This document shows positions 1 to 64,000 of a stretch of 64,000 nucleotides of DNA, piece by piece. The notes under the pieces were generated by a model. The model was not told the DNA's origin, made no database searches, and saw only the letters and a list, made by a program, of their open reading frames with translations. The position numbers and the translations under genes are program-made. Source of the DNA: Glandiceps talaboti (taxonomy: Eukaryota > Hemichordata > Enteropneusta > Spengelidae); assembly GCF_964340395.1 (NCBI RefSeq), contig NC_135559.1, positions 8,929,759 through 8,993,758 on the forward strand, read 5' to 3'. Numbering within the stretch: the first letter of the stretch is position 1; the number at the start of each line of letters is the position of its first letter.

Positions 1-3000
1 CCCACTCTTCAGCATGTGGGCAATCCCAGGGTGCATCAGCTGGTATCTGAGAAACATCATAATAATACCATTATTTTATTAATGAACACTCAACAATGGA
101 ATGACAGCATAGATTATTCAATCAAACAAAGTTAGGCTGATGCAGCTGATGTGAAGTATTGCCATGGGTACAGTTCAACTGACTGTCAAACATAATAAAT
201 TCTATTTTATCATCATTATTGGAGTCATGGTTGTATGGTTAAGAGTGGCCTGTTTATAACCTGGGGTTCACCATCCTGTTTTCAAAGAAACTATTTTTTT
301 TATATCCCAATAGAGTTAAGACAGTATTTGTCGGCCATTTTAAGATGGTATTTGTCGGCCATTTTAAAACAGTATTCATCAGCCATTTTGGATTTTAAAA
401 TAGTTTACCGTCGATTTAATTTTGACCTATATGAAAAAATTTGCATGTGACCACTGATTTTGTTTCTTGATATTATAAGAATGGGTGGTGAAAAAACCCA
501 GTATTTATTTCTGAGGTATATGTTAAGTTAAATTCTTTCAACAGTGAAACAGAAGGATAACAATTTTATCATAATTAATAATATCAATAACATCACAGAT
601 TTCATTTTAAATATTGTTATTACATAATAGTTTGAACAAAATTATGAATTCTGATCTAGTATATTTAGGAGACGTGTTCCTGTTTTCTGAAAAAGCTGGA
701 TAACTGCACGACAATGACAACAATGATAAAATGAATTGTTTTGAATTATATGATATCTTATTTACGTGATCAATATCAGTTATTCAAAATGTTTTGTCCA
801 AAACTGATTAAATCTAGTTTTAATTAGAGAATTCCTAGTAGCTGAAACATAATTGCAAGTTAATAATAGGTAGATTCATTAAAAATAAATGAATAGCTCA
901 CAATGTATCAATATTTCAAGATGAGAGCAAAAATTAACACAGTTAATGAAAATCTTGATTATGGACAGTTGCACCTGATTGAGTGTCAATGAGACTCAAT
1001 GTGTATTTCCTAAATGTGTAATCAAAATGTTTGATTGTCTCTCACCATGTTTCCAAGTCTATCCCATTCTCTGATAAGATGATTAAAGTCTAAATATATT
1101 AAGGGATTCCAGAATCTGGGAAAATATCCTTCATATGGTATTCCTCTACCCTGGAAAAAAAATAAAAACAGGGATTTTGAGAGTGTAAACTGCATGGAAC
1201 GTAATGACATATGTATATGTACATGATTGCAAATGGCATATTTGGGACATCTGGCTCCAAACTCAAAGGACAATTTTGGTCTAAAACATTTAGAAAATTC
1301 CCTTTTACTTATTTATATCTTTGATATTTTCTTCCAAAATACAGCAGCATGTACATGTATATATGTGAGTCTTAAGCAAGCAGTTATTTTTAATGTGAGG
1401 TTTTGATTTCATAATGCCTAGTTTGTTGAGAATGTGACATGATCCTGCCCAAACAGTAACATTTTTGTTCTTCAAAACACATAAAATAAAGAAATCTACA
1501 GATATTTATCATAAAATGGTCAAATCTGAATGTATCTAACATACTATACATGTACCTAAAGATATGTCAATTTTCACAATTTTGTTCTAAATGAAGGAAG
1601 TGCTTAATTTTTTAAACAATGTTATTCAAAAATTGTAAGTACTCTTCTTTAAAAATGCATTTAAATATTAATTTCATGCAAGTTCTGTGAAGACAAATAA
1701 TCTGAAATGTTTTTCATATTTCAAACTGAAAGCATCAAAGAATGTCTTCTGCCCCCAAAAAAGACAAATTTTTCCTTCTCTTTTTGACAAAATAAATGCA
1801 ATGCACAAACACAAAATAATACTATACTTGAAATTTTTGTAATAACCTAAAAATTTGACAATTTACACAAATTTTAGTGCTAATGATATAACCAAGAAAT
1901 CCTACAGGTAGTTCATCCAAGTATTGTGATAATTATCTCTAAACAGAAACTGAGCAAAACTGCAATGTAAAATCTACTCTTGACAGCAGTTTTTATTAGA
2001 TATTATTGATTAGCCAGTGATTGCTTCATCCAGTTTCCAATTTTGATGGCTGTAAACCGTTGATTGGAAGAACATAAAAAGTCACATTATTGCCAGTTTG
2101 GAGAGGAATTATTTTCTTTGCTGTAATGGTCAATCACGCTGAAAATAACTTCAATTACTAGACATTGAAATAACAGAAGTAAAAACTAATTTTGTGATAA
2201 TTAGTTTTGAGCAAGACCAGATTGTACAAATTTACTAGGCGTTAACTATAGCTGTACGTTCAAAACTGTTTCAATTACTTTTCTCTCAATACAGGCTCAG
2301 TGCTAATAATTTGTCCAAGTATTTCACTGTATTAACTGTCCAAAGAAGGGAAAGTTTGCATAAAATCTTAAAAGAGATATTGTACCTGTCACAGTCACAA
2401 TTGAATTCCTAGCAGTTGAGTAATACCATCAATAATTCTGCAAAATCAATTGCTTGAAGTGAATACTTACTATCAGTTAGACTGCTGCAACGTCGACAAG
2501 TCAGGATTTTGGCAATCGCTGTACTACAAAATCACACAAAGATTTCACTTTTTTATCCAATAACATATTAAAATAAAAGTAAAAAATATTTGTGGGGAAA
2601 ACACAGTATTGGCTTACATTTTCTACCCATACAGATTTTTCATCTTCTTTCAGTTTATAATTTTCAACTCCAACTTCTGAAGCAATTCTCAATAGTCTGT
2701 CCTGTGTGACACCAGCGTAAGAGCCGCCAAGATCACAGTAGTCAAAGTGCTCAGGATCCTAGGCAGAATAAAATCAGACAAAATTAAATGTTTAGCAGAC
2801 ATACTTTTACACACTGGGGCAAAAGATAATAAGTACCAGATATAAATATTTCAAGGATATAGGTTTAAATTTCTGCAGACGTCCATCCCTGAGGATGGAA
2901 AACACAATTAAAGTAAAATTGGTCAATACAGTGAAAAGAACTTTTAATCTATATTTTGCAGTTTATTATGAAAATGAAGCAGGCAGAGACAACATTATTC

Positions 3001-6000
3001 CCATACATTATATGATTAATTCCAAAATAGGTGAACACATCATCATGTTATATAAGTGTACTCTAACTGACATCATGATTATCATCACTTTTTTGTTTTC
3101 CAGACATGATAATTGGGTTGTCAGTACATGATAATTGGGTTGTTGGTGCGTGATAATTGGGTTGTCGGTGGCTGAATGGTTAAACCTCTGCAACCAGGGC
3201 TCAAGTCCTAGTATAGGTTTGATTAAATCTGCCATGAACTATACAGTATAAATAAATTCAAGATAACTAGAGTGATGTCTTGTTCAGTGTGCCCTCTAAT
3301 GATAGCCAAATTTTGTTGTTGAGTCAAAATGACAAAAACTGACATTTCTTGTGAGTCACAACACAGTCAGAGATAGGAGAAAGCCAAATTGTGTGCACCA
3401 GTGGTGCGTCAAATTGGCTTTGGGGCACACAGGTCTTGTTAATTCACCCGAGTTTGATTTCCACCCAGGTGACAATATCATTTAAGATTGTGACTAATAT
3501 ATTTGACAATATCTTGGTTTACATATAAATGGATATCTGACAAACAAAGTTGGCATTAGCAAGTCTCAATTTACATGGAGTTCAAAGTTTCAAGTTGAGA
3601 AAAAATGGAAATTTTTTAATATGCTGTGTGTGTTTGCTGTATAAATGTAACTTAAGTATGTTTAACATGGTGTGCAAAGGAAATTAATAAAATAATAATT
3701 CAGTATCATGATAATCATAATTACTGATTTTATACAAAATATAAAGATAAGTACAAGGGTGAATTAATGTTCAAGAACTCTGCGTTCAGAGTTACCAACG
3801 AAAATTCATACTCAACGAGTCAAAACATTTTTTTTAAAGCAAATCCAAAATTTCACTACCATCTGTTGACACTGTCAGGGGTGTACTACAATTTCATTTG
3901 TAAAGCCAAGAGTAATTCTCGGTACCTTGATAGCTTTTTACCTCATGCTAGTGAGTCAAAATAGAACAAGGTCGACTAATTCTCATGTGTGCCTATAGTT
4001 CTGCAAGTGAAGCACATGGAGCAGAAGTTACGGTGTCAACCAAGAAATTGAATATTCATTATTTTTATGAATCTAGGCAGTAATATTCTATTTCACGTAC
4101 CGAGAACAAGTCATTTATTTTGTCCTTAAAATCTACCAGCTATCACAAATGTGCAGGTATGTGGAATTCAGTTGTATGCATGCCTAATGAAATCCAATAG
4201 TCCGATACACTACTGGATACTCTATTTTAATAGGATTGTCCTAGCTGGTATCAATTTTGTACTCTTTAAATTTCATAATGATTTATAACAATAACATTTA
4301 ATTAAATGATTTATGGCCAATTGGTATAGGATGTCATAAATTCTCTATAATTACACAATATGATACTCTTTCACAAACACACAAAAATAATGAGTTTGAT
4401 GGTATCCATTCCATGACTGCTCTGGTACACAGTTTAGCATTCTTCCATTTATTAAAGAAACACAGTCTCTCAGGTATGACAAAATATGTAAATGGAGACT
4501 TCTGTTCCATGATTGTCCTGGTACGTGATTAGTGTTCTTCCATAAACACAGTCTCTCAGCATATTTTTTGTAAATTTATCATTCTTTCATTTAGTACACA
4601 ATCTCACAGGTATGCACTAGATGCCACTACAAAAGCTACTGGTATTTCATTTATTTTCATGCTTGCATTCTTTGTCCCAGAGAAATTGGAGCAATTATAC
4701 ATGTAGGTTTGATGGCATATAGTGTCATGATTATCCTGGTGAAATTTAATATTTATTTTCATTTAATAAATTTTTAGACATCCTGTAACTATTATCATCT
4801 AAAAGCTAGCTAGTACATGTACAGTCTCACAGCACTTCACAATTATTAGTACCCTTGGCATCATATCCAGGCCCTTTACTTCCTCAACTCCCTGGGCAGC
4901 ATACCCTGTATGATCTATAGCAGCTTCTAATAGTGCAATGGATTAAAGCAATCACATACTGCAACCTCTGTCTTTATCAGATCCCTAAGTAACTTGACTG
5001 TGTATATGTCATTTCAATAAAATGAATGACAATTGAACTCACTGTTGTAAAAACCACTGCACCTATACAGCAACTGAAAGTAAACAAGTCTTTACAGAAG
5101 ACACAGCCCCTCAAATACTTTTTTACTTCTTCTATGTGACTGAATGGTGACATGATTTAAAAGAAATTACAGGCAACAAATGAATACTACAGAGTGTCTT
5201 GATATAAAGTAGTAACTTCAAATACGGCTGCCAATTGGTCAAATTTACATGTCGCAAAACAAAGTGAGGTGCATATGTCCCATCTGACATGTCACATTTG
5301 TGCAAGGTTTGAAAGAAAAATTGGGATATTGCACGTCTGAGAAATGATGTATTATGGACAGCCATGCACACATGGACAGAGCCCATTGTAATATATACAA
5401 TCCCCCTTCTGGATAACAGTTTGCAAGAAGACAAAAACTGCACAAATGTGAGTCTAGAGAATGGCAATTTTCCCAAGGAATTTCCTAGACATCTTTTCAT
5501 TGTCTTGACGTAATTCATGACACAAAGAATCATTTCTTTTATTTTAATTAATCATAAATTAATATTAACAATTTCCTGTTGTCATGATTTGTCTTTGAAT
5601 GAAGATTTGTTTAATTGGTAAGATTATACACTCAGGCATGAAAACTATGTATACATATTTTTATATCAAATAATGTAAATTTCCTTTAAATTTCTGAATG
5701 GACTACAAATTTAAAAGTGTCATTGCAGCACACTTTACTTTGGTAGCAAAAAACAACTAAAAAAGAAATACATTTTGAAAAGTTAGGGGCCAAATTAAGA
5801 TGCAAACTGTATGAACCCTGTAATAGTATCATCAGGAAATTCATCTATATGAAAAAAACCTCAAACACCTGTAAATATATTTTAGCCTGTAATGGTTGCA
5901 TACATTATGAGCCTTTAGTATCAATTATTTATATCATTTGCATATCATGAATATTCAGCAGAAACAAGGTTCATGAATAGACGAATTATGTGTCCGGCAA

Positions 6001-9000
6001 AAAATGCAACAATAGTTAAAAACATATTGGTTAATGCAGCACTGAATGTTTACCACATAAAATACCCACTCAAGCATGCTTAATGATGGATCGAAATAGA
6101 CGATGGGTGGGGCCAACAGCATCGTATGTTACGTATGAACTAATGATACTACCAGGTTATAATCATAAACTCTGTAGGTTCAGCTATGATCTCCTTGTTG
6201 ACATCATGAGCACAGTGACCCTTTCAATTTATTTCTGATGGTATACTCACAAGTAATACTATCTCGTACAAATACCAGCCTTTCATAAACCTGTACTTAG
6301 CTGTAATTGGAGTATTATTTTTTCACTCTGGTCATGCAACAAACAATAAATAACACCTGAAATTGTTAAAATACTAATGATCAGATATATGTTGATCAGA
6401 GGTTGATTTGTTCATAAGTTTAAGTAAAGTAACAGGTTTAAGTTAAACTATGATTGGGGCCACTAGATTTTAGGGTGTATTTAATTGTTTGCTGAGTCTG
6501 ATTGCAATAGGGAATGGACACTTCCTTGAATACACAATACATGCTCAGCATTACAATATCAATATATACAGAAACATGTCAATGCATCCTCCATCATCTG
6601 CAGTAATACATCTTCTGTTTTACACAGATAAACTCAATATATACAAGTGTTCTTTTGTATCATCTATTTCTATAGCTATGTCACACCTTGGTTTTTTTTT
6701 TTTAAATATCATTATTTTCCACTCAAATGCAAAACAGTACAAAGGTAAAGGATCAATACACAGCAGAGAAAACACACAAAAGACAAAAGGAAAGGGGGGG
6801 GGGAAGGGTGAGGGCCGGCATAACAATTGCTTAATTATATACATAGGATTGAAAATACTAACAATCGATAAGGGGTTTATGTAATACTATTTTGTATAGA
6901 AAGAAAGTTTATGAGAGAACCAATTCACATGTATTTATCATTACGTAAATGTAACCGGACACCAGGGCCAGCCAGTAACTTAAACATAGTGCAGTGTAAA
7001 AAACACATACTATAAGTTCCTTACTTTGAGAGAGGAGTGCAGTGTAAAAACACATATTATAAGTTTTGAGAGAGGAGGGCAATTATTAATAACAAAAAAA
7101 ATGTGTTGATGTAGTTTTTTTATTTTCTACACCTGTCAAATGTATTTAATTTAAATTATTGATTTATTTTTGTACATATTACAATTCCCAGCCTTGGAAA
7201 ACGCCAGGCCATACTTTACAAATGGTAATTGAACTAACCAGTAAATATTAAAACACTTTGCATATCTTCCAAAACAAGAAACATCTGTCCATTATCATTA
7301 TTAATATTAATAACTGTTAATGTCCTTGTCCCTATATAACTTACAACAATGTAACTACGATGAAATGCCCATTCTTGCAATCCGGAGTACATTTTTCTCC
7401 TTATTTCAAGCAGCAAAAAAATAATACAAGGGTTTTTACATCAGTTAGCATGCCAGTCAGCTGTAGAGAGAATGATGCTGTACACATATTATCATTTGCA
7501 TACAAATGATAATATTTGCTTAACTGATATCTACATACACTGTCTACATAATTTGATCATTTGCATACCAATGATATCATTTGCATCTTGCTACACAGAG
7601 GATCTGCATCAGGGAAATTGGATGTAGCAGAAACACATCAATGCATCCTCCATCATCTGTAGGTGACTTATGCAACAAAGTGTGTGTCCAAAACGATACA
7701 TACCTTTATTGTATACATCCGACCACCAACTCTGTCTCTGGCCTCTAGTACAATAACATCATTGCCATTTTTCTCAAGTAAACGGGCAGCACTCAAGCCT
7801 ACATCAAGAAAAGATCAAAAACCAACCATTGTAAAAATGATCACTTTGATGAACCTAGTTCAAGCGGTGTAAGAATTTAATACTTGAAATATCAATGTGA
7901 AACAACATTTGTCAGTGGCTGAGTGGTTAAACTACTTGCCTCTTACCACTGCAGTCGGGATTCGAACCCCATTCAGGGTTCGATTAAATTTACCACGCTG
8001 TGAAAAGAGTGTCGTTCAGTTTGACTCTGTCAAACAACAAGGTTTTCCCTGGGTACTCCGGTTTCCTCCTGCATTAGCACTGAACCCATGAAGGATGGCC
8101 CACACTGGACTTCGTGGGAGACAAGCGTTTATATGCTTAAAGAACTATCCAGTATAAATAAAGATTATTATCATCATTATTATTATTATTATTATTATTA
8201 TAAACCAAGTCCGTGTTTGTAACTTGGAAAAAGCTAAAAATGTGTAAAATGTTTATTACTGTACGTAGTACGATAACAAACATTTTACACATTTATTAAT
8301 CTTTTGCAATTTACTGAATACAAACAAGAACTTGGCATATGTTGTTTCACATTGGTTTTCCAAGAAGGAAGCCATAATTAAATTCTTTTTTTTTCATTAC
8401 AAAATCCGAAATAAATACTCAATCCTCATCGATATGGCCAATTTAAAAAACTGAGAAAATGTCGAACAATTGCAGACAGCCTTCAACACTCGGTTGTTGC
8501 AGTTTTGATTGACACGTTGAAAAAGTGCAAATACAAGAAAGCAAGCTGTGTTTGTTTTATGACTCTATTCACGTCCAAACATCATCATTGTGTGCGTTAT
8601 TAATCCATTGAAAACTTCAGATTTGCTCCCACACATCTGCACACCAACATCTATATTCTGAAAGTCACAATTTCAGGCCCCTGGGGATTCTTTTATAGGC
8701 CCCTGGGGATTAGCTAGAGCAAGCAATGAGCTACCATGGATGTTTATAATGAGAAAGTCAAACACTTGGATTGAACTTTGATAGAATCTGGTAAGCCTGA
8801 CTTGAATAATTTCCAGAATCAATTATAGCACTTGAATTGCACAAGACCTTTACATTACCGGGATTCTAAAGAAAATCAAGGTAAAATGCATATCAAACTA
8901 TAGTGCTATTTTCACCTGATTTTCCCTTTCTGTTCCTGGAGTTACATAAGAGGAGAACTGTATGGGCATGCAACTATGCTACTATTACCGAGTCCCTTTC

Positions 9001-12000
9001 TGTTTCTAGAAACCCCATGAATAACATTGGCATTACCCATAAAGGTGCATTGTATCGAAAACCATGACAGTTTTACATGATTTCTTTACATTTGTCATAA
9101 TCAAAGATATCAACACTAGGGCACCACTCATCAATACTAGGGCACCAGGATGCTGCTCTGAGGCGACCATTTAACAAATTGCTGATTTATTTGAACACAT
9201 AAATGATAAAGATTTTGATAATAATTATTGTATTGGAACCTATGCCTGGTTTACCTGATTTCTCCAGTACCAGTATTCAAAATCAACATTATAGTACCTC
9301 AACATTATGGTATGTGAAACTTATAAGGACTGTGGACTCGTTGGGTTAGTTTTACCCTTCCTGTCTCCTTTACAGAAATTCGGGATTAAAGGAAATAATA
9401 TAAGATTAAAGAAATGCATCTGTGTTTTATGAGGATAGTGTGAAAGATACAATTGACATGTTCTTGATCTCAAGATGAACATTTTTGAAACAACAAAACT
9501 CAAATTGCAAAATGAAATGAAAAACATTCTTTCATCATGTTCATAGGCTATAGTTTGATCTTCTAAAAAACTGTGTTTTAGTTGTCAGTAATTAAATTGT
9601 TTCTGTGAAATTATTTTTTTTAAAATGTGACCTCAGAATATATGACATGACACCACAAGGAGGGTTCCTCTACTTGAATTTGAAAAGCAAAATTCTCCTA
9701 AAAACATAAAACTTAGGAGCAAAGTAAAATAATGTAAATATAACTTTAATTCTTATTAAAATGCATTGTCACAAATGTCATGTTTATCTGCTGGATTAAA
9801 AATAATCATCAATTTTGTTGAATGACAATGTTCAAATTAATGTAAATAGAAAAAATTCCCCGTTATCATGAAAATAGTCAATATGCAAATGGGCTTCAAA
9901 ATTTGTCTGTCAAATCATAAATGCAGCTAAGGTTGGAATTTCACCTGTCAAATGCTAGTAAATTTAAAATGTCACCTGCTGAATGAATGCAAGTATTTAC
10001 AAAAATTCACCTGCACTGGACTCTTTATCACCTGCAAATGCCAGTAATTACGGCAACTTCCTAAGGCTGAAATTGCATCTATACATGTGTCATTGTATTC
10101 ATTATAATACATGTACTACATAAAATAGGCGACACACATTCTTTTTTTCCACTGCTTTCTCCATCGTTGTTAACCACAGCCTCTTTTACAGCATTGTCAG
10201 TTCAGTTCTGATTTGTACGATTATGCATATAAATCAAAGTGTATTGCCCAAAAGGCTAAGTTTACATTATCCTTTATAGAAAACAAATGTGTATCACATC
10301 ACCTTTGTGCAAAGTTTGAAAGAAATCATCCTGAATAGTCTCTTTAACAACAGTGAAAATAAATGAAGTACTGGTAACAAAGATTTGAATTCAGGGAATG
10401 GATTTTTATAATATTAGCAAAAACACCAACAATTACCATTCATATTCTTCAAGATAGGCAAAAGAAACCATCCAAAAAATGCATGACAATTCCTAGTGAA
10501 TACATTTTAGTCAATTTTCTTGTGAAAAACGGCAAATTAACTATCAGCAACTTGAAAAAACACAGATTGACACAAATTAAAACTACTATAAACTATCAAT
10601 GGATATTGGTTGAATTACACTCACAGTAGGGTGGTGTCTCCAGTAACAAGTTTTCCTTAAGCGATGACACATTTACCTTCATTCCATGTTTATGCTATCT
10701 TGATTAGAGTGATTATAGCCACATGTAAACTAGGCACTGGTATCACCTACTCATGAAGTCTACTATACCGAACATCGATAGTTTGCGTCTATCTTTGCCG
10801 AAGTAATATTTAATTACAACTTGTGCAATTTGTAAATTGAGTGCAGTTTCTAAGTTTAGACATGGCAAAACATATGATGGCTCAAAAGACAGGCACCACT
10901 TAAGTTAACACATGCATATATTGAATTGAGGTACGTGTCAAGGGTGATCATCAAACTGAAGGCGCAAGTGACTGAAATTTGAATTTTGACACTCTTTGCA
11001 TCTGTTATGGCAGAGATGGGCACATGTTTGATGTCATAGCTAGAGCTTTTCCCATAATGCCATGCAGGAAATTATGGTTATTTGAAACTATAGCTTAAGT
11101 GGCTGAAATTTGAATTTTGATATTCTTTGTATCTGTCAAGGCATACAGATGGGCACATGTCATAGTCAGCTTTTCCCATAAGCCCTTGCAGGAAATCATG
11201 GTTAGTTGAAATTAAAAGCCTCAGAAAATGAAATTGAACATTTGACACTCTTTGCAGTTGTCTAGACAGAGTTTAGAATATTATTTGCAATGTCACTCTT
11301 ACCAGAGGTTTTCCCACAAACCCTTGCAAGAAATCCCCACAATGTCTGCAAACACATCAAGTGCTGTGGGGATCCATGCTTACAAGGTTTATCAGGTGAG
11401 TAATTTACAGAAATGATATTTTATGACCACAAATCATATTTAACTTGAAAGTAATTAATACAAGGTAGTGTACTAAAGGCAGAAAAATGCCTGACTGGAC
11501 TTTTCCTATAAGTTGACAGCAGTAATCAATACAAATGTACTAAAGGCAGAAGTAAGTCTGACTGGAATTTTCCTTTAACACAAATAGTGCATGTGCAACC
11601 TTAGAAAATAATCTGGATTTGCAATCATTCTAGATTATTCAAGCACGAAGTTCCAATTTAGGCTGTCAAGCATGAAAACTGCAGATGGTCACAGCTCCTT
11701 AGTATTCGGGATTTCCTCTGGCATTGTAATTACACTGTTTCCTGTCAAGGTTATATAACTAAAGTATTATATTCATCTGGTGAAATCTGTGCAACATTAA
11801 TCAAATTTATCAAAAATTTACACCTTCAGTAAAAAGCTTCCTCACAGAATTGTCAAAATATATTAACCATCACTTTAGCATGGTAAAATGGCAATGACAC
11901 TAAAACAAAATGGCTGTACATTTATGATAAACATACACTTCCACATTGATTTGTAAACATTAGCTTCAGTAAAGCAGAGACTAGAGGGGAGGGGGGCTAA

Positions 12001-12658
12001 ATGAATGGCTAATTCTGTCTTGTGTTTGTGTGTTTGTGCATATCACTGCCATATCCAATATGCAATGGCAGATTTCATTCAAACTTTGCACAAAGGTGAC
12101 ACTTATAATTGGGCATGCACATGGTACTTCCATGATTGACCAGATTAAATTTGACTAAGTATAAGTCTTGTTAGGTGAATGATGTGATGAAAGGAAGTAA
12201 CAAACAAGTATTATGTCAAAACTGCTGAAGCGAGAGGTTATAATATGAATCAAGTCACGACAGTTAGAGTGGCTGCCTTCAGAATCTGCACATAGCTGGT
12301 TCAAACCTATCATCTTTGCTATCACGTTTCTGAATGGCTAAAGCCCTTGGGCAAGATTTGATGCTTTAATCCTATGAGAATGCTGTAGACTGTATGCTCC
12401 CCAGAGAGTTGAAGTATAAAAGGTTGTTGTGCTGCTATAGGTCCATGCCAGGAGTAATACATTTATAATTGTATCTACATATAACACCATAATCTCAGTA
12501 TTCATTGTGTAAAAGTCCTTTACTATTATCTTAATTGATTCATGAAATTACCATTAAAACTATTTTTTCAGATTTGTAGTTTTCAGTAGACTCCTTTCCA
12601 ATGAAAATTTGAACAAAATTCATGTTTTTCTAATTTCATTTAATTATCTGTTTATATA

Positions 12659-12696
<38 letters not shown>

Positions 12697-12733
12697 CGTT
12701 TATTTATTTAGTCATTGTCGTTTTGCAATATAT

Positions 12734-12772
<39 letters not shown>

Positions 12773-14306
12773 TTGTCATTTTTTTTGCATTACAATTAAG
12801 TTTTGTATTATACTCACAACAAATCCTTCTTTATCAACTCCCAGTATTTTACATTGCTATTAAAATGTAAAAAAAACACAGGTTTGAATTTTTTTTTCAA
12901 ACTCTAAGTCAGAGAGTGAATGAATATTTCAAACAAGGTAACACAGGTCAAAGTTTCAATCCCAGGTTTTTGCATTAGTGTAATCTTATCAGTGAAACAT
13001 GGATTATTTTAAGCCTTATCAGATGATGGATTTCAACAAATACATTTTAATCCTAATCTAAACTGGGATTAGTGTAATCTTATTATCTCATCAGAAGAGC
13101 CATAAGGATTAAATGGATTTATTTTTTAGTTTTGAACCAACTTTTTCAACATCTCTGCCAAACTGATTTTTCAACCAAAAATTTCAACCGTAATCCCAAA
13201 GTAGGCCTGTTAAGCTATACAGGATTCAATCCCATTAGTCACAATGGTTAAAGGTCAGATCCCAGACAGAGATACATTGATGTGCTTAGCTTAACTTCCT
13301 CTCAAGGTCGACATGACTTTCATTTCAATAAAACATTCAGAAAGGGCGCATACTGCTAAAAAATTCATGATTTACCACCTGAGTGAAAAGCTGCAAGGCT
13401 GAGTTTCTATGACAACCATTTAAATTTCAATAATGACATAATAACTACAAAAATGTGTTATTTCTTGACACAAAAACTGTCAAACATAACAAATGAATAA
13501 ATTAATATCAAGTACAGAATATTTCACAAATTATATTTTGCACAGCCATAATCCAAGATATGAAACATATTCATATTTTCACTGCATTGAATTAAATAAT
13601 TAACAATTATACAAATCATATTACATTTACATTTATGTTAAAAATGTACAAATAAACAGACAGTTGTAATGAATAATTATATTAGAAAAACAATTATAGT
13701 TCATATTTCTGACCAGGGCGACAAAAACTTCTCACACAACTGTATTAGGGACTAGATGGGATTTTATGACTCATATTTTGATCAGTTTGAAGTAGCGCTA
13801 AAAACTGGTAAATTTACGGTAGATGTGTAGCCTCCAGTCCGACGGTGATACAATGTAGTAGGGACTACGAATGCCAATACAGAGTACGGGGTAAAAGCTA
13901 CTAGCTCAGTGAAAAAGTGAAAGCTCGCGCGCAGACATACCCGATGTCAAGTCAGCTGTTGAAATATGTACGTACATAGCATGCATAGCTCGCACTAGTC
14001 TAGTTCCTATATAATACGGTATCGTAACGATTTACAACTCGTTGTTGAGTTAGACACCAAGTTACGTTGGCATCCAGACAAAGGTCGCACTCACATGCAT
14101 TCTATCATTACAGCTATTGGAACAGTTACGGACTAGTAAATATCTACTTTCGTCTCTGGGTGTACGTAAACAGCTGTCCCCATCGCATCGTACACTCCCT
14201 ACGTACGTTTGCGGCAAGTAGAGGTACGTGCATAGATGTAATGCCATTGCAACTCACCGCTTATTCCAGCCCCAACGACGACAACTTCGTACTTATTATT
14301 CGCCAT
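1..14306 (-). CDS. Monoamine oxidase-like FAD amine oxidase (5' five exons, partial)
   Basis: Flavin-dependent amine oxidase of the MAO A/B type, which would oxidatively deaminate biogenic amines, normally at the outer mitochondrial membrane. Coding exons on the minus strand are 14306-14258, 7798-7704, 2758-2618, 1150-1046 and 46-1 (continuing off the window). All phases close and give about 146 residues. The start [17 protein letters not shown] carries the Rossmann GxGxxG motif (G12, G14, G17). It is followed by [13 protein letters not shown] (residues 34-46, FAD-binding), then [18 protein letters not shown], then [18 protein letters not shown], then [15 protein letters not shown]. These match vertebrate MAO order and spacing, including the IPTDAPW-like segment. 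The catalytic C-terminal half and the flavinylated Cys lie outside the window, so MAO versus a related amine oxidase cannot be settled fully. The gene is head-to-head with PELP1. Confidence 0.9.
47..1045 (-). other. MAO intron 4
   Basis: AT-rich intron. At 320-392 there are three tandem copies of a roughly 24-bp unit containing the word GTCGGCCATTTTAA or variants of it. Nothing else recognisable was seen. Confidence 0.7.
1151..2617 (-). other. MAO intron 3
   Basis: AT-rich intron of about 1.47 kb with donor GTAAGC at the upper end and a TTTTCCAG acceptor at 1151-1158. I see no repeat, RNA gene or coding segment in it. Confidence 0.7.
3104..3169 (+). repeat. Three-unit tandem repeat of about 24 bp
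   Basis: Three successive units of the form GTGATAATTGGGTTGTCGGT with small differences, running directly into the SINE fragment that follows. Confidence 0.75.
3158..3262 (+). mobile_element. Truncated tRNA-derived SINE
   Basis: Head reads GTGGCTGAATGGTTAAAC (A-box-like) and a degenerate B-box GGGCTCAAGTCC follows. It then joins a tail ending CAGTATAAATAAA. The same head and tail occur in the fuller copy at 7911-8202; the central part is missing here. Confidence 0.65.
3916..4106 (+). mobile_element. MITE, TIR TTCTCGGTAC family, copy 1
   Basis: A 191-bp element starting TTCTCGGTACC and ending with the inverted counterpart CGTACCGAGAA. The interior matches 34796-34993, including the word GTGTCAACCAAGAAATTGAA. 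No transposase coding sequence; non-autonomous DNA element. Confidence 0.7.
6989..7080 (+). repeat. Two-unit tandem duplication
   Basis: The unit GTGCAGTGTAAAAACACATA, followed by TATAAGTT and TTTGAGAGAGGAG, occurs twice (about 48 and 44 bp) with small indels. Confidence 0.7.
7911..8202 (+). mobile_element. tRNA-derived SINE with (TTA)n tail
   Basis: The 5' part is tRNA-like. An A box TGGCTGAGTGG lies at 7915-7925 and a B box GGGATTCGAACCC at 7957-7969, the internal RNA polymerase III promoter. A central conserved stretch includes GGGTACTCCGGTTTCCTCC (about 8053-8072), a phrase shared by SINE core domains of several marine animals. The 3' end is CAGTATAAATAAAG followed by an ATT/TTA microsatellite tail (8163-8202), as for LINE-mobilised SINEs. 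It lies about 110 bp upstream of MAO exon 2 and antisense to the gene. Confidence 0.85.
8238..8294. repeat. Perfect 17-bp-arm hairpin
   Basis: AAATGTGTAAAATGTTT at 8238-8254 is followed 23 bp later by its exact reverse complement at 8278-8294. It could be a minimal foldback element or a relic. Confidence 0.7.
12262..12478 (+). mobile_element. Second SINE-like family, copy 1
   Basis: A B-box-like word GCTGGTTCAAACC sits at 12295-12307 in a tRNA-like head, followed by GCCCTTGGGCAAGATTTGAT. The distal part, GTATAAAAGG...GCTGCTATAGGTCC...CAGGAGTAATA, recurs at 45700-45785. No target duplication found by eye. Confidence 0.55.
12657..12773 (+). repeat. (CTGT)n and (TTTA)n microsatellites
   Basis: Adjacent tetranucleotide tracts: CTGT at about 12660-12692 and TTTA at about 12729-12773. 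Confidence 0.9.
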
Positions 14307-14709
14307 GACGACGTTTTCAATCAACGGCATGCAGCACTTGCTTCGAGAGCAGCTCTAGTGGACGTCAGGAGTTGCTATCAACAGCAGACCTCACTATCAC
14401 TTACTGACAGACCAATAGATTTGCTGACTTATTTGACATGCACACGTTTACCTTTAGCTGACAGTAAACTGCAGTCGCATTAAGTCGGGTCATGGCCGGG
14501 GGGTCATGGCCGGGGGGTCATGTGTGACACGACAAAGTTAGGACATGGATATATTATCATATTACTATTAGGAGAGTTAGGCCTGAAAGTTCAAATGAAT
14601 ATTAAATCAAGTTTTTTACAGTTTGAGTTGGTTTTGGTTTACTGAAGTGAAACCAACTAAGGAAACGTCAAATCTATTTCTCCTAATACATCCATGCCCT
14701 AATAGTAGT

Positions 14710-15200
14710 GGCCTAGGAAAAAAAAGGTGTTTGGTTCCGGTTACCCGACCCACAGGCACTCGAATAAATGTTTATGGTTTTTTTAAATATTCACTATACA
14801 TTTTCCCCCCAAATCATGGAAATCATACAGATTGATTCGAGTGCCTGTGACCCGACCGGTACGTCCGCGACCCCATCTAGTTTTTCACTGTCGACCCTAA
14901 AACTATTTTTTTTTAAATGTTCGAGAAAAAAATAATAAAATCACGAAAATTGTGAAGTCTCGCCAGAAATAGTGGACGCGGAAACTGACATCAACTAAAT
15001 AAAAAGAGAATAAAAAAACTTCTTCCTATCTATAAGTGTAAATTACAATGATATTGATGGGAAGAAAACACAGAGACCATTTGGGAAACCCATAACTACC
15101 AGACCCACACACCTGAAAAAATACAATACAATAAAATAAAAAATCTACCTACCCCACCTATTCTAAAATTGATTGTAATCGGAACCACACAATTTTTTTA
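14710..15200 (+). mobile_element. MITE, TIR (A)GGCCTAA family, copy 1 (carries a nested insertion)
   Basis: Starts GGCCTAGG, then GGTGTTTGGTTCCGGTTAC, and ends with the inverted counterpart GGAACCACACAATTTTTTTA. Interior phrases such as TAGTTTTTCACTG and GCGGAAACTGACATCAAC are shared with copies at 36223-36621 (opposite orientation) and 50630-50990. Without the nested 99-bp insertion plus its duplicated 8 bp it is about the same size as those. It occupies the PELP1 upstream region. Confidence 0.8.
14751..14849. mobile_element. 99-bp hAT-type MITE nested in another MITE
   Basis: Terminal inverted repeats CACAGGCACTCGAAT (14751) and ATTCGAGTGCCTGTG (ending 14849). It is flanked by a perfect 8-bp target-site duplication ACCCGACC at 14743-14750 and 14850-14857. 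An 8-bp duplication with CA...TG ends is typical of the hAT superfamily. The host copies elsewhere lack this segment, so the empty site is visible within the window. Confidence 0.88.
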
Positions 15201-15274
15201 ATCAAAACTTTGACACACATCACACACTTGGTACCCGCCCCTATAATATATTGGTATCGTCCAATATTTACAAA

Positions 15275-18200
15275 ATGGCTGCCTCCATGAAAAACGTGAC
15301 TGGTACGCTGTTGTCAACTTTAGAAGATAAAACCTTTAGGAAAATAGCAATTCCTGGCGTGCTTTCTATTCTAGAAGATCAGCAGTTATTGGGTGCACAG
15401 GTAAGTAGACAAAAACTCTGTATGAAATGCCATGACACGGAACGTTCATTCTTCACATGAGTACCACGTGGGTTACAGATTATCTAGTCCTGCTTGCAGA
15501 CGGTGCACGGGTCTAGATTACTGACATGACCATCAACAGGAAGGGACGACTTACTCCGTATGCAAGCAGGACTATTCTGAATCTAATGTACTGTGACCAC
15601 TTTGCTAATGCCCCGTCTATATATTGGTTCAGTAGGATGGGATACGCGAATACAATGAACAAGGATATGAGCCCAAAAAGGAATGGTAATTGAATTCGTC
15701 TATTGCCAAATCGTGCAAAACGATGGAAGTGAATGAATGAATGAATGAATGAATGCATTTATAATTGGTTCTACCATGATGGATCTATTATTGATAATAG
15801 ATCCATGGTTCTACCTATTGGTATTAAAGTAACGTTACCACCTGACTGAAAAAAAAAGACAGCGAAATTAGACATGATAATATAATCATATAATATATTT
15901 TGTAAATTTGAATTGCAGACAGCCAACATTCAAAATTTTGTGAGTTATGTTCACACTGCTCTGCATACAGCTGAAAATAGGTAAGTTTGAAATGAATAAT
16001 TTATTTTAGGTCTGTATTACCATAATATGGAAAATATCAGTAAAATCTTCAGTTAAAAATGTTAAGACACATTTAGAACATTACAATACGGAATACCAAA
16101 TCAGGTTTAAAATGCCACGGAGTATAACTCTGGTGTAAAAAATTATTCATGTTGTCTATATAGCAGCTTGTCCTACATCAACTTTCACATTTTCATCTTG
16201 TCCCACTATTACATGTAACCTGTTTCAATCTCAACTTGTTGCATAAAGAGTGTTCAGTTTCTCATACAAGTGAGCCCATATGGTCTACATGTATGCCTGA
16301 GATAACATTGTTTCATCTATGGGCGATGGATACATTTTCCCAGGAGTGACAGTTGCACTACTGCTTGTTATGTGTAAAAATTCATGCTTTGAAATCAAGT
16401 CAAGAATAATCCAAAACTGTAACAAAAATGTTAGCCAGTAAAAATGTTGTGTCGCTCTGTCCTCTCCGACTTGCTCTATGTGAGGGCGCCCCGTCATGGC
16501 TTACCGTACAGACTACAAAAAACGTATGAATAAAAACTTGATCTTTGGGAAGACCATAGACTGCGGAGTGACATCCAGGGTCTATAGTTTTTATGGACAA
16601 GTTGAAATTTGGATGGTTTGAAAGTAAGACAAAGTGATCCGCCATTCTCATCCTAAACCTGACTCTGACCTCTGGCCTCTGACCCTAACCATTAGGCTTT
16701 AGCTTGAACAGTGACAAATGTAGTTTATGTACATGTACAGTCAGCCTACGAGTATAAAGTTGGCGTCAGATTCAGATTCAGATTCAGCTAGCGTCATATT
16801 GAGCATCAGATTCAGCGCCAGATAGCGTCAGGTCCGAAGACACCCGACGGACTCAATCAAACCTGAAATAATACTGTTGAGACTACAGGGAAAGATTCCA
16901 TTTCACAGCCTTTTGATGGAAGTTGGAATGTCTCTGCTTGCACAATTTTTATTTGGGAAAAATATGTGAAATAGAGTTGAAATACTTGCAACCGAGACAT
17001 TGATAGCCCCAAGTTCAGCCACTGTATGTTCGTTGGTTGATACGTTTTGCCAATAATGTACACGGTGTCAGTAAAAGCTAAGTTTACTCATGTAATATGT
17101 TGTCATTTTTAAAAATTTGAATTTAAAATTTAAAAATTGTGCAAGCAGAGACATTCCATCTTCCATCAAAAGGTTGTGAAGCAGAATCTTTCCCTGCAGT
17201 CTCAACGGTATTATTTCAGTTTTGATTGAGTCCGTTTGATACTCGTAGTCAGCCTGCTGTTCTCCATAATGTGGGCTGACTGTACAAGACATTTTTTCGT
17301 GTGTTTGTTGTTATTTTCTTTCCTCAGTTATTTACTTTTGCAATTTTTAACTTCAGTCTGTACAATGCGCTAAGATGTATGTGTAGCATGTTTTTTTTAC
17401 GATAAATAAATAATGATGATAATAATAATAATAATGATAGAAATACCACCAAATTGTGTGTTTAAGCATAGCTGTTCGAGAACCAACATCTACGATTTAA
17501 GATATGGCTAATATTATTTCCATTAATTATGTTTCAGATTGGAAGGTATTGCACTCTTAGGTTGTTTGGTAAAGCAGTGTAGTACAGCAGAATTTACTGA
17601 ACATTGTGGTACATGGGTACGACTTCTGTTAAGTGTTGTATCGGTAAGTGTAGTACTTGTTGTACAATTTCAATTAATGTTCTATTGGGTTAGTTTACTG
17701 GAAAGTTATAACCTTCCCAGTGTTGATGATTTGAGAGACTGCCTAATGTAAACACCCCAACACAAACACACACACACACATGCACACACCCACACATGCA
17801 CACATTCGTGCATGCACTGACACACATGCACGCATGCACTGACACATTCACACATGCACTGACACACACATACACACACATGCATGCACGCACTGACACA
17901 CATAGACACATGCACGCACTTACTGACACACACATACACACACTGACACACCTCTTTATATGAATTTGGTCATAAACGGGAAGCCAATTAGAAATCGGGG
18001 AGGGGGGTTTGAAGCAATTTTCAGATTAAAATTGTTTTGAAAATGTGTTGTTTAGAGTCATTTTATGTTATTTTTTTCAAGACAATGACAGGCATAGATT
18101 GGAAAAGTAAACAAACAGATGAAATATTTGTTTGTTACAAATGAATAACTGGTGCTATTTTCTATTTCAGTCGCATGATTCACCCAATACTATAATTTAT

Positions 18201-21200
18201 GCGTGTGAGGTGTTGTCGGAAATTCTCAGGAATACCACTGGTTTATCTGAATTATCTAGAGACCTGTCATCCAATCACATTGCTGCTATTATCAACTGGA
18301 TTTTATCAGCCAAGTCAGAAGTAAGCTAAAACATTATTGGATACCTATATGCAAATTATAGGCAAATGAGTTTACAATCATTCCTTGTACACTACATGAA
18401 AGTGTATATTATAATCACATATTGTGATTTTAATGGAAATTCACTATTTTGGATAAACATGTGTAAAGATAGCAGAACTCCATGTCATGTTAGTGCCAGT
18501 GTGGGTACTCAGTGGTTATAATTGTACTCTTGTGAGTGAAAGTACGGCCACAGAAAACACTCATGTGTCATGGGGTTCTGTCATAACAATTGCTTTGTAC
18601 TATAAAGTGTAGGATTACCGGTGACTGTAGTCTACAGATACTACCAAACCAGAGAGAGTATAGAGATTAGATTAGATGGCATGATGTTCTTTGCAACTCA
18701 CACAAGGCTTTTTGTTTACGAAGTATGTAATCAAACTACAGGCACTAGTAGCAGGATAGCATGTGAAATGATACATTGTATCTCACTAGTAGCAGGATAG
18801 CATGTGTGAAATGATACATTGTATCTCATTGTGAATACAAGTCAACATCACTGTCAAAGGAGTTCAAACATTTCATGTGCATGTGCGCTATCAATGTATG
18901 TATTTTGTTTGTGTAATTCGTAACAAAAAATGTGTAAGACTTAAAAAAAACATCATGCTGCCTATCATAAGTGAAACTCTATACTCTCTCTAGTTTCGTA
19001 GTATTTGAAACTCTATACTCTCTCTAGTTTCGTAGTATTTGAAACTCTATACTCTCTCTAGTTTCGTAGTATTGAAAAAGTTTATTATTATTGTTGGATA
19101 TCTTGAAACTGAATTTTTCCTTTGTGTGGTTTATTTTTCAGTGTTTGTTTGGCGCAATACAGGTCCTCTCAGCATGTGTTAGACATTTTTCTGGTCCCTG
19201 TGGACCTTACAAAACCAAAATAGAAAATTTCTTGTTGAAAGTACTGCAGGACAGCCAGGATCATACAGTTACTGAGGTAAGAATGAATACATTGTAGCTT
19301 TGAACTTGTTTAGACTGGTATTAGTGTCAAACATACAGAATCATGGACATCACACTGTGATAGGGTGTTAGGTTCATTGCATGATGTCCTGACTCAACTC
19401 TATCAAGATATTGAAACAGGTAAGTATTACGGTAATATGTAAATGTATTATCCTATAACTTATTGACCAATCAGAAAGAACCATGTGTATTCTAACCACT
19501 TTGGAGAATTTGTAGCTCTGAATATGGCTACTCCCCATATTTGAGTATACATATATGTGCCTAGCCCTTTTGGTCATTATGTAGATTAAAAATAGAACAG
19601 TTTGTGATTCTGATGTTGAGAACATCAACGATTGTTGTTATGGTGATACTTGTTAATTGTATGTAGCTGATAAAATGCCAGACTTTGGCCGAAAACTTAT
19701 GTTTACTATTGATGTAAGATTAGATGGCTGGTCTAATAAATCAGCATTGAAAGGCTGATATCATGGTCAGTTTGACACCTATTAGAACATAATGATGCGA
19801 TAGGGCTGAACAACACCACAATGTATCTCACTGTCTAGCTATGACCTATATTATGCTATTCTCAAGTCAAGAAGAGCTCCCTTGTGTGGTCAAAACATTG
19901 GCACAATAAAGATTTCACATACATGTAGATAACAGGACTTACAGCAGTGAATATTCATGAATTTTGGGTTTTTTGCTATCAAATGAAACTTTCTATTCAC
20001 AGAGTCAAAAATTTCTTGCAAGTAAATCCCACATTTTTGCTGTACCTGACGATGCTGATGAGACATCAGCAAAAATTTGAGATTCACTTTCAAGAAATTG
20101 TTTGACTCGGATCTCTGTATAGAAATTTTTATTGGATGCGACAGGACTGATTGACCTTTCCCTTCTGACTTGTTATATTTTACAGACAGTCTGTCAGGTG
20201 TTTGCTTTGTTACCTAGAGTTGGTGGGGGCGGTAGTCATGGTGTCAAACATACAGAATCATGGACATCACACTGTGAGAAGGTGTTAGGTTCATTGCATG
20301 ATGTCCTGACTCAGCTCTATCAAGATATTGAAACAGGTGAGTATTACGGTAATATGTAAATGTGTTATCCTACAATGTATTGACCAATCAGAAAGATCCA
20401 TTTATACCAGACACTTTGGAGAATTTGTAGCTGTGAATACACAAAACAGGTGTGCATTATGGTCATATGTAAATGTTGGGGTCCTGCAACTTGTTGAGCA
20501 AGCAAAAAGCCCTTTTACATGTATGCCTCTTCATGTCGGAGAATTTGTAGCTTTGTATAGGCATAACAAGTGAGTTCCTTATAAGGTAATATGTAAATGT
20601 GTTACCCTACAATTTACTGACCAATCTGCCTTGTGTTGTGTTGTGTTGTGTTATGTTGTGTTGTGTTGTACTGATGTTGTGTTGTGTTGTGTCGTGTTGT
20701 GTTGTGTTGTGTTGTGTTGTGTTGTGTTGTGTTGTGTTGTGTTGTATCGTTTCGTCTCGTCTCGTCTCAAGTCATCTTGTGTTGAGTCGTCTTGTCATGT
20801 CTCGTCTCGCCTCACCTTGCCTGGCCTCAACTTGTGTCATGTTGTGTTATGTTGTGCCGTGTCATGTTGTGTGTCACGTTATTAATATGTGTATGTATAG
20901 ATTCCAGTATGTTTATAACACAGATCTCTCTGTCTCTCTATCCAGGTGTGGATACCTACATCATACCAAGAAAAACCCTACCACTGAGTGATGTCACAGA
21001 AACCGAACCAAGACACACATTCCAGCTGTCTAGTCTATTTCAATCATTATGTCAGTGTTTGAAATGTCAAATCAGGTAATGAAATATATTGACTGTTTTC
21101 TTATTCCACCACTTGGTGGCGCTGTTGATATGATATTGGTTTTCTGCCGTGGATAACAGCTTGAATGTGTATACCTTGATAATCTGTCCCATTCCCATTT

Positions 21201-23331
21201 CCTTTTCCTTGTAAATCAAATAGAGATAAAATGATATTTTGCAGGTAACGTAACAGCTCTAGATATAGAATTTACTATAACAGAACGTAAGGAGGAATGA
21301 GTGCCAGTGAAGTGTACTCACAGTATTTGTATGCATGTGTTATCTACGAATTTACTTTGGTGAGTGAACATGCAGCAGAAAACAGAAGAAACAGGAGTGC
21401 AATTTATACCCAGAGTAAACACCCACTCACATGCAGATGGGTTCTGATATCATTACACATGTCTATCTGAAATACTAAATTTCTTTAAAAACATAACTTT
21501 ATAATAACTGCATTTATGTGATTTCTTATACATGGAACATGTGCTTCCTCTTACAGACAGGTATGCACAAATACAACAAGCATACACCCACGCTGATGGA
21601 ACTTATCGGTAACATTAGTACATAGTTATGTAATAAAGATGTTTTATGTTTTTATTTTATAGTAATGACTTTCCAGCCATGGTAAATATTCCAGTAGATA
21701 CTATAGTATCCTTTGTCTGCAGAACTCTCGCCATCAACTGTAAAATTTTGGTAAGTTTGACTTTATTTCTTTAAGGCTGAAAGCGCCCTCAACCTCAAAT
21801 GAACAAGATTATGACATAACCCCATGACATGCGAGTGTAAATAAGGTGTACTCAGGGTATTTGCATGAGTGCTTGCAATGTTCTCTGCACCTGTACTTTC
21901 ATGAGCATAATGAGTGAAAGTGCAGTAGAAAACACCAAGCACGAGTGCAAATACCATGAGTTCCCACACTTTTGCTAAACACATCAAGGGGTTCTGTTAT
22001 TAAATATATTTTATACAAATCAGCAAATTTACGTAAACAATCATACTGTTTAATCACGTGATTTGGTGTTCAATGAACCGATCATATCTTCATTTGCATA
22101 TCATTTGCATGCAGGTATATATGCCATTGTGTTTTCAGTATTTTACTGCAACTGGAAATACCATTAGTATATATATGCACACTGTTGTCTTTGGTATATA
22201 TGTAATTATAAGGTGAATTTCTAAGTTCTGCCTCAGGTCTGATAGATACCACCTCTGTAGTCATCAATGAACTTGAATGAAACCAACACATTTTATCTCA
22301 TTTTGAATTTGAATTTGAATTGATTTTATTCACCAGATACAAAATAATAAAAGTGTGAACATTTCAAAGAAATTATCCAAAATAAAATATTCAAGAAAAC
22401 GTACACGTGTGTAACTGCACAGTAAACAGAGAGAGAAAAACAGGATCCAAGTGTTTTTTACAATTTATCAGTTCCCTTTAAGGTAAACATTACAGATTAT
22501 CAAATTTGTGAAAACATTTTTAACTTTGTCTTTTTTTATTTTAAATTTCCAGGCCAATAAAACATCAACAGAGTTCATATTATTGTCTAGTTTTATACCA
22601 AGATTACATACCTGTGCACTTCAAGTCTTGGAAACATTAATGAAATGGTGAGTATTAAAAATAATGTATTTCTCCTGACATCATTCAGTGAATGTAGTGT
22701 CGGTTGTCTGATCAATAAATTATACTTCAGTTACAGCTAGTGCAGATTTCAGGAGTTAGCATGTGTTCTTTCAGAATTAGAATAGTTTTAGTGGAAAGAA
22801 GTGCGCATATACAAAATTAAATTTAAAACTGGTGTCACTTTTTGTCTGTTTCAGTTGTGGTCGACATATGATTGGTCAAGGTGGTGTTATCAATAAATTA
22901 TGTATTCAGACATTGGGATGGACCAATAGCAATGCTGGTGTTGGACAACAGAGACCATACAGGTTAGTAATTGGCCTATGAGGTGATGTGTTGGTACAAA
23001 ATAGTGAACTGTATACTTTTAACACATCTGAATTCTAGTGTCTATCTTATCTATTTTATTGCTATTATTGCTATACTCTGTGAATTATTACTTTCCATTA
23101 CATTTCTATTTTAGGTATCTCAGAGCTATGGCATACAGTGTACTCACAACCTGGTTGAATACAGTCACAACAGCCTCTGGGTCACAGTCATTCTCTGAAA
23201 AACTGGTAGAAATTTTACTGGAAGATATTAAGCCTAACCAAGACAATACAAAGGTAAGCACACATACAAGGCACAGACACAAAGAGATACACATATGCAC
23301 ATACACATACACAGATATATCCACAGACACA

Positions 23332-23380
<49 letters not shown>

Positions 23381-26300
23381 ACACACACACACATACACAC
23401 ACATACAAAAATGTACATACACAGATATATACACAGACACAAAGAGACACATGCACATACACACATACACGTACACGTACAGATATATGCAGGAGCAGAG
23501 ACACACATACATACATACACACATACACATACACAGATATATGCACAGACACATATGTACATGCATGTAATATGCACACACACTCAGAAACCAACTGTGA
23601 AACCTTTTGAGAGGTTCTGATTGGTCAGAAACCAACTGTGAATTCTTTTGAAATGTTCTGATTGTATTTATTTTAATTTTGCCTTCTATGAACCGATACT
23701 TATCGACATTGATGTCTTTCCTTCACAGCTTCTCAGTAGTCATAATGTAGAATTTGAAAGAAGTAAGAAGAAGAGGAAAAAACACAAAAGTTTTGATGTT
23801 ACAGATAATTTGATTGGTCAACAGAAAGTCAATCCTTTGGCCAATGTGGAAGTCACTTTAGAGGCATTAAGAGGTATGATTTTATCACAAAAGAAGGACT
23901 ATTTGGAAACTGTTTCCGTGGTTACAATTTAACTCATTTTAATTGTGATTTTTTTAATGTACCTGTGCAAAACTGACAAAACTACACCTATACTGAATTT
24001 GAAAGGTTCATTTATCTCATTTATCTGTGGGTATGACAAATTGAGTTTTTTTTTTGTGTGTGTGTGTATGTTTGTTTGTGTGTGTGTGTGTGTCTGTGTG
24101 TGTGTGTGTGTGTCTGTGTGTCTGTGTGTCTGTGTTTGTATCTGTGTTCCATTTGTTTGTGTTCCAGTTTGCTGGCCGAGCAAATTTATTATCTGTGTGT
24201 CATGAGTTGTGTGTAGATATGGATGGATGTATGTGCCCAAGAGTGTGTGCACATGCATGCGTGCGTATGTACATGCATGCATTCGTGTGTGCCTGTGTGT
24301 ATGTATGTGTGTGCTGTCATATGTGGTGTGAGTAGATGGATAATGGATATTTGTGCCTCCCTCCACCCCCCCCCCCCCCTCTCAACCTGTACAAGGCAGG
24401 AGGATTTGGGTAAAAAATAAAGCTCTTAAAAAAAGGTCAACATGATGATTTTTTGCTCAAAAAATGAATAATTTTATAGTCTTGATATTCCTAGGATGAA
24501 TCATATCAGTGCAACAGTTACTGTTTTGATGTCAACTAATAAATACAATACACCATACATATTTATATTTTTCTATCCCTTGTAGCTTTAACATCACTAG
24601 TTCAAGTTCAAGGTACCAGCTTCAAACCTGTGTTACATAGGGTAAGAGTCAATGCCAAAGGCACCAAACATTTGTATTTGTTAATTTTGTTTAATAAATT
24701 ATCAGAATTATTGTTTTAAAATGTCAAACTTGTATAGATAATGTAATCTGTATGAGTCATGAAACATTTTGTCCATTTAGTTGGTTGTGTATTTATGGTT
24801 TTGATTTATCACTGATTTATCACTTCAGATATTAGTCTTAGTGCTACCCATGGCATCAAAGTCAAGATATCAGGTTTCTTTTTATGTCAAGCTCACTGAG
24901 TTCCTGAGATGAAATTGTACCCACACAGTCATTAACATCTTGTCTTTGTTAATCAATCACAGAATAACGGCCAACGATAAGTTGGTGTTTTTTGAGGGTA
25001 GTTACATAATGTCCAAATATGGTATATTTGTCTCCTCAGGATGCTATTTATACATTGTTTACATCATTCTAGTAGTTGATGTTTTACTCATTTGCATATT
25101 ATTTTGGTTCATGATTTCCCATTGAGCTAGACGGTGGTAAAGAGATGATTTGATGCCACAGGTAGCATCTAGACTAGATGTTGCCTTCATGCAAGACATA
25201 AGCATAAATTTCAAAGCAGTATAAATATTACGATTTTCAAAAAAAATATTAGTGTTGACAACTTCTTGATAGATCAACAAAATGACATCGGAAATTTCAA
25301 AATAGTGCAAAGCTTATGATTTTGAAAAAAAATATGTGGGGTTTTTCAGTTTGAAATGTTTTTGAAGAAGGATCAACAGATGAGTATAATTGACTATTTT
25401 TAGCCAGACAGTGAACAGATAAAGAAGGGCTTTTTCCAACACTAAATCATAATTTTTTGTTGTTGTTTACAGGACATCCACACTGTCATAGTTCCCTTGT
25501 TACTCACACTTCAACAAAATCCTGATAATCTTCCTATTCCATACACATCAACAAAATGTCGACAACAATTGTACCAATGTCTCCTTGCATGTGTACTGGT
25601 ACCTCATCCAAGATGGCCGCCACCTTTACAATGCAGTGTTAGGATATTCAGTAGAGGACTACAAGATCCTGATATAAAGGTTAGAAATTTAGACAAATTT
25701 TATCACATATGACAAAAAATTTATGTGTCATACACATTTGTCAGATGCAAATTTTCACCTTACACAACAATATGGGTAAGAAGAACACTTCTACATGCTG
25801 ACTTATGAAATGGGTAGCTAAAGACAACGACACCCATTACAAATGATATTAAAATGCAAGTAATTATAACACATTGTTCCTTTATCTGTAACCATGTACA
25901 ATGAAATTCACATGACCAGTGTGAAAGGAATAGACACAACTGTGATTTTCAAGATAAACTCAATTGATAAGACCCCTGTATATAAACAATTACACTCTTT
26001 GGAAAGTTCAATTTAAACAATCAACATCAAGTGTGGTATCTGATAACAGGAGGTCATAAAATAGATGTGTTGCGTTCAATCTCAGTCTAAGGTTCAATTC
26101 ATTGTATTGCAACATTGTCTATAAAAAATAGTGTGCTTAGTAACAGTCAGTCTAGATATTGGTGGCTTGTATTTTACGACCTCCTGTTATCAGGTACCAC
26201 ACTTGGCGTTGATTGTTTGAATTCAACTTTCCAAAGAGTGTAATTGTTTATATACAGGGGTCTTATCAACATTGAAAGTCATTTGTGTCTATTCCTTTCC

Positions 26301-26861
26301 CGCTGGTCATATGAATTTCATTATATAACATTTACTCTCAGACTGATTTTGTTCGCTTTTGTAGGAAAATCTCGAGAGTTGATTTTTCTGTCAGATTTTC
26401 AGTCTTTGTCTGTTTTCCTTCCAGGTGACTCATGTTTGTCGAGAAGCCCAACTGATCATCAACTCAATAATTCATCCTAGAGTCCCAAGTCTGGGCAAAC
26501 CACTCTCACTTGCAGATCTGCCAGATAGGACTTGCTCTGCAAATGGCCAATCAAATTCACTTGTACAGCATCAACATATAATAACCTCGGTTGCAGGTGC
26601 AACTGAACAATCGGTTGCCATGGAAATTGCAGATGGTAGGGATCATGAAGGCACTTTATTGACAAAGTTTGGGGACTCTGCAGTTTTATTTGAAAAAAAT
26701 AATGGAAAGCCAGATTTGGGTAATAAAAATGTTAAGAGTGACATTAAGGTGATGGAAAGAACTAGTAAGGATAACAAAGAGGACACATTGGTTGCCATGG
26801 AGAGTGAAGATGAAGATGATAATGAAGAAGATGGCAACGATGATGAAGATGATGACGACGG

Positions 26862-26907
<46 letters not shown>

Positions 26908-27578
26908 AATGGTGATGAAGAAGATGACGATAAAGATGATGATGTCGGTGATGATGAAGAAAGTCTTGGGAGTAAAGTTGAGGATTTGGAAGAGAAGAGT
27001 GAAGACAGTGGAAAGAATTCAGGAAGTGAAATGATGAAGCAAGGCACAAAGAGAAAATCAGACAAGGCGGGAACCAAAGATGATGATGACGATGAACCTG
27101 ACAAAAAGAAGGTAAAATGATAATTGTTGCACCAAGATCAATGGCCTTTATTTACAGAGAACTATACACATACAATGTATTTATGCAAATTATAGTACAG
27201 AGCCTCCTATTGGTAAAGCCTTTCAATTTGTTGAATGCTCCGTGTGAATGAAACATTTCAGTTTGCCAGTGAAGTGACTCATCTTTGTCCAAAGTTTGAA
27301 TGAAATGTTCCCATTTGGCAGTGAAGGGACTCATCTTTGCACAAAGTTTGAATGAAACTTTTCCATTTCTCAAGGAAGTAGTTGTACTTAAATAGATGTA
27401 CGGATGAGTTTGTAGCATTGGGAATTAGAACGCAGCTGCTTCTCTTCTTACAGTTTATTTCTTTTGATAATTAAAAATATACTATAACCTATCTATTATG
27501 TGTTTATTACAGGTTGACGAATCCGAGACGGATGCTATGTTGGCAACCTTTGTGGATGCATCACCTGATTCTGACTAG
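15275..27578 (+). CDS. PELP1: PELP1 orthologue, Rix1-type ribosome biogenesis / nuclear scaffold protein
   Basis: PELP1 (Rix1 in yeast) works in the nucleolar PELP1-TEX10-WDR18-SENP3 complex that matures the 60S ribosome. Exons: 15275-15400, 15919-15980, 17538-17643, 18171-18320, 19142-19276, 20186-20336, 20946-21075, 21663-21750, 22553-22647, 22855-22962, 23115-23253, 23729-23873, 24586-24641, 25473-25679, 26425-27111, 27513-27578; 816 aa, all phases closed. Human-like landmarks: LEGIALLGCLVKQCSTAEF (exon 3), KHTESW...LYQDIETG (exon 6), YTSTKCRQQLYQCLLA and PHPRWPPPLQCS (exon 14), HPRVPSLGKPL (exon 15). The tail is acidic (about 692-752), then TKRKSDK, then DESETDAMLATFVDASPDSD, matching the human C terminus. 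It is shorter than the human protein (about 1130 aa), lacks the long proline-rich part, and I see no LXXLL motif in any exon. The start ATG lies in ACAAAATGGCTGC. Confidence 0.95.
16479..16515 (+). mobile_element. Solo end of the TIR GTAGTCTGTA MITE family
   Basis: GTGAGGGCGCCCCGTCATGG, then CTTACCGTACAGACTAC, matches the right end of the complete element at 51002-51100. The left end was not found here. Confidence 0.5.
16735..17286. mobile_element. 552-bp foldback element in PELP1 intron 2
   Basis: Outer ends TGTACAGTCAGCC (16735) and GGCTGACTGTACA (ending 17286). Long inner arms at 16847-16950 and 17132-17235 are about 104 bp each and about 90% identical when one is reversed. They share words such as GGAATGTCTCTGCTTGCACA. 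No coding capacity. The transcript of this intron could fold into a long hairpin. Confidence 0.85.
17755..17955 (+). repeat. CA-rich compound microsatellite, PELP1 intron 3
   Basis: CACACA tracts mixed with a degenerate unit GCACTGACACACATGCACGC repeated several times. Long open frames across it are artefacts of the repeat. Confidence 0.9.
18494..18597 (+). mobile_element. MITE, TIR TATGACAGAACCCC family, half copy
   Basis: Contains GTGTGGGTACTCAG, later CATGGGGTTCTGTCATAA at the right end. Shares the interior with copies at 21275-21450, 21808-22001 and 36908-37069; the left end is missing. Confidence 0.55.
18637..19073. repeat. Inverted repeat with triplicated 34-bp right arm
   Basis: Left arm at 18637-18665 is the inverse of a 34-bp unit, ACTCTATACTCTCTCTAG followed by TTTCGTAGTATTTGAA. 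That unit is repeated three times almost perfectly at 18973-19073. Between the arms is a second tandem pair, about 41 and 43 bp (18743-18826). It looks like a MITE whose one end was amplified. Confidence 0.75.
19324..19530 (+). pseudogene. Duplicated fragment of PELP1 exon 6 and its 5' splice site
   Basis: About 200 bp nearly identical to 20241-20446. It starts abruptly inside exon 6 (at the codons for VKHTESW) and runs through the donor into the intron. The 96 exonic bases differ from the true exon at three positions. They read VKHTESWTSHCDRVLGSL and onwards without a stop, with donor GTAAGT. It lacks an acceptor and lies only 47 bp after the exon 5 donor, so it should not be spliced in. Retaining the intron instead gives a stop eight codons past exon 5. 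Confidence 0.85.
19987..20129. mobile_element. Short foldback element, PELP1 intron 5
   Basis: Left arm 19987-20028 contains CAGAGTCAAA and ATTTCTTGCAAGT. The right arm 20081-20129 holds the inverse with one small insertion. An inner pair TTTTTGCTG / CAGCAAAAA continues the stem. Confidence 0.65.
20328..20630 (+). repeat. Degenerate tandem repeat of the exon 6 donor region
   Basis: Two and a half units of about 120 bp (20328-20447, 20448-20566, 20567-20630), each starting at the exon 6/intron 6 junction. The copies read AACAGGTGAGTATTACGG, AACAGGTGTGCATTATGG and AACAAGTGAGTTCC. Only the first joins a real exon. Confidence 0.75.
20630..20880 (+). repeat. TGTTG pentanucleotide array decaying into GTCTC-type units
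   Basis: Pure TGTTG/GTGTT units to about 20745, then diverged five-base units such as GTCTC and CTTGT to about 20880. It lies in PELP1 intron 6. Confidence 0.9.
21275..21450 (+). mobile_element. MITE, TIR TATGACAGAACCCC family, diverged copy
   Basis: Left end TATAACAGAAC and right end GATGGGTTCTGATAT, with interior words in common with 21808-22001 (TGTACTCA...GTATTTG...GAGTGCAA). Strongly diverged. Confidence 0.5.
21808..22001 (+). mobile_element. MITE, TIR TATGACAGAACCCC family, best copy in PELP1
   Basis: Begins TTATGACATAACCCCATGAC and ends GGGGTTCTGTTAT in inverse. Inner palindromic words GGTGTACTCAGGGTATTTGC and GAGTGCAAATACC flank the centre. It lies in PELP1 intron 8. Confidence 0.7.
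23255..23590 (+). repeat. (CA)n compound microsatellite, PELP1 intron 11
   Basis: A pure CA tract near 23335-23400 is flanked by degenerate CA/ACAGATATATGC units. Begins two bases after the exon 11 donor. Confidence 0.9.
24045..24380 (+). repeat. (TG)n microsatellites and poly-C tract, PELP1 intron 12
   Basis: TG/TGTC tracts at 24055-24160, a degenerate TGTGTG/CATGCATGCG part to about 24330, then about 15 C residues at 24366-24380. Confidence 0.9.
25900..26322. mobile_element. 423-bp foldback element in PELP1 intron 14
   Basis: Arms 25900-26063 and 26170-26322 are inverse copies. Shared words include AAGACCCCTGTATATAAACA, ATTACACTCTTTGGAAAGTT and TGATAACAGGAGGTC, with a 106-bp loop. Ends are AATGAAATTCA and TGAATTTCATT. 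No coding capacity. The right arm ends about 100 bp before the exon 15 acceptor. Confidence 0.88.
26800..26980 (+). repeat. Coding GAT/GAA repeat: acidic tract of PELP1
   Basis: Inside exon 15. An uninterrupted GAT run at about 26862-26903 sits in mixed GAT/GAA/GAC sequence and encodes a roughly 60-residue Asp-rich stretch. The human protein has poly-Glu in the equivalent place. The pure codon run should be length-polymorphic. Confidence 0.9.
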
Positions 27579-27954
27579 ACCCGATAATAAGACAGACCAC
27601 ACGCGTTGTCGTGACATAGATGCACGTTCTCGTGATGTAGAACGACCAGAGTATATATTCATGCATGGTATAATGAGTAACAGATGTGTTTTAGCTAGAA
27701 AAATATAACTCAGTAAGCTAAGATGTCAGTCATTATGATAGATGTAATCTCTCTTTACCAGTATCAAATCATAGTTTGGTTTTACAGTGCTTGACTCACA
27801 CACACAAATAATTTTCTGGAAGGTGATACTCATCTAAATTGGGAATGGGATGTTCTCTATTACTATATACAATATAGGATGAACTGTATACATGTACTAT
27901 ACTGTGTATATTTTAATTTGATTAAATGAGTATAGAGCCCAGACAGAGTCTTTG

Positions 27955-27982
27955 CTTTGTTGTGTGTTTGTGTGTGTGTACA

Positions 27983-28054
<72 letters not shown>

Positions 28055-28425
28055 AAGAAAGACAGACTTGACCAGGGCTTGACAGAGTGTGTGTGAATGT
28101 GTGTGAAGTGCAATATACCATGATATGCACACACACATTTAATATGCATACACAAACACGCACACAACACACATGTACGTACATACATATACACACACAC
28201 ACACACACAAAATACATGCACATGTACGTACATACACACATACATACATACATATACACATACATACATACATACATACATACATACATACAAACACATT
28301 CAACACATACATGCATACATACATTCAACACATACATACATATTCATGCATACATACACATGCATACACACACATACATACACACACATACATACATACA
28401 TACATACATACGCACACACACCACA
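27955..28425 (+). repeat. Compound microsatellite (TG)n, (GA)n, (CA)n, (CATA)n
   Basis: TG at about 27960-28004, a pure GA run at 28005-28052, then CA and CATA/TACA units at 28130-28420. Confidence 0.92.
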
Positions 28426-29554
28426 ATCCTTCATCTTACAACAAATAAAGTGATTGTAAAGCTTTACAAATATACTTCTACTAGGTAAACAATACCTATG
28501 GGAATACTTTATTACCATCTTATGCACATAAAATGCCATACCACCTAACTCAACAAAGATATACAAAAATCTCTGGAAAGCTGTGTCAAATACATACCAC
28601 CTAAGTCAACAAAGATATACAAAAACTCTGGAAAGCTGTAAAATTTACAATAATTCTTTGTAAGTTATCAGAAAATACTTAGTTTGAAATGCAAAATATA
28701 ATGAAGAGATGTTTTTGTAAATTTGGTGATTGATATAAAATATGAAATTCAAAAGACAGTAGTACTACTTTGAGCTGCTGGGGGGGGGGGGGTACCATGG
28801 AATTAATGAATGTCTTCAAAATATGGTGTAACATGACATTTTAGAGATGAGAGTGGATTGAAAATTGAAGTACATTACAAACTGTGTTACCTTAGTGTTC
28901 CACTCATGGGACATATTTTTGACACAAAAACAGACATTTCAATGTCACTGACAATGACAGAGACACAACACACACAGCAGGATCCTTTATCATGTGATAG
29001 AGGGACTGTGTGCTTTAACCAAGCACATTAAAAAGTGATAAAACATTGCTATTCTTTTACATCGCAGTAGAATTACACTCTGGTGAAAACAAATTACACA
29101 TGGACTTGATGATTTTAATGGCTTCAATTGTTTACTTTCCAAGTGATAATCGCATGATAACTTGTCTCCTACATCCAATGGCACCTCTATAATATATTCA
29201 GCATTTGACGTTGTCTGAGTGTGTGCAAATACAATGTGTCTCATAGGTGATGAAATGCCAAGACATCTTCAATTCTCCTGTAAGTTCTGGCAGTAAAAGT
29301 AAGGAGGAAATGCTGAGTTTTCAGACTGGGTGAGTAACATTAAATGGTCCCTTTTGCACACATCAAAGAGCTTTGTTGCATGAGCATAGGTGACAAAAAC
29401 ATCAATGTGAGATTGAAACAGTTTGTTGGCGAGTTATATATAAAAATAGCCACATCTGCTGATGCAGCTTAGCCCTGTTGCATTAGCATAGAGGAAGTGA
29501 CATCATTGGTTTGTGTACATTGGTATGAAATCATTAACATCTATACTGGTCCTA

Positions 29555-29897
29555 GTCTCAGTTACCCAGACTCTCACTACTGGGGCTCTACTACAAGACC
29601 ACCAAGACGTAATCACTATCACCTGCACTGGATCTCGTTCCCACAGCAGTGCATGCTGGGAATATTTCACGCCCAACATTGCAGGCTGAAGAATGCAGGT
29701 ACCTTCTCAACAGCTTATCATGTATCAATGGACTGATACATTGTAATTACAAGGAACAGGCCCCATTTTTCATGACTTTGAAGAAATGCACTGTGTGACT
29801 TCTGGTGCGGGCAACTGTGGAAGACGTTTCCCCCAGACTCTCATCTGAGTGGTCTCATAGTAGAACACAGCAGTGAGTGATTCTGGGTAACCGAGAC
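29555..29897. mobile_element. MITE, TIR GTCTCAGTTACCCAGA family, copy 1
   Basis: 343 bp between GTCTCAGTTACCCAGACTCT and its inverse (…TCTGGGTAACCGAGAC), with TA on both sides as a likely 2-bp target duplication. The second copy is 44470-44829. TA duplication suggests a Tc1/mariner-like or related transposase, but no transposase is present. Confidence 0.8.
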
Positions 29898-30944
29898 TAT
29901 ATTTGAGTATTTGCAAGTCGAAATGACCTGCATACTGTAAACCTAGATATTTTCATTACTAGAAAATTTTGCGATTTTACAGTCTTCAGCTAGTTCTCAA
30001 AGACTAATTTTCACTGATTACCAGATTGATAAATTGTGTTCATGTACAAGACGGCATTTTTTTTTGTCCAGCTTAATAAGTGAAAATAAGCCTTTTTTAG
30101 TAAATATGTCCATGTTTACAGTATCTAGAAGGTGACCAGTGCTAGTGAGTCCACACTTTATGCTGTACTTTAGTTTGGCATTTAGATTTCACTTTATTTC
30201 ATGAACTGTCTTGCACATTACCGTACTTACTCAGGTTAGCGCCCTCACACGGGCAAGCGCCCCGTGTTTGTTTAGAAAATGTAGCAGTTATAACATATTT
30301 TTGAAGCACTGGACAAATTACCACTATAACTGTTGATATGGACATTTAATATCAGCCATACTTTCACAAATTACTACAGAAAGCAGTAGCCAATGACAAC
30401 TATTGTCTTCTACTGATTAAGAACGATGTGTTGTGGTTCTGCAAAGAGTCTTCTGATTGGCCAGTATAAAACATTTGGTGACCGAACAAAATCGAAACGA
30501 GTAATAATAATATATAAAATATGTACAAAAGAACAGTCTATATTCTCACATATTAAATATTCTGTTATACCAATGTACACTTGTTAGAGAACTAATTAAA
30601 ACAAGTATATGACTGAGTATATGTAACATTTGAAAGAAATCGTGAAGAAATCATGGAGAAAAAAATGTAAATTATTGTTCTATAATCTTGCATTTTAGGG
30701 GTCAGAGAGATGCAAGTGAAACAAGGATACTGTTAGAACTTGTTACAATATTTTTCAGAGTGAATTAAGAATGATTTTTTAAAGAAACTTTTGAGAATAC
30801 ATTGCACTCTCTAAGTTTATGAATTTTTTACAAAATGCTGATAACTTGAATCATTTTTAACCATAAAATAAAATTATTTTACTCTGGGTGAGTAGTATGA
30901 AATGTTTTGATGCTGTTTAATTGGTACACGAACTGAAAAAGTCC

Positions 30945-31195
30945 AAAGTTCATTGGCAAGGTTCAAAGTTCAAAAAAGGTAAGGTTCAAATATTATCAAA
31001 CTAAGGTTCAAAGGTTACCAAAGCTAAGGTTAAAGGTTACATAGTAACAGGTCAAAGGTTGCCAAGCTAAGGTGACAGGTTACCAAGCTATTAGAGATTC
31101 AAAGGTTACCAAGCCAAGGTTCAAAGGTTACCAGACTGACTTACTAAGGTTCAAAGGTTATGTCACTGACAGCGTACCAAAGCTGTGGTTAACAG
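30945..31195 (+). repeat. Minisatellite of AAGGTTCAAAGGTTACCAAG-type units
   Basis: About ten degenerate 20-30 bp units, with further units after an insertion at 31632-31696. The units contain two GGTTCA/AGGTTA half-site-like words one base apart. Confidence 0.8.
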
Positions 31196-31630
31196 GGGTG
31201 CCTGGGTGCCTTGAGGCACCTAAAGTTGCCCCAAGTTGCATTCGATTACTACATGACGTCACACTCGGGGTTCCCCAAGTCGACTCTCCTCATAGAGCAG
31301 GGGCAGCTTGGGGATTGATCTGACCTGACTTGACCCAAGATGGAGATGACATGTGATTGGTTATTGTTATCAATTCCGAAAGAATTATACCGTATTTTGT
31401 GGATATCTTTCCACATTCAGTGAGGAAATAATTTTTCACTTCAAATTGTCTCAAATATTTTGGAAAGACGGACCAAAATATTTATCTTGAAACAGATTTA
31501 ATTATAGGTTCCCAGGGGTACCCCAAATGCAATAAAATATGTCCGATTTTCACATGACCCAAGGTGCCTAAGTGACGTCAGTTACCCTGGTCTGAGGCTC
31601 CCCGGGGATGCATAATCGAACGCACCCCAG
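31196..31630. mobile_element. Probable inserted inverted-repeat element splitting the minisatellite
   Basis: Near-terminal GGGGTGC at the left and GCACCCC at the right. Inner inverse words are TTGCATTCGATTA / TAATCGAACGCA and GACGTCA on both sides. The minisatellite motif resumes right after it. GC-richer than its surroundings. Boundaries are approximate. Confidence 0.5.
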
Positions 31631-32431
31631 GTATAACCAAGGTAAGGTTAAAAGTTCACCAATACTAAGGTTCAAAGGTTAAAAAATGCAAGGTTGTCAC
31701 ACAATCATTTAGTAGTCATTGATGGCAAGTGTTTTGGTGTATACCAAGGAAACTTGGGTTATAAATGCAAATTAAACTAACAAGAAAAATAGCAAAAATA
31801 ATAGCTAGAGAAGTTTAACAGTTCACACTGTTACGATAATGCCCTTTACTGTGTCTACAACATTCCATAAAAATATCTCGATTACATTTTAGAATACCAA
31901 ATATTAAGTGATTGGCTTGGTATCTAGCTCATGCATCAACAACAAATGAATTAAAATGCTTCTTTTTTTTACTGTAAAATTCATGAGATGTTTCCCCTAA
32001 AAAGGACAATAATTATATGATTTGATAAATACTGAAGTAGAAATTATGACATGCGAAACATTTCAGTATGAAAGTCTATCCATAACAGATTCAGAAATAT
32101 CAACTCTCTCCCCAAAAAGGAAGCAATAAATTATGATTTTTCTATAAACAATCTGTAATAAAATTTTCATGTGATATGGCAGCCTTATAAACAAATGTTC
32201 CGAGTTATTCTCTTACGACCTCATGAGGGCGCTGTTCAATGTCCTATTAGGTGCTCATACAACAAAAAAGACCGAACAACAATAACAATAAGCATGGTAA
32301 GAGGTAAATAAAGAAATCGCGCCAAGTCACTACATCTGATTTCAATCAGACTGAAATTGACCCTGTTTATGAACTTGAAGGTAGCCTTCATTAGATTGTA
32401 TGAAGTGTCTATTGCGATCGCCCTTCTCGTG

Positions 32432-35400
32432 TCATGTGACCCACACACTTGAATCTGACTTTGTACTCGCTTGTCGCAGCATGTATGCGTCTTTCGATCC
32501 TTTTGCTCGGTTAACTTGATTTCTGTCTTTCTGTGTCTCCGAGTCAAACTCTTTTTGTAGTTTCAGTGCAAATTGAAAGTCTATTTCTTCCTGAGAGATT
32601 GTCTTCTTGGTAGGGCTTGTAAACTGGTCTATAGTTCTCTGCACAGGCTGACTGTCAAGTTTCAGTTTTTTATTTTTGTTTCCCTTGCTTCCACTTGCAT
32701 TTCGTTTATGTCTTGTAATATTAGTAGAATTGTGCAATGGTTGTGGGTTTGCTCGCGTAACTTTATCACAAAATTTACTACTTTTCTCACCATGTATTGG
32801 TGGTTTTTCAGGTAATATATTTTTATCGCCTTCTCCTCTGTTTATTATATTTGTCACACTGGTGGACACATTTGTAATATCCTCAGACCCTACGTCTGTT
32901 TCTACATCCAACGTCCTCCTAGAATCAGTCGCATCTTGTGTAACATTATCAGATGCACTGTCGTTTAATCCTTTCTCTAAACTTTTGACCACTTTATTTT
33001 GCACTTTATCATAAACTTGTCGCTTTCTTCTCGGTGATGTGTATATATCTTTACAAACTAAATCATCATTGTCATTCTTCTGTGGTGTACTGTCTTTCAT
33101 CTGTTCAACTTTTGCTCTTTCTTTGTTTTTCAACCTTCCTGCTTTTTTCGGCGAGTCCTCGTCATCCCTGTATCTCTGATTCTTTCTTGGTGTTCTAGGT
33201 GAGGTAGGTTTCATTTTGTCGTCACTTCCTTTACAATTTCGTATCGACTTTCTGTGTGCTTTATCAGTTGATGTACTAGAAGCATGACTGTTATCGTCAT
33301 TATTTTTTTCGTGATCGTCTCTCTTTTGTGCAAACATGCTGTCAATTGTCCTGACTTTAGTACTTCGTGTTTCTTTGGTGGGTTGACTTCGCGTACCTGA
33401 CGCCGCTTTATCGTCTGAACCTGAATTGTTATTATTTGCGTTACCCGACTTTAACCTTCCCCGTCTTCGAACTGCAATATGTTCTCCTTTATTCATCATG
33501 ATATTCTGTTTCTTGGTTTCGATATGATCGATAGCTTTTTCAGTCCTCTCGTCTCCTTCATAATTTAACATAGGGATTTCCTTTTTAGACTTGACACATT
33601 GTTCATTCTTTGAGTTTTCCATCTGCAAAACAGGCGGCATTTCTTCGTCAGAGTCTTCGACTTGATAACTCGCGGGAATTTTCAGCAACTTCCTTCGAAA
33701 AGATTTCCTCTCGCAATCCTCACTTAATTTGAAATCAAGTAAACGTTCGTGTTTTAAGCGAGGAGATTGATCATTCGTTTGTGTTTGTTGTTCCGAGGTA
33801 ACTGTTGCTGACACTTTCCGTTTGTTACTACTAAAACGCACTGTTGAATTCTTTGTGAGTTCAGTGTTTTTCGTAATCTCAGCCTTAATAACTGTTTTGT
33901 TTTGTTCGTCTAACTTGCCATTTGCCCATATGGGGTGAGGTGAAATTTGCTCGCTACCTGTCATGGTCCCTTTTGATTGGTTTTCCACCTTTCGTTTTCG
34001 TTCCTCTACTAAACTTAGCCACTTGGCCATGACAAGCGGTGACCGTTGCAGCCACTCTGTTTCATCTTTCTGGTTGTCAAATTTACTCTGAAGATTACGT
34101 GGAGTGCTGTGAATAACAGTTGGAGATTTCAATGTGCCATCTATATGTCGTTTTGGAGGTGTTCGTGGCGATGAATGAATCGGCTTGAAATGATTTAATT
34201 CCATTGAAATACTGTCGGTACTAGCAGAGCTACTCCTCCCTCCAGAGGGCGCTGTCCTGTCTGGAAGACCACTTTGAGATTCTTTCTTCTTGTCAGGTGT
34301 TTTAGTTTGACTTCCATCACACATATCTACGCTAATACTTTCGGTGTTTTCACTGGAACTTCTGCTTGGCAATGGTTCACTGGTACATTCTACAAGTATA
34401 CATGATTCTGAACTTTCTCTGCTTGGAGTGGTAGATTTGTTGGCAGCCTTTGCAAAGAACGTTTCTATACTGATCACACTGTCCTTGCTTGTACTTGACG
34501 ACCTGGATCCTTTTTTACTACTTCCACTTCCAGACAGTTTCTTAGATGTGTTAGATATAACATCTGGAGACTTATTTGGGACTAAAATCTAAAGAAAAAC
34601 AGAAATAAGTGTATGTATTCCTCATTTGATAAATGGTAATCAATATAATGCACAACAGAATTCTCTGTACCCGCAATAGCTATCTACCACATACTAGAGG
34701 GTCAAATTAGAACAAAAAGGTTGCCATATTCTCGGTACCTGCAATAGCATTTTACCTCATGTTAGAGGGTCAAAATAGAACAAGAAGGTCGCTTATTCTC
34801 TGTACCCGCAATAGCTTTTTACCTCATGCTAGAGGGTCAAAATAGAACAAGAAGGTAAACTTATTCTCACACATGCCTATAGTAATGCATGTAAAGCGAG
34901 TGGAGCAGAAGTTATGGTGTCAACCAAGAAATTGAATGTTCATTATTTTTATGACACGCCTAGGTAGTAATATTCTATTTCAGGTACTGAGAATTAACTC
35001 CACATTTAGGAACATTGCTCCCTTCTTACCATGAAATCACCTCACAGAATAAATATTTGGCAAAAATTAACTAATACACTGAAAGTTACTTATTTCATTG
35101 TATTCAACTACTTTGTGTTGTAATTGTGTACATGATATATTCAAACATACTTGGTTTATTTCTTGCTGTAATTTCCTAGCAAGTTCTTCATCTCCGTTGG
35201 GTATATGGTTAATTTCATCATTCAATTGTTTGGCTAGATCTTCATCACTTAGTGATACTGGTATCGGCTCTGGTTCCTCCATCAACACATCCTGACGAAA
35301 TAAACAGAAACAAATCAGTTTATCCTACTTTACACAACTATCAATGACAGGGATTGGGATTGGCCTAATAATATTTCCATACACCTATAGTACACTGTAC

Positions 35401-38400
35401 AGCCGCATTGCTGCTAGACCATAACTTTGAAGAGAATAGGAGTATACTATATAAAATAATTTAATACCAGTGTTTTTTAAGGGGCAATATTAAAGTTGGT
35501 AAAATCTACCTGGGTTCCCAAGTCAATTTACCAGGGTTCCCCACCAAAATTATATTACAATGCAGGGCTCAAAATTAACAGTAGTCCCATGCCCACAGAC
35601 TAACAATTTATGTCATGGGACTACCATAATTTGCAGCTAGTAGCCCACTCAGGCTACCACTGATTATGTGATGAGGATGGAAGATTTATGGACATGGAAG
35701 TATTTTAATAACATACATATTTCCAATACAGGAAATCTGTTTTCAGTTCAGGGACTACAGGTCACAATCCTTGGGCTACCTGTTTCTGAAATTGGTAGCC
35801 CACTAGGACTACCAAAGAAAAAACTTTAATTTCAAGTCCTGCAAATGTATGGGAACTACCCCAGTATACCAAATTTATCCCAGTCTGTTACTTGGGTTCC
35901 CACATCTCAGCAAACATGCTGAATACTCTTCATATAATTACATAATTAATTCCTTACCCGTTCTGCAATATTAGAACTCAGTTTTCTTGCCAATTCTTCA
36001 TCCTCCAATCGTTGTAGTTCGTGTCTCCTTCTCCTTTCCTCTATTTGTTTCGTCTCTTCTTCTTGAAGTTTCTTGATCAGTTCTGCACTAGCCTGCATTT
36101 CTTTTTCTTCCTCTTGTATTTTCTGTTGTTTCATCTAAAAATTGTAAAATGAAGAATTATCATATCATTAGGAATATGTATAGGAATGATAAAAGTGACC
36201 ACAAATGACTCAGTTTCTTATTAGGCCTAATAAAAAAATTGTGTGGTTCTGATAACGCTCAATTTTAGAATATGTGGGGTAGGTAGATTTTTTATTTTAT
36301 TTTATCATATATATTCTTTTCATATGTGAGTGTCTAGTTCAGGTAGTTATGTTTTCTGTTGTTTTCCATATGGTCTCTGTATTAATACTATTATTGGTTT
36401 CTTCCCATCAAATGTACATCCATTACAGATTGGACGAAAAGTTTTATATTGTCTTTTTAAGTTGACGTCAGTTTTCGCATCCACTATTTCACATGAGACT
36501 TCACAATTTTTGAAATTTTATCATTTTTTTCTTGAATACGTAAAAAAAAGTTTAGGGTCAGCAGTGAAAAACTAGGTGGGGTCAGGTAACTGGAACCAAA
36601 CACCTATTTTATTTTAGGCCTTACAGCAGCCTTACTTAATTCTACATTTGTCGCGGACCCTATATTCCTTCAATCTAATGAATTATACAACAGGTTTAGA
36701 AAACCTTCACAATGTTTGACTGAAGTTTTGATAATTTCTCTTTATCTCACTTCCAGCATAAAATTAATCTGACATTCGCGATAGTCAAATCTGAAAAGAG
36801 ACTTACCCTGTTCAACTGTTCTTCGAATTCCTTGCGCACTTCTCCAGGTTGACTGATAAGAGGTATGTGATGTGCAAGAATTTCTGTAATCAGAACAAAA
36901 TAGAAATATTATGACAGAACCCGCTGACAAGTGCGTGCAAGTGTGGTGTACTTAGGATATTTGCACGAGTGTTGGCTGTGTTCTTTGCATCTGTAGAATA
37001 CTGCAAGCATGAGAGCAAATACCCCTGAGTACCCACACTGGAACTCAGTGGCATGGGGTTCTGTTATTACTACAAATGTTTATCTGAAACGGCAAATTTT
37101 CATAAAAATCATACAGCGCAATCACGCGATTTTGTGTGTAGCAAACGACCGTGTCCAATAACCTGACCGACCCTAATTTAGGCCCAGACTCTAAATATTC
37201 TTTGCATGCAAAAAAGGTAAAATGGTAACATTTTCTATTTCAATGTACAGCTTCATGCCTTTGCCTCATCTTTTAAAAAAAAAAAAAAAAATAGTATTCC
37301 AGAGAGAAACCAGGTCTTTTTAGACTATAGCAGTACAGTCTGCATAACATGTTCATCTACTGCTGTCTTCATTTATGTCATCTCATCAAACTTTCATGGA
37401 AATATTGTGACAGACGAGTATTTCATCTTGGGGTTGAAGTAATTTTTACAAATATAAAATAACATAAAATTCCAACCTACCTTCCCTATTTTCTGAAGTC
37501 ATGTAATCATAAAACAAACATTTTTTTTATTTTCCCTAATGTGACTCCAGCCACAATTCTATCAAAATTAATTTGTGCAATAATAATTTGAAACATTTTA
37601 CTTCCACAACATACAGTAGACTAGCTAATCAATTTACAATGCACGTCATTCTCTGTGACATAACATGCATGGAATTTTTAAATTTTTGTACTTTAAAATT
37701 TAAACCATTTACAGACTATTTTTTTCAAGATCAATTGCTGTGAATAGATTTTGAATTTACTGTTGAGTTGCTGAACGTTAGTTTAATATGAGTACAGAAA
37801 AACAGATGACTCAGAAAATAAAACGCCTTGAGTCGAGACTAGACATTGCATCATGGTAAACACATGATGCGAATACGAATTTTGGAGCGTTGCCAAAACC
37901 TCTCTCTTGTCTAGTGTAGTCAGGTATGTTTTAGAATATGATCGCACTGGCATCATCATGTCGCCGTTGCCATAACACACACGTTGCATTCCTAAAACTC
38001 TTTAAATCGACGTGGAATCAAAATGGGCGTGTCGTCTGTGAGATCGCGATGCAAAAACAACATTGTTAGAGTTGTTGGCGCGCTACTTTGAAAATTATGC
38101 CGTCTGCCCTATTTACAATTACAAAAATTGTGCAGTAAAAAAATAACACGATTGGGCTTTTTTGGTGTTTTTATTACTTTACCTTCTTCAAAAGATTCGT
38201 CTTCAAGTCCTTCTAAACGTCTTCTACATTTCTCTGGGAAGGCATTTTGGATGATTTTCCATCGGTTCTGGTTGATCAATCTGTTTTCTCGGGATTGTTT
38301 GCGTGCCCAGCTGCTGATTCTGATCCGACATAACGGACACGTAAAGTTGGCTTCCTCTACATTCTGACGAAAACATGGCATGCAAAGTTCATGAGAGCAT

Positions 38401-38525
38401 GGCATAGTAACAGGTTCAATGAGAATCGACATACAGATCGGGCACAGACAATCTGAAAGTTGCAAAGACGCCCCATTTTCTTCTGTCAGTGGCGATGACA
38501 ACTCTCGTCTCTCTTGTGCCGCCAT
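32432..38525 (-). CDS. RNF168: RNF168-type RING E3 ubiquitin ligase
   Basis: In vertebrates RNF168 reads ubiquitin at DNA breaks and ubiquitylates H2A on K13/K15. Exons (minus): 38525-38183, 36883-36807, 36134-35958, 35291-35151, 34588-32432; 964 aa, all phases closed. C3HC4 RING: C28, C31, C43, H45, C48, C51, C63, C66, followed by the SSW-R...W-II-Q helix seen in RNF168. A UMI-like helix lies around 156-167. MIU1 (LEDEELARKLSSNI) is at 183-196. Two additional MIU-like motifs follow at 213-227 and 232-245. The C-terminal MIU2 (EEIDFQFALKLQKEF) is at 913-927 and the LR motif NRAKGSKDAYMLR at 939-951. The MIU1/UMI helices favour RNF168 over RNF169. Exon 5 is one 719-codon basic, Ser-rich, low-complexity block, making the protein much longer than human RNF168 (571 aa). 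Confidence 0.93.
34661..34993 (+). mobile_element. MITE, TIR TTCTCGGTAC family, copy 2 with triplicated end
   Basis: In RNF168 intron 4. Units starting TTCTCTGTACC/TTCTCGGTACC lie at 34661, 34729 and 34796 (67-68 bp each). They are followed by the rest of the element, ending GGTACTGAGAA at 34993. The interior matches 3916-4106. Confidence 0.75.
36223..36621 (-). mobile_element. MITE, TIR AGGCCTAA family, copy 2 (intact ends)
   Basis: 399 bp from AGGCCTAATAAAAAAATTGT to ACCAAACACCTATTTTATTT plus TAGGCCT. This is the most complete copy, in opposite orientation to 14710-15200 and 50630-50990. It lies in RNF168 intron 2. Confidence 0.8.
36908..37069 (+). mobile_element. MITE, TIR TATGACAGAACCCC family, copy in RNF168 intron 1
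   Basis: Starts TATTATGACAGAACCC and ends CATGGGGTTCTGTTATTA. The interior has the palindromic words GTGTGGTGTACT and GAGTACCCACAC. Confidence 0.75.
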
Positions 38526-38747
38526 TTTGTTAATATTGACAAATGTCGCGTCTTGCGAGAAGAGAACTGTTTCTGAACAAACTAATCTCAGCTCGATTTT
38601 ATGAACATTTGGTTATCAAAAAACAATATAAGATTTAAAAAAAATAAGTATAATCACTCTCTTTGGTAGGATTTTAGGCTTGATTTGAATCCAAAATTTG
38701 GTGTTTATCTCGTTGACCTTTGACCTCATATACATAAGTCTAACAAA
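38526..38747. promoter_or_regulatory. 222-bp bidirectional promoter RNF168 / EIF2A
   Basis: Start codons of two divergent genes lie 222 bp apart, so both core promoters and 5' UTRs must overlap or abut here. It includes CpG-containing ATGTCGCGTCTTGCGAG near the RNF168 side, a 3' half rich in A/T, and a perfect DR1 nuclear-receptor-type site. No TATA box obvious. Confidence 0.75.
38714..38726 (-). promoter_or_regulatory. Perfect DR1 nuclear receptor element
   Basis: On the minus strand AGGTCA-A-AGGTCA, the consensus direct repeat with one spacer bound by HNF4, RXR, COUP-TF and TR4-type receptors. It lies 21 bp upstream of the EIF2A ATG. Whether it is bound is not known. Confidence 0.55.
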
Positions 38748-41700
38748 ATGGCTGCGCCCTGCCCCCTCCTTGCGGGTGAGTATATCTCATAAACTATCAA
38801 AAAACGCGTTGCAAATAGCACATATAGGCTGTCTATAGAATTATTATAATAGAATGTAAAATAAGCAAAGCTGAAGCTTAAAATATGGCTCACTGTGTAC
38901 TTTCTGTCAAATGATGTATGTACCTAGCTAGTGCCACATGGTCTTTTTGAAAGTCAACTTCCGAAGTCCATGTACGTACAGAGCATGCATCCCTGATCCC
39001 ATCAACTTTTCAGTAACTCGACAACCTTGTCAATCATAACTTTTACTACTAGCCTTTAATTTGATCTTGTTTGTTGTAAAATGTAATTGTTGAGTTTATT
39101 CACTTTTAATATTGTGTGCCCAAAAGCAGTATTTTCATTAGTTATAACCGTTATATGCAAATGTAAAAACCTTGAAATAATAACATATGTTTAACTTTAA
39201 ACATAGACCCTACACGTGTGGGGTCTATGTTTTAAGCCAACTGTTGTCTCACTACTTACCACTGTCAATACTGCATAACTTAGTTCATGTATAAATGGAC
39301 GTATCACCCATCTAGTGATACTGCCATGATGTATTTAAGCAGATATCGAGTGATGGATGTGTGTTGGGGCCATGGTAGCTCTGGATTTATACACTGCAGG
39401 GTTTTGACACGTCTTCTCCCACTGTGTCGAAACCCAGCAGCATATAAACCCAGAGCTAGGGTTGGGGTAATGTTTTCTTGTGCATGATATATTCCCAAAC
39501 GAACTCAGATAGCCGTGAATCTATGTATATTAATAACACAATGGGACGGTAAAATACTTGGATTCCGTTCTCAATTATTTTTAACACTGTTTATTTTGGT
39601 ATTGAGTAAAATTTGACGAATTCACAACCTTAGATATTAAATCTAACAAGAAACTCATATATATGTAGATAATTACATAGCTCGTCTAGTTCCAATACGA
39701 TCCACGTTATGATTTACACTACATGTATGTTTATCTTCACACATCATGTCTAGTCAATGTCATATATCCTAGCACAGAAATCTGATTTTTAGTTAAAATC
39801 TGAATCCAAAGACAAAGTCATAAGTGTATGTTGATAGGACGTGTCAAGTTCAACTCAGGGAAGGTTCTAAGCTAACAAGAGCACTGCAGTTTCCATGGCC
39901 TAGGTTTTCTAATTTCTAATTTTTCTCTTTTTGCCTTCACAGTTAGGGGATCTGATGGAGTTTCATTGGTTGAAGGACCCCCTAGGCTGAAACAATATGA
40001 CAGCTTTCCTAGGTAAGTATAGGCAATCAATTCTTGTAAAGCGATCTATCATAAAAAGTTGCTGTCCATATATATGATGACATATATACAGTAATTTTGA
40101 TACTTACACAAGAAATCATCATATTCACTATCAATTATTCCAGTTTCCAGTTTCCCACCTTGAAGCCATTTTTGAAAGAAAAGTAACAGGAGAGTGCATT
40201 AGCACCCCCAGGCAAAATTAGGGCCATCGTATATCACATGGCAGTACATGCAACAGTCAAATCAAATGTTGCTAAAATAATCCTTGAGTTCCTGAAATTT
40301 TGTGATTGAAAACAAAGTTACAAGAATTTTCTGACTGTTTAAGAATACCACCAACTTTTACTCTGAAATACTTGCAAATAATTTTTTTTTTTTCAAAGGA
40401 GTACGCAACTATTCATATACTTCCAAACAGCACCCCTAGTGGCCAACCTAGGCAATCTTTTGTTTTTCTGATGGCAAGAAAATGGTGTACTATAAATTAC
40501 TTTGTAACCACTTGAATTCCAAATAAAAAATTTGTTTGAATTATTTCTTTTGTCCAAAAGAGTGTAATTACCGACATACTCTTGTTTAATTCTTGATTCT
40601 TATAGAGACTGGTTTGTCTTTACCAAATGAATTATCACAAAATATTTTATTTTCCAAGTTTTTTAATAAATACACTTTTTGTGATACATTTTAAGTAACA
40701 TCGATATTTGACAGTCTTTGTAATTTTGTTGTTCTTTTTTTTACAGTGATACCAGTAAGAACTGTAAAGTACAGGCCTTTAGTACAGATGGCAAGCTGTT
40801 CGCATGGTGTAATGGTTTTTGGTAAGATAATTTCACGGAACATATTTAAAACAGCATCCATCCATTGAAGGTGATACAAATCAGGGTTATGCTAGAGAGT
40901 CTAACCTTATTCCTATCTTTAACCTTACCCTAACCCTGACTCCCTAGCTTTAATACAAATGTGTATCTATTGTACAGTCATCCCACTGTTATACATTCTT
41001 ACCACAGGTGACAGTGAGTGTGTAATAGATCAAACTCACTTTCTTACATGCTATCTGTCTCCTGTGTTCTTACCACTACACTCGTGATAGAACTGCTGCA
41101 GAGAATACTGCCAGCGCTCGTGCAAATACCCCAAGTATGCCACACTTGCACTGCAGTCACTTGTCATGATGTTCTGTCATATTACTTGTCAAGATGTAGA
41201 TCAGAAAATATATTCTAGTCTAGCTGCTAGACCTCAGGCTTTCTTCTCGACAATCTGTTTTTGAAGGTGGCACACAATTGAGGGCAAATGCCTGAGGCTG
41301 TCACCCTCACTAGTGACCTTTGGTCACCTTGACAGTGAGCAGAAAAGCCTGAGGGGTCTAGCAGCAAGACTAAATATATCCTTGATTTTCAGTTTGAACA
41401 TTGAAATTTTATATTTGATATAAATATCACAGCTATTAGAAATGATATTCTGTAAATGCCCCAATTTGTGTGTAAGGTCAAAGGACATATAAAGGTGAAA
41501 GGTCAAGTAATAAGTCTTTATTGTGTTCTTGCAGTGTAAATATTATAGAAACAAAGACATGTGGTTTGGTTCAGAAACTAGACAGACCAAAAACTCACTT
41601 TCTACAGTTTTCACCACAAGGTAACATCCTAGCTACGTGGGAAATGTATGTAGGTAAGTAGGCTTCCTTTTCAAAGGTGCTGCCATTTTTCAAAACTAGT

Positions 41701-41949
41701 GGCCATATGGAAGAGGATTGGATATTCATTTTTAGATTTTTTCATTTATAAAACAATTTTATCATGGCTTCCTACTTGAAAAATCAACATAGACCAAGTA
41801 CTTGTTTGTAACTCAATAACATGCAAAAGGATTGATTGATTGATTGAGTGAGTGAGTTAGTGATTGATTGATTGATTATTGATTGATTGATTGGTTGGTT
41901 GGTTGGTTGGTTGGTTCATTGGGGTTGGTCTTAGATATTGACAACAAAG

Positions 41950-41987
<38 letters not shown>

Positions 41988-44900
41988 CGATGAATTGGAT
42001 GATAAATTGATTGACCAATTAATTGATTGATATCATTACAGTGAACAGAGAAGTGCCAGGTGGACAGCCAAATTTGCATTTATGGGATGTAAAAACAGGT
42101 GAAGATCTGAAAGGATTTGTACAGAGAAAACAAGACAATTGGTAAGTTATGATATACAAAGATATGAATATATAGTTGTGGAATACCAAGTTAACCTTTT
42201 CAGCTTTTCTCATCTGATACAAATTAGTTAAAATAGAACAAATTGTCACTACAAATTAAAAAAACTAGAAAAATTGAACATTGGTCCTTGAGTTCTGATC
42301 ACCATGGCAATAATCAAGACCAGATGTTCATTTTTGTTTTCTATATAGGCGTTTAGTTCGACTTTGTTTCCATATATAGGCGTGTAGTTTAACTTTAAAT
42401 GACTGTGTATGTACAACTTTGTATTCACATACCTATTTCCAAATAGGGGCGCATGGCAATTTGTTTACCTTATATAGGCATAGAGTTTAAATGATTTAGA
42501 CCATGATTGCATATTTGCAGACACTTTTCCAAATAAGAGTGTATAGTTAGTTACATACATATGTTTGTATGTAACTGTGCTTTGATTTCACTGTAATGTA
42601 GATCCCTTGATTTCACGCACTCTGTAACTGAAAGTCATGATCTGACTTTGAATTTTTTGTAACCTCCTTGCAAATGGGCCGGAGGCCTGGAAATGCAATA
42701 AAACTATGATCTTGTATAGTTAGTTATTTTCCATATATGGACATATTAGTTTGATATATTTTGCATATGCATCTTTGTGTGTGTACCTTTTACCAAATAA
42801 AGGCAGATATTCAACTTTTACCAAATAAGGTTAGATGTTCAACTTTTACCAAATAAGGGCAGATGTTCATATTTGTTTCCCTTTTGTACTTTATAGGCAT
42901 ATACTTTGAAATATTTTGCATGTAAAATTTTGGATGTGCATACTTTTTTTTGAATAATTTGGACATATGGTAATTCTGTTTCCATATATGGGCGTATGTG
43001 TCAATTTGATTTTGCATATATGCATGTCTATAAATATGTATATCACAATAGTTTGTTGACATGTGTTCCATTACCAGGTGTCCACAGTGGTCAGCAGATG
43101 AAAGTATATGTGCTAGAAATGTCAACAATGAAATCCAATTTTATGAGAACAATAAATTTGGTAAGTTTAGTAGTACATCGGAAGACATCAATTCGTGGGA
43201 TTTACAGAATTGAGATGATTTTATACTTCAATGAATTTTTTTATGATTCTCTCAATGGCAATATAAATCTGATAACTAAGATTCATGGATATACTCAAGA
43301 GATTATGAACTTGTAATATGTAGTTGCATTGCAAATTTGTTTTGAATTGGAAAAGATCTTGTGTGTTTGATCTTGACCATTGCTAGTTTTCATACAAGCG
43401 ATAGGCCATTCCAGACTGCAAACAGGAAAATGAGAATACAGCACCCTCATTCGAATTTAGGGTATCATCACCTCAGAGCGCCGTTTCTTAAGAGCTTTGT
43501 ATTGGTAATCTGTAGAAGTGTAAATCAGGGATGTTTTTTGTATTGTTCAGACATCAAGGAAAGCAGCAGTGATCTATGATTAACTGAGTAACCTATACCA
43601 TGTATACCCCCAAGGTATACACAGACAAGAAGTAGAGCGCCACCATGGCCAATTTTGGAAAGACAATTACTAGTATGTGAAAGTCAAGGTGCTCATAGTT
43701 TGCATGAATTGTTTTTCTCAGGATATCTGTCTATCTGTCTGGCTGGTTCTGTCTCTGTCTGTGTCTGTCTGTAACCTATCTGCCTGTCACCTGTCTTTCT
43801 GTCTGTCCCTCCTTCTGTCTGTCCGTCCATCCATCCATCCATCTGTCTGTCTGTGCCTGCTTGCCTGCCTGCCTGCCTGTCTGCCTGTCTGTCTGTCTGT
43901 CTGTCTTTCACCTGTCTCTGTCTGTCTGTTTCTGTCTGTCTCTATCATCTGTCTCAGTCTATATCTGTCTGTCTGTCTGTCTGTCTGTCTGACTGTCTGT
44001 CTGTCTGTCTGTCTCAGTGTCCATCTGTCTGTTTATTTGTGTCTATTTCTCTGCCTATGTCTACCTTGGTCCAAGCCTGTCTCTATCTGGAAATATTGGT
44101 TGTTTGTTCATTTGACTACTGAAGGAGTATTAATATCAGTCGTTCTTGTCTTTATATTACTGTAGATACCATAGCCAGGAAGCTCCACATTCAGAAAGTT
44201 GTTGATTTCAGTTTGTCACCTGGTGCATTGCCATGTAAAGTTGCCACCTATGTACCAGGATCTAAGGTAAGGCAGGGACAATACAGTACTGTTCACAGAA
44301 ACTGGTTTTGACCTGCAAGGACTGGACAGGTGTGTGTCCGTTCATATGTATTTATATTGTAATGAGATGATAGTTTAAGAGAATGCTTAGTAAAAATATT
44401 ACATGTGAGCTGTCCAGGTAAAGGTTGGAATTATTATGCTTTCAGTCAGTCATCATGATTGTTTATCTCGTCTCAGCTACCCAAACTCTGCCACTGGGGG
44501 GCGCTCTTCCAACGCCCCACAGAGTCTGGGGTATTGCATAAGTGATTGTTGTGAGGAGGAACATTCCCACTGTTGGGATCTGTAACAGCTGTTGATTTGA
44601 TTGTCATTTTCATTAGTTCTGTATATATTTCATAGAAATCATGGTATAAAGTTTTTGAAAATTGACTTTGTTAGAGAACTAACCAAGCAAGTGTTGCCAA
44701 CTGTGTAATTATATTACAGAAGCCATGTTGTGGGTCAATCTAACCGTACAGCCATCTTGTTCAAATAGCAGATGTTGTAATGCCTTTGCTGGGGGCAGCA
44801 GAAGTCAAGAGAGTCTGGGTAACTGAGACTAGGTTGCTGACCCTCTACAAAATAATAGTTTACTCGATACATGTAAATCTGACCACTAGGTGGCGCTGTT

Positions 44901-46902
44901 GTTAGTCTTGGTCGATGATTCATGTCGAAATGACTGTTTACTAGCTACAGCTCACCACTAGGTGGCACTCTTATCAGTCATGACCGTAAATGGCACCTTC
45001 ATTGTATGGGTAAAATATACAACAGTTAGGCTATAAAATGTCTTTCTCTCCTATTGTTAGAGTGAATTTCTCCAGTTATGTATTATGCAACAAAACTTCA
45101 AAATGTAAATTCAGTGGGATTTGAATATATTCTCTTGACTCTTTTCTTGTAGGGTGCTCCATCATTTGTACGTGTGTACAAGTACCCCAACTTAGAAGGT
45201 CCTGGTTCCACTGTAGCTAATAAGAGTTTCTTCAAGGCAGACCAGGTGACCATGCTTTGGAACAAAAAAGGTCAGTAAACAATGGAAATGAAGCATTGGC
45301 TTCGCAGGTTACAGGTTCGAGCTTTGCTTGTCCCTGCGTTGTCACGTGACTTCTAAGTTCTCAGTTCGTGCGAGACCGTAAGTAACTAGTAATCGCCATC
45401 TTGGATTTACTGTATTGAATAACCATGGAAATGTGTATATATTCCCACAATCCTTTATGGTATTTTGGGTGGTCGGTCACTGAGTGCGCTATGTGCAATT
45501 ACTAGTTACCTGCGTATATATGCAATGTATGCAGGGATGAATGAAAGGTTCATGCTTCACCACAGCCATTTTTTTCTGAAGTCCTATGGTAATATTTTAA
45601 CCATGATTGTGCCTCAGTCAACCTGGCTGTATAATTGGGGACCTGGTAGGATAGGTTGAAATGTGAATGCTTTAATCATATATGTGCTAATAGAGGCTGC
45701 AATGGATTGTTTGCAATGGGAGTTGAGAAGTATAAAAGGCTGCTGTGCCACTATAGATCTGTGCCAGGGGTAATAATTGTAAAGTGCTTTAGGCGTTGCG
45801 TGGGAAGCACTTTTTAAAAACTAACGTGATTATTATACTTTTCATATACGTAGGAACTGATTTGTTGGTGATAACAACAACTGACGTTGATAAAACAGGT
45901 GCTTCCTACTACGGTGAACAGACTCTACATTATATTAGTGCTTCAGGAGAAACAAGTGTTGTTCCCGTCTGTAAGTATTTCGATTACCTCACATTCCACT
46001 GCCCTTATCTGGGTAAAACAAATGTTCACTGTTTCACATTAGTTTTTGACATAGTTTTAATAAAATTTATTGTGTTTCAAGGCCACTGACTCAAATGCAG
46101 ATTTCGATATCCAGCTAAAAGTAAGCATTGTGAATAACATCTTTATTGAGCATAGAATTATTCAAGAAAAAATAGACAATCTTCACGCATATGCCTCCTG
46201 CCCCCTGTGGTAGGACTTGTGACTGCATGAATGTGAGTCACCAAAACATCACACTTGAGTTCCATGTGTTTCACCATACTTGTATCCTATTTTTTTCCAG
46301 CTAAGTCAGGCCCCATCTACAGTATTGACTGGAGTCCAAATTCAACAGAATTTTGTGTAGTTTATGGATGTATCCTTTTGTGGCATAATTAAAAATCACC
46401 AAATGGTCTTGTCCCTCAGTATCTTGCTAATTTAAAGGGGAACGTTACTCCAGGAAATGAATTCATTTTCATAAATTATGAGTTGAAGAGTCATTTCATT
46501 ATTTTACATCACCTACAAAATTACTTGCGATTTCAGAAAAACAGTAATTTGGTGTGTGCCTTTATAGTGTATCTTTGTTATGGGCTATTGCATCATGGGA
46601 GTCAGCAGAAATAATGTATTCAAGTTGCACACTGAATATTCATGAGGTCTGCCTTACCCTTTTAGTGTAGGCACTCAGGACTCATGAATAATCAATGTGT
46701 GAGTTTAAGTGTATGAACCCTGGCTATAATGTGTGTGACCCTTAACATCATCACAGTTATGCCAGCTAAAGCTTCACTCTATAATTTGAAGTGTGAACCT
46801 ATCTTTGACTTTGGTGCAGGAGCCAGGAATACAGTCTTCTACAACCCACACGGCAATAATATCCTTTTATATCAGTACTGATAATTGTCTTTACTACTGT
46901 AA

Positions 46903-46966
<64 letters not shown>

Positions 46967-49900
46967 CTGTATGTATGTATGTATGTATGTATGTATGTAT
47001 GTATGTATGTATGTATGTACCGGTATGTATAAATGTATGTATGTATGCATGTATGTATGTATGTATGTATGTATGTATGTATGTATGTATGTATGTATGT
47101 ATGTATGTGTGAGCAAGTGCAATGTGTGTCTGCATGCATACATACATATGTGTATGTCTGTGTCAGCTTTCTTAAACCTATTCCCAATGAATAATTTTGT
47201 CTTGTTGAATGTAAAGATTATAAGAAAATCAATGGTTGGCTTCCTATTTTAAAAAAATGTATCATAAAAAATGGCCACGAAATTTAATGTATTACTGCCA
47301 CCAGTATTTCAACTTATCAAGCGTACCAATTATTGTAAACAATTTTTAGCTGAAGTTGAAAGAATGTAAAATTTCATGTTGATGTATGTGTTCCTTAACA
47401 ATGTTTACTTATCTGTTTGGCTGGTTTTGGAAACCTGAGGGGTAACATGGTAAGTATTATCAATACACTGAAATCTTTCTGTGATGCACCACTGCATCAT
47501 GGGTCTCAGCAAACATGAATATTCATTACATGCACACTGAATATTCATGAGCTTATATCCTTCTGATAAATAGTCAGCCAAATAGGAAATGACTCGCCAG
47601 AATCCAAACTTATGAAAGTACCTTATACTAGTATCCTGAAGAAAGCTATATCTATACTTCACCCACCGACCATCGTTAATGGGGTCTCCATCTTACAATC
47701 AGTGACGTTTTGATTTTTTTGTAATCCTGCCATAGATGGCGTCAATTTTTTTTTAATTTCACCCGATTGAATAAAATATATGGTCAGTTTGTTCATGAGA
47801 AACAAGCATGAAATTACAGAAAGTATTTGCAGATACATTAAACTACACTTGCAATTCAAACAAAATAATTTTCAGACATTATTTTTAAATTTTTAAATTT
47901 TTTTCAGGAATTTTGGGATTGTAAACAAAAGAAACTAATTAGTAAAATGACAGCTAGTGATTCAACCCTCTTTGAATGGTGTCCTGATGGAGCTCACTTT
48001 CTGACTGCAACCTGTGCACCAAGATTAAGAGTTGGTAATGGGTGAGTCTAGTCTGAACCAGTTTGAAAAAGTCTGAACTGGTTTGAACTGGTCTGAATCA
48101 GTTTGAACCAGTTTGAACCGATCTGAACCAGTCTAAACCAGTTTGAACTGGTCTGCTCTGATATGTTTTGTCTACCTGCGCCTACAAACCTGTAGATGCA
48201 AGCTCTCAGCAAGACTATCTTGTCACTTGTGTGCACAATTTATAAATATTTATTAATTAAAAAGCACCTTTTTATCTCAGCTTATCCTCACTGGAAACAC
48301 CCAGTCCCACCTGAAATAATAATTGCCAATCGCGAGGTATAGTTTTAAGAGCCAGGCTTCTTCTGTCAACCCAGTCACATACAAAAAGCTGGGAGAAGTG
48401 CGATATGCTTAATTTCAAATGAAAACATTTCAAACAATAGAGCTTTCCAAATTTGATGATAGAAAAATAAGAGTGTTTTGAGTGTGGGCACACATTAGTA
48501 TGGTAGACCAGCAAAGTTGTTTCCAAACATTAACTATTTTACCATCTACATAAAAGTAAAAAAACTTATATGCTATTACTGTTTCTTGTTTTTCCTACCA
48601 GTTACAAAGTCTGGCACTACACTGGCCAGCTTATGTACGAAATGGATGTTGACAAGAATGCAGAATTATGGGAAGCCACCTGGCAATGTTTTCCAGAGGG
48701 AGCACTTCCAGAAAAAGCAATAGTCCACCAGACAGCCAGCCAATCAGAAGCCCATGCTAAGCCAGCAGCATATAGGCCACCAGCTATGAGAGGGCAGCCA
48801 CCCAAAAAAGATGTCTTTGTGAGTTAGTTGTAAATGTGAATTTTAAGAATAGTTCTTTTAAGATAAAAACAAACACAAATGTATATAAATGATGATTGAT
48901 TGCTAGAATTGGCATCCAATTTTGTTGCCATGTTCATGAACAGATATTTGTTTTAGTTACATTAAAACTTAGAGATACATGTAATATAGCAATAAATACC
49001 AGGGTGCACACACTTAGTAGCTGCCTTGCCAATTATTCGTCCAATGTATTTGTAACATAACATTGAATGATAAGACTGCTTCTCATCTTTGACTTGTATT
49101 GACAAGGCCCCTTAGTTCACTTGCATTTTCCTTGGCTGAATTAAGAACACTGGTGAGAATAATGTCTAATTACTCAAATTGAAGTGACTAATCACAGCTA
49201 GTCTCAGAACTCAGAGATAAAACATTATTTCAAATAAATATTGTGTTATAGAGTTTATCATGTGAAGAAGCATGGAAGGCGTTTATTGTATTTTATACAT
49301 TCAACAATAAAGACTTTTGAAAATCTAACTAAGATATATTTTGTAATGTTATTTTGTAGAAAGCAGAAAAAGAAGAACAGAACAAGCCAGGTTAGTTTTA
49401 TTATTAAATGTGCTGTGTCTTTGCTAATATTGGTAACAGAAAGTGGGAAATCATAGTAATATTGGGCATAGATTCCTATACAATCAATCTACTACAATTT
49501 TGTTTCTGGTAAAATGTCTTGGAAACTCTGGTACATTTTACTGCCTTACCACCCTTAGCAAACACACTGGTAGGGAACCCTGGTAAAATGACTGGGGAAT
49601 TCAGGTAGCTTTTAACACCTTTAACCACCCTTAACAAACACACATTTGGTATTAAGAGACTGATTTTCTGGAAGCTTTTCTAGAAATTTTTCTAGACCTT
49701 TAACATGTATTTAGTTATTTATAGTATTCCTCTTTTTTTTCATTTTTTAGAGCAATTATCCAAATCTGCAATGAAGAACAAAAAGAAAAGAGAAGCTAAA
49801 GCCAAAGCTAAGCTGGAAGGTGATCAAACGGTAAGAGATCATCATTGTGATTGGTCATGATCATCAGATTTCTGTCATGTGACCTTATCACATGGTAAGG

Positions 49901-51418
49901 GAGCTGCATTATGATTGGTCAATTTGACCTTTCCTTGGTTTGATGTTATGTGACCTTGGTTATGGTTAGAAAGCTGCACTGTGATTGGTTTACTTTCCTT
50001 TAAGTCTCATATGTTGTCATGTGATATGGTGATAATATTTTATGTCATGTAAGCAAATTTGCATAAAGTATCATTCGAAAGAAAATGACCCACATTATAT
50101 TGTAAATCAATGTCTTATTCTTGATATGATTGTCAATTGCAGAATTATTTTTTAGGTCGAGAGAAATAGACCCTCTGTCAAGAGAGGTTGAGAGAGAGAG
50201 AGAGGGAGGGAGGGAGGGAGGGAGGGAGGAATCACAAAAAATGACATGTAGACAGCCAGACTACAAAGCCCCAAAAGATTACAGACATGACCAATATATT
50301 TGAGAACGACTAAACACATTCCTTTCTTCTGTTCTTTCTCAGGATGGAATGTCACAAGAAAAACGAGATGCAATTGCAATGGCTGCATATGTGATGGCGC
50401 CCTCGCAGCCATCTCCTCATGTCCAGAATGCACCATTTTCAGCAGGAGGTGATGCTGACCCAGAGAAAGACAAAAAAATCAAAGGTTTAAGAAAGGTACG
50501 AAAATTATGACATCATTTTGTAGAAAAAGTAAAAAAAGTCTTACTATGGAAATCAAGCCATCATCAAACTAACAGACACAAACTAAAATTATTGTTTTTG
50601 GATGTGGTAGATTACACAAGTACGTGATAAGGCTTAAAAAAAATTGTTTTGGTCCGGTTACCGGACCCCACCTAGTTTTTCACTGCTGACCCTAAATTTT
50701 TTGTACGTACTTGAGAAAAAATGATAAAATCATGAAAATTGTGATATCTTGCGAGAAATAGTTGATGCGGAAACTGACATCAACTTAAAAAGACAATATA
50801 AAACTGTTCTTCCAATCTGTAATGGCTGTACATCTGATGAGAAGAAACCAATAACACAGAGACCATATGGAAAACAACATAAAACATGATAACTACCTGA
50901 ACTAGACACTCAAAACATGAAAAAAAAATTCAAAAAAAAGATCTACCTAATACCTCCACCTCCACCTATTCTATCTAGATTTAAGTTTGCCACTACACTA
51001 CTAGACTGTAAGATACGTCGTGACGTTTCGCCCTCACCGGCCTCCTCTTAGGGGTTGGCCGATGGTTGAGGGCGCCCCGTCACGGCGTACCTTACAGACT
51101 ACTACACTACATACCGATAATATTGACAACTAATTAACATATACAATGCCTTTTTATAAGTAACTGACCAATTTTCGGTGAATATATCTTTATTTGTTTT
51201 GATGAAAAAAATGGCCCAGTTTCAGCTAGTGCAGCAATAATCTTGGAGTCATCAGAAATTGAGCTCTCATGATTTTGAATTTTTTTTTTCAGAAATTGAA
51301 ACAGATCGATAAACTGAAGGAGCAGCAGGCGTCGGGTAAACAGCTTGAAAAAAATCAACTTGATAAACTTGCAATGGAAGACAGCATACTAAAAGAACTT
51401 GGAGAGTTAGAACTCTAG
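38748..51418 (+). CDS. EIF2A: Eukaryotic translation initiation factor 2A
   Basis: eIF2A delivers initiator tRNA to the 40S subunit independently of GTP and is linked to non-AUG and stress-time initiation in the cytoplasm. Exons: 38748-38775, 39943-40012, 40747-40821, 41535-41653, 42042-42141, 43078-43160, 44166-44266, 45153-45270, 45854-45970, 46301-46369, 46757-46858, 47409-47449, 47908-48041, 48602-48818, 49360-49390, 49751-49830, 50343-50495, 51293-51418; 587 aa (human 585), all phases closed. The beta-propeller part runs to about residue 430 with hallmark blocks VPGSKGAPSFVRVYKYPN, TTDVDKTGASYYGEQTLHY, LAGFGNLRG and ATCAPRLRVGNGYKVWHYTG. The C-terminal Lys-rich helices include LSKSAMKNKKKREAKAKAK and GKQLEKNQLDKL. 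Introns 10 and 11 are U12-type. Divergent from RNF168. Confidence 0.97.
38776..39942 (+). other. EIF2A intron 1 with two palindromes
   Basis: 1.17 kb. A hairpin at 39194-39235 (AACATAGACCC...GGGTCTATGTT) belongs to the CATAGACCC family. A second at 39376-39458 has arms TAGCTCTGGATTTATA / TATAAACCCAGAGCTA and an inner pair GGGTTTTGACAC / GTGTCGAAACCC. Otherwise unremarkable. Confidence 0.7.
39376..39458. repeat. 83-bp near-perfect palindrome
   Basis: Arms of about 36 bp with a short loop. Inverse words TAGCTCTGG / CCCAGAGCTA and GCAGGGTTTTGACAC / GTGTCGAAACCCAGC. Possibly a minimal foldback MITE. Confidence 0.7.
41010..41182 (+). mobile_element. MITE, TIR TATGACAGAACCCC family, diverged copy in EIF2A intron 3
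   Basis: Right end GTCATGATGTTCTGTCATAT and interior CGTGCAAATACCCCAAGTAT resemble the other copies. The left end is poorly preserved. Confidence 0.45.
41216..41372. mobile_element. MITE, TIR TAGTCTTGCTGCTAGAC family, copy 1
   Basis: 157 bp from TAGTCTAGCTGCTAGACCTC to GGTCTAGCAGCAAGACTA; longer imperfect arms include CAGGCTTTCTTCTC / GAGCAGAAAAGCCTG. The second copy is 55243-55377. It lies in EIF2A intron 3. Confidence 0.8.
41830..42005 (+). repeat. (ATTG)n / (GGTT)n microsatellite, EIF2A intron 4
   Basis: ATTG units at 41831-41895 and 41949-42032, with a GGTT run at 41892-41916 between them. Confidence 0.9.
42330..43010 (+). repeat. Degenerate tandem array, EIF2A intron 5
   Basis: Repeated diverged units built on TTCCATATATAGGCGTATAGTT and ACCAAATAAGGGCAGATGTT, at roughly 50-70 bp spacing (written here as TTCCATATATAGG / CGTATAGTT). 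Unit borders are unclear. Confidence 0.5.
43722..44060 (+). repeat. (CTGT)n-based microsatellite, EIF2A intron 6
   Basis: CTGT, CTGC and CCAT tetranucleotide runs with interspersed variants, just upstream of exon 7. The open frames in it are repeat artefacts. Confidence 0.92.
44470..44829. mobile_element. MITE, TIR GTCTCAGTTACCCAGA family, copy 2
   Basis: 360 bp from GTCTCAGCTACCCAAACTCT to AGAGTCTGGGTAACTGAGAC, with TA kept on the right flank only. It lies in EIF2A intron 7. Confidence 0.8.
45660..45815 (+). mobile_element. Second SINE-like family, 3' part of a copy
   Basis: Shares TGCTTTAATC, AGTATAAAAGG, CTATAGATCTGTGCCAGGGG and GTAATA with 12262-12478, then TAATTGTAAAGTGCTTTAGG. A possible B-box word GGTTCGAG at 45315 may be the separated head. 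It lies in EIF2A intron 8. Confidence 0.5.
46370..46756 (+). other. EIF2A intron 10: U12-type, GT-AG
   Basis: Donor GTATCCTTTT is the minor-spliceosome consensus. A branch-site word CCTTAAC lies at 46740-46746, ending ten bases before the exon that starts at 46757. The acceptor is CACAG. Confidence 0.88.
46859..47408 (+). other. EIF2A intron 11: U12-type, AT-AC
   Basis: Donor ATATCCTTTT immediately after GGC AAT A. Branch site TTCCTTAAC at 47391-47399 matches the U12 consensus exactly. The acceptor is TTTAC, followed by TT ATC TGT TTG GCT GGT. This is the only splice choice that restores N-I-I-C-L-A-G-F-G-N-L-R-G in register with human H-I-L-V-L-A-G-F-G-N-L-R-G. Confidence 0.9.
46905..47110 (+). 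repeat. (GT)n-(ATGT)n microsatellite inside the AT-AC intron
   Basis: About 30 GT repeats (46906-46966) followed by about 35 ATGT/TATG repeats with a few breaks. Begins about 46 bp after the U12 donor. Confidence 0.93.
50170..50230 (+). repeat. (GA)n-(GGGA)n tract, EIF2A intron 16
   Basis: Short purine-only GAGAGA followed by GGGAGGGAGG units. Confidence 0.85.
50630..50990 (+). mobile_element. MITE, TIR AGGCCTAA family, copy 3
   Basis: Starts AAGGCTTAAAAAAAATTG, then TTTTGGTCCGGTTACCGGAC. It shares CACCTAGTTTTTCACTGCTG and GCGGAAACTGACATCAAC with the other two copies; the right end is decayed. EIF2A intron 17. Confidence 0.75.
51002..51100. mobile_element. 99-bp MITE with 10-bp target duplication
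   Basis: Inverted ends GACTGTAAGATACGTCGTGA and TCACGGCGTACCTTACAG frame a GC-rich centre. Flanks are ACTACACTAC at 50992-51001 and 51101-51110, a 10-bp duplication such as Mutator-like elements leave. EIF2A intron 17. Confidence 0.75.
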
Positions 51419-51431
51419 CGAAAGTGATCAC

Positions 51432-51437
51432 AATAAA
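51432..51437 (+). terminator. Candidate EIF2A poly(A) signal, proximal
   Basis: AATAAA 14 nt after the stop codon; two more lie at 51477-51482 and 51734-51739. The last, inside an inverted-repeat arm, would give a more usual 3' UTR length. Confidence 0.45.
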
Positions 51438-51673
51438 GTTTCAGTAGATTTCTATAAGTAGAGTTACATACTGTAAAATAAACTCTAAATACTCTAAAAC
51501 CTGGAGATTTTCACTAATTATAAAGACTTATTTTCGCCTATTTTGCTGGAAAACAAAATGAAAATAAGTAGTGGCTAAATTTCACAGTGTATCAGGCTTA
51601 GAAATGTGTAAACGTTATCTTTGGGAACGAGTTGAAGACCGTAAAATCAAGAAATATTTTATTGAGAAAACTA

Positions 51674-52670
51674 TCACAGGAATTCAATCATATATGCAAA
51701 GATTTACATATGTTTTTGACTACTTTAATGTTCAATAAAGTTGAATTATAAATGTTGAGTGTAATTTATTCTCAAAGTGTATCTTTTGTTGTTATCAGCT
51801 AATTCACTAGTGTACACATAAGGTATTAATTGTTAGGACACTCTTTGATCCCTCGTGTAAGCATTCACCATCTAGCTTATGGTAAGAATCTCCAGTGGGT
51901 GAATAGTGCTGTTGAGTTGCATCGTTAGCTGGTTGTACATCCCTAGCCCTCACATCGACAGCTTGTCTTGACTACGTTGTCAAATGGTTGATATAGCCAC
52001 ATCCCCCAAAAGACGTTATCCAGCACCCCGTAGATTTAAATTTACATAACCATGTGTAAATAACATGTAAATTATTGTATGTTCACTTCAAGGTTTGCCT
52101 CACGTCGCATACTGCGTGTATAGTTACATACTGGTTCATTTCAATAATGACAGGTCAAATTAGTTGTCATGGTAAAAAGGACTGCACACTGTGGTCAACC
52201 AGGCTATTGGATGAAATTTTCAATCTGCCATTATCAGCTTTTTCAATGTAATCACGACAAGCTGTTGATACGAGGGCTGAGAAGTACGACCAGCTAATGA
52301 TATATCTCAAGGGCGCCGTAAAGAGGCTAGTGGGTAGAGGGTGTGTGCACCTTCTAAACTCATCCTTACCATAATGTCCTTACCTTAAACTCAGACCAAT
52401 AAATTAGTGGTCTGATCTGGTCTGGTTTTAGTGTTCTGAGCAGGGGATCAAAGTGTGGCTGAGCAATGAACACCTTGTGTGTGTGAAGTATTAAACTGAT
52501 AACAGTTAAATGTAAACATTGTGATCCAGGAATAAATTACACCATAGACCCTCCACCAGTGTTGGTGGAGGGTCTATGATTACCCCCACCATTTATAATT
52601 CAACTTTATTGAACATAAAAGTAGTCAAAAAACATGTAATTCTTTGCATATATGACTCCAGTTCCCTGTG
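51674..52670. mobile_element. Inverted repeat of about 80-bp arms, possible DNA transposon relic
   Basis: Left arm 51674-51754 and right arm 52590-52670 are inverse copies. Both hold TTCAATAAAGTTGAATTATA and AATCATATATGCAAAG or close variants. Inside lie a second inverted pair (51926-51979 / 52244-52296; shared words TAGCTGGT, AGCCCTC, ACAGCTTGTC) and a hairpin (52543-52578). No transposase seen. Confidence 0.7.
52543..52578. repeat. CATAGACCC-family perfect hairpin
   Basis: CATAGACCCTCCACCA, short loop, then TGGTGGAGGGTCTATG. Related ends occur at 39202-39229 and 56262-56493. Confidence 0.75.
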
Positions 52671-53259
52671 GTTTACATACCTATGTATCCTATATTTGGA
52701 TAATTGTCGACTTTCCGATTCGAAGATGAATTGTGTGAGATTATGTTGCTTATGTGGTTACTTTTTGGTTTATTTTGTCTTTATTACATTTGAAATAACC
52801 TTTTCATCATTAAACAATAGATAGACATATTTACCTGTTTTAATTGTGTGTTATTTTGAGTATTACAGTAGAAATTATGTTGGCATAGTGTTTCCCTGGT
52901 GGGGGTGGGGGCTACTGCCCTTATATATGTGAGTATACGTAAATACTAGTATATACCACCCTTTGGTGTGTGTTTTCTAGCCCTTTGGTGTAAAATGGGG
53001 TGTGTTTGTGTTATTTTTGAGCTGAAAAGTCTAAAACGGGGTCCACTTTGCATTATGTTCGCTTTTGCTTGGTCTAAAATGTGGTCCACATTTGTCCTTT
53101 ACCAAATCATAGCTGCCATTAATTGCCCCAAAATGTTGTCTACCAAGGAAAATGTATTTAGGTCTAAACTTTCATCTTTTAAAAACCTGTAATGGTCTAA
53201 ATTGAAGTGTTGATTTTTAGTCAAAGTTGATTCAAAGTGGGGCCTGGGGTTTCCAGCAA

Positions 53260-53765
53260 TGTCATCCCCCCCCCCCCCCAGTGTTTCATTTGTAAGAAAA
53301 ATATATATATACATATGCATATTTACAATAAAGATAACAATGGGGAAAGGGAGAAAACAGAGTTGTCAAGTAACTAGTCGAGTCCGTCAAGTAACTAGTC
53401 TGCCTAGCAGTCATTTTGTTTGTGAATTTTCCATGTCCAAAGCCATAGCTCAGACATGCTTGAACAGATCTCATTCAAAGTTGGTATTAGCACAGTGTTC
53501 TGTGACATACATGTGCATATCCATTTTTGTCGTGATACAATCCGATGGCTGCCTGGCAGTCATTTTGTTGGTGCAGTTTTCATGTCCAAAGACATGCTTG
53601 AACAAGTCGTCCCCCTCCCCCCCCCCCAAAAAAAAAAGAAAAGAAAAAAAAAGCAGCCATTTTGTTGGCATAGTTTTCATGTCCAAAGCCATAACTCAGA
53701 CATGCTTGAACAGGTCCCCTCCCCCAAAAAAACAAACAAACAAACAAACAAAAACAAAATAAAAA
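53260..53765 (+). repeat. Poly-C/poly-A tracts and a tandem unit of about 60 bp
   Basis: The unit CAGTCATTTTGTTGGTGCAG plus TTTTCATGTCCAAAG and CATGCTTGAACA recurs at about 53406, 53548 and 53653. It is interrupted by C-runs (53265-53279, 53612-53628), A-runs and a (CAAA)n run. Confidence 0.75.
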
Positions 53766-53789
53766 CAAAAAACAATCATAGCGGGACCG

Positions 53790-54460
53790 TGTCATTCTCA
53801 ATGACTTGTTTAAAATTACATTGTGTGCCCCTTATGCTGCAAGGGATGATATTCCATACGTTTGTAGCATCACTGTAAACAGTGTTGCATTGTGTCTGTC
53901 TCTAGGTATGACCACATCATTCCGAGTGCTCTGTCTTATCCTGTGTGAATGAGTGATTGGAGTGAAAAAAATCCTGAAAAATATCTAATTCGGTAGACGA
54001 GAATACAAAACGTCATGTACAAATATTCCAAGTTGTAGATTATGTTGTTTAAAAAAAATTAGAATGGCAAGTTTCCAAAAAAGTGGTGCTGTATATGTTG
54101 TCCAATTACTGAGGGTCATAACGTGTATCAATTTCTTTTGGATCAGAAATATATCCTTCAGGTGTGTCCGATAGGTGTTGCCCCACACCTCCAAACCATA
54201 TGTAATCATATGATGTAATGTGGGGAAGAATAAGCGATAAATAAAATGAGGGTAGATTGCGGAACTGTATGACGCAATCTCAAAATGACACCTGTTAAAA
54301 TTTACTTATCTTTGCTTTCTTGTGAAATGTGCGGCTTCCAGGAAAGATTTAATAGCATCAATTATAACGCCAGCAAAAGACGAACGATCTACTCTTTCAA
54401 TTATTTGATCCTTCCATTGACCAATGACACGTGTTGCGTGTGATAATAAAAATGTGTTTT
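53790..54460 (-). mobile_element. LINE (non-LTR retrotransposon) reverse transcriptase remnant
   Basis: Minus strand. 54209-53985 reads ITYGLEVWGNTYRTHLKDIF, then LIQKKLIHVMT and TAPLFWKLAILIFF. These are the typical C-terminal RT region of jockey/CR1/L2-type LINEs (YGxxVWG...QKK..R...). Downstream frames at 53985-53790 give words such as YSDATNVWNIIP near the usual ORF end. Upstream (54440-54330) FAGVIIDAIKSF resembles the GVFLDLSKAFD motif. Several frame changes and deletions; dead fragment. Confidence 0.7.
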
Positions 54461-54914
54461 GTTGTGCAAATCATGGCCTGCCATGTACCTTTTATTTCGT
54501 TGATAGTGGACCATACTTCCATATATGGGCACTACCGGAAACTCCTTCTTCCGCTTTCTCTGAAAAGAACTCACCATTTTGTTCGTTACGGTCGTGAAGT
54601 CGAACACACTGGCGAAAATGTTGTGGTATAAAATTCACTCAGAAATTTAGAGACGAAAAACTCATATTGATAGGTATTTGTTGAATACATAGTATTTGCA
54701 CTACTGTTGAATTACTTGCCCTTTTTCGTACAAGATTTTGCTGTTTGATCCGATCCTATCATACCCTACAATTAATAGAATAGTTTGAACGATGACATCA
54801 TTGGGAAACCCCCAAATTACTTAAGTTGAGTTGGTGACCACCATACCGTATTTCAAATACGGAAGACTTTGGACTGTTACAACCACAGTTGCCGAATTTG
54901 TACAGAAGTGAAAA

Positions 54915-57900
54915 ATGATAGGTCATAAAAGGAGAAGTTCAGAAGATCAAGAAGACGCCGTTGACAGACGGGGACTACTGAAAAAACAAAAATCTATATC
55001 CTCCGCATTCCGTGAGTTTGATATTTCAGAAGGGGGTGACGATGACGTTGACGAACAAGACCCGGAATCTGAGCCACAGACAGTTCCTTGCTTTACAGAT
55101 CAGGTTTTGACGACATTTAAACACGGCATTGAGCACCTGAGAGAAATTGCAATGCCATGCATACCACCAATGAACCAAATGGTAAGTAAATAATTTACCT
55201 AAGATATATCACTCTAGCGAGCTTGGCTTGCTTCTCTCCCGTTAGTCTTGCTGCTAGACGTTCGGGCTTTCTTTCGATAGTTCGCAGTGAGGGTTTGGAT
55301 GTTCCATCCTCGATAGTAATGTTCGGTCGTGTGTCGTATTTTATCCGAAGAACATCCGAGGTCTAGCAGATAGACTACTCTCCCGTATGCATAGACCATG
55401 CAGTGAGAGAGTTCCCTACGTGTGTCAGCCAATGGTTAAGCCCCAAAATTTACATATCTCATCTGATGTTGACCGAAACGTGACACTGAGTAGTCAGTCC
55501 TCGGTGGTCATCATGCTCGAGCAATATCAACAACTACACGGCGACGAATTTCCGTGGGTTTACGTGAGTGGAACATTCCTTGATTTGTAGCGTGAGTTTT
55601 GTCAGAGTCGATCAAGTACATGAGAAATTGTTCATTGAGGGGCTATAAAAATATACAAACGTCAGTACAAGTGTCGTGCAACTAGTGTAAAACAGTCTGG
55701 AAAGTTATGTATTTTCTTTGAAAAGCAACGATTACTTCCGCAGTACTCTTGAATTACTTAATTATGTAACTGTCAATAATGTTGGTCGACTATTCTTCCA
55801 TACGTGAGAAACATCATGTCGAAGTGTTTACAAAATGTATGAAAGTGTCTGCATTTGATTTAGTTATAACAGCTTTCAGGGGGCAGTTCCAACTTCCACC
55901 ATACCGTCTCGTGTTCAAGGTCGTCAACATATCTAAAGAGTCACTTCCCGTCGTCACGTCAGTGTTCCTGTAATAGTGTGACCCCGGGAGTGTGACGTGA
56001 CACCCAATGTGGATTTATTAGTATACTCTAGACTAATAAATCATGGTTAATTTAGTGAACTTCAGTAATTTCAACGAAATATAGCAATTATTTACATTCT
56101 GTCTGCTAGTCATCAAACTATAGGAACATCCGGGTTGACTGACAGGCAGGTGCAGTTTAAAATTTACATAATAGATTTTGTAATATCCTGAACACACCTG
56201 CCACAATTGGAAAAACATGAAAGAGGAATTCTACCTTTGGGATTGTTATGGTTGTTTGAACCATAGACCCTTCTATGTTTTAACTCAATCTGTCAAATGG
56301 TGACTGATGTTAATTATAAGTTAATTAAGTGTATTGATAGCCATATCCTGGCTGATTTGCATATATATTTTATCAATCAGTAATTGAATTCCCATGAAGA
56401 TTATCAGTTTAGTTTTCATTTATTTACCTTTGTTTCCTTATTTATACATAGACCGACAGACAGGTAAGTAAGTACCAATGGGTAGGGTCTATGATTTATG
56501 GTCATCCATGTTATATGTTCTGAATGGCAACATAAAACATAAACAGAACACTGTACATAAGGATGGACATAATAGTAAATAAATAACACATACATATATT
56601 TGTTTGTTTGTTTGTTTGTTTGTTTGTTTATTTATTTGTTTACTTATTTGTGTATTTACTTGTTTGCTTATTATTTATTCATCCCTGAGATAAATTTACA
56701 GTAACATTGAAACACATTAACCATACAAAAGTGAGACGATGTTATTGCAATCTGAGAAATTACTAAAGTCTGGGCAAATCAAGTAAATATATCTGAGATT
56801 TGAAATCTATTTTATATCAAATATATATGGGAAAAAAGAAAAAGCAAAAACTAGACAAAATTATGATATACAACAAGTGAAAAATAACATAAGATTGTAA
56901 GCACTGAGATTCCTCCTTGTATCAGAGTTAAAGGCAAACACTGGATAAGGGTTAAAATCTAGGTGTGATAAATTATGGCTGTTTGGCAGAACTCTATGAA
57001 AAGTTGGTCCAGAACAAAAAATGACCATATGTGACAGTAATCTAACAACCTTGAATTGAAACATAAAACAAGAACTGTAATTGAAACTTACTAGTATATA
57101 TAGTCCTTTAAAACTCTCTTCAGATCAGAGGTGAAATCAGTGTAAAAGACAGTGGCATGAATGGCAGGATACCATATTACTATTCGATATTGTCAACCCA
57201 CTATAGCATTGATATGTTAATACATTTTATGCAATAGCAGAAGTGAAAAATTTTAACTTAAAGCAGAAGTTAAAGTTAACAGTGGTAATTGAACCAAATT
57301 TGAAAATGAAGTTCTGTGTACTGTCAAACAAGATACAAGAGGTTCAAAAACCTCTTCCTCAAATCTGGGCATAGTATTCTCTGAAAAAAGCAGTCCTTAC
57401 TTATAGAGACATTGTATCACACTTAAAGTTAATCATGATTCAATTTCAGCTTTGTAAATGCAGTTACATATGACACTCAATTATATCTGTTAAAAAACAA
57501 TTTCTTTTCTTCAGGATGAACCTGTTTCAGCTGAGTCATTGATCAAGTTACCACATCCCAATGGCTATCTACAATCAATTGGAGTCAAATTCTGTTCAGA
57601 TGTTGAAGATGATGGCAGTAGATCTGTACATAAAATCACAGAAGTTCATGATCAGTTGTTCGAGGGAAAGTTGAGGTGAATTTATTTTAATTTTTCATGA
57701 CAGATTTATTTGCATAGGATTAATACTATTTCTGTTTCATATTTACCAATTTTGGTTTTGTCCTTTTTCCTTGATATGCATGCATGGACATAATTATTTC
57801 TCTTGACTAAAACACCGAAGCATCTTCATTTCTCCTGTAAAGAGGAAGAAAGTTGGTTTCCAAAGAGACATTCACTGTTTAACTAAGTTGTTTTACTGTT

Positions 57901-58059
57901 TTACAGACCTGGTGATGTCCTGCATACTATAAATGGACTAAATGTCTCAAAGAGAAGACATACTGATCTGTTGGAGTTAATGTACCATCTCGATGAAGAG
58001 TTTGAACTGGTAAGCTTAGACTATAGTTATATACACATGAACATGCACACACAAACACT

Positions 58060-58121
<62 letters not shown>

Positions 58122-58330
58122 CATGCATACATACATACATACATACATACATACATACATACATACATACATACATACAGGCATGCATGCACACACACGC
58201 GCACTCACATACGGTACATACGCATGCATACACACCCACCCTTGCATGCACACAGCATGCACACTTGCATTGCACTCACATTGCGCGCGCACACACACAC
58301 ACAAATGCATCCACACATCATCACACTGCA

Positions 58331-58392
<62 letters not shown>

Positions 58393-58412
58393 TACATACA
58401 TACACACATATT

Positions 58413-58443
<31 letters not shown>

Positions 58444-61400
58444 AATAAAACTGAAATCATACATACACTGGTAAAGAAATGGCAATAACAAAATATGCTT
58501 CAGTCATATACAAAAAATGGATTAAAAAATGAAAGGAAAGTTAATTCTATACAAAGTATAACAAGCAAGAATTCATAAATTATAATAATATCTATAAAAC
58601 ATACAAACTGCAAATTCCTACTATTTTTGGCATAGCCACCATTTCTTTGTGAAAATGAGGAATTGTAATCCTTAAGTATATATGTTTTCATTAGCCCTAA
58701 CTTGAGATTTACTGTTTCATTTATATTTCAATATTTCGATGACTGTCAGCCTTCTTCATCTGGGAATGAGAACATGAACCATGTCCATTGCTGAAATTAA
58801 CATTTGTGGAGGAACTCTGCTGGGGATAAAAGGACGGTAGCCAGCATAATTAACCGGTTACTCTGCAATTTCTTGCCGGCTACCATTTCTGAAACTTGTA
58901 TATCCATTGTTGGGTAGATTCATAAAGTCTTTGTCATAATTTACTACTCAGTACTGCCTACTTTTCTAATTTTGTGTGCTACCCTTAGCTATCCATCCTG
59001 TCTATACACAGCATTCTCGCAAACCAGAGTTATTGTTTCTACCATTACATTTCGAAGGAATGGCTCATTAAGAACGTTACCGTAAAACAGGTCGTGGTTT
59101 GCTACGATGATACACAGTGAATTCAAGTATTCAAACAATTATTTGTATGTTATCATTCACGTAGGTTATCAAGAGAAAGATGGAGAACACCGAATCTCCA
59201 GATGAAGATGTAGATGAGGAGGATTGGGCAGTAGAAATTGTCACTCATATTAAAATCAAAATCAAACTTAACATAGATGGTAAGGGTATATAATCTTTAA
59301 CGTCTGAAGATGAAATTACGTATGTACTGACAACATACCAGGATAGGTTTGTGGTTGACCCTAATCAAAAGAGGTTTGTGAGGGTGTCCTAGCTGTAGAT
59401 ACAATTATTCAGCTGAAATATACTTACATTTACTGACAAAATCATGTATTACAAACATGCTCCCAGGATGTGTTAAATTTGAAGTTATTCCATATTTTAG
59501 GGGTTCAAGGAGATCTGTGAGGGTATCCTATAGATATATACCCTAGAAGGGGAAGTTTACATGACTTATGAACAAGCTTTGGGGTGGCTGTCCTTAAGTC
59601 CATTCTTCTAATGACCTAATGGACTGTTAGATATCTTAAATCTGGCATTTCATTATTTTAAAAAAATTGACAGCCTCTGTAGCTATGGTAGGATTAGCAA
59701 AAAATCGGTATGGTCAGGTGGTGGTATGGTCAGCCAGTTGTAGATATTAGGTAGTTTGATGTCTCTCTTGATCTTGGGATTGCAGCAATCTGATGTTGAT
59801 AGCCTCTGCAATCTTTCTTGGGAAATCATGTTGGCATGTATAAACAATGGAAAAATAGTTATGACTGTATAAAGTCATGGGAATACTAGTATTCAGCAAA
59901 ATCTGATGAGTAAACACTGCTACTCAAGTAATTTATTCCACTAATATTGGTAATAATTTATTCAATTGTTATATTTCAGGTGATAAAATAGTGTTTGAGG
60001 TGGTTTCTTGTGTTGAAATGGAATTTATAGAGAAGTCTGATGATGGAATGCCAATGATTCGTTGTTATGATAAGATGGATGTATACATCTACAAACCAAC
60101 TGAAACTGGCACCGTTTTGGCTATGACTGATCAAAAAACTCTTGGTCTAATAGCTAATAAGAAAGATGATCTGAAAGGTAAACATACAGAGATATATTAA
60201 ATCATATTATACCACATGCAAGCCAGGTTGAATGCTTTCCAACAACTTGAGTAATGTTATGGTGTGTGATGTTTCAAGATGGCATCAACTCATTAATATT
60301 CAAATATTTAACTGTGACTAATCTATTCAAGATGGCGTCAACTCATGAATATTCAAATATTTTATTGCAACTAATCTGTTCAAAATGGCGTCAACTCATG
60401 AATATTCAAATATTTAAGTTCGTACACACAAGTGACATGGGATATTTATCTGTATTTTAAACTCTGAAAATAAAAAAACACTCAGAAAAAGAAGTCACAA
60501 ATGAATGCTAGTTATTGAATATTTGTTTTGACAACTGAACCCATTGGTAGGATTTATTGCTGTTAGCACAAAATTTGGGTTGACAAACTCTTACCTTACG
60601 GCTCCATTCTTATGGCTCCTTTAATAAGATAACACTAATACATGAACCTGGGAATGAAACCCTGGCCTTTAACAGAGCTAATAGATCTCACCACTATCTA
60701 TGATATCAATGGTGAATATGTTGTTTGATCTTGCAGGACAATGGACAATGTACCGATACAAAGTGTTCTGGCCTGGGTCTAGAAACCAGGTCAACCAGGA
60801 AGATATGCCAAACAGTGCAGTTGTCTTATATAATAAAGAATTTAATCGATGCCTGGCAGTGTCAACGGGGAAGTACCAAATGTTAACCTTCAAGGTAAAC
60901 ATTATTTGGATGATTTTAGTGTTTTGAATGCCAAAAAAAGATAAAATCAAATTACTAAGATATGTGACAAGTTATGTTTGTTCTTAGATTTTTGTAGAAC
61001 TTGAAACTTAAGATCCATAAACTATGTTATTAAAGGGCAATTTTTCAATACCATGACACCGTGTTATCTTATCCATGGAACCATAATGATTTATATTGAA
61101 ATCGGATTATTGTTTTGCTCTGTATTAATTGTTTCCAAGCTATCATTTTTCACACCCACATTTAATCCTTGTCCGATCTGGGCCTTTATACATCAAGGTT
61201 TACACCTGCTAGAATTGATCTGCATGCTTAGAATACATGAATATTCATTATATAGCTCTGCATTGCAGTAAGGTCATGACCTCTGATCTTTGACATAAAA
61301 CTAGATTTTTTCTTTTGTTTTCTCAGAAACCTACAGGCTTTAAAGGTTTGGATAAACTGCACCACATCGATGGAAGGATGTTTTATAAAAGAGAATGGTA

Positions 61401-62893
61401 TAAAGGAAGTGACCGTGTTGCATTTGAATCTGCACTCTATCAAGGTTAGATTTATCTCTTCAAGAAATTTTAGGCACAGACAATTAGAAACAGATTGGCA
61501 ATGGGTATTGTTCTGAGGTGATAATAGGGCGATTATGAGCTTGATCATCATCTCAGATAGGCTGCAAGGATCTCCTTTGTTTCAAACATAGGCTGAAAGT
61601 TTAAATGAGTGACATGTGAGTTGCTCATTGGGAACTATCAGTGTTTGTTTTCTATAGCAAATTAACACTACATCATTGGTAAAGGTCAAAGGTGTGAATG
61701 CATAATCTTTGAGCGGAAGCAGAAATTTTTGCGAAAATAGTTTGAAAATCGAGCAAGATTTAGTTGAGTTATTTCCTTTTAAAACTTGCTTGTTATGAAT
61801 GGTCAAATTTATGATTATATAATGTGCATATTTGAGGGAAAAATGCAGAATTATGGAAAAAGTTACATACTGTATGACAAAATCTGATGACAGGTCAAGT
61901 TGTGTTCTATGGCTCTGTAGCAAGTCATGCTCTGAGAATTTCATCCTACCCACTGGGATTTTTGTCAGAAAAGTAGATACTTCATTCCATGGTCGTAACA
62001 TTTCCAATGTTTACACGAGGGTTTCACCTTGTGTGTGTATTTTGTCATGGTGATGAATTGACATATAATGTGGTGTGATTGTTGTACATATCTTTTAGCA
62101 AGGGAGTATGTAAAGCAGGCATGAGTTCGAGATAGTCAACACAAAACCCATGCCATGTATAAACTGTTGGTATGTTCAAATTTCGTGTACCATTCGTCAG
62201 TCGAACGGCATCCAATACATGTATTTTTGGTCGACTGAAATCCTAAAAGATTTTGTTGATAAGGGATTAGTCATTATTTGTTTACAACAGTAGAAACAAC
62301 ACATTCACTGTTTTAAGTATGGATTATTTTTATTCCGTATGCCATACAAATTACCCCGTTAAAATGGTAATAAACAACTAATCCATTTATTACATGTACA
62401 TATGTTATGGTAGTTTTTGATTTATGCGAGAATATGTTGAACCCAAGCCAATTCACTTGTTTGAAAGTTATTTCCATGACAATAGAGTAATGTTTACTTG
62501 AGACTACAGTTTGGACAATGGGAGAGGACTCATTGCTAATCTGTTTTCTTACTTGTCTGTGCTTTAGATAATTCAGTCCACCAGCAGCAATGCTTTGATA
62601 TTTCTCACGAGACAAAGTCCAAAAGTTATTATTATGATACATTACCAGGTATATAATGTAACTGGACCACTTATGTCTCTTGTCTTTGACCTGCATTGAC
62701 AAGGCCCCTTATGTCTCCCATAATTCTCAAATAAGCATAAATGTGTCTGATTGTTCTTGTTCTCTGTCTTGCAGGATTTTACTTATTCAGAAGTGGTGAT
62801 GGTATTATACTGGTTGAACAGAAGGATCCTGGCTCTCTCGACTTCAACACTGGCTTTGAGATAATCAGTGTGAAGTGTGAAGCATTTCCATAG
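54915..62893 (+). CDS. PDZ domain plus interleukin-1-like beta-trefoil protein (novel architecture)
   Basis: Exons: 54915-55181, 57515-57675, 57907-58009, 59165-59279, 59980-60177, 60737-60894, 61327-61444, 62568-62648, 62775-62893; 439 aa, phases closed. The start is supported by an in-frame TGA two codons upstream. Residues 1-89: no signal peptide, basic clusters HKRR, RR and LLKKQK, then an acidic stretch. Residues 100-181: PDZ, with GYLQSIGVKF as binding loop and GKLRPGDVLHTINGLNV as core. An acidic linker (186-198) follows. From about 216 to the end is a beta-trefoil. Its second half shows NRCLAVSTGKYQMLTF (318-333), GRMFYKRE (350-357), FESALY (367-372), PGFYLFRS (400-407) and GFEIISV (427-433), the order found in IL-1, IL-1Ra and IL-18. 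FGF-type trefoils are the main alternative, but FESA is an IL-1 signature. Function unknown; an intracellular, leaderless cytokine-like or alarmin-like factor is my inference. Confidence 0.8.
55243..55377. mobile_element. MITE, TIR TAGTCTTGCTGCTAGAC family, copy 2
   Basis: 135 bp from TAGTCTTGCTGCTAGACGTT to CCGAGGTCTAGCAGATAGACTA (inverse ends TAGTCT..CTGCTAGAC). Inner inverse words include ATCCGAAG and TTCGG. Matches 41216-41372 at the ends only. Confidence 0.7.
56262..56493. mobile_element. CATAGACCC-family element, 232 bp
   Basis: Starts CATAGACCCTT and ends AGGGTCTATG. Short inverted ends are the same as in the hairpins at 39202-39229 and 52543-52578, here with an AT-rich interior. Confidence 0.6.
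56597..56665 (+). repeat. (TTTG)n microsatellite
   Basis: TTTG tetranucleotides at about 56599-56627 grading into ATTT/ACTT variants. Confidence 0.9.
58055..58445 (+). repeat. (CA)n-(CATA)n compound microsatellite
   Basis: Pure CA at 58063-58120, CATA at 58124-58180, then mixed CA/CATA to 58443. Intron 3 of the PDZ/IL-1-like gene, starting about 50 bp after its donor. Confidence 0.93.
60272..60417 (+). repeat. Three-unit tandem repeat of about 53 bp
   Basis: The unit TTCAAGATGGCGTCAACTCA, then TGAATATTCAAATATTT, occurs three times in intron 5 of the PDZ/IL-1-like gene. Confidence 0.85.
62568..62648 (+). other. Symmetric 81-nt exon 8 of the PDZ/IL-1-like gene
   Basis: Phase 1 at both ends, 27 codons (DNSVHQQQCFDISHETKSKS then YYYDTLP), placed between FESALYQ and GFYLFRS. 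The downstream donor GTATAT is weak compared with the GTAAGT-type donors of the other exons. Skipping keeps the frame and gives FESALYQGFYLFRSGDG, which has the uninterrupted IL-1 spacing. A cassette exon is therefore plausible; not proven. Confidence 0.75.
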
Positions 62894-63442
62894 TTATGCT
62901 ACCATGGTTACCATTGAATATTTGAGCCTGGAAGTCATGAGGACTACCATACTGGTTTTGATTGATATCAATCTGATAGTGCTATCATGTACTGTTACTA
63001 TAGTAACTGTAACCTTAGTTACTGTTGGTTACTTTAAAAGATTGTTCTTTCTTGCCTAAGTTTTAAAAAATTAAGTTAATTGAAGAAATTTAGCTGAGGG
63101 GAAAGCGATATATTCTTCTCAAGAAAGAATTCCATGCTGTGATCTGAAAAAAATAGGTCGAACCAATATATCGTTGAAGTCATGAGAACATAGACATAGG
63201 ATGTGAAAATTCATAAAAGTTCAATGATTTAACTTTTTCTTCAAATTCCAATTTTAAGAAAGTCAAAATATCAGAGCGGTATACTTAAGGCATTTGAATA
63301 TATTTGGATCTCGTATAGATATACATATAACATGTATACAAATTAGGCTTTAAAAAATCACATACTGCCCTCTTGTGGCAATGAGTATATATTAGAACAG
63401 TAGCTTTTATCCAGTTGTGGTTAATAGTATGCATTTTTTTAC

Positions 63443-63480
<38 letters not shown>

Positions 63481-64000
63481 TACAACAAGGGCATTCAGTG
63501 CAACAATAATGAACTGCTTTCAGTTGAAATGTTTTTCTTCAACTCTTATATTTATATTCTTCAACTCTTATAACCTGCCAGGGCTAAATAGTTTTAACCA
63601 AGTACACTATTTCTTGTGTTCATGTCATACAATCATGTACCGTATTCTTTTTATATTTCAAAGGTACAGTTATGCGCTGGGGAGCAATTTTCCTAAAAAT
63701 CAGAGTTTTAAAATCTCTCCAAACTTCACCAATTGAAAATTTTTTCCTTATCCTTTTGAACAATAAAAGAAATTTGGGGCTTCACCATCAAGTTTTCAAG
63801 AAAATTGTCATTCAATTGTTTTCCTGTAAAGTTAACAAGTATTTGGTGGCCATATTGGATTCTATTTTACACGGTATTTGGTGGCCATATTGGATTCTAA
63901 AATGGTTTAATTTCAATATTGTTTTTTTCATGTATTTCAGATAGTGGCCCCTAATTTTTCTTCTTGATTGTAAAGATTTCTTGATTTCATGATTTTTGCT
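62894..64000 (+). other. 3' flank of the PDZ/IL-1-like gene
   Basis: No gene recognised. Holds a (TAG)n tract (63444-63481), a candidate poly(A) signal AATAAA at 63772-63777, and a two-unit repeat of ATTTGGTGGCCATATTGGAT at about 63840-63900. Confidence 0.6.
63444..63481 (+). repeat. (TAG)n microsatellite
   Basis: About twelve TAG repeats. Confidence 0.95.

Follow-up and report, generated by a model that had tools for sequence, protein, structure and literature searches.

A Glandiceps talaboti gene with a likely PDZ domain and a probable distant homologue of the IL-1 cytokines

Overview

The gene LOC144442221 of the acorn worm Glandiceps talaboti lies in the window (the whole stretch of 64,000 nucleotides that was analysed) and encodes a leaderless protein of 412 aa, in which a likely N-terminal PDZ domain and an acidic linker precede a C-terminal IL-1-like domain. 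The favoured reading, which is considered rather probable, is that this protein, arranged like fish nIL-1F, is a PDZ-tethered precursor from which the putative trefoil is released. Judged from sequence, the C-terminal domain is probably related to the IL-1 cytokines by distant homology, and the IL-1 family of inflammation signals probably predates the vertebrates. According to a 2022 review, no IL-1-like homologous sequence had been identified in invertebrates, and the origin of IL-1 coincides with that of the vertebrates, about 420 million years ago, the receptors having appeared long before the ligands (PMC9020223); IL-1beta has been dated to about 425 million years (PMC5861070). Among the matches listed in the open-licence literature (titles and starts of abstracts), no report of a hemichordate or amphioxus IL-1 ligand was found, which is not proof of absence.

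Gene model and homologues

The gene is real and has eight coding exons rather than nine (Table 1). The nine exons with closed phases described in the initial annotation do give 439 aa by AG/GT splicing; the eighth of them is wrong and was rejected from the main product, being missing from all three homologous proteins found. The best model joins exons 1-7 and 9, with coding intron phases of 0,2,0,1,1,0,1 across seven introns. NCBI isoform X2 (P0001) was recovered letter for letter from the window as the alternative first exon followed by exons 2-7 and 9. Since this independent prediction has the same exons, bar the first and the eighth, the gene cannot be explained as open frames that line up by chance. 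The splice sites of exon 8 look ordinary, so that this exon may be a cassette that is rarely used. Its inclusion would insert 27 residues into the FESALYQ/GFYLF block; without it, the IL-1 signature is contiguous in the 412-aa protein.

Table 1. Positions and content of the LOC144442221 coding features in the window
Feature	Positions	Strand	Residues (aa)	Content	Splicing and basis
Coding exon 1	54915..55181	+	1-89	Basic N-terminus MIGHKRRSS..LLKKQKSIS, without leader	Splicing; donor GTAAGT; intron 1 phase 0
Alternative first coding exon, isoform X2	55513..55563	+		MLEQYQQLHGDEFPWVY	Donor GTGAGT; exact match to P0001
Exon 2	57515..57675	+	90-143	PDZ, first part	Intron 2 phase 2
Exon 3	57907..58009	+	143-177	PDZ, second part; RPGDVLHTINGLNV and RRHTDLLELM	Intron 3 phase 0
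Exon 4	59165..59279	+	178-216	PDZ end and acidic linker PDEDVDEEDWA	Intron 4 phase 1
Exon 5	59980..60177	+	216-282	Start of IL-1-like domain	Intron 5 phase 1
Exon 6	60737..60894	+	282-334	Middle of IL-1-like domain; NRCLAVSTGKYQMLTFK	Intron 6 phase 0
Exon 7	61327..61444	+	335-374	GRMFYKRE..FESALYQ	Intron 7 phase 1
Exon 8 of the initial annotation	62568..62648	+		81 nt; unused in 3/3 homologous proteins	Phase 1 on both sides
Last coding exon	62775..62893	+	374-412 of the 412-aa product	GFYLFRSGDGIILVEQKDPGSLDFNTGFEIISVKCEAFP, stop

The three homologous proteins are P0001, the paralogue LOC144442320 (P0002) and a protein from a JGI contig (P0003), the last aligning with 99% of the query at 55% identity. 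A further search for homologues, run with the alignment, covering 3,895 candidates and sensitive only to relatives sharing exact 5-residue words, returned the same three proteins, and when viral contigs were searched for two short peptide patterns, 147 stretches fitted and none was a relative. The start MIG[HLR]KRRSS of exon 1 is kept in P0002 and P0003, the basic N-terminus KRRSS..LLKKQKSIS is strongly conserved among these two and the window gene, and the PDZ domain is conserved in all relatives found. A fusion of two neighbouring genes in the prediction is very improbable; nothing beyond the wrong exon 8 speaks for such an artefact, and it was rejected on the joint presence of both domains, in the order of the window gene, in P0002 and in P0003, whose 418 aa on a contig as short as 2395 bases fit a transcript.

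The PDZ domain

A PDZ domain at about residues 100-181, as proposed in the initial annotation, is backed by the best PDB match of the region, GRIP1, over residues 110-181 (E 5.7e-5). Pfam PDZ models match the hemichordate domain below their cut-off, and the helix-B histidine H161 is conserved. The 412-aa protein likely carries an N-terminal PDZ domain. IL-16 is a PDZ cytokine and not a trefoil; no link between it and the hemichordate protein was found here.

The C-terminal domain compared with beta-trefoil families

A profile of the three hemichordate domains, run against 177,635 PDB sequences, gave 14 matches, all of them IL-18, at E values of 0.26-0.65. The Pfam scan of the trefoil pieces returned IL1 as the sole family, for two of the three members (best E 0.028, below the cut-off); the window's own piece was not among them and matched no Pfam family. 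No hemichordate sequence reaches the Pfam IL1 (PF00340) cut-off of 25 bits, the best full-length score being that of P0002 (12.9 bits, E 0.091), and NCBIfam gave no match. Alignment of the hemichordate profile by hhalign with seven IL-1-family sequences gave a probability of 81.9 and a score of 38.9 over 94 columns, above all 100 column shuffles (mean 11.8, maximum 19.4), and with IL-18 omitted it still scored 30.5, where the shuffles reached 19.3 at most. With single sequences, IL-36RA, IL-18, IL-1RA and nIL-1F each exceeded 100 of 100 shuffles, while the scores for IL-1beta, IL-33 and IL-1alpha were reached by 6, 18 and 98 of 100 shuffles, respectively.

IL-18, IL-1beta and IL-36 have short pro-domains without PDZ. 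The likeness to them consists of the best profile matches, a contiguous block resembling IIFFQR..FESSSYEGYFL, the IL-1beta intron phases and the missing leader; the hemichordate protein differs in lacking the P of the IL-1 signature and in scoring under the family cut-off. This signature, a form of the PROSITE pattern, is unmatched in the hemichordate protein and also in fish nIL-1F. The IL-1-like blocks follow one another in the order first described, the P of PGFYLF having come from exon 8. Two AlphaFold2 models were poor (mean pLDDT 37.9 and 38.3) and gave no confident trefoil, and the top Foldseek rows for the second, IL-18 and IL-33, were not significant (E 0.12 or worse, TM about 0.2).

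The FGF family also consists of beta-trefoil ligands, and a PDZ scaffold protein might have gained a trefoil of another lineage (FGF-, AbfB- or fascin-like), the IL-1 likeness then being convergence within a common fold. Such an origin is quite unlikely, with evidence on both sides. A stretch of FGF1 resembles the hemichordate domain at 69% identity over 16 columns with a score of 24.9, above 100 of 100 shuffles, level with some single IL-1 members and higher than IL-1RA (24.0) or nIL-1F (23.4), and a profile including nIL-1F also matched the bacterial RsgI5 trefoil at E 0.013. Against this, a Pfam FGF or AbfB match was found in none of the sequences scanned, and the FGF scores lie inside the shuffle range both for the profile of FGF1 and FGF2 (22.0, a value that 2 of 100 shuffles attain) and for FGF2 alone (25 of 100); IL-18 as the sole PDB match of the hemichordate-only profile and the agreement of the intron phases with IL-1beta also argue against another trefoil. 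FGF as the better overall match was therefore rejected by the Pfam scans and the profile scores, although the FGF1 stretch remains. The IL-1 versus FGF comparison proposed at the outset comes out with IL-1 ahead overall, yet below the Pfam cut-off. By sequence profile, the C-terminal domain of this non-vertebrate deuterostome lies nearer to IL-1/IL-18 than to the other families encountered, as first suggested; at the level of sequence the IL-1 reading holds, though weakly in each single test.

Intron phases

The coding introns of IL-1beta are reported to follow the phase series II,0,I,I,0, and its last three exons to encode the trefoil (PMC4880838). Introns 2-6 of the hemichordate gene have phases 2,0,1,1,0 and equal this series, a comparison made on the published phases. 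The intron after QMLTFK, singled out in the initial annotation, is of phase 0, like the last IL-1beta intron (PMC4880838). One intron is extra to the series: intron 7, of phase 1, which divides the last exon and sits within the IL-1 signature.

Comparison with fish nIL-1F

The initial annotation knew of no PDZ/IL-1 fusion, a claim that was rejected: fish nIL-1F is described as a PDZ domain joined to an IL-1 domain (PMC7144542), and the fusion was seen here in the lumpfish protein (P0004), which matches Pfam IL1 at 1.8e-9 and whose PDB matches are PDZ chains for residues 36-86 and IL-1-family chains for 214-350. What is new is the PDZ/IL-1 arrangement outside vertebrates; the fusion itself was already known from fish. 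Both proteins are leaderless, a single PDZ domain preceding a single IL-1 domain at the C-terminus, and they share a charged linker, a FESAL..G(W/F)(F/Y) block and an intron-rich gene. They differ in that their identity is 21-22%, nIL-1F stands above the Pfam IL1 cut-off and the hemichordate trefoil below, the hemichordate proteins have a conserved basic N-terminus ahead of the PDZ domain, and a thrombin-type LVPR stretch occurs in lumpfish and not in the hemichordate proteins. The lumpfish gene has seven coding exons and six introns (PMC7144542) against eight and seven here, or seven and six once the phase-1 intron inside the last trefoil exon, extra to the IL-1beta series, is set aside.

The hhalign score against nIL-1F exceeded the shuffle maximum of 19.1. 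Direct HMM similarity was weak, the trefoil score being reached by 2 of 2000 shuffles and that of the PDZ domains (5.5 bits) by 16 of 2000, and in a maximum-likelihood tree of 12 sequences the node pairing the hemichordate proteins with nIL-1F had 24% support, the relevant nodes being unresolved. The two PDZ domains thus show no special likeness, and their best PDB matches differ (GRIP1 for the hemichordate domain, MPP7 for P0004), so that independent fusions are possible, in which an IL-1-like domain from a common ancestor was joined to PDZ separately in hemichordates and in fish. That history is nonetheless considered unlikely in view of the same order, the single PDZ domain and the charged linker in both, and of exon counts that differ by the one extra intron.

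A proposed PDZ-tethered precursor

In the favoured reading of a tethered precursor, the protein would stay inside the cell, held through its PDZ domain by proteins with a class I C-terminus, as the conserved H161 suggests. Damage, or a cut in the conserved acidic linker, where DEED/W may be a candidate caspase-type site, would free the C-terminal domain, which might then engage an IL-1R-like receptor, either activating or blocking it. The PDZ and IL-1 arrangement likely predates the vertebrates, and the pro-domains of IL-1beta may, from the intron phases, be a remnant of it.

The trefoil might instead be IL-1-related and yet belong to a purely intracellular PDZ adaptor or nuclear factor that was never a ligand, secretion and receptor binding having come later, in vertebrates. 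The N-terminus is in keeping with this: within residues 1-60 of the 412-aa protein, hydropathy averaged over 19 residues peaks at -0.33, so that by this measure neither a leader, in agreement with the initial annotation, nor a strongly hydrophobic segment is seen, and the basic N-terminus and the PDZ domain have been kept, as described above. The missing leader fails to separate a cytokine from an intracellular protein, however, because a signal peptide is reported to be lacking in most IL-1 family members (PMC4929537), a family trait that the hemichordate N-terminus shares. Moreover, nIL-1F has the same layout and a recombinant piece of its C-terminus acted in trout cells as an inhibitor of expression induced by IL-1beta (reviewed in PMC4929537), and IL-1R-like receptors have been reported from invertebrates (PMC9020223). 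A solely intracellular role is judged improbable.

Implications for the IL-1 family

Beyond the tethered precursor, a wider and more tentative proposal, in which doubt slightly outweighs confidence, is that here, for the first time, an IL-1-family ligand gene is seen outside vertebrates, and that PDZ plus IL-1 is the original layout of the whole family. Hemichordates and vertebrates would then share an ancestor that had a PDZ-anchored IL-1 precursor with introns of phases 2,0,1,1,0, a form retained by nIL-1F, and the pro-domain exons of IL-1beta would be worn-down PDZ exons. If this is true, IL-1 ligands did not arise long after their receptors. An acorn worm PDZ-IL-1 gene with IL-1beta phases would date the ligand family to the deuterostome ancestor, and nIL-1F would change from a fish curiosity to the likely ancestral form. 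A past as a PDZ tether would be suggested for the IL-1 pro-domain, and the age of the IL-1 ligand-receptor pair becomes directly testable.

Gene structure and relatives

The nine exons of the initial annotation, with GT/AG ends and closed phases at all eight introns, rebuilt the 439-residue product exactly upon splicing, but exon 8 was missing from all three relatives found at E up to 10 in a search of 5.8 billion proteins. These are P0001, deposited in NCBI as 'uncharacterized protein LOC144442221 isoform X2 [Glandiceps talaboti]', its paralogue P0002 (LOC144442320) from the same species, and P0003, a JGI protein without a name, which has 418 residues and comes from a contig of 2395 bases. 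Splicing another first exon to exons 2-7 and 9 of the window yields P0001 letter-for-letter, so the window derives from this acorn worm, a hemichordate; no second gene copy was seen there by tblastn. Exon 8 has phase 1 at both its start and its end, so that skipping preserves the frame; its splice sites look ordinary, and use in rare transcripts may therefore occur. Without exon 8 the product has 412 residues and FESALYQ and GFYLF are brought together (FESALYQGFYLFRS), which by sequence is nearer the vertebrate signature than the nine-exon version. FES-PG-WF is described as one of two motifs retained throughout the IL-1 superfamily (PMC12108812). Conservation of the start MIG[HLR]KRRSS in P0002 and P0003 confirms that exon 1 is coding. 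P0003, on its 2.4-kb contig, carries both domains at 55% identity to the window protein; it probably represents either a transcript or a retrocopy, and another hemichordate may be its source.

The nearest recognised upstream gene is eIF2A-like. Further upstream, the RING-finger exon and the 718-residue frame were read by eye as an RNF168-like ubiquitin ligase.

Features of the gene and its surroundings in the window
Feature	Positions	Strand	Remark
Open frame with THVCREAQLIINSIIHPRVPSLGKPLSLADLPD and long acidic run	26383-27117	+	no Pfam match; PELP1-like by eye
718-aa open frame	32435-34588	-	no Pfam match
RING-finger exon	38112-38612	-	Pfam C3HC4, E 3.1e-9
Exon-like ORF	45793-46086	+	Pfam eIF2A, E 2.7e-7
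ORF	48534-48824		no Pfam match; later part of eIF2A gene by eye
Nine-exon model	54915-62893	+
Basic N-terminus	54915-54996		KRRSS..LLKKQKSIS; kept in P0002 and P0003
Alternative first exon (P0001)	55513-55563
Long (CA)n and (CATA)n microsatellite	58056-58440		within intron 3
FGF1-like stretch	60078-60128		aa 249-265
Exon 8	62568-62648

The PDZ domain

Among all PDB chains, the spliced protein matched GRIP1 best (residues 110-181, E 5.7e-5), and the remaining 15 matches (E 0.034 and worse) all fell in the PDZ region and were all named PDZ proteins. Pfam PDZ models gave sub-cut-off matches in all three relatives. H161, at the start of helix B (in RRHTD), is invariant among the hemichordate proteins and aligns with a GRIP1 histidine. 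A histidine at this position predicts class I ligands.

The IL-1-like domain

For the proposed C-terminal IL-1-like trefoil several sequence tests agree, each by itself short of decisive: profiles favour IL1 and IL-18, but the Pfam matches stay below the IL1 cut-off. Searched against 177,635 distinct PDB sequences, a profile built from the three hemichordate domains gave 14 matches up to E 10, all of them interleukin-18 (E 0.26 to 0.65), which as many copies of one protein count as a single finding. IL1 was the sole family of 24,736 in Pfam matched by any trefoil piece (two of three, best E 0.028), whereas the window's own piece matched none of them; in full-length scans IL1 was listed for P0002 alone of the three (12.9 bits, cut-off 25). 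With hhalign, the profile aligned to seven IL-1-family sequences over 94 columns (probability 81.9, score 38.9), against a mean of 11.8 and a maximum of 19.4 in 100 column-shuffled versions; without IL-18 the score was 30.5 against a shuffle maximum of 19.3. When fish nIL-1F was added, 33 of 35 PDB matches were IL-1 family, led by IL-1 receptor antagonist (E 0.010); as nIL-1F already belongs to the IL-1 family, this search is no independent test. The other two were a ubiquitin-like protein and, in third place (E 0.013), the trefoil of the bacterial anti-sigma factor RsgI5 (PDB 9fnk_A). The FES..Y.GYYL repeats of RsgI5 closely resemble the IL-1-type FESALYQGFYL block, possibly through convergence within the trefoil fold.

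Single-sequence controls, for which six of the seven IL-1-family sequences and both FGFs were entered by hand, were mixed. The family comparison favoured IL-1 (38.9, reached by no shuffle, versus 22.0 for the two FGFs jointly), but FGF1 alone stood level with some IL-1 members, if across only 16 columns.

Single-sequence hhalign controls, 100 shuffles each
Sequence	Score	Shuffles reaching score	Columns
IL-36RA	35.2	0/100	71
IL-18	27.3	0/100	30
IL-1RA	24.0	0/100	68
nIL-1F	23.4	0/100	25
IL-1beta	17.1	6/100
IL-33	14.4	18/100
IL-1alpha	8.1	98/100
FGF1	24.9	0/100	16
FGF2	14.8	25/100
FGF1 + FGF2 jointly	22.0	2/100

Residues 249-265, DVYIYKPTETGTVLAMT, resemble the FGF1 stretch VYIKSTETGQYLAMD of the hand-entered sequence (69% identity in those columns), and the remaining domain matches IL-1. 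The likeness could be chance or a remnant of an FGF/IL-1 link.

AlphaFold2 models from three and four sequences had mean pLDDT of 37.9 and 38.3. The best four Foldseek rows for the four-sequence model were IL-18, IL-18, IL-33 and IL-18, with E no better than 0.12 and TM around 0.2, and so provide no evidence for the fold. As none of the hemichordate sequences reaches the Pfam IL1 cut-off, the protein is best described as divergent IL-1-like and nIL-1F-like, short of a proven family member.

Relation to fish nIL-1F

The initial annotation knew of no PDZ/IL-1 fusion, yet lumpfish nIL-1F, of 352 residues and seven coding exons, carries both domains and has relatives in ghost shark and coelacanth (PMC7144542). 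Six peptide fragments decoded from the nIL-1F primers of that paper served as query and led to P0004, a 361-residue lumpfish protein named 'Interleukin-1 beta' in UniRef, which contains five of them, the missing one being from the presumed start. P0004 agrees with the two-domain description: in the PDB, PDZ chains were found for residues 36-86, with MPP7 at E 0.011, and chains of the IL-1 family for residues 214-350, with IL-36alpha at E 5.3e-7, while Pfam gave IL1 at E 1.8e-9 and PDZ sub-threshold. In alignment it shares a FESAL..G block with the hemichordate proteins. Pairwise similarity was weak, and BLASTP gave scraps only: the best joined non-corresponding regions (E 0.071), and the FESAL block came next (0.26). 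Against nIL-1F the hemichordate HMM scored 5.5 bits for the trefoil and likewise 5.5 bits for the PDZ. In sets of 2000 shuffles, 2 attained the trefoil score (1586 scored at all) and 16 the PDZ score (1967 scored). The tree node uniting the proteins had 24% support. The whole PDZ and IL-1 architecture is likely to stem from shared descent.

Intron phases

Without exon 8 the intron phases are 0,2,0,1,1,0,1. Those of the IL-1beta coding introns are II,0,I,I,0, with 1,1,0 for the final three, and its twelve strands are placed in the last three exons, or four in the figure legend (PMC4880838). The expected correspondence holds in phase, hemichordate introns 2-6 repeating this series, but intron 7 is extra and cuts through the signature. 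Agreement is claimed for phases and not exact positions, because the distances rest on assumed human exon lengths and a hand alignment. With the human IL1B coding exons taken as 47, 52, 202, 171, 131 and 207 bases, which is consistent with the phases as published, the human counterpart of the intron after QMLTFK would presumably lie about two residues or less away, and that of intron 5 within about six.

Proposed working and significance

The hemichordate protein is leaderless by hydropathy, its basic N-terminus and acidic linker are conserved, and DEEDW occurs in all three relatives. The N-terminus resembles the bipartite nuclear localisation signals of the IL-1alpha and IL-33 precursors. The PDZ domain would tether the precursor to class I partners, and the trefoil may be released through damage or cleavage in PDEDVDEEDWA, placed like the caspase-1 site ahead of the trefoil in pro-IL-1beta. 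Once free, it may act upon an IL-1R-like receptor, as agonist or antagonist; such receptors are reported in invertebrates (PMC9020223), and fish nIL-1F is described as an IL-1beta blocker (PMC4929537).

According to PMC9020223, an IL-1-like homologue has yet to be identified in any invertebrate, and no report of one appeared among the literature matches listed. The predicted hemichordate proteins were already in NCBI, named uncharacterized. In conclusion, fish already provide proteins of this kind, and what is new is its presence and antiquity outside vertebrates.
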